This document shows positions 1 to 64,000 of a stretch of DNA of 64,000 nucleotides, piece by piece. The stretch covers positions 13,888,001 to 13,952,000 of the forward strand of contig NC_079884.1 in assembly GCF_029227915.1 (NCBI RefSeq). The letters run 5' to 3'. This stretch comes from Hydractinia symbiolongicarpus. Its lineage: Eukaryota; Cnidaria; Hydrozoa; Anthoathecata; Hydractiniidae. Below the pieces are notes generated by a model, which worked only from the letters and a program-made list of their open reading frames with translations, ran no database searches and was not told where the DNA came from. Made by a program: the position numbers and the translations under genes. Positions within the stretch are counted from its first letter, which is position 1; each line of letters opens with the position of its first letter.

Positions 1-2637
1 ATTTATTGGTGATCCTTAGGAAACATTAATTTTAGACGTTGGAACTTCAAATTATAGAAAATTCTCTCTACGATGGACATGATTGGGACCTCAGTAAAGC
101 GCATTTTATAGCCATAAATTGACTGATTGATATTGCTGTAGAATCTAGCTTTAGGCTTTTTTTACTACGCCTTACCATGGAGCTACCAGACATAATGTTA
201 AAGCGGCTACAAAGTGTATCAGGAGATTGGTTTTAGGTAAATACAAATACACCATCTTTTATACAAAAGAGTACAAAAAGCTTTGAGATTTTACTTGGCT
301 TAGCGAACACGTAATTTTGTCTTCAGTAAAAAAATCTCGTACAAGACTTAATTGACATGACTTATTGATGGTCGTGTCCGCTGTAGAGGTAATGTAAGTA
401 AATCGCCTTTAAATGACGGTCTTTAAAAGAAAGGACTAGAGAGATGTCCGCCATAAAATATATCCTCTATAAGGATTCACTGTACCGCAAATTTCGTCGA
501 GTTAATTTATAAAGCAACTTCGCAAAACAGTTTAAAATCCATGACATTCGAGCTCGTTGTTCAGGCTGTATGCGTCATTAACAGTTCTCTAAACGATCAA
601 AAATGACAGTCTATGCAGATAAGATAGATTTCATTTTTCGTTGATTGTCATATGAAGCTCTGTAAAAAAGAAACTTCTTCGTCGCCATGGAGCCGCCGGA
701 GATAACATGAAACAGTTGTTAGGATGGAGAAAAGCCATAAGCTTGTATTGTGTAAAAATAAAAAAAACTTTTTATCCGTCACTACAACGGCGTACAGGAA
801 ATACATTCAATGTAAGCATATGTGGTTAATAATTGTCGCAACATTTTCTCAGACTCTTTTATATCAGTCTCTCAGTGGTGCTAGCTATCTGACGTCAGAA
901 AATGTTAGCATCACTAAGAGACAACAGTGTCTTGGGTGTTCTGTTATCCTTTTGTTAATAGGTTTTTTTCTCCCTCATGCAATGTTGTCGATTAAGCTAT
1001 TTTAATTCATTCAACACTGCTTTGCTGGGCAAATTATCCTGTAACCTCACCCTACCATCGCTCGCCCTCTGAAGTTCTACATCTTCAAAACATCGATTTA
1101 ACCACTGTTGCTATTTTTGAACAAATCAGATTTGTTCCAATGCCTTGAATGGCGAGCGTGGCGACCAGTCTTGATGTAGATGAAACTCTTTACGGTTCAT
1201 ATCGCAGCTATAAGGGTAGTGCTTTGACCCGTTGATGTCCTTCTTTTGATTCTAATAAGTCGCGATTTGGAGCAGCTTTTCCTTCTAGCTGAACCACATT
1301 CAGAGCAGAACAAATCTGTTTGGGTGTAATGGCAATGGTGATGTAAATGAAGGAGAAAATCTTAACAATACAAAAGCATGCAAAATCCTAGCAACAAATG
1401 CAAAAGTGAATGCAACCGTTTTTAAGGGGATAGCACATGGTTTTAAAAATGGTATGGCTTTCTATCTTACGAGTTGTCGTTAAGGAATTGTTGAAAGCAT
1501 GACTTCCAAAATTTCACTTTTACAGGGCAGGCTACATGAAACGAATTTTTGTTATTCTGGTGCTTAAGATACGCGCATTGATATAATTTGAGAATGGAAA
1601 ACGCTAATTTCTTAGACGGCAATTTGTACCTCCGAATTGCTGAACAAAAAATTCCACGTTTTTATGATTTGTTTGAAAGAGATGTTCATGACTTTTTTCA
1701 GACAAAACCAAATTCTATGATGACCTTTCCAAACACTGTGTTTGTGAAAAAACTATCTGCACTTCTGGGAAAAAATATCCTCATTTTGAAACTTGAGGAT
1801 CACCGCATATTTCGAACAGGTTTACATTTTAAAATACACATATCAAAATAATATATATTCTTTCTCAGTCATACTCACACGTCTCGCAGATAATCCACTA
1901 TCTCTGTAATATCCTCACAAAGTTTTATCTCCCTAATACTTACAATAAATAAAAATTAAAAAATAAAGAAAATCAATCTCATATTCATGCTGGATACATG
2001 AAGCAGTAAAATAATTCTCTGGAAAAAAATACTTCAAAATTACACGTTGTACGAATTGGTGCACTCAGATCAAAGCTGCAGGTGTAGTGTGAACTTTTAT
2101 TCGCAAAGTATTTAAAGAAATCAAAAAAATAATAATAACCATGTTTTTAAAAATACGGCAGGGATCGACTCTATTAGATTTTTAAAAAGTTTGCTTCAAT
2201 ATTAACAATTGAAGCCAAAAAGTTTCTTTGTTTTTGTAAAACAACTTGTACCAGAACTACTTTTTCGGACAAGACACAAACAAAACAGAAGAAAATAATG
2301 TAACACACGAGACGACGTCAGTCGACAAAAATATTTCCTACATTCATATTTATATACATAGAAATCTTATATATAGCATTACTGTTCTAAATATAAACAA
2401 ACATGTACATCGATTAAATAATATCTTAAATAACATCAACGAACATTTTTAGGTTTTAAAGCCTCGTTTATGGGGAATAGCTACTTAAAACTATCGCTGA
2501 TTTAAGTACGTATATATCGCTTGTATTAAACCACAGGAGTGTCGCATTACTTTATTTATCTAAGGTCACACGCACTTAAAGGAATCACATCATTAACACT
2601 TTCGTAAGTGAACGACTCTGCTGACGTAACAGATATC
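1..2637. other. Intergenic, no gene recognised
   Basis: No open reading frame here shows a family motif or convincing splice structure. The best small ORF (1588-1851, plus) resembles nothing I recognise and has no visible neighbouring exon. The stretch is AT-rich, with a short TA microsatellite near 2665-2690. The 3' end of the minus-strand RasGEF gene probably reaches about 2620, since AATAAA (minus strand) lies at 2638-2643. Confidence 0.5.
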
Positions 2638-2798
2638 TTTATTTACATTCAAAGTTTTTAAATATATCTATATGTATATATATATATGCAACGTTCAAAT
2701 TATGTAGGAATATGGTTATATTTTTCTATTTATACAAAAAAAACCGCCTTTCAATACGAGAAAGCGAATTTAAATATGGTACCTAGAGCTGCGCTGTG

Positions 2799-5700
2799 TT
2801 ATCTTGCAGGCGGTTCCCTTTTGAGGGAAAGCTTGTAGTTGTCCTCCTCTGTGTTATAAGGACTATTCATAAGGAAGCGTCGTATATACGTCCTCGGTAT
2901 AATGTTAAACTGCACGGCTGATATTTGGTACTTCCAGAATTCCAACTCACATTCGTATAAATCGTTTGTTTGGTCGGGTTGAACAGGTCTGTTGTTGATG
3001 ATGTTGCTAATTTGATTGTATTGTTTTACATGCAAATCTTCGTTGTCCACACTATAACTGTGCCGAAACGACTCTCGCTCGTCATGCTTTCGTTGCAAGA
3101 ATTCGTCCGATAAAAACTTCTTTAAAGAGCTAGGCGATGAAGGGTGATTACTAATATTCTTCTTTGGCTCGTTGTTAAAGACATCTTCGAACTTTCGATT
3201 TTCGTCGTCGGGCGATACTTGACGAGGACTAGTGTCATAGTCGTCCGACGTATGGCTAAGACGGTTTAGATTTAACACAACGCCGCTATCGTCGGAGTCG
3301 CTTCTCGTGTGGGTGGTATGCACTATAGGACCTAATTTAAAACTATTTCCTTCATCATCCTTTGCACGATTCTTCTTCTCTGTTTTATTTCGAATACTAC
3401 CATTTTCGAGGAAACTATGATTTCTCTTGTATTTCACTTGAACGGTCATATACGCATGTGTATGCGCCACTTGCGTGAGGAAATTTCCAAGAAAGGGTAT
3501 GCAAGGCGGGTTGCGCAGGGCTGTGCTTATTTCTTGACGGTAGATCGAAAAGTTGTTGTTTTCACTCATGATTTCAGAAAGTTCCCGAAATAACCTAAGC
3601 AAAACAAAAAAGAAATGTTCAATCTCTACACTAATAATACCTATTGTCTGTCTGTTTAATATGGTTGCGCCGCAGCTTTATGTTAGACCCCCACAGAATA
3701 CGTTTATTAGTTCATTATAGTAAACGAACAAGGTTGCACAAAATATCTAGGCAAGTAATATGCACGATGTGCGAATTTCCATGGATTCTTCCACGTGCTA
3801 AAAACTAGTGTTCTCCTAATAATAAGATTAAAAAAAAGTTACGCATGAAAAATTTATACCTACAGCAGGTAAGTATAAAACAAAAATTACGGCAACCGAT
3901 GAAATTTTAAAAAAATATATTAGTGATTGATCTAACGAAACAGGTTTTATAATTCTCACAAGTTTGGTTTTGCGTCAAAAAACTGAAAAGGTTAAGTGTA
4001 AGGTTAAGTAACAAAATTATTACTTTCGTGTTTGCTAATCTCACGTTATCCACGATAAAGAAAAAAAAGTGTTGTTACATCAAACTCGTATCGACTTTAC
4101 AATTGCCTCATACATTCACCTTGCTAACAGACACAATGAAAGCCCGCACACCCGTGTTCCGCATATATTTACGTACCTTCGATAGCGGGAAGGGACTTGC
4201 TTCCAAGTGGCTTTCAAACGAAATATCGGAGTGCACTGTAAACCTCCCAAAACAGCTTTTAATGAGTTATAATTCTTTGCGTAGCGGCATCGACATGCAA
4301 GCTAAACGAAGAGAAAAAAAGGGGAAATAAGAAAAATGACAACAAAACAAATAAATCAACAAACCAACAAAATTAACAAATAAAAAGGAAAAACAAAAAT
4401 AGCATAACTCCTGCCAACAACGTGACAACGATAAAGTCGTGCACACAAAAATAATAATTTAATCTCGAAGAAAAACATCAGATAAACTAGACGACTCCTA
4501 GTAATAAAAACACCATTAGTTTGAACAATTCCAACCTTAATAGCTTTCCGTATCACTTTCGCGCGACGGTAGCATGTTTCTTCTATCAACACACTTGTTG
4601 AAATTAGCATAGCAATACGATTAAAAAATTGAACCATTTTCATAATATTTGGTGCAAGAACAAACTAAAAAATAGATACATTTAAAAACACCCGAGGAGA
4701 AGGGATCTTCGAGCAGCGACATAAATACATCTAAGAAGAAGAGTCCTCTGCGTGCATAGCAACATATGTCGAAGCGAATCAGCTAAGCGTTCTCTTATGT
4801 TAACAAGGAAGCTACAATAAGAGCCTTGAAAGTAACTTTTATTCGACTTATCAGTGTCGATGGGCGTGCTTCTTTACCTTGTCTGGTGACATCCATCCAA
4901 GCACAGACAATTCCTCCCATGAAATGCGAATGAGTAGCTCTTTATCAATCAGAGTCATTTCTTCTACAAGCTCCTGTGAGCCAAAGTCAAATAATTGAGG
5001 ATACGACACATCAGAATCGGATGCAATGGACGAACTATCGTAGCTTGCCAAACTTTGCATTGAGTCATTTAACAAACCATATTTATCAGGGGATGGTAGG
5101 CCACACACAACTGGAGACAGAAGTCGCCGAACAAATTTTTTACCTGGTGAACAGCCTTTGAAGAAAAAAGAAAAGCGTAAGAATAGAATTGACAAATCTT
5201 AATGTAAAAGAGCGATAAAAGTCAATTTGACAAAATTTTTACAAATTAAAATTTAATAATAAAAAAACATAAAAAACCGAACATTCCAACTCACCGACAG
5301 TCCTTTCGTTACACGACAGAACAGTATCGCTCATGCGCCGCTGCAGCACGGTCGGTTCTTGATTCAGTCGCTGCTGGTGTGTTGTCTTCGAGATGGAAAT
5401 GCTACAGCTGCTTTTCGAGCGACGTTCGAGAGGACTGCTAAATTCGAAGCTCTCCTTATCTAAATAAAGCAAATCGAAATATTAATCACAGGGAATTATA
5501 ATACAAATTGAAAAAATAAATATAAAATAAATAAATAAATAAATTACAAAAAAATATTATTGGATATTCATTATTCATTCATACTCGATACTGGGCAACT
5601 GTAGTTGCAATAAAAAATACAGTATAGAAGTTCAACAGGAAATACCAATCTAACCGATATCTTTTGTGCTTAAAGTGATCAATAAGCTGAAATGTCCAAC

Positions 5701-8700
5701 TAATAGTAGTTGCTATAGCAACGGTTGTACACCTTGTTATGGTAAATGCGGCACTATCATCCCTGAGCATTTAAGTCATATTTATTATCTTTGATTATAA
5801 AATGCTGCATAATGATTGGTGCAGCGTTTAGTGCAGTACTGTAGCAACATTGTCCACAAAGAGATAAAAGTGTTATATTGTCTGTTGTAAACCACTACGT
5901 AAGAGAAATTGAGAGAAAAGTATAAAAATAGAAACCATAAAAATCTTAATAAAAAAAAGTCCGATCAGAACTCGCAAGATTTGGAACCACAATAATTCAC
6001 AAAATTCTAGAAGGTATTAGAATTCTATGAGGAGAGCAGCGAGTTAAAACACATGAAAAGCTGACAGTAAATACTTCTAGAGTAAATTGGCTTTATAACA
6101 AAGTTTCATTTCAACCATATAAAAACTTAGCTAAGGCTAGCCATCCTTTTAATAAGAAACCCTGTACTTTTAGGGAGAAAGAAAAAGGGAGATAACGTGG
6201 GTTAAGTCCAAAACCCACCTGTTGTAATCATACCAAATTTCTGTACTCTCATTTTTCTTTAAAGGTTTCTGCCTTTCCAATGAAGTGAATGAAAGTTGTG
6301 GAAAGCGCACATTAATAATCCCGAATTAATACTCTCCTCAGAAACATCATCCAGAAACAAAAGAGTTGTAATAGCTTTTACTACTCATAAAAGTAATTGC
6401 AGCATGTAATGATCAGTCAATATCTTTTTGTTGAACAGTGTTTGACTATATAATTTGAAGAGCAATATGAGGCCTGTTAGATAATTCAAATACCAAATTT
6501 TATTTTGGAAGTTTATTATAAAAAAAACAAGAGGATAGGTTTCTACCTAGAAACACTTCATTTTCTTAAGTTTTTGGTTTGAAAAATTATAAACTTTGTT
6601 TTTATACAATAAACGATTTTGAATCGCCCGAATGCAGAATATTTTTTTTCAATTTAGTCAGTTTGAGTTAAAATACAAACAATGCAAACATATTTCTATG
6701 CTGTATAAAAAACAAAAGTATTTTTCTTGACAGAATTAAATTTTAATGACAACAATACACATTTTTTCTTTCATTTTCCGTTTGAAAATTGTAAACTAAG
6801 ACCCTGGGTAGTTACATTATTGCAATACATGGTACAGCCAAAAGTTAATTACACACTTATAAGTGTAAACACTTATTATATATCTAAAATTTACATAGCT
6901 CCTTGCTAAATTTTAGCACAAACTCTCTATAAATGGGCTCTTATTCTTGATTTGAACTAGAAGTCTATATTAGGGAAACTGTGAACTTTCATTAGATGAA
7001 TTTTTCACGACCACTTGCACAACAACAGGTCCTATTTTTGCAGACTTGGCAACAAAATACCTTGGAGTTTAAAACTTGTATACTACTTTATGAAAGTAAC
7101 TTTTTTTAACTTAAAAAAAAAATACAACAAATTCTCCTGCAAGCAAATCTTGTCAACAAAACATTTTCCACCAAGTTAAACGTATTTCTCATTCCATATG
7201 ACAACTTATAGTACAGTATAATATCTCTCCTGCTTTTATAACATGATAACAGGTTACGAAGTATAAAATTATTTGTCAGTATTGAATGAACCGCTCTTAT
7301 TTCTGCACACAGAACATTCCACGGCCACTCTGGTAACACTGATTGTATATATTGTATAGAATTGTGTCATGTAAGAATAGAAGATAACAGAAAAATGTTT
7401 TCAAAACAGTCCTGTTTGACACCTTAAATAAGCAAGACAATCTTCAGCTGTGATTGCACAACACTAAAGTTGTTTTCTCGAATTAACAGATTAAAAACCT
7501 GTTTTAAAATATTTGGATTTAGCAGGTGAAGAAAAAAGTATAGGACTATCTTTGAGAAGTATATTTATTGGAGACAGAATTTTAAAAGGCCAGAAGAACC
7601 ATTGTATTACATATAGGGCTAAATGAATTATTACTATTACTAATCCATTCTTTATAGGAGGCAATCACTTTTTTTCCGTAATATTATACAAACATTTTGT
7701 GCAATGGCCAATACATTTCACATGATTCAAAGTGTTTACTTGCTTTGATTTTGTGTTATGTATTATACATGTGGATGTGAGAATTTCTACTCCAGTGTTT
7801 ATTGTAGTTCATTAATAGTATCACTTGAGAAATATTTGTTATTTTAGAAAACACAGAAATTCAACGAAAAACAAACTTTAAAGTTTTAAAATAAACAAAT
7901 GGCTCTACAGTGCAGCACATCAATTCAAGAGTTTCATTCATGATTGAGACAAAATCTCTCGTGTTATGGATTGTTATAACACATGCCCTTGATTTTACAG
8001 AGATAGTATTTTGTGCGTTTAGTAAAAGCTAACTTTTAAGCTTTTATCTCATTTATATTTTGTTGTTTATAATTTTTTGGGAAAAAAAGTTATGATTTAA
8101 TATATATTCTAAAATGTTATGACAGATCACATAACCAAGAAAAGGAAGACAGCAACTCCATTGTTCTGATATAACAGACAGGCAGTTTAAAGATAATTGA
8201 ACAATGAAAATAATTAATAAATAAATAATTAAAAAGGGTGAGTATTACTTCACCTAAAAAAAGAAAACACAATAGGGAGTGGAATTAAACAAACTTATTC
8301 AACTTCCACCTTGTTTGCGATTTAAATAAATTATAGAAAAAAAAGAAGAAAAATACTGAGTCACACCACCCTTCTAATGTTTTCTCTTTTTTTTAAATGG
8401 GCACAATAAAGTGCTAGTACAGCAAAATATTTTAAATTTTAAAATCTCTGAATGTCAATTCGAATACAAAATTAGACTGCAATTAAACATCATCAGATAA
8501 AGATGAGTATACCTCACAGAAATTAATTTCTATTGAAACTAATAAATATCTAACGCTCTCAATTAAAAAAAGGAAATGGCAGCAAATTAATGGATAGTGA
8601 ATGACGTGAACAGCACAAACATTATTTCACAAAAGGGTATTAATGTCTTAAGACCCATGGAGATATGTAAATAAAATGGAACTCCTGTATGTGTTTTTAA

Positions 8701-10480
8701 GATTAACCTTAATTAGAAGAGTTTTGTTATCATTTTATGAACACAAAAAAGATGCAAATGCCTTTTGTATGACCTATTTTTAATAAGATTTCTATTTAAT
8801 AAAACAACCCTTTAATATGCTTTAGGTTAAGAAAAGGTGATAGACCTTTTCTTAACCTAAAGCATATTAAAGGGTTGTTTTATTAAATAGAAATCTTATT
8901 AAAAATAGATTTGCACTTATAATACTATCAACTAACTAAACAAAAAAATAATAGATATATATATAATTACCTTCATCTACTCGCGGCAAAGAATATGAAG
9001 AACTTGATTTGTCAGTTAGGGGTGTGGATAAAAGATCTTCTGATTCTGCTCTTTCTGCTTTTTCAAATGTGTTGACTGAATGCTGAGACACATTTTGATT
9101 TGAATTCAAAACTTCTCCATTTTCTAAAGCTTTCGTATTTTGAACACTGCTGGCTTTTTTATCTTTCAATTCTGTAGGAGATAAAACAGGAGGTGAATTA
9201 TCCTGTGGTTTCTTGCGAATAAACTTTTGGAATGTCCTTTTGTTAGGCAATCTAAATGCACTTAAAATGTGTGGAATGCTTGATCTACGTTTAGTTTTCT
9301 CAGTTTTGGTTTGTTCTTGAGCCGCCAAAAGTAGAACATCAACTTCAGGAGCTTTTTCAGCTTCAACAGGCTTTGGTGGGAATACTTTAATGGGATGTAA
9401 TGGGACAACAGTTTCACATGATGAACGAACCAAAGTAGATGCTTCTGACGTGCATTTTGTATCCATACCATTTGCATCCAGACGGTCCCTCGGACTTTCC
9501 ATAGAAATAATGTCTAAAAACTCAACACTTTTACAATTACGTTCATTTGAACATTCCTTTTCACTGCATTTAACTTCAGAATCAAGCAGTTCCTCGCTTT
9601 TTGACGAAGAGTCATATTTAATCTTAAAGGAAGCAGCACTTTTATAACTCCACAAACTATCAGTTGCCAATCCACTATCTAAGGAGAGTGTTTTTTTCCA
9701 TCTCTTTGTTGAATGGTGGGAGTCAAATGACAACTGACGTCTCACAAATCTTCTTCTTCTTGCATTTGCTATATCTTCAGCCAGTTCCTGCTCATTTAGC
9801 TTTCCTTTGGAGCCTTGGAATTTAAGATTACTTGGCTGAGCACGCAAAGATAATACCTTTTTTTCTAACTGTGCTTCATAGTCATTGCGAGCATAAGATA
9901 CTGTGCGCTTTAGAAAAGTACCATTTTTAACAATATGATTATCTTTAACAAAGTTGTTTTTCTGATTACCATAGTCAGCACTTGCATCAGAATTGGTAGG
10001 CTTTAAGTATGACTTCTTTGGTGATGGTGGTGCATATAATGACAATGGTCTTAATTTCACAATGTTATTAGCTTTGCTACCAGTTGCTCTTTTTGGATTA
10101 AACCCATATTCAAAATCATTATTTAAATTTATATTGTCAAGGTTAAAACGTGGTCTAGTATGTGCCCTAAAATGTTTCAATGAATGACGACCATCAATAT
10201 TTCGTTTGAAGCTATTATTTAAGGCCTTGTTGTCATACCCAATGTTGTATTCGTTTGGAGTGACATCATAGTACTTAGTATGGCCTTGTGTCAAATCCCA
10301 GTCATTTCCAAATTTATTTGCTGACCATAAAAGACACTGACCACCTTTCAAGCTAATATACTTCCGTCTTTGTTCTTCATCTTCATCACTGTCAGAATCT
10401 TCACTTGGTGTGCTTGTCTTACTCATTGAACGAAACCTTTTGGATTGTGAATTGTGTCTTCCAATACTTTTGAAACTCAT
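2799..10480 (-). CDS. Ras/Ral guanine-nucleotide exchange factor (RasGEF domain), six exons, 1000 aa
   Basis: Minus-strand exons are 8971-10480, 5295-5459, 4878-5155, 4536-4664, 4177-4301 and 2799-3594. All have GT-AG introns and the phases close exactly to 1000 codons plus TAA. Residues 1-606 are Ser- and charge-rich with no domain I recognise. The catalytic CDC25/RasGEF domain starts near residue 607 (ELVEEMTLIDKEL), continues through LAPNI, NYNSLKAVLGGLQ and RLFRELSEI, and reaches CIPFLG at 767. It finishes with DNYKLSLKREPP at the C terminus. About 160 polar residues (roughly 785-948) interrupt the domain before its last helices. The wording is closest to the RalGDS/RGL and RalGPS groups; the subfamily is uncertain. 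RasGEFs load GTP onto Ras-like GTPases at membranes. The ATG at 10480 is chosen because the reading frame upstream has no ATG. AATAAA on this strand lies at 2638-2643. Confidence 0.85.
3626..3808 (+). mobile_element. Decayed Helitron-like non-autonomous element in a RasGEF intron
   Basis: A short GTCTGTCTG run, an imperfect hairpin (CATGGATTCTTCCACGTG) and a terminal CTAG followed by T at 3805-3808 match the layout of the better-preserved copy at 39976-40117. The 5' end is degenerate. It lies in the RasGEF intron 3595-4176. Confidence 0.45.
5460..8970 (-). other. Large first intron of the RasGEF gene
   Basis: The donor is at 8970-8969 and the acceptor AG at 5461-5460 (minus strand), both in phase 1. 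Apart from the perfect palindrome at 8774-8908, this 3.5 kb is AT-rich with no coding signal I can support on either strand. Confidence 0.75.
8774..8908. repeat. Perfect 65-bp inverted repeat with 5-nt loop
   Basis: Bases 8774-8838 are the exact reverse complement of 8844-8908, with only GATAG between them. No mismatch was found over 65 bp. It lies just inside the first intron of the RasGEF gene, about 60 bp from the exon 1 donor. It has no coding capacity, no obvious target-site duplication and no known TIR motif. Confidence 0.95.
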
Positions 10481-11135
10481 ATTGATAGAGAAAAAATATT
10501 TCTCAAAATTAACTATATATATAGCTAACAAATTCAAGTTTTACTTTCCATTTTGCTAAAATAAATGTAAAACAAAAATAACAGCAGCTGGCATTAGCCA
10601 CAGAGACTAGACTTAACAACCTGTCTTCCTACTACCCATAGAACTTAAATTTTGGTTAGTAAAAGAGAGTTTAAAAGAACCAGCTTAATTCAGAAAAAGT
10701 TAGAAATTTATATAGCTAGCTAGCTACATAGCTAGCTACACCTTTTATAGCTAAATAGCTACCTACCACCAGCGTCTCTGAACCGACCTGGCTAGCTAGC
10801 TATTATTTTTTTAAATAATAATCTTTTACAAACTCGAAAGTGTGTTACACGCAAAACATTTATTTAGATAAATAACAATGACAGATAAATACTTAAAAAT
10901 CTCATCGCGTTTCTTCTCGTAGCATGTTTGTTTTCTGACAACAACAAAGCTAAAAAAAGTTTACATTCGCTCTCCGTCATTGTCATTGTGCCGTTCCTTG
11001 AAATGCCACAGCGATTACAACTCGTTTAAGGACATTGTTGTGAAAAAAGTTGTTAACCGTGGCTTGAATAAGCAAGACCAGAAATTAATTTTTCGAGTGA
11101 AAGACATTGAATTTGGCGAGTAATGTATTTTTCCA
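10481..11135. other. Region upstream of the RasGEF gene
   Basis: This is presumably the 5' UTR and promoter of the minus-strand gene. I see no coding exon and no clear core promoter element. A GCTA-rich microsatellite-like stretch lies at 10711-10803. Confidence 0.4.
10711..10803. repeat. Imperfect GCTA microsatellite
   Basis: Several runs of TAGCTAGC are interrupted by short unique sequence. A cleaner run of the same unit occurs at 46256-46280. Confidence 0.7.
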
Positions 11136-12767
11136 CGAGATATTTTTCACGCCTCCGTTTTTGGGGGCCGCGGCCGAGGAGGGATGTTGGAGTGTTTGCC
11201 CCAGCTGTTCAAATTTATATTTTACTTTTTACTAACAAACTTTAACCTTTAATAAGTATTTATCATATACCTATCATACTTTCATCAAGCAGGACGTTGA
11301 TACGCAAAGAGCTAACCAATGTCCTAGCAAAGTTTTCATTTTTGACTTTATACGAAGAGGTGTTTAATTCAATAATAAGCTTTTTAAAACTTTACTTGGT
11401 TTACTTCGTGTAACATACTCTTTTGCTCGTTTGACCAGCATGGCATCTGAATAGCTAAGAAGAACGTTCAAAAGTTATGCCATTGCATCAGTTTCGGATA
11501 GTTACATTCGCTTTTTCTACGGTAGGAAATGTAATATGTCATTCTAATGCAAATGTTGACAATGTTGCACAAATAATTTATTTCATTTTCAGTAGAAAAA
11601 AACTGCAGTAAGGGCTTATCCAAATACACCACATGCACCCCTACTGAAATTAACATAGTACTAATAACCCGTCAGGGATCCGGCATAAATGTTCATGAAT
11701 TATTTTAACTCACGTTGGTTTCGAAACCCACAGTTAATTTAAATATTACTAACTTTTTGGTGTACAGAGCTTCTCTACCGCTAACAGAATAGAGTTGTGT
11801 CTCGTTGTGACGCTCTTCTTCCAAACCTATCAAACATGCACGGCCACGCATACATGACAAAGCGCGTTTGAGAGTCGCACAATTTCAAGAGCCCGTCGTT
11901 TTTAGGATGGAATCCCCAAAGAAGTTTAACTTTCCTTTACGAATTTCCTTTATTGTTATACTTTTGTATTTAATAACCTCACTGATGTCATCAGAAAAAT
12001 TTAGTCCATTGGAGAAAGGGTAATTTAGCGACAAGAATTGCAAGTCCACCAATGAATTCCATCAGCATCGCCCTCGCGCAAGTTCCACAACCATAAGACT
12101 CTGATTGTTTTCTAGCGACGTGTTCTCCGCGCCGTCTGGGATTTAAAAAAAGGAAAGAATTATCCTGGGAACGAGGTTTGTATCCATCTTGAAAGTATGA
12201 CTTGCTCGTATACCAGAGCAATGTTACATAACTCAACACGAATAATTATGGATTGACTTATGGAAAAATCTACTTAACTAGGTAATCAATAAGTAACATA
12301 AATTTTGATGATGTTGTAAATGACCACCCGTCCATATACCCAGAGACATTTTAACATAAACTGCAAGGATTGCATTATCGTTCCCAAAGTTCTTTGAGTA
12401 AAATCTCCTGCGAGGATTGCTTTTATGTGGAACTACATCTACATCTTATTAAAAGCAAAAATTCATATTAGTAGAGCTATGTACATACGTTCTGAATGTT
12501 TTGTCTATTAATTTCCCATAATTCTCCGATCCAGATATTTGCAGCGAGTCGTCAGGACCCTTTTGTGTTTCCGATAAACTGACACTTTATTGGGACTTAA
12601 GGTTACCCTGGTGGTTCCTTTTGCGATTTGATTATGTTTTGGGTTTTTTGTAATTGATTTTGCCTTTCATTTTTACTTGACTTATTGCTAGCCGCCAAAG
12701 AAATTGCATTCTTCGTAGCATGGGAGGTTTTATCTCTCGATGTGGGAAAATATATACACATTGACTC

Positions 12768-12849
12768 AACTTCGACCCCAGGATCTTGTGGCCCCTAAGC
12801 CGTTATTAATTACGCATCAATAAGGCAAAATTCCCTGGAAACGAGGTGG
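12768..12849 (-). mobile_element. Small palindromic element (CAACCTCGT-type ends)
   Basis: The ends approximate CAACTTCGACCCCAG and CTGGAAACGAGGTG. The centre (GGCCCCTAAGCCGTTATTA) is the reverse complement of the centre of the element at 41131-41214, so both belong to one family. A second copy sits in the right duplication at 35001-35082. Confidence 0.5.
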
Positions 12850-13837
12850 ACATTGACTTGATGTTTTATAATTATATATAAATGGCTTTCTATCCACTTT
12901 TGTGCACTTTACCATTCATTCAGAAAAAATGTTGTTAAAGTAAAAAATGCGTCATAGGTATAGCCTTTGGAAAATTAGTAATCTTCGTAGCCACCTTCAT
13001 TTTCAAAATATACCTATTAATAAATTTTAATTTTTGTTTTTTAAAAGTTATTTAGGATGACTGAATCGTTCCCAGGGCTTTTCATCTCCCAACGGCACTG
13101 TGCTAATGCCAGACTAGGCGAAGAGATCTATCAAAAAAAGCAACAGTGATAGAATTAAAAGGATGTACCTGATAAGTTTTAACAAGTTTGATACTACTGA
13201 TTTTGATGCAACAAAGTTCTCCGCAGTTCCCACCAGGAGGTTCCCCAAGGCAAAATCTATGTTTGTTTAGTCCAACATTTCGTTTTTGTTGCTTACGAAT
13301 ACTCTTTTAACCGCGAAAAATAGTTACAAAATGGTAGCCGTGTTGATATCAACCTCGTCATCATGACTATTAACAGTGCTGCTCTTTTTGATAGTTTTAG
13401 CGCTTTCACACGGTAAGCTAGGGTCGAGCTGGTATCGGTATAGTAGCGGGATATGTAGCAAAGAGGTCGTACTTTGAAGTAGATGTGAATTAAATAGTCT
13501 GATCATCAAAATTTACTTGGAACTAGACATATCTCTCGAAAATAGGATAGATCCGCTCTTCGTACCGGATTTTTTTTGACAACTCTTTTTTGGTATGCTG
13601 TATGGCGATGAAACTTACTGACTTTATATTTATTAGACACCTCTATCTTAAGTTTGGTACAGGCCTGTTGGACTTAACGTGCACTAAACACTCGAAATGT
13701 AGATGAATCGACTTGACCCTTTACTTGACCGTGAGCTCGAATAGAATTTTCATATTCTTGTCTCTTATTATCCACGATACAACATATGGATTGGGTAAAA
13801 TAAAAACAAACTATTCTGTATTACATGCTGCTGGTGT

Positions 13838-13935
13838 TCTGTATTACACGCGGATTCTGTATCACCGCGGAGTATTACAAGCGCAGTCTGTATTACACGC
13901 GGATTCTGTATCACCGCGGAGTATTACACGTGGAC
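13838..13935. repeat. Two-copy 49-bp tandem repeat
   Basis: The unit starts TCTGTATTACACGCGG at 13838 and again at 13887 and includes TGTATCACCGCGGAGTATTAC. It is preceded by a partial unit from about 13813. Confidence 0.8.
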
Positions 13936-14347
13936 GTACAAATACGTAGTTCGTAGTTTCAATATCAAGTCCATATATGGTAAACAGTACTAACAACCAT
14001 CTGGGCTAGAAAACAGTTGTCCTCCATGAGCCAAATTGGAGTGCGTATGCTATTTTCCAGCAGGAAAAACCGTGATGGTCGAAATATCTGTTCTGCGTTC
14101 GTCAAAGATGCCGATTCTTCTCCACTTGTGATCCTTTTGCTCCGGTGTTTGCATAAAGAGAAGAAAATAAGTTATAAATATTGTATAAAGTCAGTTAAAC
14201 GATGATGTGTCGTCTCTGTTTTGTAACACAGAAAAGAGACTGTGAACGATTACTTAGTTCTTTTTTTAACCATTGGAACCTAATTTTACGGACGACGAAG
14301 ACGCTTATTGTATACCCGTCAAGAAAATAATTATCTTTAGAGCAAGT

Positions 14348-14957
14348 TTAAAGATAATATTATAAGATAAAGCCCAAGATTCACGAATATCTTCAACTTT
14401 ATGACGTGCGTACATACGCCTGTATTTGAAAGGAATCTAACTTCAGCATACAAATGAGAAGCAGTAATCATAGTCACAAAACATTTTGCATCATTGCCTA
14501 TAAAGCCATTGTTAAGTAACTGTATAGGTCACTAAGTTTAAATACTCTTCTAAAGCTATTTTCCTGCGCTGGGGCACCCATTATTATCTTTTGTGCAGTA
14601 TAAGAGGGCCGTCACACGCATAGTATAGATTGCGTAAAAAAAGTGCCCATGGTCGTTCCCTTGTATTTATTTCTCATTTCTATGCACAAACAAAATATGC
14701 GTTACTAGCTTGAAAAGACTACACTATGCAGTTTAAAGTAACCCGCGGCGAACAGTGCAAGTGAGTAATGGAAATACAGTTGACTCCTCCTAATTCGAAT
14801 CTCTATATTTCGAATATTTCTATTATTCGAACGAGTGCTCAGTCACATTCACATGTACGTATAATTTTACGTAAGGCCTTAAAGATAGTATTATGAGAGA
14901 AAGCCCAAGATTCACGAATATCTTCAACTTTATGATGTGCTTACACAAACCTGTATT
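14348..14957. repeat. Pair of ~80-bp direct repeats
   Basis: 14348-14427 and 14879-14957 share AAGCCCAAGATTCACGAATA and the bases following it, with scattered differences. The left end of a pogo/Tigger remnant lies between them. The right-duplication copy is at 36581-37190. Confidence 0.7.
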
Positions 14958-15850
14958 ATTTACGAAAGAAATCTCTCCTTACGTGAGGTTTTGTTCACAT
15001 TTATCTAAACCTCTTACGTAACTCACATAAATTTACTGCATGGTTTTTGTTTTGGTTTATTCTACATGGCAACGATCAAGAAATATCACGTTTTTTTAGC
15101 TGCTCTTTTTTCAAGACGGAGACGTCGCCGTCGTCTAAGAAAAGCAAATAAAACAGGTCTTAAAAAGAGGTCAATGATTAGACCCACAAATCTTGAACTC
15201 GAAATGGTGCCTTCGTCTCAACGTCAATCCGCGTGGCTCTTGTAAAAAACAACATATTTAAAAACGACAGTCGAGAGCTCTTTCTCATTATTAATTTTGA
15301 TTATACTTTGTTTTCGTTTTGACTGAAGGTTTTAAATTGTAGACGTTTAATTATAGAATGAAGTCCTATTGCGCAATTTTTTTCTTATTTTTTAACAAAT
15401 TCAAATGTTTTTTTAAAAATCAAAAATTGTCTTTCGAACGTTATATTTCAAAAGGTTGGTATTTCTACATTTTTTCACTTCTTGATTGAAAATGGCCAAG
15501 AGACAGCAGACCGAGAAAAAGCTGAGACAAAGTGTACAGCTTTGGTCGAGTTGGACAAGGGAAAATAAAATAAATATGTAGCTATGTAGTTATTTGACAT
15601 ACCTCCCAACACACTCTCGACATGGAAGAAAAACTAGAAAAAGATCTTTCATGCTTTCAAAAATCAAAATGCTGGTAAATCAAAGCGTATGAAACAAAAT
15701 ACCTACGATCAACTCAACAAAGAATTTTTGAAATGGTTTACACGTGCTAGAGCTGAAAACGTACCAGTGAGTGGCATCTTTTTCTTTGATGATCAAAGAA
15801 AAAGATCGTCTCCTCAATGTAAAGTAATCAAATATTCAACAGTTTTTCAA
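14775..15850 (+). pseudogene. Pogo/Tigger-type transposon remnant
   Basis: A TA followed by CAGTTGACTCCTCCTAATTC (14777 on) and repeated TTCGAA motifs resemble Tigger-type termini. Downstream, a decayed transposase start is readable from about 15492 (MAKRQQTEKK), followed by frame-shifted HTH pieces. A short open segment (15689-15900) includes ARAENVPVSG, the hallmark of the CENP-B/Tigger DNA-binding region. Stops and frameshifts break it, the DDE part is absent, and no right TIR was found. It is an old insertion with no activity expected. Confidence 0.6.
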
Positions 15851-16328
15851 ACAGAGTTTCTTTTTTATGTCTCTATAATTCGAACAAAAATTTTTCCGCG
15901 TGAACAAACAATTTCTTTACTCATCTCATAAAGTGTAACTAAGCTAAACATTTTCTTAAACCCATTTTTTTTAAATCAAATCCCAAGAGACAGTATCAAA
16001 GGAAAAGTTGTCATGTGTTCTTGCCTCAATGAAAAACAAGAACTTGATCCCAATAACCGATGGTTTGACTTGATAAACTTTCAAAGTTTCACTAAACTGG
16101 ACTTGATTTAGCGTGGTAAAATCTTTCCTGGAATTGATGGAGAGGAAGAGGTACATTATGTATAAGAATAATGAAATTTTCTCAATTTTTGGGTCGAAGG
16201 ACTATTACCAGAATAGTTTTTACATTTTATAAAACTCCACCAACTGTTTTGTATAAAATATGTTTTATACAAAACAGTAGCTTTTTAACATACACCAATA
16301 TTGATTATTATTTTTTTCTAGATTTTAG

Positions 16329-18282
16329 CTACATCGGGTAAAAACGTTTCCCTATATAAAACTTGATCGATTGTGGGGCCGTACTTACGTACAGGACCCT
16401 ATTAGGTAACAGTACCATTTTGTAACTGGTTAGGTAATCCTGTGTAACCTCATCTCCCGAGGTCCCTTCAATCAGTTGCATTTCTTCAGTATGCTGCTTC
16501 CAAAGCTGTTCACAAACTTCATGTTTTTCAGGGGCAGTCACCATGTGAAGAGGATAATGAAACTCGCGACTGCGTATACGAGCTCCATAATTCCACAAGG
16601 AGAGGGTGGCAATTGTCATTGTTTTGTCTTTCGACTCTGGTGCACCATCATCTGCAAATTCAATGACAAAATGGTTTGTATTACCATTGAACCAAAGTAA
16701 TTTATCTTTTAAAGACTTAACTCTTAAATTTAAATCGGCAATCATTGTTACTAAAGCAGTAACTGTACGTGATACCCCACCTTCAACATGATGGATGTCT
16801 CCTATATCCAAAGATTTTACAAAAGAATCAATTGTCCTATCAGATACAGATCTTGTTCTCAGCAAGATGTTATGATCGCCGTATGAAATCAAATTACTTG
16901 AAGAATAATGTTCTGTGAAAGAATGTTTTTGTATCTTACAAAGCATTGTGTACTTTCTTCGTGACATATAATTAAAATACTTTGTTAACACTGCCTTTCG
17001 AATCCCACCTTCACTTCTAGATTGAAGTTCAGAGAATTTTCCAATAAGATTTTCAAGGAATTTTCCTCTCTTGTATGATAAAATGAACTCCTCCATTTGC
17101 TCCTTACTTGCTGTACTTCTTAGGTAGTCCCAAGCACCATAAAGGGAACCGATTTTTCCACCATGAATATATTCGAGTAGACTTTTCGTCTCTTCCCGAC
17201 GTCTATATTTTACAGAATGTGTGGAAGAATTAATCATGTCAGATGTTGTTGGCAAATTTTCACGTCTTTTCCTTGCATAACCTTTCTGCTCAATCAGCAA
17301 TTTTACCTTTTCAAATTCCTCCTGGCATTCTTTAAGTTCCGCCTCTTGGTATTGTTTTCTGTCACTAATCTCTTGAACCTCATTCCTCAAGTCTTCAACA
17401 CTGGATTGACACTCCACCTCTTTTTTCTGCATTTCACCTATATTGGCATTCAGGAGGACCATATCAGAAACTAAAAATATAAAGTTATACACACACCAAA
17501 ATTACACATTATAGAATTATATAAGTATTTTCTTATACATATGTATATGTATATATATACAAACGACAAACATACTAAACTTTGAACTATATATTTTGAT
17601 TCACTTTTCCGTCATGTTTTTCGCTTGTATATATCGTATATAAACATATAACTGTCTCTAATATGTACACTTATCATCCTTTCGGAGCCCCATTAATAGT
17701 TCAACATGTTTAGGCATGAGCCCCCAAAATATACATCCTTGTTAACAAGCCGAAAGGCAAGGTGTACTATCATGGTTCAACATGTTTAGGCACTTAATGA
17801 TAGTGGTACATATATATCATTTTGTATTTAATTTTAAAACAAATAGCTGTGGAAATACATACCTCTTTTTGCATTTTGTTCAGACAAAGACTGGTGTTGT
17901 ATTTTTAACTTCTTTATGTTGCGTGCAATATGAACAGAAGACTTCTTCCAAAAATGAGTCAAAACAAGGCGTTTTTTATCGCAAGGGCCACAGTGTTTCA
18001 ACTTCTTTGAACAGTTTTTCTTCTTGGCACAAAGTCTGAAATTAAAAATATTTTGTCATGAATTGGTTGATGTACTTTGTAAAAATAAACAACCCATTAT
18101 CTAAAATATAAAGATAATGTCTGAATATATGACTCAAAAAACAATTATAACAACCTAGCGCTTCCACTATCTTCATTGTCATCATTTTTAATATCATCAG
18201 TGTTACTCCCCCCACTCTCATCATTTCCAACATTTCCATTATCATCTTTGCAATCAGTTTCATTTGTAGCAGTTTGAACCAT
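16329..18282 (-). pseudogene. Truncated, chimeric transposase gene (copy 1)
   Basis: Exons 18155-18282 and 17863-18035 are intact. Exon 3 starts at 17470 and follows the complete copies through residue 436. At the array edge it runs into foreign sequence, adding 44 unrelated residues before a stop at 16329. It keeps the N-terminal Cys cluster, the coiled coil and the first candidate catalytic Asp pair (D374/D375). It loses D455, E753 and the SAP domain, so it cannot be a functional recombinase. A truncated protein able to bind DNA or partners is possible but only an inference. Confidence 0.85.
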
Positions 18283-19420
18283 TTTAATTTATTTTTCAAT
18301 TATTTACAATAATCACAATATGTCTCTATAATCACACAAGATGAATTATTGTTGTATACTATGTAGGCCTTAAGAGGAACAATAATGATGAATTAAATCC
18401 TGCGATATACAACATTTTTAGCAACCTAATTTGCAAAATTAGATCCCAAAACAAAATTTTTATTTATAATATCTCATAGAAGTTTCTCTCCTAAAAAACA
18501 TACATTGTTCTCTTGCTAACTATACATAGACACATTATTATTCTCTCATCATAGTAGCTATAGCTAGCCATCTTAATTTAATTTCATACATTGTTCGTTT
18601 TTCTATCAAAAAATAACTGGACTAATTCTAATTATATCTGTTAGCTAACTATTCTGCAGTTAATCTAGCTTAATGAATCACTGCATAGCTATATAACATT
18701 AAACACAAAAATCTGTCAGTTTTCTCTCTGCTAACTATACATTTATAATGGCGGAATAGGATAGCTTTGAAATTCATAATGGCTCTCGTGACTCCTTGTT
18801 GCAGGTAATTTCCAAATAAAACTGGCAAGAATCAAAACAGGTATTCGTGAGGCCACAAATCAAAACCAATTCAACTGATATTACAGACACTTGATTAACA
18901 TACGTGAAAGAAATTTTTCAGTTTACAACATGCCAGAAATTCGCATCCGAATCCATACACAGAGCTAACAAACACAAAAAATGGTGTTTTTTGCACGTTT
19001 TAGGTCAAGTTTGTTACTTTAAATGCGACTAATCATGCACATTGTAAAGAGAAAATTAAGATTTTCTCCTGAGCAAACGATCTGGCCACAGCGTACATGG
19101 TTTAGATCAATTACCTTTAGACATGAATGCGAAATATTTTACAGAATGTCTGTTTTACACATTCCTCATTTGAAAACAATGAAAAAAAAGGGTCTGATCT
19201 TGCAGTGATGTTTTATATTGAAACTCCAATCATATATGAATATAAAAAATAAAAACGTACATCGAGCTTGTCAAAATATATCTGCGAATAATACTTTCAA
19301 AAGCTAGGCACTTTTATGGAAAATATCGTAAAACCACGAAATTTGCAGGTTAGTCACGCGGGTGAAGCCCGTTACTATGACGTCACAGTGGGAGAAATTG
19401 TAACAAAAATTACCGCCGTG
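16465..19420 (-). mobile_element. CAC-ended DNA transposon, copy 1, left-truncated
   Basis: This is the right-hand 2.95 kb of the 6,974-bp element. Its right TIR (19390-19420) is intact and abuts the left TIR of the next copy. The left edge falls inside transposase exon 3, where CCT is shared by the element and the adjoining 5.3-kb segment. It contains transposase exons 1, 2 and part of 3 but neither the 225-aa gene nor the left TIR. Confidence 0.9.
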
Positions 19421-19451
19421 CACGGCGGTAATATTCTTTCCATTTTCTCCC
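19390..19451. repeat. TIR-to-TIR joint 1 (right TIR of copy 1, left TIR of copy 2)
   Basis: The right TIR is 19390-19420 and the left TIR 19421-19451. The joint is a 24-bp perfect palindrome made of two facing CACGGCGGTAAT blocks with zero bases between. Inside the TIRs, identity is interrupted at positions 13, 16, 17, 20 and 23, then resumes. A TGACGTCA palindrome (CRE-like) lies just inside the right end at 19378-19385 and may act in promoter or end recognition. Confidence 0.9.
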
Positions 19452-19657
19452 GTTTGCAGAAATTGCGTAACATATTTTTCTCCGAAAAACCGGTAATCGA
19501 TTTTTTCTACAGGTTATTATTTTAAGCGACGAAAATTCATCGGTCCCGTAGCTTCTAAGTAATTGACCTGCATTTTCCGCATTCGTAGTTTTGAAGCGGT
19601 TCATTTTGATTTGTGCTGGCCAGCAGCTAAGTTACTGAAAAGCTATCAAACGCAAGA

Positions 19658-20335
19658 ATGGGTTCTGAACGAAATAGCAATTTCTGGACTGATTTGGAAT
19701 TAAAATTAGGTACCTTCGAGCGCCATTGGTTTAATGATGTAGCAAATGGTGTCGAGAAAGACTATTGTATGAATAGTTCTATGTTATTTGGTGTTGAAAA
19801 ACTGATAGGCAATCACCTTGCCCTTGTAGGCCCCATGATAGATAGTTACTTACGAGAAATAGGTGCACGTATGCTGTCTAAGTTATGCAGGGGTCAGATT
19901 ACTGGCTTAGTTCCTCCAGTTACATTGTTCGTACCTTGGCAGATCATGCGTTACTTAGTCTGTCTTTGCAAAAATTATGGGGCAGAAGTAAAGTGTGTTC
20001 TGCCAAAAAGTAAAAATAAAAAAGGCCAAAAAATAATAATCTTTATAAAAAATGTAGCTAGTGCAGAAAAGATATTTAATCCTGTACGTTTTGATGGGAC
20101 TAACTATCTTGTAAAACGCAAATATCGCAAGGACAAGGATAACATTTTGCAGTACGATGGTATGTCGAATGTTGCTGTTAGTGAATATGCACCAATACGC
20201 CTTGAATATGCACATAGCCATCTGAAAGTGTTGTTTTATATTCAACGGTACACTGCTGATGGCTTCGTTGTTGACACCCATGTGCAGTCATTAATGCTTC
20301 ATTGTGCTCAAACAGTAACAGCAGCAGAAGTATAG
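19658..20335 (+). CDS. Transposon-borne 225-aa protein of unknown function (copy 2)
   Basis: Single-exon gene starting 237 bp inside the left TIR. ATG at 19658, TAG stop ending at 20335, AATAAA at 20378-20383. I do not recognise the family. The product looks globular and mostly helical in its first half (EKLIGNHLALVGPMIDSYLR, then LVPPVTLFVPWQIMRYLVCL). A basic middle follows (LPKSKNKKGQK, KRKYRKDKD) and then a beta-rich end. There is no signal peptide, zinc-binding cluster or kelch-type repeat, so it is not an evident RAG2 homologue. Because it is intact, polyadenylated and convergent with the transposase, it is most likely a second element function (end binding, regulation or a complex partner). 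That role is inferred from context only. Confidence 0.7.
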   Translation: MGSERNSNFWTDLELKLGTFERHWFNDVANGVEKDYCMNSSMLFGVEKLIGNHLALVGPMIDSYLREIGARMLSKLCRGQITGLVPPVTLFVPWQIMRYLVCLCKNYGAEVKCVLPKSKNKKGQKIIIFIKNVASAEKIFNPVRFDGTNYLVKRKYRKDKDNILQYDGMSNVAVSEYAPIRLEYAHSHLKVLFYIQRYTADGFVVDTHVQSLMLHCAQTVTAAEV

Positions 20336-20602
20336 TTAGTATAGCTAAATTGTTCGTAGCTTCACATTTCAAGGAACAATAAATATAGTATATTGTTTGC
20401 ATAGCGTTGCTTATTTATAGCTAGTAGTCATTTAGAAGTTGTAAATTATCTAGTTTGGACCTATGTGAGATCGGCTATTTGAGCTTTATCCAATTTGTTG
20501 TCTACTTATCCATTTTGAAAAAACAATCCTTGTTTGAATTATAAGCTATTTTTTAATAAACTAAAAATATAAATGGCATTTTATATGTAAAAATAAGTTT
20601 TT

Positions 20603-20669
20603 TCCCTGTCCAGGATTCGAACCCAGGTCTCTCATTTGTACGAGTGTCATTCCATTAGACCAACAGGGC
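20603..20669 (-). tRNA. Degenerate tRNA-like sequence inside the transposon (copy 2)
   Basis: On the minus strand it reads CCCTGTTGGTCTAATGG, a short anticodon region, then CTGGGTTCGAATCCTGG and ACAGGG. The A-box-like and B-box (GGTTCGAATCC) promoter motifs, the T arm and six acceptor pairs are recognisable. The anticodon arm is too short and pairs poorly (67 nt in all), so no isotype can be assigned. A tRNA-derived pseudogene or SINE head is the likeliest reading. It lies between the two convergent genes. Confidence 0.55.
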
Positions 20670-21494
20670 GTTAATACAAAAACAATTTTCTAGTTGTACA
20701 GGTTAGTCCAATAAAAGACATTTTTCAATAAATATTTTGTTGAAATTTAGCATTATCATCTAAGGTTTTTGGTACAACAGTACAATGTGTATTTGAAAGT
20801 AAAAAGTAACAACAGGTTGACTGCGCTTAAAAGTAAAAAATACTACATACTGTATTGTCTTTGTTGTTGTTAAATGCTCTTCCAATCTACTAACTACAAC
20901 ACTTTCCGTATCTTAATAAAAACTAATAATCTAAAGTAAACTATATATCTATATATATTACAAGTATCAATTGAAATTTCATTGGAAATTCTGGAACAAA
21001 AAATCAAAGTTGATTGTAATTTTGAAAAAAAGAAAGCTAATAGAACAAATTATATGTACCTTTTGATTTTTAACTACCCTCTGCAATATGCCAGAAGGCT
21101 TGTATAAATATATTCAATATATATTATATACTAACTGTAACATAATTGCAAGGTAGGTGGCATGTGTTAATGTCATATAAATCATTAATTGGGCTATGTG
21201 AACACAACACAACCCAAGGGTTCCTTCTGGTATATACTATTTCACATTTTTATTTACTTATTGAGACAGTAACAGTAGAATTTATAAAAAGCATTCCGAT
21301 CATAAAAATTTATCCTACAAAAAATTGTTTTCTGGTTTCGCAATCAGAAATATATGATTCACAAAAATGTCTTCCCGTAAAAAATTTTTTTTTAGAATAA
21401 AGGAAAAAACATTAAAGGGGTCCCAAAACGAGAAAGGATTTTGAGCTTACGTTGTGGAGCTTAAAAAATTGTCTTTGTTTTCAAGATATTCACC

Positions 21495-21666
21495 TTTTAA
21501 GATTTTTAGTTTTATTATGCTGCATAAATTAATTTAATTTTACTCTATAATATAGTTTGAATCAATGTCCTTTAACAGATCCAAAGTTATTGATGACAGA
21601 AAATATCAAAATTTGCTTAAATGTGACATAATTTATGCAGCATAATTAAATCTAAAAATCTTTAAA
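21495..21666. repeat. Imperfect ~38-bp inverted repeat downstream of the transposase gene
   Basis: Arms at about 21495-21532 and 21628-21666 share AAGATTTTTAG and ATTATGCTGCATAAATTA in opposite orientations, with about 95 bp between. The left arm contains the minus-strand AATAAA (21511-21516), about 180 nt past the transposase stop. It may be a small nested MITE or a 3'-end structure. Confidence 0.7.
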
Positions 21667-21694
21667 TGCAAATAACTTAAAAACAAAATAATGT

Positions 21695-24600
21695 TTATAA
21701 TGTTCCTTCAAGTCGACGAATCAAATCTTCTTTTTTTCCAGTTACTGCCTTCTTGCGTAATTTTAACTCTTCTTTAAGTTGCCCAACAGACATCGATCTT
21801 GGAACCAAATTTTTGTTTGTGGCTGTTTGTTTTTGATGATGTGTTGTTTGGTGTTGATTACACATGTTAATGTCTGAGAAGCGTTCAGAGCAACTGCTAC
21901 ATTGAATAGGCTTTAATATTAAAACCAATTCCTGTGTTAAACATTTTTGATTGACACAAACGAGCAGAGGAAGTGACGAAATACAAACACTGCACAATGT
22001 TTCTGACTCCAAAGGACGGCAGCAATGGCAAGCTTCAATGTCCATAACTGGTTTACGAGACTGATAATGAGAATGGTAATTTGATGGCAGTGGGAAATGA
22101 TATGGCAGGTAAAAATTTCTTACAAAACTTGAACGCATTAATTGATGCCACTTTCCTTTCTCATCTGTAGCTGTTGATCGATTGCTACAGGATTTTAATT
22201 CTTGCTTAATTGAAGAATGTTTCGACTCCTTTCCTTGCATACTGAGTATTCCATAACCAACTCGAAAGTTATTAAAAATTTCTTTGGCATGAAAAGGTAC
22301 CACATATCCCATTGTCCACACAGTAATATTACACCTCAGTGGAAAAAACAGAGAAAATAGATTAAAATACTTTTTACAGAAAAATGAAACATCATCTGGA
22401 TAGGTTTCGTTATTGATATAAACTTTATTAATCAACGATCCAACATCACGCAGTGATATCACAATTTGAGCAAGCGCTAATCTTGTCACAGCTTGTACAT
22501 CGCTTTCACTTTGTAACTTTAGCGTATCCACTAACCTGTGCCCATATTGTGCAAGTAGAATTGCTTGCGCACCAATTAATCGAACTTCAGGGGTTTTCAA
22601 CCTTGAAATATAAAATGGAAACTTATTTTCAATCTGATTGATATTATCTTTTTAGAGCAAATCACAAAAATAAGTTCTGCAAAATTATGTAAAAGTTTAT
22701 CAACAGGAAAATAAAAACTATCCGAATTCAAAGATAAGTTCTGCATTTTTCATAAAAACCTTAATTGCAAAATATGTTTCACGTATATATTGTTTAAAAA
22801 TAGCATAATTTTAAATCAGCTCATGGGAACCTGAATTCTGTTGTGTACTTTGAAGATGTTACCTTTTTTTCTCATCTGCGTAATGTTCCTCAATCATCTT
22901 CCCCACAAACCTCATTCCACAACCACTCATTGCATTATCATTGCTGCATTTCACAGGCGCTTTTAATATGGTGGAGAATTCCCTAAATTTGTTTCGCCGA
23001 ACAGCTTCTTGGTATATAACATTAAGGCAGTGGGTCCAATTGTTTATTTCAAGGTGCAGGGGATCTGGCTTCATACGGTCTGCAAATATGCCAATTCTTG
23101 GCTCTCCAAGTTGCCTTATGCCATTTTCTGCCATAAAAGCCAAGCATTTTTTATGTTTGGTGTCTTTATTAATGCCAGTAGGTAGAGACTTCTCAAAACA
23201 CTGTAGTTTTTCCAGATCCTTTTGGCGGTTTTCATAGTTTGGTACCTGCCACGTTGATTTGGAGTCATAGCCTATCGACCCATCCATTCGTTGCAGCTGA
23301 CTTTTGTGAACGTTACAAAAAGGGGAAGGATAAGTTGCACTTGCAGGTAGTACATTCCCAGCCCAACACAACCAAGCAGTATCACCAGCAGGTACGAATG
23401 AGAATGTAACTTTCTCATCACATATGTTGAAAATATTGCCTTCAATCAGTTGCATTTCTTCAGTATGCTGCTTCCAAAGCTGTTCACAAACTTCATGTTT
23501 TTCAGGGGCAGTCACCATGTGAAGAGGATAATGAAACTCGCGACTGCGTATACGAGCTCCATAATTCCACAAGGAGAGGGTGGCAATTGTCATTGTTTTG
23601 TCTTTCGACTCTGGTGCACCATCATCTGCAAATTCAATGACAAAATGGTTTGTATTACCATTGAACCAAAGTAATTTATCTTTTAAAGACTTAACTCTTA
23701 AATTTAAATCGGCAATCATTGTTACTAAAGCAGTAACTGTACGTGATACCCCACCTTCAACATGATGGATGTCTCCTATATCCAAAGATTTTACAAAAGA
23801 ATCAATTGTCCTATCAGATACAGATCTTGTTCTCAGCAAGATGTTATGATCGCCGTATGAAATCAAATTACTTGAAGAATAATGTTCTGTGAAAGAATGT
23901 TTTTGTATCTTACAAAGCATTGTGTACTTTCTTCGTGACATATAATTAAAATACTTTGTTAACACTGCCTTTCGAATCCCACCTTCACTTCTAGATTGAA
24001 GTTCAGAGAATTTTCCAATAAGATTTTCAAGGAATTTTCCTCTCTTGTATGATAAAATGAACTCCTCCATTTGCTCCTTACTTGCTGTACTTCTTAGGTA
24101 GTCCCAAGCACCATAAAGGGAACCGATTTTTCCACCATGAATATATTCGAGTAGACTTTTCGTCTCTTCCCGACGTCTATATTTTACAGAATGTGTGGAA
24201 GAATTAATCATGTCAGATGTTGTTGGCAAATTTTCACGTCTTTTCCTTGCATAACCTTTCTGCTCAATCAGCAATTTTACCTTTTCAAATTCCTCCTGGC
24301 ATTCTTTAAGTTCCGCCTCTTGGTATTGTTTTCTGTCACTAATCTCTTGAACCTCATTCCTCAAGTCTTCAACACTGGATTGACACTCCACCTCTTTTTT
24401 CTGCATTTCACCTATATTGGCATTCAGGAGGACCATATCAGAAACTAAAAATATAAAGTTATACACACACCAAAATTACACATTATAGAATTATATAAGT
24501 ATTTTCTTATACATATGTATATGTATATATATACAAACGACAAACATACTAAACTTTGAACTATATATTTTGATTCACTTTTCCGTCATGTTTTTCGCTT

Positions 24601-25256
24601 GTATATATCGTATATAAACATATAACTGTCTCTAATATGTACACTTATCATCCTTTCGGAGCCCCATTAATAGTTCAACATGTTTAGGCATGAGCCCCCA
24701 AAATATACATCCTTGTTAACAAGCCGAAAGGCAAGGTGTACTATCATGGTTCAACATGTTTAGGCACTTAATGATAGTGGTACATATATATCATTTTGTA
24801 TTTAATTTTAAAACAAATAGCTGTGGAAATACATACCTCTTTTTGCATTTTGTTCAGACAAAGACTGGTGTTGTATTTTTAACTTCTTTATGTTGCGTGC
24901 AATATGAACAGAAGACTTCTTCCAAAAATGAGTCAAAACAAGGCGTTTTTTATCGCAAGGGCCACAGTGTTTCAACTTCTTTGAACAGTTTTTCTTCTTG
25001 GCACAAAGTCTGAAATTAAAAATATTTTGTCATGAATTGGTTGATGTACTTTGTAAAAATAAACAACCCATTATCTAAAATATAAAGATAATGTCTGAAT
25101 ATATGACTCAAAAAACAATTATAACAACCTAGCGCTTCCACTATCTTCATTGTCATCATTTTTAATATCATCAGTGTTACTCCCCCCACTCTCATCATTT
25201 CCAACATTTCCATTATCATCTTTGCAATCAGTTTCATTTGTAGCAGTTTGAACCAT
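21695..25256 (-). CDS. Candidate DDE transposase/recombinase, four exons, 929 aa (copy 2)
   Basis: Exons are 25129-25256, 24837-25009, 22863-24444 and 21695-22601 (TAA stop), all GT-AG with phases closing to 930 codons. Order: acidic start; C45-x5-C51-x6-C58-x2-C61 cluster in a basic stretch; coiled coil about 104-163; FADDGAP with D374/D375; PAGDTAWL with D455; FCNVH (C477, H480); DPLHLEIN (561-568); SMQGKESKH with E753 and H756; a Cys/His-rich region 819-883; SAP-like helix pair about 896-926. This spacing suits an RNase H-fold DDE enzyme with a large insertion before the Glu, and resembles the order in RAG1. I recognise similar uncharacterised, expanded proteins from cnidarians. The catalytic assignment is inference. 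SAP and Cys/His modules are DNA-binding types. Confidence 0.75.
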
Positions 25257-26363
25257 TTTAATTTATTTTTCAATTATTTACAATAATCACAATATGTCTC
25301 TATAATCACACAAGATGAATTATTGTTGTATACTATGTAGGCCTTAAGAGGAACAATAATGATGAATTAAATCCTGCGATATACAACATTTTTAGCAACC
25401 TAATTTGCAAAATTAGATCCCAAAACAAAATTTTTATTTATAATATCTCATAGAAGTTTCTCTCCTAAAAAACATACATTGTTCTCTTGCTAACTATACA
25501 TAGACACATTATTATTCTCTCATCATAGTAGCTATAGCTAGCCATCTTAATTTAATTTCATACATTGTTCGTTTTTCTATCAAAAAATAACTGGACTAAT
25601 TCTAATTATATCTGTTAGCTAACTATTCTGCAGTTAATCTAGCTTAATGAATCACTGCATAGCTATATAACATTAAACACAAAAATCTGTCAGTTTTCTC
25701 TCTGCTAACTATACATTTATAATGGCGGAATAGGATAGCTTTGAAATTCATAATGGCTCTCGTGACTCCTTGTTGCAGGTAATTTCCAAATAAAACTGGC
25801 AAGAATCAAAACAGGTATTCGTGAGGCCACAAATCAAAACCAATTCAACTGATATTACAGACACTTGATTAACATACGTGAAAGAAATTTTTCAGTTTAC
25901 AACATGCCAGAAATTCGCATCCGAATCCATACACAGAGCTAACAAACACAAAAAATGGTGTTTTTTGCACGTTTTAGGTCAAGTTTGTTACTTTAAATGC
26001 GACTAATCATGCACATTGTAAAGAGAAAATTAAGATTTTCTCCTGAGCAAACGATCTGGCCACAGCGTACATGGTTTAGATCAATTACCTTTAGACATGA
26101 ATGCGAAATATTTTACAGAATGTCTGTTTTACACATTCCTCATTTGAAAACAATGAAAAAAAAGGGTCTGATCTTGCAGTGATGTTTTATATTGAAACTC
26201 CAATCATATATGAATATAAAAAATAAAAACGTACATCGAGCTTGTCAAAATATATCTGCGAATAATACTTTCAAAAGCTAGGCACTTTTATGGAAAATAT
26301 CGTAAAACCACGAAATTTGCAGGTTAGTCACGCGGGTGAAGCCCGTTACTATGACGTCACAGT

Positions 26364-26425
26364 GGGAGAAATTGTAACAAAAATTACCGCCGTGCACGGC
26401 GGTAATATTCTTTCCATTTTCTCCC
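26364..26425. repeat. TIR-to-TIR joint 2 (right TIR of copy 2, left TIR of copy 3)
   Basis: Identical to joint 1, with the point of contact between 26394 and 26395. Two identical seamless joints show that the whole array is built from end-joined whole elements rather than separate insertions. Confidence 0.9.
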
Positions 26426-26631
26426 GTTTGCAGAAATTGCGTAACATATTTTTCTCCGAAAAACCGGTAATCGATTTTTTCTACAGGTTATTATTTTAAG
26501 CGACGAAAATTCATCGGTCCCGTAGCTTCTAAGTAATTGACCTGCATTTTCCGCATTCGTAGTTTTGAAGCGGTTCATTTTGATTTGTGCTGGCCAGCAG
26601 CTAAGTTACTGAAAAGCTATCAAACGCAAGA

Positions 26632-27309
26632 ATGGGTTCTGAACGAAATAGCAATTTCTGGACTGATTTGGAATTAAAATTAGGTACCTTCGAGCGCCAT
26701 TGGTTTAATGATGTAGCAAATGGTGTCGAGAAAGACTATTGTATGAATAGTTCTATGTTATTTGGTGTTGAAAAACTGATAGGCAATCACCTTGCCCTTG
26801 TAGGCCCCATGATAGATAGTTACTTACGAGAAATAGGTGCACGTATGCTGTCTAAGTTATGCAGGGGTCAGATTACTGGCTTAGTTCCTCCAGTTACATT
26901 GTTCGTACCTTGGCAGATCATGCGTTACTTAGTCTGTCTTTGCAAAAATTATGGGGCAGAAGTAAAGTGTGTTCTGCCAAAAAGTAAAAATAAAAAAGGC
27001 CAAAAAATAATAATCTTTATAAAAAATGTAGCTAGTGCAGAAAAGATATTTAATCCTGTACGTTTTGATGGGACTAACTATCTTGTAAAACGCAAATATC
27101 GCAAGGACAAGGATAACATTTTGCAGTACGATGGTATGTCGAATGTTGCTGTTAGTGAATATGCACCAATACGCCTTGAATATGCACATAGCCATCTGAA
27201 AGTGTTGTTTTATATTCAACGGTACACTGCTGATGGCTTCGTTGTTGACACCCATGTGCAGTCATTAATGCTTCATTGTGCTCAAACAGTAACAGCAGCA
27301 GAAGTATAG
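26632..27309 (+). CDS. Transposon-borne 225-aa protein of unknown function (copy 3)
   Basis: Same coding sequence as 19658-20335, encoding an identical protein, 237 bp from the left TIR of copy 3. Its polyadenylation signal is at 27352-27357. The first 26 bases upstream of its element are the right TIR of copy 2, so its promoter could draw on sequence from both abutting units. Confidence 0.7.
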   Translation: MGSERNSNFWTDLELKLGTFERHWFNDVANGVEKDYCMNSSMLFGVEKLIGNHLALVGPMIDSYLREIGARMLSKLCRGQITGLVPPVTLFVPWQIMRYLVCLCKNYGAEVKCVLPKSKNKKGQKIIIFIKNVASAEKIFNPVRFDGTNYLVKRKYRKDKDNILQYDGMSNVAVSEYAPIRLEYAHSHLKVLFYIQRYTADGFVVDTHVQSLMLHCAQTVTAAEV

Positions 27310-27576
27310 TTAGTATAGCTAAATTGTTCGTAGCTTCACATTTCAAGGAACAATAAATATAGTATATTGTTTGCATAGCGTTGCTTATTTATAGCTAGTA
27401 GTCATTTAGAAGTTGTAAATTATCTAGTTTGGACCTATGTGAGATCGGCTATTTGAGCTTTATCCAATTTGTTGTCTACTTATCCATTTTGAAAAAACAA
27501 TCCTTGTTTGAATTATAAGCTATTTTTTAATAAACTAAAAATATAAATGGCATTTTATATGTAAAAATAAGTTTTT

Positions 27577-27643
27577 TCCCTGTCCAGGATTCGAACCCAG
27601 GTCTCTCATTTGTACGAGTGTCATTCCATTAGACCAACAGGGC
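27577..27643 (-). tRNA. Degenerate tRNA-like sequence inside the transposon (copy 3)
   Basis: Identical to 20603-20669, carried with the element. Confidence 0.55.
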
Positions 27644-28468
27644 GTTAATACAAAAACAATTTTCTAGTTGTACAGGTTAGTCCAATAAAAGACATTTTTC
27701 AATAAATATTTTGTTGAAATTTAGCATTATCATCTAAGGTTTTTGGTACAACAGTACAATGTGTATTTGAAAGTAAAAAGTAACAACAGGTTGACTGCGC
27801 TTAAAAGTAAAAAATACTACATACTGTATTGTCTTTGTTGTTGTTAAATGCTCTTCCAATCTACTAACTACAACACTTTCCGTATCTTAATAAAAACTAA
27901 TAATCTAAAGTAAACTATATATCTATATATATTACAAGTATCAATTGAAATTTCATTGGAAATTCTGGAACAAAAAATCAAAGTTGATTGTAATTTTGAA
28001 AAAAAGAAAGCTAATAGAACAAATTATATGTACCTTTTGATTTTTAACTACCCTCTGCAATATGCCAGAAGGCTTGTATAAATATATTCAATATATATTA
28101 TATACTAACTGTAACATAATTGCAAGGTAGGTGGCATGTGTTAATGTCATATAAATCATTAATTGGGCTATGTGAACACAACACAACCCAAGGGTTCCTT
28201 CTGGTATATACTATTTCACATTTTTATTTACTTATTGAGACAGTAACAGTAGAATTTATAAAAAGCATTCCGATCATAAAAATTTATCCTACAAAAAATT
28301 GTTTTCTGGTTTCGCAATCAGAAATATATGATTCACAAAAATGTCTTCCCGTAAAAAATTTTTTTTTAGAATAAAGGAAAAAACATTAAAGGGGTCCCAA
28401 AACGAGAAAGGATTTTGAGCTTACGTTGTGGAGCTTAAAAAATTGTCTTTGTTTTCAAGATATTCACC

Positions 28469-28640
28469 TTTTAAGATTTTTAGTTTTATTATGCTGCATA
28501 AATTAATTTAATTTTACTCTATAATATAGTTTGAATCAATGTCCTTTAACAGATCCAAAGTTATTGATGACAGAAAATATCAAAATTTGCTTAAATGTGA
28601 CATAATTTATGCAGCATAATTAAATCTAAAAATCTTTAAA
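28469..28640. repeat. Imperfect inverted repeat, copy 3
   Basis: Copy of 21495-21666 in the next unit, again overlapping the probable polyadenylation signal. Confidence 0.7.
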
Positions 28641-28668
28641 TGCAAATAACTTAAAAACAAAATAATGT

Positions 28669-31600
28669 TTATAATGTTCCTTCAAGTCGACGAATCAAAT
28701 CTTCTTTTTTTCCAGTTACTGCCTTCTTGCGTAATTTTAACTCTTCTTTAAGTTGCCCAACAGACATCGATCTTGGAACCAAATTTTTGTTTGTGGCTGT
28801 TTGTTTTTGATGATGTGTTGTTTGGTGTTGATTACACATGTTAATGTCTGAGAAGCGTTCAGAGCAACTGCTACATTGAATAGGCTTTAATATTAAAACC
28901 AATTCCTGTGTTAAACATTTTTGATTGACACAAACGAGCAGAGGAAGTGACGAAATACAAACACTGCACAATGTTTCTGACTCCAAAGGACGGCAGCAAT
29001 GGCAAGCTTCAATGTCCATAACTGGTTTACGAGACTGATAATGAGAATGGTAATTTGATGGCAGTGGGAAATGATATGGCAGGTAAAAATTTCTTACAAA
29101 ACTTGAACGCATTAATTGATGCCACTTTCCTTTCTCATCTGTAGCTGTTGATCGATTGCTACAGGATTTTAATTCTTGCTTAATTGAAGAATGTTTCGAC
29201 TCCTTTCCTTGCATACTGAGTATTCCATAACCAACTCGAAAGTTATTAAAAATTTCTTTGGCATGAAAAGGTACCACATATCCCATTGTCCACACAGTAA
29301 TATTACACCTCAGTGGAAAAAACAGAGAAAATAGATTAAAATACTTTTTACAGAAAAATGAAACATCATCTGGATAGGTTTCGTTATTGATATAAACTTT
29401 ATTAATCAACGATCCAACATCACGCAGTGATATCACAATTTGAGCAAGCGCTAATCTTGTCACAGCTTGTACATCGCTTTCACTTTGTAACTTTAGCGTA
29501 TCCACTAACCTGTGCCCATATTGTGCAAGTAGAATTGCTTGCGCACCAATTAATCGAACTTCAGGGGTTTTCAACCTTGAAATATAAAATGGAAACTTAT
29601 TTTCAATCTGATTGATATTATCTTTTTAGAGCAAATCACAAAAATAAGTTCTGCAAAATTATGTAAAAGTTTATCAACAGGAAAATAAAAACTATCCGAA
29701 TTCAAAGATAAGTTCTGCATTTTTCATAAAAACCTTAATTGCAAAATATGTTTCACGTATATATTGTTTAAAAATAGCATAATTTTAAATCAGCTCATGG
29801 GAACCTGAATTCTGTTGTGTACTTTGAAGATGTTACCTTTTTTTCTCATCTGCGTAATGTTCCTCAATCATCTTCCCCACAAACCTCATTCCACAACCAC
29901 TCATTGCATTATCATTGCTGCATTTCACAGGCGCTTTTAATATGGTGGAGAATTCCCTAAATTTGTTTCGCCGAACAGCTTCTTGGTATATAACATTAAG
30001 GCAGTGGGTCCAATTGTTTATTTCAAGGTGCAGGGGATCTGGCTTCATACGGTCTGCAAATATGCCAATTCTTGGCTCTCCAAGTTGCCTTATGCCATTT
30101 TCTGCCATAAAAGCCAAGCATTTTTTATGTTTGGTGTCTTTATTAATGCCAGTAGGTAGAGACTTCTCAAAACACTGTAGTTTTTCCAGATCCTTTTGGC
30201 GGTTTTCATAGTTTGGTACCTGCCACGTTGATTTGGAGTCATAGCCTATCGACCCATCCATTCGTTGCAGCTGACTTTTGTGAACGTTACAAAAAGGGGA
30301 AGGATAAGTTGCACTTGCAGGTAGTACATTCCCAGCCCAACACAACCAAGCAGTATCACCAGCAGGTACGAATGAGAATGTAACTTTCTCATCACATATG
30401 TTGAAAATATTGCCTTCAATCAGTTGCATTTCTTCAGTATGCTGCTTCCAAAGCTGTTCACAAACTTCATGTTTTTCAGGGGCAGTCACCATGTGAAGAG
30501 GATAATGAAACTCGCGACTGCGTATACGAGCTCCATAATTCCACAAGGAGAGGGTGGCAATTGTCATTGTTTTGTCTTTCGACTCTGGTGCACCATCATC
30601 TGCAAATTCAATGACAAAATGGTTTGTATTACCATTGAACCAAAGTAATTTATCTTTTAAAGACTTAACTCTTAAATTTAAATCGGCAATCATTGTTACT
30701 AAAGCAGTAACTGTACGTGATACCCCACCTTCAACATGATGGATGTCTCCTATATCCAAAGATTTTACAAAAGAATCAATTGTCCTATCAGATACAGATC
30801 TTGTTCTCAGCAAGATGTTATGATCGCCGTATGAAATCAAATTACTTGAAGAATAATGTTCTGTGAAAGAATGTTTTTGTATCTTACAAAGCATTGTGTA
30901 CTTTCTTCGTGACATATAATTAAAATACTTTGTTAACACTGCCTTTCGAATCCCACCTTCACTTCTAGATTGAAGTTCAGAGAATTTTCCAATAAGATTT
31001 TCAAGGAATTTTCCTCTCTTGTATGATAAAATGAACTCCTCCATTTGCTCCTTACTTGCTGTACTTCTTAGGTAGTCCCAAGCACCATAAAGGGAACCGA
31101 TTTTTCCACCATGAATATATTCGAGTAGACTTTTCGTCTCTTCCCGACGTCTATATTTTACAGAATGTGTGGAAGAATTAATCATGTCAGATGTTGTTGG
31201 CAAATTTTCACGTCTTTTCCTTGCATAACCTTTCTGCTCAATCAGCAATTTTACCTTTTCAAATTCCTCCTGGCATTCTTTAAGTTCCGCCTCTTGGTAT
31301 TGTTTTCTGTCACTAATCTCTTGAACCTCATTCCTCAAGTCTTCAACACTGGATTGACACTCCACCTCTTTTTTCTGCATTTCACCTATATTGGCATTCA
31401 GGAGGACCATATCAGAAACTAAAAATATAAAGTTATACACACACCAAAATTACACATTATAGAATTATATAAGTATTTTCTTATACATATGTATATGTAT
31501 ATATATACAAACGACAAACATACTAAACTTTGAACTATATATTTTGATTCACTTTTCCGTCATGTTTTTCGCTTGTATATATCGTATATAAACATATAAC

Positions 31601-32230
31601 TGTCTCTAATATGTACACTTATCATCCTTTCGGAGCCCCATTAATAGTTCAACATGTTTAGGCATGAGCCCCCAAAATATACATCCTTGTTAACAAGCCG
31701 AAAGGCAAGGTGTACTATCATGGTTCAACATGTTTAGGCACTTAATGATAGTGGTACATATATATCATTTTGTATTTAATTTTAAAACAAATAGCTGTGG
31801 AAATACATACCTCTTTTTGCATTTTGTTCAGACAAAGACTGGTGTTGTATTTTTAACTTCTTTATGTTGCGTGCAATATGAACAGAAGACTTCTTCCAAA
31901 AATGAGTCAAAACAAGGCGTTTTTTATCGCAAGGGCCACAGTGTTTCAACTTCTTTGAACAGTTTTTCTTCTTGGCACAAAGTCTGAAATTAAAAATATT
32001 TTGTCATGAATTGGTTGATGTACTTTGTAAAAATAAACAACCCATTATCTAAAATATAAAGATAATGTCTGAATATATGACTCAAAAAACAATTATAACA
32101 ACCTAGCGCTTCCACTATCTTCATTGTCATCATTTTTAATATCATCAGTGTTACTCCCCCCACTCTCATCATTTCCAACATTTCCATTATCATCTTTGCA
32201 ATCAGTTTCATTTGTAGCAGTTTGAACCAT
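28669..32230 (-). CDS. Candidate DDE transposase/recombinase, four exons, 929 aa (copy 3)
   Basis: Exons are 32103-32230, 31811-31983, 29837-31418 and 28669-29575. The predicted protein is identical to the copy at 21695-25256, so both full-length genes are intact and the array is young. The gene begins about 1.1 kb inside the right TIR of its element and converges on the 225-aa gene at 26632-27309. Confidence 0.75.
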
Positions 32231-33337
32231 TTTAATTTATTTTTCAATTATTTACAATAATCACAATATGTCTCTATAATCACACAAGATGAATTATTGT
32301 TGTATACTATGTAGGCCTTAAGAGGAACAATAATGATGAATTAAATCCTGCGATATACAACATTTTTAGCAACCTAATTTGCAAAATTAGATCCCAAAAC
32401 AAAATTTTTATTTATAATATCTCATAGAAGTTTCTCTCCTAAAAAACATACATTGTTCTCTTGCTAACTATACATAGACACATTATTATTCTCTCATCAT
32501 AGTAGCTATAGCTAGCCATCTTAATTTAATTTCATACATTGTTCGTTTTTCTATCAAAAAATAACTGGACTAATTCTAATTATATCTGTTAGCTAACTAT
32601 TCTGCAGTTAATCTAGCTTAATGAATCACTGCATAGCTATATAACATTAAACACAAAAATCTGTCAGTTTTCTCTCTGCTAACTATACATTTATAATGGC
32701 GGAATAGGATAGCTTTGAAATTCATAATGGCTCTCGTGACTCCTTGTTGCAGGTAATTTCCAAATAAAACTGGCAAGAATCAAAACAGGTATTCGTGAGG
32801 CCACAAATCAAAACCAATTCAACTGATATTACAGACACTTGATTAACATACGTGAAAGAAATTTTTCAGTTTACAACATGCCAGAAATTCGCATCCGAAT
32901 CCATACACAGAGCTAACAAACACAAAAAATGGTGTTTTTTGCACGTTTTAGGTCAAGTTTGTTACTTTAAATGCGACTAATCATGCACATTGTAAAGAGA
33001 AAATTAAGATTTTCTCCTGAGCAAACGATCTGGCCACAGCGTACATGGTTTAGATCAATTACCTTTAGACATGAATGCGAAATATTTTACAGAATGTCTG
33101 TTTTACACATTCCTCATTTGAAAACAATGAAAAAAAAGGGTCTGATCTTGCAGTGATGTTTTATATTGAAACTCCAATCATATATGAATATAAAAAATAA
33201 AAACGTACATCGAGCTTGTCAAAATATATCTGCGAATAATACTTTCAAAAGCTAGGCACTTTTATGGAAAATATCGTAAAACCACGAAATTTGCAGGTTA
33301 GTCACGCGGGTGAAGCCCGTTACTATGACGTCACAGT

Positions 33338-33368
33338 GGGAGAAATTGTAACAAAAATTACCGCCGTG
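33338..33368. repeat. Right terminal inverted repeat facing host DNA
   Basis: 31-bp right TIR of copy 3. It is the only element end in the window that touches non-element DNA. Confidence 0.9.
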
Positions 33369-35000
33369 CGAGATATTTTTCACGCCTCCGTTTTTGGGGG
33401 CCGCGGCCGAGGAGGGATGTTGGAGTGTTTGCCCCAGCTGTTCAAATTTATATTTTACTTTTTACTAACAAACTTTAACCTTTAATAAGTATTTATCATA
33501 TACCTATCATACTTTCATCAAGCAGGACGTTGATACGCAAAGAGCTAACCAATGTCCTAGCAAAGTTTTCATTTTTGACTTTATACGAAGAGGTGTTTAA
33601 TTCAATAATAAGCTTTTTAAAACTTTACTTGGTTTACTTCGTGTAACATACTCTTTTGCTCGTTTGACCAGCATGGCATCTGAATAGCTAAGAAGAACGT
33701 TCAAAAGTTATGCCATTGCATCAGTTTCGGATAGTTACATTCGCTTTTTCTACGGTAGGAAATGTAATATGTCATTCTAATGCAAATGTTGACAATGTTG
33801 CACAAATAATTTATTTCATTTTCAGTAGAAAAAAACTGCAGTAAGGGCTTATCCAAATACACCACATGCACCCCTACTGAAATTAACATAGTACTAATAA
33901 CCCGTCAGGGATCCGGCATAAATGTTCATGAATTATTTTAACTCACGTTGGTTTCGAAACCCACAGTTAATTTAAATATTACTAACTTTTTGGTGTACAG
34001 AGCTTCTCTACCGCTAACAGAATAGAGTTGTGTCTCGTTGTGACGCTCTTCTTCCAAACCTATCAAACATGCACGGCCACGCATACATGACAAAGCGCGT
34101 TTGAGAGTCGCACAATTTCAAGAGCCCGTCGTTTTTAGGATGGAATCCCCAAAGAAGTTTAACTTTCCTTTACGAATTTCCTTTATTGTTATACTTTTGT
34201 ATTTAATAACCTCACTGATGTCATCAGAAAAATTTAGTCCATTGGAGAAAGGGTAATTTAGCGACAAGAATTGCAAGTCCACCAATGAATTCCATCAGCA
34301 TCGCCCTCGCGCAAGTTCCACAACCATAAGACTCTGATTGTTTTCTAGCGACGTGTTCTCCGCGCCGTCTGGGATTTAAAAAAAGGAAAGAATTATCCTG
34401 GGAACGAGGTTTGTATCCATCTTGAAAGTATGACTTGCTCGTATACCAGAGCAATGTTACATAACTCAACACGAATAATTATGGATTGACTTATGGAAAA
34501 ATCTACTTAACTAGGTAATCAATAAGTAACATAAATTTTGATGATGTTGTAAATGACCACCCGTCCATATACCCAGAGACATTTTAACATAAACTGCAAG
34601 GATTGCATTATCGTTCCCAAAGTTCTTTGAGTAAAATCTCCTGCGAGGATTGCTTTTATGTGGAACTACATCTACATCTTATTAAAAGCAAAAATTCATA
34701 TTAGTAGAGCTATGTACATACGTTCTGAATGTTTTGTCTATTAATTTCCCATAATTCTCCGATCCAGATATTTGCAGCGAGTCGTCAGGACCCTTTTGTG
34801 TTTCCGATAAACTGACACTTTATTGGGACTTAAGGTTACCCTGGTGGTTCCTTTTGCGATTTGATTATGTTTTGGGTTTTTTGTAATTGATTTTGCCTTT
34901 CATTTTTACTTGACTTATTGCTAGCCGCCAAAGAAATTGCATTCTTCGTAGCATGGGAGGTTTTATCTCTCGATGTGGGAAAATATATACACATTGACTC

Positions 35001-35082
35001 AACTTCGACCCCAGGATCTTGTGGCCCCTAAGCCGTTATTAATTACGCATCAATAAGGCAAAATTCCCTGGAAACGAGGTGG
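35001..35082 (-). mobile_element. Small palindromic element, right-duplication copy
   Basis: Copy of 12768-12849 carried by the 5.3-kb duplication, with no independent insertion. Confidence 0.5.
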
Positions 35083-36070
35083 ACATTGACTTGATGTTTT
35101 ATAATTATATATAAATGGCTTTCTATCCACTTTTGTGCACTTTACCATTCATTCAGAAAAAATGTTGTTAAAGTAAAAAATGCGTCATAGGTATAGCCTT
35201 TGGAAAATTAGTAATCTTCGTAGCCACCTTCATTTTCAAAATATACCTATTAATAAATTTTAATTTTTGTTTTTTAAAAGTTATTTAGGATGACTGAATC
35301 GTTCCCAGGGCTTTTCATCTCCCAACGGCACTGTGCTAATGCCAGACTAGGCGAAGAGATCTATCAAAAAAAGCAACAGTGATAGAATTAAAAGGATGTA
35401 CCTGATAAGTTTTAACAAGTTTGATACTACTGATTTTGATGCAACAAAGTTCTCCGCAGTTCCCACCAGGAGGTTCCCCAAGGCAAAATCTATGTTTGTT
35501 TAGTCCAACATTTCGTTTTTGTTGCTTACGAATACTCTTTTAACCGCGAAAAATAGTTACAAAATGGTAGCCGTGTTGATATCAACCTCGTCCTCATGAC
35601 TATTAACAGTGCTGCTCTTTTTGATAGTTTTAGCGCTTTCACACGGTAAGCTAGGGTCGAGCTGGTATCGGTATAGTAGCGGGATATGTAGCAAAGAGGT
35701 CGTACTTTGAAGTAGATGTGAATTAAATAGTCTGATCATCAAAATTTACTTGGAACTAGACATATCTCTCGAAAATAGGATAGATCCGCTCTTCGTACCG
35801 GATTTTTTTTGACAACTCTTTTTTGGTATGCTGTATGGCGATGAAACTTACTGACTTTATATTTATTAGACACCTCTATCTTAAGTTTGGTACAGGCCTG
35901 TTGGACTTAACGTGCACTAAACACTCGAAATGTAGATGAATCGACTTGACCCTTTACTTGACCGTGAGCTCGAATAGAATTTTCATATTCTTGTCTCTTA
36001 TTATCCACGATACAACATATGGATTGGGTAAAATAAAAACAAACTATTCTGTATTACATGCTGCTGGTGT

Positions 36071-36168
36071 TCTGTATTACACGCGGATTCTGTATCACCG
36101 CGGAGTATTACAAGCGCAGTCTGTATTACACGCGGATTCTGTATCACCGCGGAGTATTACACGTGGAC
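36071..36168. repeat. Two-copy 49-bp tandem repeat, right-duplication copy
   Basis: Same structure as 13838-13935, carried by the duplication. Confidence 0.8.
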
Positions 36169-37007
36169 GTACAAATACGTAGTTCGTAGTTTCAATATCA
36201 AGTCCATATATGGTAAACAGTACTAACAACCATCTGGGCTAGAAAACAGTTGTCCTCCATGAGCCAAATTGGAGTGCGTATGCTATTTTCCAGCAGGAAA
36301 AACCGTGATGGTCGAAATATCTGTTCTGCGTTCGTCAAAGATGCCGATTCTTCTCCACTTGTGATCCTTTTGCTCCGGTGTTTGCATAAAGAGAAGAAAA
36401 TAAGTTATAAATATTGTATAAAGTCAGTTAAACGATGATGTGTCGTCTCTGTTTTGTAACACAGAAAAGAGACTGTGAACGATTACTTAGTTCTTTTTTT
36501 AACCATTGGAACCTAATTTTACGGACGACGAAGACGCTTATTGTATACCCGTCAAGAAAATAATTATCTTTAGAGCAAGTTTAAAGATAATATTATAAGA
36601 TAAAGCCCAAGATTCACGAATATCTTCAACTTTATGACGTGCGTACATACGCCTGTATTTGAAAGGAATCTAACTTCAGCATACAAATGAGAAGCAGTAA
36701 TCATAGTCACAAAACATTTTGCATCATTGCCTATAAAGCCATTGTTAAGTAACTGTATAGGTCACTAAGTTTAAATACTCTTCTAAAGCTATTTTCCTGC
36801 GCTGGGGCACCCATTATTATCTTTTGTGCAGTATAAGAGGGCCGTCACACGCATAGTATAGATTGCGTAAAAAAAGTGCCCATGGTCGTTCCCTTGTATT
36901 TATTTCTCATTTCTATGCACAAACAAAATATGCGTTACTAGCTTGAAAAGACTACACTATGCAGTTTAAAGTAACCCGCGGCGAACAGTGCAAGTGAGTA
37001 ATGGAAA

Positions 37008-38083
37008 TACAGTTGACTCCTCCTAATTCGAATCTCTATATTTCGAATATTTCTATTATTCGAACGAGTGCTCAGTCACATTCACATGTACGTATAATTT
37101 TACGTAAGGCCTTAAAGATAGTATTATGAGAGAAAGCCCAAGATTCACGAATATCTTCAACTTTATGATGTGCTTACACAAACCTGTATTATTTACGAAA
37201 GAAATCTCTCCTTACGTGAGGTTTTGTTCACATTTATCTAAACCTCTTACGTAACTCACATAAATTTACTGCATGGTTTTTGTTTTGGTTTATTCTACAT
37301 GGCAACGATCAAGAAATATCACGTTTTTTTAGCTGCTCTTTTTTCAAGACGGAGACGTCGCCGTCGTCTAAGAAAAGCAAATAAAACAGGTCTTAAAAAG
37401 AGGTCAATGATTAGACCCACAAATCTTGAACTCGAAATGGTGCCTTCGTCTCAACGTCAATCCGCGTGGCTCTTGTAAAAAACAACATATTTAAAAACGA
37501 CAGTCGAGAGCTCTTTCTCATTATTAATTTTGATTATACTTTGTTTTCGTTTTGACTGAAGGTTTTAAATTGTAGACGTTTAATTATAGAATGAAGTCCT
37601 ATTGCGCAATTTTTTTCTTATTTTTTAACAAATTCAAATGTTTTTTTAAAAATCAAAAATTGTCTTTCGAACGTTATATTTCAAAAGGTTGGTATTTCTA
37701 CATTTTTTCACTTCTTGATTGAAAATGGCCAAGAGACAGCAGACCGAGAAAAAGCTGAGACAAAGTGTACAGCTTTGGTCGAGTTGGACAAGGGAAAATA
37801 AAATAAATATGTAGCTATGTAGTTATTTGACATACCTCCCAACACACTCTCGACATGGAAGAAAAACTAGAAAAAGATCTTTCATGCTTTCAAAAATCAA
37901 AATGCTGGTAAATCAAAGCGTATGAAACAAAATACCTACGATCAACTCAACAAAGAATTTTTGAAATGGTTTACACGTGCTAGAGCTGAAAACGTACCAG
38001 TGAGTGGCATCTTTTTCTTTGATGATCAAAGAAAAAGATCGTCTCCTCAATGTAAAGTAATCAAATATTCAACAGTTTTTCAA
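37008..38083 (+). pseudogene. Pogo/Tigger remnant, right-duplication copy
   Basis: Identical in layout to 14775-15850 and broken in the same places, so it was copied as part of the 5.3-kb duplication. Confidence 0.6.
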
Positions 38084-39975
38084 ACAGAGTTTCTTTTTTA
38101 TGTCTCTATAATTCGAACAAAAATTTTTCCGCGTGAACAAACAATTTCTTTACTCATCTCATAAAGTGTAACTAAGCTAAACATTTTCTTAAACCCATTT
38201 TTTTTAAATCAAATCCCAAGAGACAGTATCAAAGGAAAAGTTGTCATGTGTTCTTGCCTCAATGAAAAACAAGAACTTGATCCCAATAACCGATGGTTTG
38301 ACTTGATAAACTTTCAAAGTTTCACTAAACTGGACTTGATTTAGCGTGGTAAAATCTTTCCTGGAATTGATGGAGAGGAAGAGGTACATTATGTATAAGA
38401 ATAATGAAATTTTCTCAATTTTTGGGTCGAAGGACTATTACCAGAATAGTTTTTACATTTTATAAAACTCCACCAACTGTTTTGTATAAAATATGTTTTA
38501 TACAAAACAGTAGCTTTTTAACATACACCAATATTGATTATTATTTTTTTCTAGATTTTAGCTACATCGGGTAAAAACGTTTCCCTATATAAAACTTGAT
38601 CGATTGTGGGGCCGTACTTACGTACAGGACCCTATTAGGTAACAGTACCATTTTGTAACTGGTTAGGTAATCCTGTGTAACCTCATCTCCCGAGGTCCCT
38701 ACGGGCCGCTTGTTGGATCCCTGTAATTTTTTTTGTGTATATGTTATTAATGTGAATTTCTGTTGTAGTTACGATAATACAAAACGTGATTCTTTAGTTA
38801 TTTCGGATACCGTGTCATTTAATTTCGGGTTCTCACAATGGGCGCTAATTTGATCGGGAGGCGTAGAGATACTAAAAGCAAAGGATAACACTCGTGAAGA
38901 GGCGGTTGGAAATAACAAGTACACTATGTACTTTCTCCTATTCAAATCTCTAGATTCACGTAACAATTTTCAAATGAGTCAACTGATTCGTATTTAAAGA
39001 GTTAAATTTTTTTATGTCAGGATGGGGTGCACATTCAAGAAAGGTGCTCTTCGAACATAGGTACCCTTTTGAGCAGATTCGGTAATTTTGTTTTATTAAA
39101 AATAAAATAAAATCTAATTACATTAAAATTAGATTTTTTCCATAAAGCATAAGTTGTTTTATTTCCAATCCATATTTTTCATGCTCGTGCAAAACGATGA
39201 GCAAGCATAATCTGTTGTAGCAGGTTTGTGGCATCAAACCAAGTTTAGGATGGCGAGGGAGAGGGGATGGTTAAACAATTATGTAGTTAATACTTTATCA
39301 TCAGACTCCACTTGACGCACCAGATAAGATACTGGGATTTTAACCCCCTAGATTGGCAAAAAAGCATCCTCTGCACAAGTCTCTATATTAACCATGGACG
39401 ACAAAGATTGACTGCTATGGTTTTGTTAAGCAGACCTATTTTAATTATTGGGATTATCGAGAAAAGCAGCACGCAGACAACATAATCTTAGGCTTCAACA
39501 ATAAAATTGAGGAACAGCAAGAAATTAATTTTGCAGTAAGTAATTAAAATAGCTATTCTTAAGCCAGATAGAGAAGCTTTGTACATAAAACGTAAGCATT
39601 ATCTCCAACATGGTTCCTCTTTTATTGAATGCATGTCTATTCTTACGACAGAGTAAATGAACAATTTCTCTGCGTTCGTCCAGTTTTCTCGTATAGCTAG
39701 TTGTCAAGGTGATGAACACGTACACACATACGTGTATCTTACAGCATGTCGAACATATGACAGTTTGTTGCTTAGTTATAGTAGAAAAGTTATTTAAGCA
39801 TCAAGGAGGAGATTCAAATAAATGGCTTTGGTTGATTGTATCTTAAACATTGTTTACATGTCTTAAGGCACGCGCATTGCACTCACTGTGCATTTTTCTA
39901 TGTGCAGTTACATTGTTGTAAAACTGCTTCTTATCACGCTACTCCTTCAGCAAAGGAGTTAGTTTTACACACGTA

Positions 39976-40117
39976 TCTATATTATAATACCCGTATACGT
40001 CTGTCTGTCTGTCTGTCACGCAAAATGGTAGCTTAGCTGCGCAAGTAGCGAGACGCACGTGATGCGGTATAAAAAGGACGGGCGAACCCGTGGATTTTTC
40101 CACGGGCTAACAACTAG
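39976..40117 (+). mobile_element. Helitron-like non-autonomous element (142 bp)
   Basis: It begins TCTATATTATAATACCCG after an A. It carries a GTCT microsatellite and a perfect hairpin (CCCGTGGATTTTTCCACGGG), then CTAACAA and a terminal CTAG followed by T. A 5' TC, a hairpin about 10 nt before a 3' CTRR, and insertion between A and T are the Helitron signature. The internal microsatellite is typical of Helentron/DINE-like short elements. No coding capacity. Confidence 0.7.
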
Positions 40118-40728
40118 TGTAGATAATTATACTATGAGTGCACAAACATACGCAAGAACAAACTTTTCACTAAACAGAAAATTTACAAAACGGTTGGGTT
40201 TTGCCTACTTTCGAAAATGAATAAGAAAAGTGAAAGGCACCAATTTTACTGTCTTTCGCGAGTTTAAAAAACTTACATATAGGGGGTCGCTAGAGAGGTT
40301 GTTTTGAAAACCCCCTCTAGGGTGTTACGTAAATTGACCAGAAAATGCATCAGGGGGGTGACTCTAGGAGAAATCTAAGCCTATTTCCATACGATGTGAT
40401 GCCTCTATTTTGCGTTAAGATAAATTGATTTGGACACTCATCTCTGTAGGTAGAAATATAAACAACAGATCTAAATTCATTTAAAAAACGAAATATTCCT
40501 TTAAAATTGGTGCTACTTTGGCAAAAAAAAGAAAATATGGTTGAAAAGTGTCTATACGAGACAGAATTGTCCTCTATATAAGATGTTCGTTGCAAGAGGC
40601 AACGAGGGTTAAGCTCCAAAAAAATATTGTGTTATTATTCACTGCTCAAATTCTAAGATTTGATCTTTCTAGTTGACATTGCGAAGTTGCTTGTTTAGTT
40701 GAACCTTTGAACGAGTCATTAGTTATTA

Positions 40729-40854
40729 CTAGTCGTTAGCCCGTGGAAAAATCCACGGGTTCGCCCGTCGCAGCTAAGCTACCATTTTGCGTGACAGACA
40801 GACGGACGGACGGACGGACGGACGGACAGACGTATACGGGCATTATAATATAGA
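40729..40854 (-). mobile_element. Helitron-like non-autonomous element, inverted copy (126 bp)
   Basis: Reverse orientation of the 39976-40117 element: CTAG at 40729, the same hairpin, a GACG/GACA microsatellite, and TC at the far end (40853-40854). The microsatellite is expanded and diverged (GACG repeats). Confidence 0.7.
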
Positions 40855-41130
40855 TAGTTATTTCTACATAACAACAAAAGCAGATCACAAACAAGAAAAA
40901 ATCAAAATATACTTTTTAATAGTGTGACTCTCCACAGTAAATAATAGGCTAAATAATTCCCTTTAGAAATTGGTTCCTTACAAAATTATTAAAAAAAAAA
41001 AAAAAATCGGTCCTGGGCCAATTTGGTGCTCTATATTTATTTAACAGACATTTTCCTCAAAATGCTAATCTGATGTCCAATGAAAGCAGAACAGACAAAA
41101 ACAGATCAACATAACCAAATTTTTTATAGC

Positions 41131-41214
41131 CAACCTCGTTCCCAGTGTATTTTGCCCTGTTGATATACTCCATAATAACGGCTCAGGGGCCACAAGACCC
41201 TGGGGACAAGGTTG
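41131..41214 (+). mobile_element. 84-bp palindromic-ended element
   Basis: The ends CAACCTCGTTCCCAG and CTGGGGACAAGGTTG are inverted repeats matching at 13 of 15 positions. The centre ATAACGGCTCAGGGGCC recurs inverted at 12768-12849. More decayed relatives are seen near 45121-45215 and 61350-61395. No coding capacity; a MITE-like family. Confidence 0.55.
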
Positions 41215-42354
41215 TTCAATAGCGTGACTTTCGACTATAAGTCATATAGCTGTGCATTTGTGATAGCGAGTTCATGCAGCGCCTGCGTCTTGATTTTTTG
41301 TTTTAAATATGCTATGATCACGTAAAACCGAAAACTTACAGCATTATTTTTAACGAAGGATAAAATGGAAAATATTTCGCCAGAATAAAAGTAAGATATT
41401 TCGGAATAACGACACTCTAAAATAAAAACGGGACAATTAATTCGAGGTACGATAATGACCAATCAAAGCATATATAAAAATAACTGTTTAAAAAAAAATT
41501 TTATTGTCGAAAGGCCCTGGCGTGTTTTGGAGACGTAGCACCAGTTACCGTTAGCTACTACCAGATCTTCCATTTGGGTTATAAAAACATCCTCCAGAAT
41601 TAGATTTTTAATGAAAGATAAAAAGGTAAAAACATATTACCTAACCGTAAGATATCTTCATTCGAGTATTTTAAAATCTCAGCATTTGGTATAAATAAAA
41701 AACACGTGCTCCAAAGTCAAGGTGTAAAATCCAATTTGTGAGATGTTATGCTTTGTATGATTTTCAGAACGTATCTCAAATCTTATTCTCATCTATTTGA
41801 TTAATAATTCTTGCCAGACATGACAGCGAGTGTTGTTAGCGCTTAATTAGACGAGTAATTCCAAGTTGTTATTAGTTTAAGACGTGCATATCATGTTGTT
41901 ATGGGCCACCGGTACATACTTCTTACAAGCTTTCTGATATGCTGTTCTATAATTGACTTAAATAAAACAATACATTGCCAAAAGTAGCTTCCGCGTTTAG
42001 GTTGTGTGAATCCACAGGACAGCCTAAGAGAATTAATGTCATCAAGCATAATCCCAAATTAATTCATCTTATCATGCATAATCTAAGATTCCCACTAGCA
42101 TCCACGTGCTTGTCCAAATTAATCGTGACATACTTCAGGTGTTTTGGGCTAACCTTACCTCTTGTGCCAGCTTTATTTCCTATATAAAGGACTGCATATT
42201 TTTGGAGTAGCAAATCATTAAAAGCGTATAGAGAAAATCGAAGAAGGAATACTTTAAAATTTTATTGACAGTTTAAGATATATTACCTGTTAGTACGTTA
42301 ATATAATTGATATATTCTGATAACCTGTTAGAGATTTACAAAAACTAAAAAGCA

Positions 42355-43646
42355 ATGGTAAGCATAATAATTTTTTCCTTCGAAATGTATTATTTTTATA
42401 TTGCAAGATTTGACGCATAAATTACCTACAATCTTGGTATATGTGTAGGTAGAAAATACGGTTACTTTCGAAGTTCCTCCTATTTCATTTTGCGCATTAC
42501 ATGCCTCTCTTTATTATTTGTGTTGTAGAAAATTAAAGAAATAGTTGGTGTTGTATTGCAAACTAAACGTCTGTTAACAACATCTGGAATTCACCATTAT
42601 GCTGCAGTAGCCAGTGGTATGCCATTACCAGTTTTCACTGGAGAAAAAACGGCTATACTGTGTCCTGGTCAAGGTGCGCAATATGTTGGTATGTTAAAAA
42701 ATTTAAACTCCGGCATTGAAGAGCCTCTGCGCGAAATAACTTCGGAAATATTGGGTTATGATTTGGTGAATATTTGTCAGATGGGACCAAAAGAAGTTTT
42801 GGACAGGTTAGCAAATTTGTAAAAGTATTTTTTTCCGCGACTAAACGTTTAGAATCCAAAGCTTTCTAGTGGATTAACACTACGTATGTAGTTTAGTAAA
42901 TTTATCCTGATTTTTTTTTTTAGTTGAAGTCAAACGTTTTTTATTTAAAAATCTACCGCACAGTTGTTTCAAAGGACGTTTCCGAGATTTTCAAAATGAT
43001 AGAAAACCCTACACTTTTGTTATTATTGGCCGTTGCATTGCGATAAAAAAAAAATTAATAATAGTTACAAAAACAGTTGGGATTATTTTTAAAGAAGTCA
43101 AATTTTTTATAATTGCTGACAAGGAATATTGTATGTTTTTACTATTTTAATATTTAGAACTTTATATACTCAACCTGCTGTGATGGTAGCATCAGTATTG
43201 GGATATTACAAGCTGAAAGAAAGGTTGAGGCGGAAACATGATGTAGACAATTTTAATGTAAGCTTTCAAACTTTTTTTTTTTATTTATCAAAAATTAAAT
43301 CTTTCAAAATGTCTTCTAGATTTAGCAATGTAGCTTCTGAATTTTTGCTAAACTTCATTCCAAGGGTTCGTGCCTTCTAGCTGTCTTCTTTGTGTCTTAG
43401 AAAAGCTAAACTTTTTATTTTTCTCCATTTTTCATTTCACTGATATTTTAATCTTGTCACTAAAAAATCATTTTCTTAGTAAGCTCAGTAATGTCTGAAA
43501 TTTCTTTGTATGATAGGTTGGTTTTGTAATTGGGAATAGCGTAGGGGAGGTTGCCGCGCTTTGTATTGCAAATTGGATCACTTTCGAAGAAGGTAAACAT
43601 ACGTTTTGATAAATATCACAACATTTTCAGTTTTTTTTTATAGCAT

Positions 43647-43680
<34 letters not shown>

Positions 43681-44487
43681 CATGATGCAAAAATTAAAAA
43701 AAATTCTCCTCTTTAATTAAATAGCATTACACGTTATAAAGGCTAGAACAGAATCAATGGACAAAGCTGTAAAGATGGCGGAGTCTGGAATGGTCGCTGT
43801 ACATGGCCTTGACTTTGATGAACTGAATCAACTGTGTTCAGATTTAACGAAAGAAGCAGAAAATCCAGAAAAACACATTTCACTAGCAGTAGAGCGTTTC
43901 TATAAAAGTGGCGCGTTAGGCGGTTCCAATGATTTGGTGGAAAAAGTATTAAACCGGGAACATGTTCTTGTGAGTATACAATTCCTTCATCCTCTTTTTA
44001 TTCTCATGGCTTTATCACACTAATAATCAAGAAATAAATTCAATATGGCATTTAGATTATTGACACTTTATGCTTCTAGTAATTTGCTGAAAAAAAAAGT
44101 TTGTGTTTTGTTTAGCTGAAAAACCAATCAAAGGTAAAAATATCAAAAATGTTTATGAGTGCGGCATTCCATACGCCGTACATAAATCCCGCAATAGAAG
44201 AGTTTTACGACGCACTTTGTACCGTAAACATCACTCCTAACGATACTACGCTTATTTCGAATGTTACGGCAGAAAAGTATACAAATAAAAACGAGGTTGC
44301 GGAATTAATGGCACGTCAAATTGCCGAACCTGTACGATGGAATACGATCCTGAATAAGTTACGCGGAAAGTACAACTCAGGTGCTGTGGAGAACATATTC
44401 GAAGTAGGAGCTGGTCGACAGTTGAAGAAAATGTACGAAAAACTCGATCGTGATTTATTTGGAAAGGTTGAAACGGTAGATATGTAA
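42355..44487 (+). CDS. MCAT: Malonyl-CoA:ACP transacylase, mitochondrial, 357 aa
   Basis: Coding exons are 42355-42357, 42529-42806, 43158-43257, 43517-43592, 43725-43969 and 44116-44487. Phases close to 358 codons including TAG. The first coding exon is just the ATG, directly before a GTAAGC donor. The enzyme moves malonyl groups from CoA to acyl carrier protein in mitochondrial type II fatty-acid synthesis. The signature is clear: CPGQGAQ (46-52), nucleophile S135 in IGNSVGE, malonate-binding R160 in KARTESM, catalytic H253 in AAFHTP, and EVGAGRQL near the end. The N terminus (about 35 residues, basic, no acidic run) suits a mitochondrial transit peptide. The length is close to the animal norm. 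In S135's motif the usual residue before Ser is replaced by Asn, which seems tolerable since it varies in the family. Confidence 0.93.
43648..43676. repeat. AAT microsatellite in an MCAT intron
   Basis: About nine uninterrupted AAT triplets in the intron 43593-43724. Confidence 0.9.
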
Positions 44488-46038
44488 CTTCCCGTAGTTC
44501 TTTCATCTGTGGTTGCCATATTTGTTTATATCTTCCCCAGTCCTCTAGCTGCTCTTCTTATGTCTACAAATCAGAAATTAGAATCATATTTAAATGATAT
44601 TTTAAAAACTTTTTAACAAGCATCTTTATATATGTTTTTTTTTTAAGAAAAACTTTCTGATCTTTATAATTATAGTAACTGTATTTTGTTTGAGCGCAGT
44701 ATAACTGCTAAGGATGCCTGAAGAAGGCCATGTGTGCCGTGTAACGACAAATCTTTGGGCTTTATGTTATATTTTTTATACTATTTTCCTATATATTTTT
44801 ATCTATATTTATTGCGTAAGTGTTTGTATTTAATAATTGTCATCCTAGCTATGTTCATATGTTTGTATTTTACTTATATATTTGTACAATATTTTACATA
44901 GGGAATTGTTTATATTGTTTTTTCGAAAAATATATCAACATGAAACTTTTCAAAACACGTTTTTTTTTTCTTTTTTGTTTTGTATTTTTGAGATTTCGTT
45001 AGTTTCTCAAATTTGACCTTTTCATGCTAATTTTGATGTAACATGTTCTCGATGAAGAAGTAAAAATAAACGGAAACAGGGAGGGTCTTTTCATTAAAAG
45101 CGCGGCATCCATCATTCAATTATGCAACCTTGTTACCAGGGCGTTTAGCCTTTATGATTAACGCGATGGATCGTATGTAATAATGGCTTAGAAGCAAAGA
45201 GATCCTGGAGACAAGAAGGACAAATTTAAAGGAAGATTAAGCATTGTATAAGGTTCAGGCTCAATTGAAAGCGAAGGAAAATTTAAAACAAAACTTTATT
45301 CCACAAAATGGACTCGGCAATACTAACAAATTCTGTTATTTTCCACTTTAGCGTCGTTGCGAAGTTAACATCGGGATGTTTTGCTAACCTAAACTAGCTT
45401 TTAATAAATTGGATAAATAAATCACAAGACTAGATAGAAATCTGTGATTTGAACATATCACAGTCAATTTTTTGTTAGGTGGTTTCAGGAAATATGGCTT
45501 CGTGGCTTTTATACGAGATAGTCCTGGCCACAACAAGCGAAGCCATGGTAGCGGAAAATAGATATGCGTCATGGACCGCTTGCATTGCAGAAAAAAGCGT
45601 CAAGGATGTGATATTAAAGTTTACATGCTGCATCAGCATATTTGTTTCTTTTCTTTCCTTGCTGCATGCAATTTAGAAATGTCCAACATCAAAATTCACT
45701 TTGTTTCGCAATAATGGTCTTCTTGATATGATACGTCGGAAAGTAAAGTCATAATGATACGTCAGAAAATATTTTCGTCGTCCTCATCAAAAAGACAAAA
45801 AACCCTCTGGGGACGAGGGTGGGGTAAAGCATCTTCTGAAAACATTGCTTATACCTTAACATGTTCAAGAAATAATAAACCCTGATTGACTCATAATAAT
45901 ATTTTTCCTCTATCCTCTCCTCTCCCAACCCGTTTGATCCTAAAGGATTGGGTAACTTTCCAAGGAACCTCTCTCAGGGCTGTTGTGCCAGTTTTGGCTT
46001 TCGCTTACCGGGAATTCAGACAAAAACCATAAACAAAG
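44488..46038. other. Intergenic sequence between MCAT and TBC1D13
   Basis: No gene is supported. At 44700-44760, GATGCCTGAAGAAGGCC and a nearby CGAC motif resemble the 3' tail of certain retroelements. 45121-45215 looks like a decayed CAACCTTGT-ended element. The genes on either side are in tandem on the plus strand, so this space holds the MCAT 3' UTR and the TBC1D13 promoter. Confidence 0.45.
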
Positions 46039-49000
46039 ATGGCGTCTTACAAGCAAAGGTATGAACTTCTCGTCTACTTTTGGCTGGCTTTTTGTCCAGT
46101 TTTTAGGGAGATATATACTTAAATATAACGACTTTACACGTTGTAAGTAAAAAAGAAAGGAATCCAGGAGTTAATTTTATTCGTACGTTTGCTAACCAAC
46201 AAGCTATAACCACAGCTCACTGGTGCATGGCATGGATGATATGATGAATGACACGAGCTAGCTAGCTAGCTAGCTAGCTGTAAAAAACCCCTAATAAAAG
46301 GACAATTTTTGATCTACCAATTAGTTATAGCTATTATACTGATCTTATTAGAAGAATGAAGCAACTAGTTAAATAATTAATCTATATTGACAATTTGAAA
46401 AATGTTCAGCAAGTCTGTTGTCTGTTGTTCTTTTTGTCAGTCAGGGAAATCCTCTTAATTAAGCTGTATAGCTTAATTTGTAGATCTCCTAAATAAGCTG
46501 TATCATGCAGCTTAATTAGGTGACATATATCTAAATTAGGAGGTAGAAAAAGTTTCCCCCGATTTCTCAAAGAATGTAAATGTTAGCAGAATCACTGCTG
46601 CTGCTCTTTCATATTGTCAGTTTGACCACTACATTATAAAAAAAACAATGGTATATTCAGCACCCTGGGTTCAAAAGATATGAAAAGAAACAATGGTTCA
46701 TTTTAGTGATAGTCTGTTTAAGCTGTACTACATCCTAGTTAGAATGTCACGTCACATGATCATGCAGACTATTTAAGCAACCATTTTTTAAATTTCAAAT
46801 TTAGCCAATCTCTGGGGTGCTACCAAAAAACTAATGTATTGGAGATGTTTATATGCACGTAAATATTGGATTTATTCAGTTAGATAGATGCTAAACTTCA
46901 GTTAAATGTGTGTTTTTGACGATCAAGGTTTTGTACACTTTAACTAAGCTGTAAAATGATTAATTAGACGGTATCATACATCCTAATTAAGCTGACATCC
47001 AAATTAAGCTGTACAGCTTAATTAAAAACATTTCCCTGACTGTTTGCTTGTTTTTAATAGTAAATTTAAAGAGTTAGAATTAAAATATTTATTGTTAGAG
47101 TCACCCTACTAACCCTATTTTGTTGCAATTCTAGACATTATACAGAGTCAGAATAACTGACTTTGATTCCCCTTGGCGGGATTCAATATGGGCGAGTAAA
47201 TGTTACCATAGCCCTTCAGGAGAATTTGGGAATGGGACACTGTGTGGGCCGTTGAATATTGCAGGGAGTTGTCTGGTAGACTGCAGATCCTAATTGGATC
47301 TACCTATAGCTCAAAATAAAAATTAAATACTCTAGGACTCCCCATCTAAGCCATGGCCCCTCCTGGAAATAATAGACAGGGCACATACCTTGATGTTTTT
47401 GAGGCTAGATATGTAAAATATGCACATCTATCTATGCTTGTTGTTTCCCCACAATAATTACCATCTATTATTATTTTCCTTTGTTTTAAAATGCCAGCCA
47501 TGGGTCAAAGCCATGAGAACAAGTTTAAATTAGCACAAACAAATCTATTGAAATAAGGCGCCCAAGTTATTTCATATCAGTGTGTAAAGGTTACCCCTCA
47601 AAGAAAAAAATGTTGGCTCCTTTGGAAGTAGTAACTATTATATAATATGACATTCTTTTTGTCTCAAACTCTGTTCGTGTGATGACAGAAGTATGCACAT
47701 TATAAAGATTGGAATGAACAGTGATTTTTATGCTCCCTAAATCTTTTTTGTCATTTTAGAAGGAAACACGGGGATCCAATTTTTTTTATATAAAAACCTA
47801 TTTTGGGCATATCTTTTCTTTAATCCATATTTTTAATGGAAGACACTATGACTGTTGCCCAATTAATTTAGTTATGTTGCTGCAGTCCTGGTTAACCTTA
47901 CCACACTATAAATGTGATCATCCATTTAGAAATCATTTCCCACATGTTTTAAGAAGTGTTGGGTGAGACAGATTATATATAGCTATTGTCAACTGTAATG
48001 TTAAATGTTATCATGACTTAAACCACCTTCAAAAGTTCCAAGAAAATTAGCAGAGTCATACTTATGTAATTTGATCAGGCTGTATCTGGAGAACCTTAGA
48101 ACTGTATCTAGAGAACCTTGAAATGATATCAGGTGTGTGGATGTGATTGCTCACTCTAAAGTGAACAACTTTAAGTTGCAATGTTCTTTTTTAAAATAAA
48201 TTTCCCACAACTTTGTTTAAAACCATATCGTTGAAGCTGAAACTGCTCTAAACTTTGTAAGCCAAAAAATAGTTATGTGAAACACTTAGACATGCTCAAA
48301 CATTAAACTTAGGTTTATCGATACTTTAGTTGCAGTGATCATACACCCTCCATTTTCACATGCCTAAGCCTGCAGAGGCGAAATCAGTCTGTTGATAAGT
48401 CCTGGGCTGAATGTTGACATTGTCAAGTTATAATGCAATATATCATATAGGACATTGATTACAAACTTAACAGCGCTAACGTTTTCCATTTTCTATACAA
48501 GACAATATAAATGTGAAAAAACAATATTACATAACCCTTTCTGCTTGTACTGTATATTTTAAAATATACTTTTATTTTTATTGTTTTAGGCTGGAACAGT
48601 TTGAACTGATGTTAAAAGAACCACGTATTGACATTAAAAAGTGTAGAAAATTTTGTTTTGAAGGTAATTTTGGTTATTGCAAAAGATCTTTTAAACACCC
48701 AACTAAAACAGCCACCCTTTAAATTAAATGCCCAAGTTAAAAAAAAAAAACCAGATCTTAAAACACAACCCTGCAATTTAAATTAATACAAACTTATGTA
48801 AAAAATTTATTGCTAAACAATTTTTAATTTTTTTTTTAGTTACTAAAACATGACTTTCTGAAGATTAACTATTAGTGCATTTACTGAAATATATATTAAA
48901 CTTATAATTCCGATATACTGCAAAAACAATTTTTTTCTTATACATCTCAATGTTTTCAACATTGTTTCATCTTTAATTTCTTCCTAGTCTTCATTTTCAA

Positions 49001-52000
49001 ATTAAGTTTCAAATTGAGTTGAGGGATCTCAAGGTACTTTGTACAAGATTTGCAAGATATAAATTCTAAATAATGATATATCCACTTTTTTTTATTCAAA
49101 ATATTGCTTTTTAAATATTTGTTTTCCTTGAAGCTTGCCTGACCTTACTTTTTTGTTAAATAATTTAAAGTAACTACAATCTTTTTTTTTGTGGCACATG
49201 ACCCTATTTGTGGCAGGTAACCCTATTTGTGGCAGGTAACCCTATTATTTAAGGCTCTGTTACCAATCTCATGATTGAAATAAATCAATAAACATGACAT
49301 ATATTTTAAAAACAATATGCTGTCAGGTACCAATTATATTTTAAATATTTTTAAAAATCACTTTCAAAGTTTTGGAATCCTGTATTGCATTGAAACGAAT
49401 AAAATGAAAAACATGCATTTATAGTTAGAAATTAAAACACCCTTAATGCAAGAAGTAAAATAAATTGCATCTGTCTTTTTTTTATAGGAATTCCAGACAA
49501 ACCATCATTAAGATCATTGGCATGGAAAGTGAGTGTAATTAAGTATTTTGTTTATTGCGGAAAACCATCAGATAATCAATATTTTTATTTTGTATTTTTT
49601 TGTTTTAATCTTTTAGTTGTTACTATACTACCTCCCACCTGACCGATCAGAATGGAGTATACTTTTGGAGAAACAAAGGTAAAATTTCGCCCCTATGTTC
49701 AATATTATGTTATTGATTGTTGTTTTTAACTGTTTAAATAGCGTTATCTTTAAACGTTTTTTTTACATGTTTCAAAATCTATGTTAATGATAAAAGATTT
49801 CAAAAATTATCCAAGCATGCTGTGTTTGAAGCCTATACCTGAGGCCATTTTTATATAACTAGTCATTTACCCATGGATAATTCACAGGATTTTGTCTATT
49901 GCAGCAAAGTCTAATAAAATACATTTCACATTTGTTATTCACAGCTTGGAAATTTCCAGTTTCTGGCCAACAGAAAAAAATATTGCTATTATTACAAAGA
50001 TAATAATTTGGATGGGTAGTTTAACTTTTATTGGAAATTCGGCAAAGTGCGAGGAAAAAAAGAGTGTTAAAAAATACCAGCCCTAAATTTTGCAGGCCAG
50101 AAATTGCAACTGTTCGTCGAAAACAGCAAACAAATAATTTTTGTAAGGGTGGCCTGATAAATATGTCTATAATTTTTTAAAAACACTTTTTTCAGGGCAG
50201 GTCTAAATAAAATTGAAAAAATAAAATACACAAAATTAATTTGATTAAAATAAGTTTCCATTATCACATATTTGCCTGAAGGGAATAAAAATGCCTGGAA
50301 ACAAAACAGAAAGCAGCTATATCCTTGCAGGGATAGTGTGTGTAGGTTTGACAATGATTATGTAAAGTTGCAAAGTGCTGTGTAATTAAATATTCTTGCG
50401 ATTTTACATGTTAAATGATGTGTAAAATAAAGCAAGATATTTGTTATAAATTATAAAACAGCTCGCAATGCTTTCATTTTTCGCAACAAGTTTATTGTTT
50501 GGTTCCCCACAAATTACCAATAACCTTTAACAATTGCTTTTTAGATTTGTTCTGTGCTTTACTGTGACCACCTTGTGCCTGTGATTATTAGTTTTAGTTG
50601 TAAAAGTTTCTTCTAATTTTATCATTTAAGACAAAAGACTAGTTATTGTAACGCAAAAGTTGCAGATGATGATTTCCTATAGTATTGTTTTGTGTCCTGT
50701 CCATGACAAGGTGATTTTATTTTGTAGCTAGCTGTAAACAAAAATCAAATTTTTTTAATACTCCATTGAACTTTTATAATTAAAAAATCTAGTTTATATT
50801 CAATCTTACTTTTTTCATACTAACAAAAAATTGTTAACGGGATATGGGATTTAGTTGCCTACTTTTTTAACAAGTGGACGAGACTAGGAATTCAGTTTAT
50901 TCAAAATATGGATATTTATTTCTAATTCCTAATAGTGCTCAGCAATTGCCATCACTAATACTGGAATAGTGATGGCAATTGCTGAGCACTATTAGGAATC
51001 AGAAGAGTTGATGTTATAATTATAACAAAAAAGGAAGATAGATTGTGTGGATTATGAAATACATTGTCCATAAAAACTCTTATACAAACAAATATCCATA
51101 TTTTAAATAAACTACATTCCTTTTTTTAGACCCTTGCTTTTTTAAAGCTCCATAGTTACAAGCATAATCACAAAATGTTTAAAAAAATCACAGAAGCTCA
51201 GTATTATTTATTGATTAAATACCATATACAACAACATCTATATATTTCTGGTTTTCGAGAATATTTAAAAAGTTAAAACAAGACCAATGCATAGAAAACA
51301 TCAAGAGGAATTCTGGCACTTTAATCTTTACCAAGGTTACTTTTAGGTTGTTGTTTGTGTATTAACATGTTGTACACAATAGTCAATAGTGCTTGAAGGA
51401 TTTCTAGTACTGAAATAAAAGATGCACCCAGACATACTCCTGCTATGCCGCCAAAATCTGAGAAGAGGCTTCCAATCCCGTATCGTTCATGCTCAACAAG
51501 GCTTACAACTTCGAATGTATCATATGATAATTCTATGCGTGCAATATGTCTGTTAATAAAGGTTTTATCAACCACTTCATTTGGATAGACTTTAGAGAAT
51601 TCTCTGATGTATGCAGTCTTGTCTCGTTCACTTGGCCATGGAACAACTGACATTGCTGTGACTTTGTACTTGTCCTCTTCGCACGGTATTGGGCAATGAC
51701 AATTGTTTATCCCATATTGCAGAAACTTATTATAATAATATCCAACACATTTCCAATTTACTGTGTGAGTTGGTTGAAATGATCCATTTACTATAAACCT
51801 CCATTCTTCCATGGTATAATTGCATTTTTCCTTTATTATTGGTGCATAACATGTTATATAACATCCAATTTTTGTGTATTTACCTGGAAACTTGTCGTAC
51901 TCTTTACTATCTTCTGTACAGTTTGAAGGGTATGGGTGAGGAAGACGCTTATATCGACGTTTAGCTATACCTATGATGGTTGTAGTTCCTGTAGACAATC

Positions 52001-55000
52001 TTATCTTCGAGTGATCTGGTTTGACAAATACTTCAGGCGCCACTATTGTCAGAATTATTCCATTGTTTTGCTCACTGTTTATATGTGAACTCATTATTTT
52101 TCTATGATAATGTTCGCTTGTATTCGCGAAAATGTGCAAAAACAAACCACCTCTGTGAAGAGGTTGTGTTTGCTTTGCTTTTCCCTCAGGATTGAAAACC
52201 ATGCAGCTGTTGAAGTAACCGTGAGGTCTTCTGATATTGTGCTTACATGGCTTTTCATTGAACATGCAGAAAAATGTAAAATTATCCATCAAGCTCTGGA
52301 AGCCTGCCTCTAGTGGCATTTTATTGTAATTCACATTAGGACCAAGCGATGCGCCATTACAAACCCAAATAGTTGGAAACTTTAGCCTGTTGAAACCTTT
52401 GGTTGATATTGTTGTAATTACATCGTAATTGTAATAAGCTTCGATGTAATTTTTAAGAAATATGCTTGTTGTGATAGTCATCAGTAAAACAACCACACCC
52501 CAAAATAAACGCTTTATTTTAGAACCTTCAATTGCCCGAGGCACACCATGGATTGTTAAACCATCCATTTTTTTAAAAAGATTCTGTGTCAGATTCTTAC
52601 TTCATAGCAGTTTTAAATTTTAAACATTTTTTTAGCTGTTTTTAGGCTATTCTTTTGTTTCACGTGCAAAAGTGACATTTTAATTTCATAATTTAATTAC
52701 TTTTATGATAAATAAAAGCTATTGTACTAAATTTGCTTTATTGTAAAATTCTTTGTGTTTTACATTTTCTTTTTCTTTTTTTTATTATTAATATTTGATT
52801 AATCACACTATACATTTTTTAATGTTTGATGTTTTATTTTTACCATGCAAATGTTCTTGTAATTGATATATTAAAAGCCTGCAGATAGGGAGGATTTTAA
52901 ATCATACATGTGATCTAAACTAAACAGCCACTCCCATATTTATTTTTTTTTTTTTGGAAAAATGCATCTGTTGGTCTCTACAATTGATTGATATTCTTAA
53001 TTTTTTTTTCTGTGTATTATATTACAACTAGAATCACTCATCTATTTTCGTAGGTCGCTCTACAAACATTATGTTGAAGAAATTGTCACGCACCCAGATG
53101 ATTCGAGTAAGGAAGATGATAACATGGACCATGTAAGATTGATAATGCTGAAAATATTTTTTTAAACTAGAAAAAAAAAAAAAAATCTGTAAGATTGAAT
53201 GATTTTTGGCATAAATCAGGAAATTCAATGCATTTATTTGCAATTTAATTAACTTTATAATTGTTTATGATAAATTTAAAGTGGTATCAATACCAACAAG
53301 AATCCCAAGGACTTTAACAATTTACGCAATGAAGGCAATATACCATAACACAAGCAAGTAGACGTTTATTAAAAAAATCAAGGCTATTTTAACTAAATTT
53401 GACATTTGAAGTGAAGGTTCAGTAGCCTTGCTTTATTTACAACTTATAAAAAGAATAAATAAACAAAAACCTCTGATGCAATAAAAATTTATATCACTAT
53501 ATTTTTTATATTTTTATATTTCTTATGTTTTTACGGTTTTTACCTGGAAATTGAAAAAAACTGGATTTTCGGGCAATTTTTGGCATCTGTTCATACAATC
53601 TATATTAAAACTGGAAAATATGTTAATTAACTTTTTTTAGCTTTCTGAAACTTCAAACAGAATATTTGATTTAGAACTAAAGATTTAGAACTAAAGTAAT
53701 TGAATTTTTAGCACATAGTGGCATTTTAAAGAAATTTCAAGCTTATGATGATGCCACAAAAAATTGCTGATGCAAGCAAAATTTATTGCTGCCATTTTGT
53801 TTTTTTTGTAACGTACTAAAAGTGTGCCAAGTTTGATTTAATTTGAACAAGCCTGCGAAAAGTCTTGGAGGGGGACAGGGCTGGTTTCTCCCCAGATATC
53901 TAAGTTTTGTACGAATTATATTACTATGGAAAAAAGAAAAGAAAAGGTAATAAAAAATGTTTATATAAATTCATCTTTACTTACTGTGTAGCCACTGAAT
54001 ATGAATCCTGACAGCCAGTGGATCACATATTTTAAAGATAACGAAATATTGTTACAAATCGATCGAGATGTGAGGTTAGTCTGATAGTTTACATCTGCCT
54101 CATGCCCAGTGTTTCACGTTTTGTGGTTTTGTTGGAATTGTTCATGGAATGTTTTTCATCAAGGTGGCCACTTCCCTAAAATCTCCTATAAATAACCTAA
54201 AAAAACGAAGGCTCTCCTTAAATCTCTGAATAACCTAAAATTTGGACTCGAAGTATTGAATTAAATTTTTTTATGGTGGGATCAATTTATTTTTAAATAG
54301 TAGCTTTTTATTATTACGTTTTATGTGGCTACAAATTGAGCATTTGTTCGTCTTGGAACAGGTCTGATATATTACATATTTACTGCAATTTGAATTAAAC
54401 ACCTCTAGTATTCAAAAATGGGCTTGATTATTAGTAATTTTCTCCTAAAACTTTGACATCATCTCCTAAAATACAGAATTTCTCCTAAAATTTGATCCTG
54501 CTATAATTTTGTTTGCTTTTATAATATGGGCCATTAATAAGTTGCTGATTTAAATTATAATTTAGTTGCTAATTCAAGCGTAAAAAATATGGGGTTAGGA
54601 GGAATAAAAATAACTAAGAAAAGGAGAACTTTGTATTAATAGCATGTGTGTGAAGCCGGAACACTAATAACTCTGCTTCTTCTTATGAACAATCAATTTA
54701 GAGATAACACCTTACTTTTTTTCTTTTATTCATCCATCATCCACGTATTCCGTTCACAAAACCATAATTGATTTCTTGTTTAGACGCTTATTACCCGACA
54801 TTTCGTTTTTCCAACGACCGACGTCGTATTCGATTCATCATCTTCTGCGTAAGTTAAATTTTGTGAAAACATTTGTTGACCTGGTCGTGACAGCTTAAGT
54901 ACTAACACGTGCTGTACAACAGTAGCCTTAATGAATACTGGTGTTTGTTTTTGTTTATTTAGATGACCCCGGACCTCTTCCCACGTTAACAAAGCGAGTT

Positions 55001-58000
55001 GAAAGATGTATCTTGGAGTCATCAACCATTGGAACAAGTAAAGGGGGAGTGCGGAATGTGTGTTGATAATTTTTTTTTATTAAAATTAATTGCTATGATA
55101 ATCTCTTCTTTCAATGTAGTGCTGTATATTTTACGTCTGTTAGTTTCAACAATCCCTGTTTTAATGTTCTGTTCAAAGAAAGATCGCAAATGTGGTTTTA
55201 GATTGTTAAAAGCTGTCATTTGAGATAAAAAATTCTGTTTTATTTTTACAGCTACTAATGCTCCATATTGATATAAAGGCGTGTTTTAGAAGCGTGGACT
55301 TTGGCCGTTGTACAAATGTGAATTTCCGCTTCAGACCAAAAAGAATCAGAATGGAACGGAACAAGAATAATACTTGATTAACACTATTTTTATTAGCCTT
55401 GATTATTCGCAAGAAAAGTTATAATAATTTCGACTTTTTATTTGGGTTCAAACGTATCGGAACAGAAAATAGTATTGATGACAACTATCCAATCCGATTC
55501 TTTCTGTTTTTCTTAAGTGGAAATCCACCTTAACGTAGCGTGCTAATTTCGAATTTAAAATTAATCCAGAAAGTGACTTATTATCGCAACTAAATTAATC
55601 ACTTATCGCTGTTGTTTTAAGGTGACACAAAAGAAAAATAACAACGAAGAATATACTGTCCTTCCTGAAGGTCAAGAAGCCCACTGGCAGGTTAGATTAG
55701 CCTCTCTTCTTTCTCATTCACTGATATAAAACTCACTGGTGTTATAAAGTCAATATGTTTTGTTTATGATTTCAGGTTGTCGAAAGAATATTATTTATCT
55801 ATGCGAAATTGAATCCCGGTTTAGCTTACGTTCAGGTATGGTGTATGTTAACCTAATCCTCTGCTGCATAAATTTATAGACAGGTTTGGGTTAATCGAGG
55901 CAACGTTAGCCTAATTTATTCCAAGATAAACATGCTCTTCTGTACCGGTGTGTTGCAGCTAGAAGGATAATTTAGAGGAATGCTTTTATAAAATGTGAGG
56001 GATGTAATATTCTTCAAAAACACGTGATTTGGGAATAAAATTTTTTTCACCCTGATTAGACATACCACTTTTTTCAGACAGACCACTTTTCGTGTCCAAA
56101 TTATTCTTAGTGTTTTCCGCGGATTTTAGCTATATTTATGTACCCTCGTAATAAGAACCAACGAGCTACCGCACAGAGTTTAAAGCAAGTTAATTTGTTG
56201 TGCCAACGTGCGTTTCCCGCATTTTTTCAATAATTTTTTCTTTCTTAGGGTATGAATGAAATCATAGGACCTTTGTATTATACATTTGCGTCGGATCCTG
56301 ATTTAAAATGGCAAGGTATCTTATTTTCTAATTTTTTGTTTTGAAGAGTTATACAATCATGTTAGATATCTTTTTGCCAAAAAGGACTGAAAACTTAGTG
56401 ATGTGATTGGCACTCACACAGAGCGGACCTGCCTTCTTTACTTATAAAAAACGACTACATCAGGAATGTCACCTATGTGGAATTGCCTTAATTGCCCCAA
56501 CAAATGCTGCATAGATCTAAGGTTTTGCGGTGGTTTGTTGTACGTAAAGTTTTTTGGAATTGCAACTTGTTTTTTTGTTTAGAGCACGCAGAAGCAGACG
56601 CATTTTTTTGTTTCACAAATTTGATGGGTGAGATACGAGATAACTTCATTAAAACATTAGATGACTCCGCACATGGAATCGGTAATCTTATTATTTTCTT
56701 ATTTACCTTTGGTATATTAATTAGTCGTCAACCCGTGAAAAAATCTACGGAGCCACCGTCCTTTGTATATCGCATTTCGTGTTTCCGTAACAGACAGACA
56801 GATGAGAACCATCATTATAGTCGGTAGCCTGTGGATAATTCCAAGAGTTCGCCCGTCCTTTATACATCACATTTCGTGTTTCCGTAAGACAATTTTTTTC
56901 GCGTTAAAATAGGTTGCCCACGTGCTCTATTTAATAAACCGAAGAAAATGTCTTGTTGAATAGGTTTTCGATTGTTGTTCGTTATTTTTATATTTTTTTA
57001 TGTAGGACAAGATATGAACAAGCTACTATGTCTGCTTCAAGTTAAAGATGGCGAACTTTGGAAGGACCTGGTAACTAGTTTTAGATGATTTGAGAATGTA
57101 AAATTTGGTTGTTCATTATTTTATTTCGAATGCCTAAGGAACGATATGTTACCTACTTTTTAGGAATCAAAGCAGATGAAGCCACAGTTTTTTGCGTTTC
57201 GATGGATCACTTTACTTTTATCGCAAGAGTTCAACTTGCCAGGTCTGTTTTTTTTTCCACGTGTTGATGTCGAATGCTCTCAGAAAAATTGTTTTGTTGA
57301 CAGGAAAGACAATGGAGTTGATTTTATCTTTGAGTTACACAAGGAGACTATTTAACCTCTAAAAGATTGATAAGCAAATTTTGTGCTGTTTTCGCAATAA
57401 TGCGTTCCCGCAAAAATATAGAACAATGACCTTATTTTTACGGAAACAAGCAATCATTTTCGATCCGTGTTAATTCTCAAAGGCAATCCTCTCCTGATGC
57501 ATTTATGACGAAAGTGTATGAAATAAGCTTGACCATACGGAAGAGCTTTTTTCTTCTAAATTTCGCGGGTTTTGTTTCGCTTTGATACGCTGTATGTCAA
57601 AATGTGTCTGAGAGGATCTAGAACTATCTCAAGTGCATTTCCAATGACATTGAAATGGAATCTTCTGATCAAGCCTTTTCTAAATAAGCGATCAAGTGAA
57701 CGTTTATATTTTATTATTTGTATTCAAATATGGTATATTATTTTTTTGTGATCATAATTGTTTTGTTCACCACCTCCATTAAAGTATTTTACCATTTGTC
57801 ATTTAGATGTAATCAGGTTGTGGGATTCATTATTTGCAGATCCAAATAGATTCGACTTTCTGTTGTACGTCTGCTGCGCCATGTTAATGTAAGTAAATCG
57901 TTTTTTGGTTTTAGGAGCTTGTTTACGAATTTCGTTCAGCTGAATGTTGATTTGCTTTTTTCTTGTAGACTTGCAAACTTTTGCAAGATAATAAAATCAC

Positions 58001-59207
58001 TATGTGTAGGCTTTAAAGAATTACCTTTAGACAGGTTAATTATCGCGGATTTTACGTTTCTGAATCCAAAGAACAGAGAACACTCCTTGAAAACATTCCA
58101 TACAAAGAACACCTTTAGAGAACCCTAAAGTCGGTAATCGAGTGACGATGAGTTTCGTTCGCAGCATTTTCTTTTAGAAAAATATTAATAAGTATGTTTT
58201 CATTAAAAAACACAGCCCACGTGCGCAAAGTTAAAAACTAAACTACCGTAAATGCTCTATTAAACGCTGGTAAAAAGCCTTCTTGTCTGTATTTCCCCTA
58301 AATTGCTTAAATGAGGAAACTCAATAAACGCCGTTTGATAGAGACAGCCTCTTATTAGAGACCAGGTGTTGTTAAATTTTCCGATATTTCAGGCAGGGGC
58401 GTTTATTGGGGACGGGCGTTCGGCAGAGATTCAGCAGGCGATTTAGAGCATTTACGGCGAACTTCGAAACTGGTCTCAGTAACAAGCTTTATTAAGATAC
58501 GACGAAAGTTCACTCGTTGGCACATTTCCACCTTTTTTTTTAGTTTGGTTCGTGATCAGATTTTGACAACAGATTTCGCTAAAACTATAAAGTTAATACA
58601 GGTAAATGGGTACGAAGTTGTATACGAAGCATGTTCATAAAATTTACCAAGGATTACTTTAGCACTCTTATTTTGAATTTAGGATGTAAATAAATATATG
58701 TAAAAAGGCCAGCAATGTTCAGCAATATATGTTTGTACTTTGCTTTCTTAAAAAAAATCCCAATTTTTTTCTCGGAGTACATGCCAGAAGCCAATTTGAG
58801 CAAACAAGGACGTAAAGAGGGGTGAATAAGTAAAGAATGAATATTTGAATAAACCTTTTTATATATTTGACTAACCCTCAAAAATCTGAGCACCTTGTGT
58901 TGTATATAGTTCCTTTAACACATAAGCTGTAAGTTTTGATTTTTTGCAAAAGTATTAGTTAATTAGATAATTTAAACTATTTTTATTGATCCTTTTCTTA
59001 ACTATTTTCCATTAGAACTTTCCACACGACGAAATAGACATGGCTACTATCATAAGAAAAGCTGCGGAAATTAAATCGCCGACATGCACTGTTTCCTCTT
59101 CATCAGCTCCGAAAACGGCTGCTCCTACGGGGAAGAGTGTTTCTTCACGTGGTATGAACCTAAAAGCAAGGCTTATCAAATTTGCCAGGAGTGATAATTC
59201 CTCTTGA
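46039..59207 (+). CDS. TBC1D13: TBC1D13-like Rab GTPase-activating protein, 17 exons, 429 aa
   Basis: Exons: 46039-46058, 48590-48663, 49488-49528, 49617-49678, 53054-53132, 53992-54074, 54784-54848, 54963-55057, 55622-55690, 55776-55835, 56249-56315, 56583-56681, 57006-57070, 57164-57242, 57807-57888, 58544-58601, 59016-59207. All junctions are GT-AG and the phases close to 430 codons including TGA. The TBC domain has both catalytic fingers: I115-x2-D118-x2-R121 (IDRDVRR) and Y214-V-Q216 (AYVQGMNEI). The run GPLYYTFASDPDLKW, then EHAEADAFFCFTNLM and RFDFLLYVCCAML, is characteristic of TBC1D13. TBC proteins speed GTP hydrolysis by Rab GTPases in membrane traffic; TBC1D13 acts on Rab35 in mammals. 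A Ser-rich 30-residue tail extends past the usual end. AATAAA is at 59289-59294. Intron 4 carries an antisense channel gene. Confidence 0.93.
46256..46280. repeat. GCTA microsatellite in TBC1D13 intron 1
   Basis: Six uninterrupted units of the tetranucleotide. Confidence 0.9.
46438..47042. mobile_element. 605-bp MITE with ~43-bp terminal inverted repeats
   Basis: It starts CAGTCAGGGAAAT and ends with the reverse complement. The repeats continue into TTAATTAAGCTGTAYAGCTTAATT, itself a palindrome. Further GCTGTA/TTAATTAA pieces occur near both ends. It has no open frame. The target-site duplication is not clear, so the superfamily (hAT-like CAG ends are possible) stays open. It lies in TBC1D13 intron 1. 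Confidence 0.75.
49191..49246. repeat. Short tandem repeat, ~20-bp unit
   Basis: GTGGCAGGTAACCCTATTT-type units repeat about three times in TBC1D13 intron 2 (48664-49487). Confidence 0.85.
49858..49911 (-). mobile_element. Fragment of a Helitron-like end
   Basis: CTAGTCATTTACCCATGGATAA resembles the hairpin and CTAG end of the 40729-40854 family, but the hairpin is decayed and the other end is absent. Confidence 0.35.
50925..50999. repeat. Perfect 33-bp inverted repeat with 9-nt loop
   Basis: 50925-50957 is the exact reverse complement of 50967-50999. It lies in TBC1D13 intron 4, about 300 bp past the stop of the antisense channel gene. There is no coding capacity and no visible target duplication. 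Confidence 0.95.
51321..52568 (-). CDS. DEG/ENaC-family sodium channel subunit, intronless, 415 aa
   Basis: Single open frame, ATG at 52568 and stop at 51321, with minus-strand AATAAA at 51207-51212. It has the gating His-Gly pair near the start (H7-G8 in TIHGV) and a first membrane segment at about 22-38. FPTIWVCN follows (the family FPxxxxC motif), then a Cys-rich extracellular region with several NxT/S sites. The second membrane segment (about 374-400) contains the G-x-S selectivity filter, GASFISVLEI (G381, S383). These channels are trimers that pass Na+; in cnidarians the HyNaC group is gated by neuropeptides, so a peptide-gated role is plausible but unproven. It is shorter than typical members (450-600 aa), mainly in its cytosolic tails. 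It lies wholly inside a TBC1D13 intron on the opposite strand. Lack of introns could mean retrocopy origin. Confidence 0.92.
   Translation of the reverse strand: MDGLTIHGVPRAIEGSKIKRLFWGVVVLLMTITTSIFLKNYIEAYYNYDVITTISTKGFNRLKFPTIWVCNGASLGPNVNYNKMPLEAGFQSLMDNFTFFCMFNEKPCKHNIRRPHGYFNSCMVFNPEGKAKQTQPLHRGGLFLHIFANTSEHYHRKIMSSHINSEQNNGIILTIVAPEVFVKPDHSKIRLSTGTTTIIGIAKRRYKRLPHPYPSNCTEDSKEYDKFPGKYTKIGCYITCYAPIIKEKCNYTMEEWRFIVNGSFQPTHTVNWKCVGYYYNKFLQYGINNCHCPIPCEEDKYKVTAMSVVPWPSERDKTAYIREFSKVYPNEVVDKTFINRHIARIELSYDTFEVVSLVEHERYGIGSLFSDFGGIAGVCLGASFISVLEILQALLTIVYNMLIHKQQPKSNLGKD
56721..56893 (-). mobile_element. Decayed Helitron-like element(s) in TBC1D13 intron 12
   Basis: Two partial units, each with a degraded CCCGTGG-type hairpin followed by CGCCCGTCCTTTATA-like sequence, TTTCGTGTTTCCGTAA and, in the first, GACAGACAGA. 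They match the units of the 59985-60730 cluster. Confidence 0.55.
58246..58457. mobile_element. 212-bp MITE with CCGTAAATGCTCT ends
   Basis: It begins CCGTAAATGCTCTA and ends with TAGAGCATTTACGG. The interior contains TAAACGCC-type motifs in both directions. No coding capacity. It lies in TBC1D13 intron 15 (57889-58543). Confidence 0.65.
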
Positions 59208-59984
59208 CGAATTTTTTTTTTCAACTTTTTTGTACGACGAAAGTTTTCTTTACTGATTGATGTTCAATTTTTTTGCACAAAAGTTGATAATAAATTACTT
59301 CTTAAAAGATGGCTTATTGGTTCAATTTTTACGCCCGACCTTAGTAGCGTTGGTTTTAAAGGCGGGCGTAAAAAGAAGTGATACAATATGACTGATCTTT
59401 TTTTACGGGTTATATTTCGCAGGGTTTTCAGCTTTACTAGTTTTTAACTTTTTTTAAAAAGAATACAGCTGTTGCATAAGATTTTACTTTTATGTATATA
59501 TTTTACCAAAATAATAATTTTTTATATTTGATTATTTCTATTTTGCTTCGCATGGCAAGCAAAAATAATTTTCACAAACGTCTCTTTAATATCTCGGCTC
59601 GGCTAAGTAGCCACTGCCGCTTATTTGATTACTCGCCATATTTTCATGTTGACATTATTTTCATGTTGCAAAGTAATTTTACCAAACATATATACTTTCA
59701 CCTCACGAAAAATGTATTTTTTCTATCATTGTATCAAATAATACCAATATAAAGAAAATTCATAAGACAAATTTGAAACAAGTTGATGTAAGAGTATGCT
59801 TTGTGTGCCATAGGGGATTCGATTTTAGGTGTAGTGTGAACATTAACACGAATTTCTTCTTCGCACACATAGTAGTTATAAGAATTTTTGAGATATAATA
59901 TTATATTGTAATAACTTTTATATGTATTAAATTTAAGATGTAAATTATATGAAATTAGAAGATAACATTTCACTCAATTTAAAC
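59208..59984. other. 3' flank of TBC1D13
   Basis: Contains the TBC1D13 polyadenylation signal (59289-59294), then AT-rich sequence in which I see no gene. Confidence 0.6.
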
Positions 59985-60730
59985 AACTAATCCACGGGTT
60001 CCCCCTGTCCTTTTTATAACGCATTGCGTGCGTCTCGCTACTTGCGCAGCTAAGCTACCATTTTGCGTGACAGACAGACAGACGTATACGGGTATTATAA
60101 TATACTAGCCGTTAACCCGTGGAAAAATCCACGGGGTCGCCCGTCCTTTATATCACGTATTTCGTGCTTCCGTAATACGACGTTTTTCTCGCAGACAGAC
60201 AGACAAAATACGGCTATTATTAAGGAGACTAGTCGTTAACCCGTGGAGAAATCCACGGGGTCGCCCCCGTCGCGTTCGCTCGTCTTTTAAATTAACCCGT
60301 TGCAACAAAGTGGACAAAAATTTATCGCATTTGATATTCGTGCGTATTTTAAAAATTTCGTGTTTCCGTTACGGGACACGGCTTTCGCGGACACACAGAC
60401 AGACGGAATACGGCTATTATTAAAGAGACTAGTCGTTGCCCGTGGATAAACCCACGGGGTCGCCCGTCCTTTATATTTACCCGTCGCAACAAAGTGGATA
60501 AAAATATATCGCATTTGATATTGGTGTTTCCGTAACATCATTTTCTAACTCAGCGGGGGTCCGCGCAGAGACGGACATACGGAATACGGCTATTATAATA
60601 GAGTATAGCCGGTTACCCGTGGAAAAATCCACGGGGTCGCCCGTCCTTTATATCACGCATTTCGTGTTTCCGTAATACGACGTTATTCTCGCAGACAGAC
60701 AGACAAAATACGGCTATTATTAAAGAGATT
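59985..60730 (-). mobile_element. Tandem cluster of five Helitron-like short elements
   Basis: Units at about 59985-60104, 60105-60228, 60229-60428, 60429-60603 and 60604-60730 run head to tail in one orientation. Each starts (plus-strand view) with CTAG or a close variant, then GTTAACCCGTGG, a hairpin, GGTCGCCCGTCC, a GACAGACAGA run, and CGGCTATTATTA. Units differ in length through internal insertions (for example TTGCAACAAAGTGGA in two of them). The pattern matches tandem Helentron/DINE-type arrays. Confidence 0.7.
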
Positions 60731-62423
60731 TTATTATTATTATTTTCCCACTATCGTAGAAATATTTTTACTCTCTAGGAATAAATAATACACGAACTTT
60801 AGGGAACAATAGAAGATTCTTTGGTATTAACTTCTCCAAACAAACAAAGTTTGCGCAACAAAGTACTGTGTTTTTAGGAGAGTCGAAGTGATGGGCAAAC
60901 CTTAATCTTAAAATGACTTTTAATATAATGGGATCAGGGAAGTTAATAAACTCAGGAAATTCACATACCGTAAGTAATCAGGAAAAAATCGAGGATGTCC
61001 TAAGATTCTGACAGACATTCTATTTAAGTCTTTCACTTTCTCGCTGCTTCTCAAAAAAATGTTTATACAAATGTTGCTTTTACATATAAGCTGCTACTTG
61101 TTATTAAAATTAAAATTCCAGAACGCTTTTTTAAAAGTAATTTCGTTCGACTTAAGCTACAAAATATTTTGCGCAAGCTTTTTCCATTTTATAGGAACTG
61201 TCCAAGGGCATTTTTCATGTAGGAGTTTCAAAGATTTTCCAGAAGCAGTGGCCATTAGCGCTTGGTAATTTTTCTACTTGCTTCGAATTTTGGTCTTTGA
61301 ACGTAATGTGCAAATATTAAACTCTTGTAACAGTATCACAAATCGTCATCCCCGTCCCCAGGGTCTCTTAGCCCCCTGAACCGTTTTTACGGAGTGGGCT
61401 ATAGCAGCCCAAATTTATCAAGAAGCTAAAATCCCCTCAAAATAAGGTCGACAATTCGCGTGTTTTTTTTAGCTCAGCGTTGTGTAAATTCTTGATAATT
61501 AGCATTCTCCACCCCAAAACTACACTTTGTGATAAACTTTTTTAATCTCAAAGAACCCTGGGACGAGAATGAACAATAAGCATTTTCTTATGCTCTGGTT
61601 GCATTGGGTGAAAAACATTTATTATTTTCTCTTTGAACAGTTTTATATTTTTTCCCGACACAACATAATACTGTATTTCCGATGAACAAAAACGCAAAAT
61701 TGGAAAATGTATTAATAACGCGTACTGTGGACGAGGATGGTAATTATTAGTAATTAAAGATTGTGAAAAACAACACAATGTGAAAAAGATTTTTAATAAT
61801 TCTGATAGAATTCCATAATTTTAAGGATCATGTTTGAATGACTGCGTATGATAGTCTATCTCAGCTTTTAAATAGGGATGTCTCAAAAAAAAGGCATACA
61901 TGTCACCATTCTGATCTAAAACAAAAGTTGTGCGTGTGTGCAACAACGCTGTGTAGATTCTTCAAATTCAATGTGGAAAATTTGCCTTAAGGGAATAAAT
62001 ATTTTATGGACGAAGAGATTGCAGAATTTAATAGTTGGGAAAAATTGCGAACAAGCAAGTTTTTATAAAAATTGCAGAATAAAAAACAAAATAGTAACCT
62101 TAAAAATAGTAACCTTAAATAGATACTGTTTTCACAAGTCATACATAGGATTAACGCCTTTTTGATCTGATATCTCATGTCAAAACAGGAAAAATACTGG
62201 AGCGAGAGTGGCAAACAGGATAAAATGTCTGTTCTCGTTTAAAACATTTGCGAATACAAGATAGATTTGCAAATACGAAGTAAATGTGGACTTCGTAATG
62301 TAAATGTCGGAAGCTTAATGAGAATTAGCAAGCGTCCTTTAGGAACGCCTTGATAAGAGCGCTTTCTTCAGGATTCATCTCCTGCGTCTGCGTGTCCTTA
62401 CATAGAATATCAGAAAATATTAT

Positions 62424-62756
62424 TCAATAACAATAAGAAATGGCACGGATAGAATAATTAAATCCTGTTAGGCTATAGATAGTTGTAAAAAGTGCCAGAC
62501 GACTCATAATGATATATAATAGGTCCAAAGATTCTGCTAATTTTTTGTTTGTTACAATATACAGTACGGTGCATGCAGGTGAGATGAAAACTACTGTGAT
62601 GCTGAGGCTTGTCAAGCAAATCACAAAGTAGACCTTAAATAAAGTTCTTTTTAACAACTTCTTCAACTTTAAAGCCGAAATCAAACATTTAACTTTGGCA
62701 AAGTTGGTGGCATAGAGATTTCTTGAAAAAATTGTAACACAACCAAGAAATAAACC
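62424..62756 (-). pseudogene. Possible seven-transmembrane receptor fragment
   Basis: The open stretch encodes a basic segment (KLKKLLKRTLFK) and two hydrophobic spans (about YFVICLTSLSITVVFISPA and LYIIMSRLALFTTIYSLTG) ending near RAISY. This looks like helices 6-7 of a rhodopsin-type GPCR. The usual NPxxY motif is missing, an in-frame stop lies just upstream (62757-62759), and no earlier helices were found. It could equally be a chance hydrophobic ORF. Confidence 0.25.
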
Positions 62757-63278
62757 TTAATGGTCGTCCAAATGTGATCACTAACGAAGATAAGCGTTAG
62801 GAAAAAATATCACATTGTGTAAATTCTTTTTTTAATTCAATTTTTAGCAATTTCGTCCTCAGATCTCTGTAATATAAACGCCAAGGTTTATCTCAAAAAG
62901 CGCTAGGGACGAGAATTCATTCCAACGCATTTTTCTCAGATATTTGTGAAACGGGAATTTAATTTATTAGCAGCAAACTGCACATGGACAAAATCATCAA
63001 ATTGTTCTTTTTTTTGAAAAATTTCAACTTAACTAAACTAACATTATTATTAAAAAAAATTACTATTCTAACCAACAATCAAAACCGAAAAGGACAGCGA
63101 AAAAAATTTAACTGCTAAACTACTAGGAATGTTTTGTTTATCTCATTTTTCCTGCCCACTACCAGTAGAAAATGATATTAAACACACACGGGAAAGGCAA
63201 AGGTATTTAACAACTGCGACAGTTCGCAGAACCAACATAACTTTATTTTTAATTTCTAATTTCTCCTGACTTGATAAA

Positions 63279-63349
63279 ATATTGGCCAGCTATGAGAATT
63301 ATCAAGCCAGCTATGAGAAAATATTGAGCCAGCTATGAGAAATACTGAG
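63279..63349. repeat. Three-copy short tandem repeat
   Basis: GCCAGCTATGAGAA recurs three times at spacings of about 23-26 bp, separated by AT-rich spacers. Confidence 0.85.
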
Positions 63350-64000
63350 CGTGTTTATTAACGTTGAAGTGCAACGTTAAAAAACAATATTTTCAAGACA
63401 TGACGTTCCAGCTTACCATAAAAAGCGAAATTAATATTATAACAGTTTATAAATATATATAAAAACAAATTTCTTCCGTATCCCTGACAACTAAGACATG
63501 TGTCACCAGAATAAACCGTGCTATATATTCTTTTCATTATGTTTGTTCCGACAAGCAAACAAACGTTGTCACCTGTAAATCGGTTCCGGATATTTAACAT
63601 CACTTGACCCTTTAACATTCAAAAAGACATTTTTTTACTATATAATATGATCATCGTAAACAACGTTCGAAATACGTGCTTCCCACGTAACCTCCTCTCA
63701 TAGTCCGTTGAACATTTTGTTCAAATAGTCGTCGATTTTGACGTAAAACTTCAGCCGCGTCTAAAAGCAAATTTATTGTTTCGTTTAAATAAAATACATT
63801 ATTCTTAGCTCACATTTACCAGCGGGAAATAATTTTCGCGGGAACTAAATTCCGCAGATTTTACAACAATGTTCTGAAATTATATTTCCGCTAAAATTTT
63901 CATAGTAAGCCATTCACAAAATTAAAATACCACAAAATTTTGCCCTGTAATTTTTCCAAATCGACAATTTGAAACAGGGTCGGCGAACAAAATAAGCGGC

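What the first reader, a model, noticed from the sequence alone, without database searches (positions are those of the whole stretch)
16465..33369. Tandem transposon array with seamless TIR-to-TIR joints
The 6,974-bp unit has 31-bp TIRs beginning CACGGCGGTAAT. At 19420/19421 and 26394/26395 two units meet with zero bases between their ends, making a 24-bp palindrome. Independent insertions would leave host bases or a target duplication at each border. Precise end-to-end joints are what an excised, circularised element would give, comparable to the signal joints made by RAG recombinase. A head-to-tail array could then arise by rolling-circle copying, by joining of circles, or by unequal crossing-over from a first joint.
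Basis: partly seen in the sequence, partly recalled or inferred. Interest (0 to 1): 0.9.

Follow-up and report, generated by a model that had tools for sequence, protein, structure and literature searches.

The report
Seamless tandem array of RAG-fold transposons
In the genome of a colonial hydroid, copies of a jumping gene whose enzyme family is predicted to share the core shape of the antibody-gene recombinase RAG1 sit end to end with no bases between them, which may be the mark of an excised circle put back into the chromosome, although one side of the array looks rearranged and needs checking in raw reads.

The parts
11136..16464 (.). Empty insertion site (CGA GATAT...) and 5.3 kb of its right flank ('A'), first copy
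   Evidence: Identical to 33369-38697 except 1 SNP at 13360/35593; the flank to its left (10336-11135) has one full match in the genome, this one
16465..19420 (+). Right-end fragment of the element (last 2,956 bp), joined to A at 16464/16465 by a junction with 3-bp microhomology (CCT)
19409..19432 (.). Zero-base TIR-TIR joint 1 (24-bp palindrome)
19421..26394 (+). Full unit 1, 6,974 bp, CAC...GTG ends, imperfect 31-bp TIRs
   Evidence: ends shared by single copies
26383..26406 (.). Zero-base TIR-TIR joint 2
26395..33368 (+). Full unit 2, identical to unit 1; its right TIR abuts CGAGATAT, the empty-site sequence
33369..38697 (.). Right flank copy 2 (A'), starting with the inferred 3-bp target CGA
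21695..25256 (-). Transposase gene of unit 1 (predicted): exons 25256-25129, 25009-24837, 24444-22863, 22601-21695; 929 aa; inferred DDE residues D375, D455, E753; C-terminal zinc-finger region and SAP domain. Repeated at +6974 in unit 2
   Evidence: Gene model with GT-AG introns; SAP; homologues; fold of the homologue P0007; conservation
19658..20335 (+). Second gene of unit 1, 225 aa, convergent with the transposase gene; unknown function. Repeated at +6974 in unit 2
   Evidence: 18 homologues, the two named ones from corals, alignment; no Pfam hit; no fold match at E<=0.001

Best explanation
SHOWN: a recently active DNA transposon of 6,974 bp with CAC...GTG ends, 3-bp target duplications, a predicted 929-aa transposase and a second convergent gene. 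Its family's transposase has a RAG1/Transib-type predicted fold. INFERRED: at this one site a single founder was amplified locally. A RAG-like transposase cleaves exactly at the element ends; two blunt ends of an excised copy were fused without loss (a signal joint, normally on a 6,974-bp circle); and that joined molecule went back into the resident copy by homology (recombination or copying round the circle), giving head-to-tail units with seamless joints. The adjoining 22-kb rearrangement (empty site + 5.3-kb flank, then a 3-bp-microhomology jump into mid-element) is best read as template switching during repair of an excision gap, with the polymerase entering the element, or its circle, at a random internal point. 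The direction and order of these last steps are speculative.
Against: No circle, read or excision product was seen. In hAT elements perfect joins are a minority of circles. The left border of the array is missing, so the prediction that separates circle insertion from self-insertion cannot be read. The A/Upart junction may be an assembly error. Arrays of coral CMITEs, apparently including one without gaps, were put down to replication slippage. RAG1 kinship rests on a predicted structure of a Hydra homologue (mean pLDDT 77.5, pTM 0.67) and on modest whole-chain TM-scores (0.38 by query, 0.52 by target for the best Foldseek hit), not on sequence: the exon-3 profile found no RAG1 or Transib among PDB sequences, and Pfam RAG1 had 0 matches in the genome, though that search also rang in none of its 14 controls.
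Confidence: 0.42

Rival explanations
1. Self-insertion. A locally excised copy inserts into the left end of the resident copy with the resident's own terminal CAC as 3-bp target. The duplication rebuilds CAC, so the new joint is seamless (host-CAC-U-U), and an extra CAC is left only at the outer left border. Unequal crossing-over adds further units.
For: The target duplication is 3 bp without obvious consensus (GCT, AAT, TAG, ACG, TTA, TAC), and the TIR starts CAC, so the arithmetic works exactly. It needs no circle. A transposase bound at a resident end could attract insertions (inference). The private SNP also fits a local donor.
Against: It must hit one exact base pair. Insertion at the right end would have left an extra GTG; the right border is clean, CCGTG|CGAGATAT, so only left-end insertion remains possible. 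No other such pair was found in the genome.
Confidence: 0.2
2. Assembly mosaic. The contig joins an empty allele (left flank + A) to a filled allele (U...U + A' + right flank); the 22-kb duplication, the partial first unit and perhaps the unit count are artefacts.
For: The layout is exactly empty site then filled site. The left flank has one full match in the assembly. HiFi read N50 is 13.2 kb (PMC10411563), shorter than the 16.9-kb array.
Against: A and A' differ by 1 SNP and no gap in 5,332 bp, whereas the species' heterozygosity is estimated at 1.33% (PMC11067881); about 71 differences would be expected, P(<=1) about 1e-29 if uniform. A homozygous tract or a somatic mosaic could still explain this. 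Overlap assemblers do not normally join at 3 bp of homology (general knowledge), and the window holds no N.
Confidence: 0.25
3. Ordinary replication error. Slippage, template switching or unequal crossing-over made the first head-to-tail dimer by chance exactly at the ends, helped by the palindromic TIRs, with no transposase-made joint.
For: Tandem arrays of full coral CMITEs were put down to replication slippage; of two pictured examples one has gaps between the elements, so the other apparently has none (PMC2872659). The same paper recalls large tandem arrays of autonomous piggyBac elements.
Against: The two TIRs are inverted, so homologous exchange between them cannot give head-to-tail units; a chance event would have to fall on the exact end bases (inference).
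Confidence: 0.13

Closest known systems
RAG1/RAG2, RAG-like (BbRAGL) and Transib transposons
   Different: 3-bp instead of 5-bp target duplication; no RAG1 similarity found by sequence; second protein is 225 aa with no fold match (RAG2 as a large Kelch protein is recalled); C-terminal zinc-finger region and SAP domain. Gene layout here is convergent, as recalled for ProtoRAG; the starfish TransibSU pair is head-to-head (PMC4411706)
EnSpm/CACTA within the CMCT clade (PMC12730594)
   Same: 5'-CAC...GTG-3' ends and 3-bp target duplications, the features that paper used to call elements EnSpm
   Different: [quoted passage not shown] no EnSpm model among the Pfam matches of P0007; the published HSymV2.0 repeat table lists 0 En-Spm
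hAT episomes (hobo, Hermes; PMC2803484)
   Same: Cut-and-paste elements whose excised ends join, sometimes perfectly, and whose circles can re-integrate
Coral CMITE tandem arrays, and piggyBac arrays cited with them (PMC2872659)
   Same: Head-to-tail arrays of full DNA-transposon copies in a cnidarian, one pictured array apparently without gaps
   Different: Small non-coding, piggyBac-related elements, not a 7-kb element with its own RAG-fold transposase; array formation put down to slippage

Membership tests
RAG1/Transib | RAG1-type RNase-H core with long insertion between second D and E | tested here: met
   [not shown]
RAG1/Transib | 5-bp target duplication | tested here: not met
   3 bp in 7 of 8 copies, 2 bp in the eighth; 5 bp called typical of Transibs in PMC4411706
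RAG1/Transib | RAG1 sequence profile (PF12940) | tested here: inconclusive
   0 matches in the genome, but the 14 control genomes also gave 0; no RAG1 in the rows shown for the 39 members of A1 (first 25 of 81 families)
CMCT clade (EnSpm, Mirage, Chapaev, Transib, RAG1) | C(2)C and H(3-4)H motifs between second D and E | tested here: not met
   Among 39 aligned sequences the only C columns conserved above 80% in that interval are 568 and 662 (P0007 numbering), and no conserved H pair has the spacing; in four sequences scanned by pattern CxxC occurs only after E712 or not at all
CMCT clade | CA..TG ends in most cases, 2-5 bp duplications | tested here: met
   CACGGCGG...CCGCCGTG, 3 bp; definition read
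EnSpm/CACTA | CAC...GTG ends with 3-bp duplication | tested here: met
EnSpm/CACTA | Recognisable EnSpm transposase | tested here: inconclusive
   P0007 matches only SAP, C2H2 fingers and two weak unrelated models at E<=10; Repbase was not available
hAT | 8-bp target duplication (5-7 bp in some lineages) | tested here: not met
   3 bp
PIF/Harbinger | Harbinger-type transposase (3-bp duplication is shared) | tested here: inconclusive
   3 bp is shared; no Harbinger model among the 5 Pfam matches of P0007
Signal-joint circle origin | Extrachromosomal 6,974-bp circle with the same joint | not testable with these tools
   No reads available

The most novel reading that the evidence does not exclude
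The array is a chromosomal record of signal joints: an animal transposon with a RAG1-type transposase, outside the known RAG/Transib lineages (3-bp duplications, no C(2)C/H(3-4)H motif in the core), excises with exact ends, fuses them without loss as V(D)J recombination does, and its joined circles return to the germline. Precise signal-joint formation and re-use would then be an ancestral property of the RAG fold, older than bilaterian RAG.
Probability: 0.28. Interest if true: 0.82.

Novelty: new variant of a known kind. Interest (0 to 1): 0.6.

Why it matters
RAG recombinase came from a transposon, and signal joints were long treated as a by-product. A young, apparently intact RAG-fold element in a laboratory cnidarian, with end-to-end joints fixed in its chromosome, would let one test directly whether precise joint formation and circle re-integration are old properties of this enzyme fold. 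It also points to a cnidarian transposase group that Pfam knew, in the members scanned, mainly by the SAP domain (33 of 39), in a genome where 48% of sequence is unclassified repeat (PMC10411563).

Tried and rejected
Considered and rejected. (1) The C8 pair (L013/L014, 24 kb apart) as a second false or true duplication: both lie in a ~203-bp satellite, so it says nothing about assembly quality. (2) Spacer-containing joints: the gapped-pattern search did not complete, but the 8 full right ends outside the array were read and none is followed by a left end in the 2 to 5 kb of right flank fetched. (3) RAG2 as the second protein: no fold match for the ORF2 model at E<=0.001 (mean pLDDT 67). (4) Sequence-level link to RAG1: PDB profile searches gave only zinc-finger and SAP proteins in the rows shown (best 60 of 183, full alignment) and one unrelated weak hit (exon-3 alignment). 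(5) Transposition-linked re-replication (PMC4270019; only abstract and section list seen): the breakpoint lies inside the element, not at a TIR, so it fits poorly. (6) Whether other families ending in CACGGCGG have joints: the 16-bp pattern search did not complete.

Limits: the flank table covers the 8 copies with a full right end that one search listed (the tool calls its counts lower bounds). The 12 truncated or divergent left-end copies fetched (L016-L027) have no full right end in that list and were not counted for target duplications; further left-end pieces were not fetched. Position 6748 was typed in 4 of the 8 outside copies; the other four lacked the exact 14-base anchor. The structure model is of the Hydra homologue P0007, not of the window protein. 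On re-checking I lowered the best explanation from 0.45 to 0.42 and the novel case from 0.30 to 0.28, and raised slippage from 0.10 to 0.13, because PMC2872659 apparently pictures a gap-free array.

Papers: PMC2803484, PMC4411706, PMC10411563, PMC11067881: passages found by term; PMC12730594: passages and section 16; PMC2872659: abstract and two sections; PMC4270019: abstract and section list. PMC3093488 is not held. Statements on what is or is not in print rest on searches of an open-licence library (two were about the species' genome).
Full report
WHAT IS THERE. The window is G000:C10:13888001-13952000 of a 481-Mb genome in 76 contigs. Two units, 19421-26394 and 26395-33368, are identical over 6,974 bp, and 16465-19420 equals the last 2,956 bp of the unit. 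The two joints contain no extra base and form a 24-bp palindrome. In the whole genome that palindrome was found at these 2 places only, with up to 3 mismatches allowed.

The 5.3 kb to the left of the array (11136-16467) is repeated to its right (33369-38700) with one mismatch and no gap. At 11135/11136 the left flank runs straight into CGAGATAT; at 33368/33369 the right TIR runs into the same CGAGATAT. So 11136 marks the empty target and 33369 the filled one, with CGA as the inferred 3-bp target. The contig reads: left flank - empty site with 5,329 bp of right flank (A) - jump at 16464/16465 into unit position 4019 with 3 bp of microhomology - rest of unit - unit - unit - A' - right flank. The left border of the array is absent. 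A 1,600-base probe across 11136 found the left flank in full once and the start of A twice, all here, besides two partial matches of about 40-60 bases elsewhere.

THE ELEMENT ELSEWHERE. A left-end probe found 41 matching pieces and a right-end probe 14; the tool calls such counts lower bounds. Outside the array 8 copies have a full right end; all 8 were read and all stop at the same place as the units at the joints, one (L012) with two changed bases in its right end. Seven of the 8 have a 3-bp target duplication (GCT, AAT, TAG, ACG, TTA twice, TAC); the eighth, internally deleted, has only 2 matching bases. Two of them (L013, L014) share one flank inside a ~203-bp satellite, so there are 7 independent sites and 6 with the duplication. 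Two outside copies differ from the array unit by 1 and 2 bases in 6,974, so the family moved recently. The array copies carry C at unit position 6748; the 4 outside copies that could be typed there, of 8, have G. The array therefore most likely grew from one founder on the spot.

SPECIES AND ASSEMBLY. The translated ORF of a related element in this genome is 100% identical, over 99% of its length, to a protein named Hydractinia symbiolongicarpus LOC130628799 (P0140). Contig C1 is 42,572,105 bp, exactly the longest scaffold of HSymV2.0, built with hifiasm from HiFi reads (66x, N50 13.2 kb) of clone 291-10 (PMC10411563). The totals differ (480,894,487 bases in 76 contigs here; 482,928,323 in 84 there), so this is probably a revised version of that assembly. 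Heterozygosity of H. symbiolongicarpus was estimated at 1.33% (PMC11067881). A and A' differ at 1 of 5,332 positions; two ordinary alleles should differ at about 71. That argues against a plain mosaic of two haplotypes, but a homozygous tract or a somatic mosaic within one haplotype would escape the argument. No reads were available.

A SECOND FAMILY. One search lists 20 places with an 803-aa open frame matching at 26% identity over residues 63-794 of P0007. The two that were read differ little from each other and end in ...CCCGCCGTG; the left end was not reached. The terminal CACGGCGG is thus shared between strongly diverged transposases.

HOW IT PROBABLY AROSE. Three facts carry the argument: exact ends, zero-base joints, and one local founder. 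A RAG-type enzyme is expected (knowledge of RAG and Transib, recalled) to leave blunt, exact element ends whose fusion is a signal joint. Perfect end-to-end circles are documented for hAT elements, where they are a minority: 2 of 26 and 3 of 60 Hermes episomes, and 3 of the 15 intact episomes from plasmid-injected embryos (PMC2803484). One such circle, returned to the resident copy by homology, gives a head-to-tail dimer with a seamless joint; another round, copying round the circle, or unequal crossing-over gives more. The jump from A into mid-unit fits template switching during gap repair; 3 bp of microhomology or more is met in 7.1% of random pairs, so it is suggestive only. Right-end self-insertion is excluded because no extra GTG lies at 33368/33369. 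The left border would decide, and it is missing. Replication slippage has been proposed for tandem coral CMITEs, one of whose pictured arrays apparently has no gaps (PMC2872659).

MEMBERSHIP. By ends and duplication length the element would be called EnSpm/CACTA in the scheme of PMC12730594. By fold it stands with RAG1 and Transib. It fails two features that were tested: Transib's 5-bp duplication (3 bp here) and the C(2)C/H(3-4)H motif given for the whole CMCT clade. I therefore describe it as a RAG1-fold, CMCT-like element and do not file it as a Transib or as an EnSpm. The published repeat table of HSymV2.0 lists 0 En-Spm.

VERDICT. A real and striking arrangement in a young RAG-fold transposon; partly supported interpretation; an unresolved left side that only raw reads can settle.

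Noticed in passing
L037, L038 (C6:3768806-3771055, C11:3454799-3457048) and 18 further places: A second family with an 803-aa intronless transposase-like ORF, about 26% identical to the Hydra homologue of the window family; the two copies read are 99.8% identical over 4.75 kb and end ...CCCGCCGTG; the left end was not reached.
   Followed up: partly
G000:C1:28.50-28.55 Mb and 30.81-30.84 Mb (L019-L025), also L018: Clusters of copies about 87-88% identical at the left end; L019-L025 share an identical 40-base left flank (L018 differs at 2 bases), so they were amplified together with host DNA. Chromosome 1 is called the likely sex chromosome in PMC10411563.
   Followed up: partly
G000:C8:420485-454489 (L014, L031, L032, L013): Long satellite with a ~203-bp period holding two shortened copies of the element 24 kb apart.
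   Followed up: partly
window 19658-20335: Conserved second protein of the element, 225 aa; some homologues carry the precomputed label PF26709, and the one of these scanned (P0125) matched nothing in the Pfam copy used; no fold match.
   Followed up: partly
window 8774-8908: An inverted repeat with arms of about 65 bases and a 5-base loop (long hairpin).
   Followed up: no
window 39978-40111, 40735-40803, 60027-60135, 60606-60728: Another dispersed inverted-repeat family (GTCTGTCTGTC..., CCCGTGGATTTTTCCACGGG), perhaps a small non-autonomous element.
   Followed up: no
window 51321-52568 and 2799-3602: Open frames matching an amiloride-sensitive sodium channel (ASC, E 1e-54) and a RasGEF domain.
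   Followed up: no
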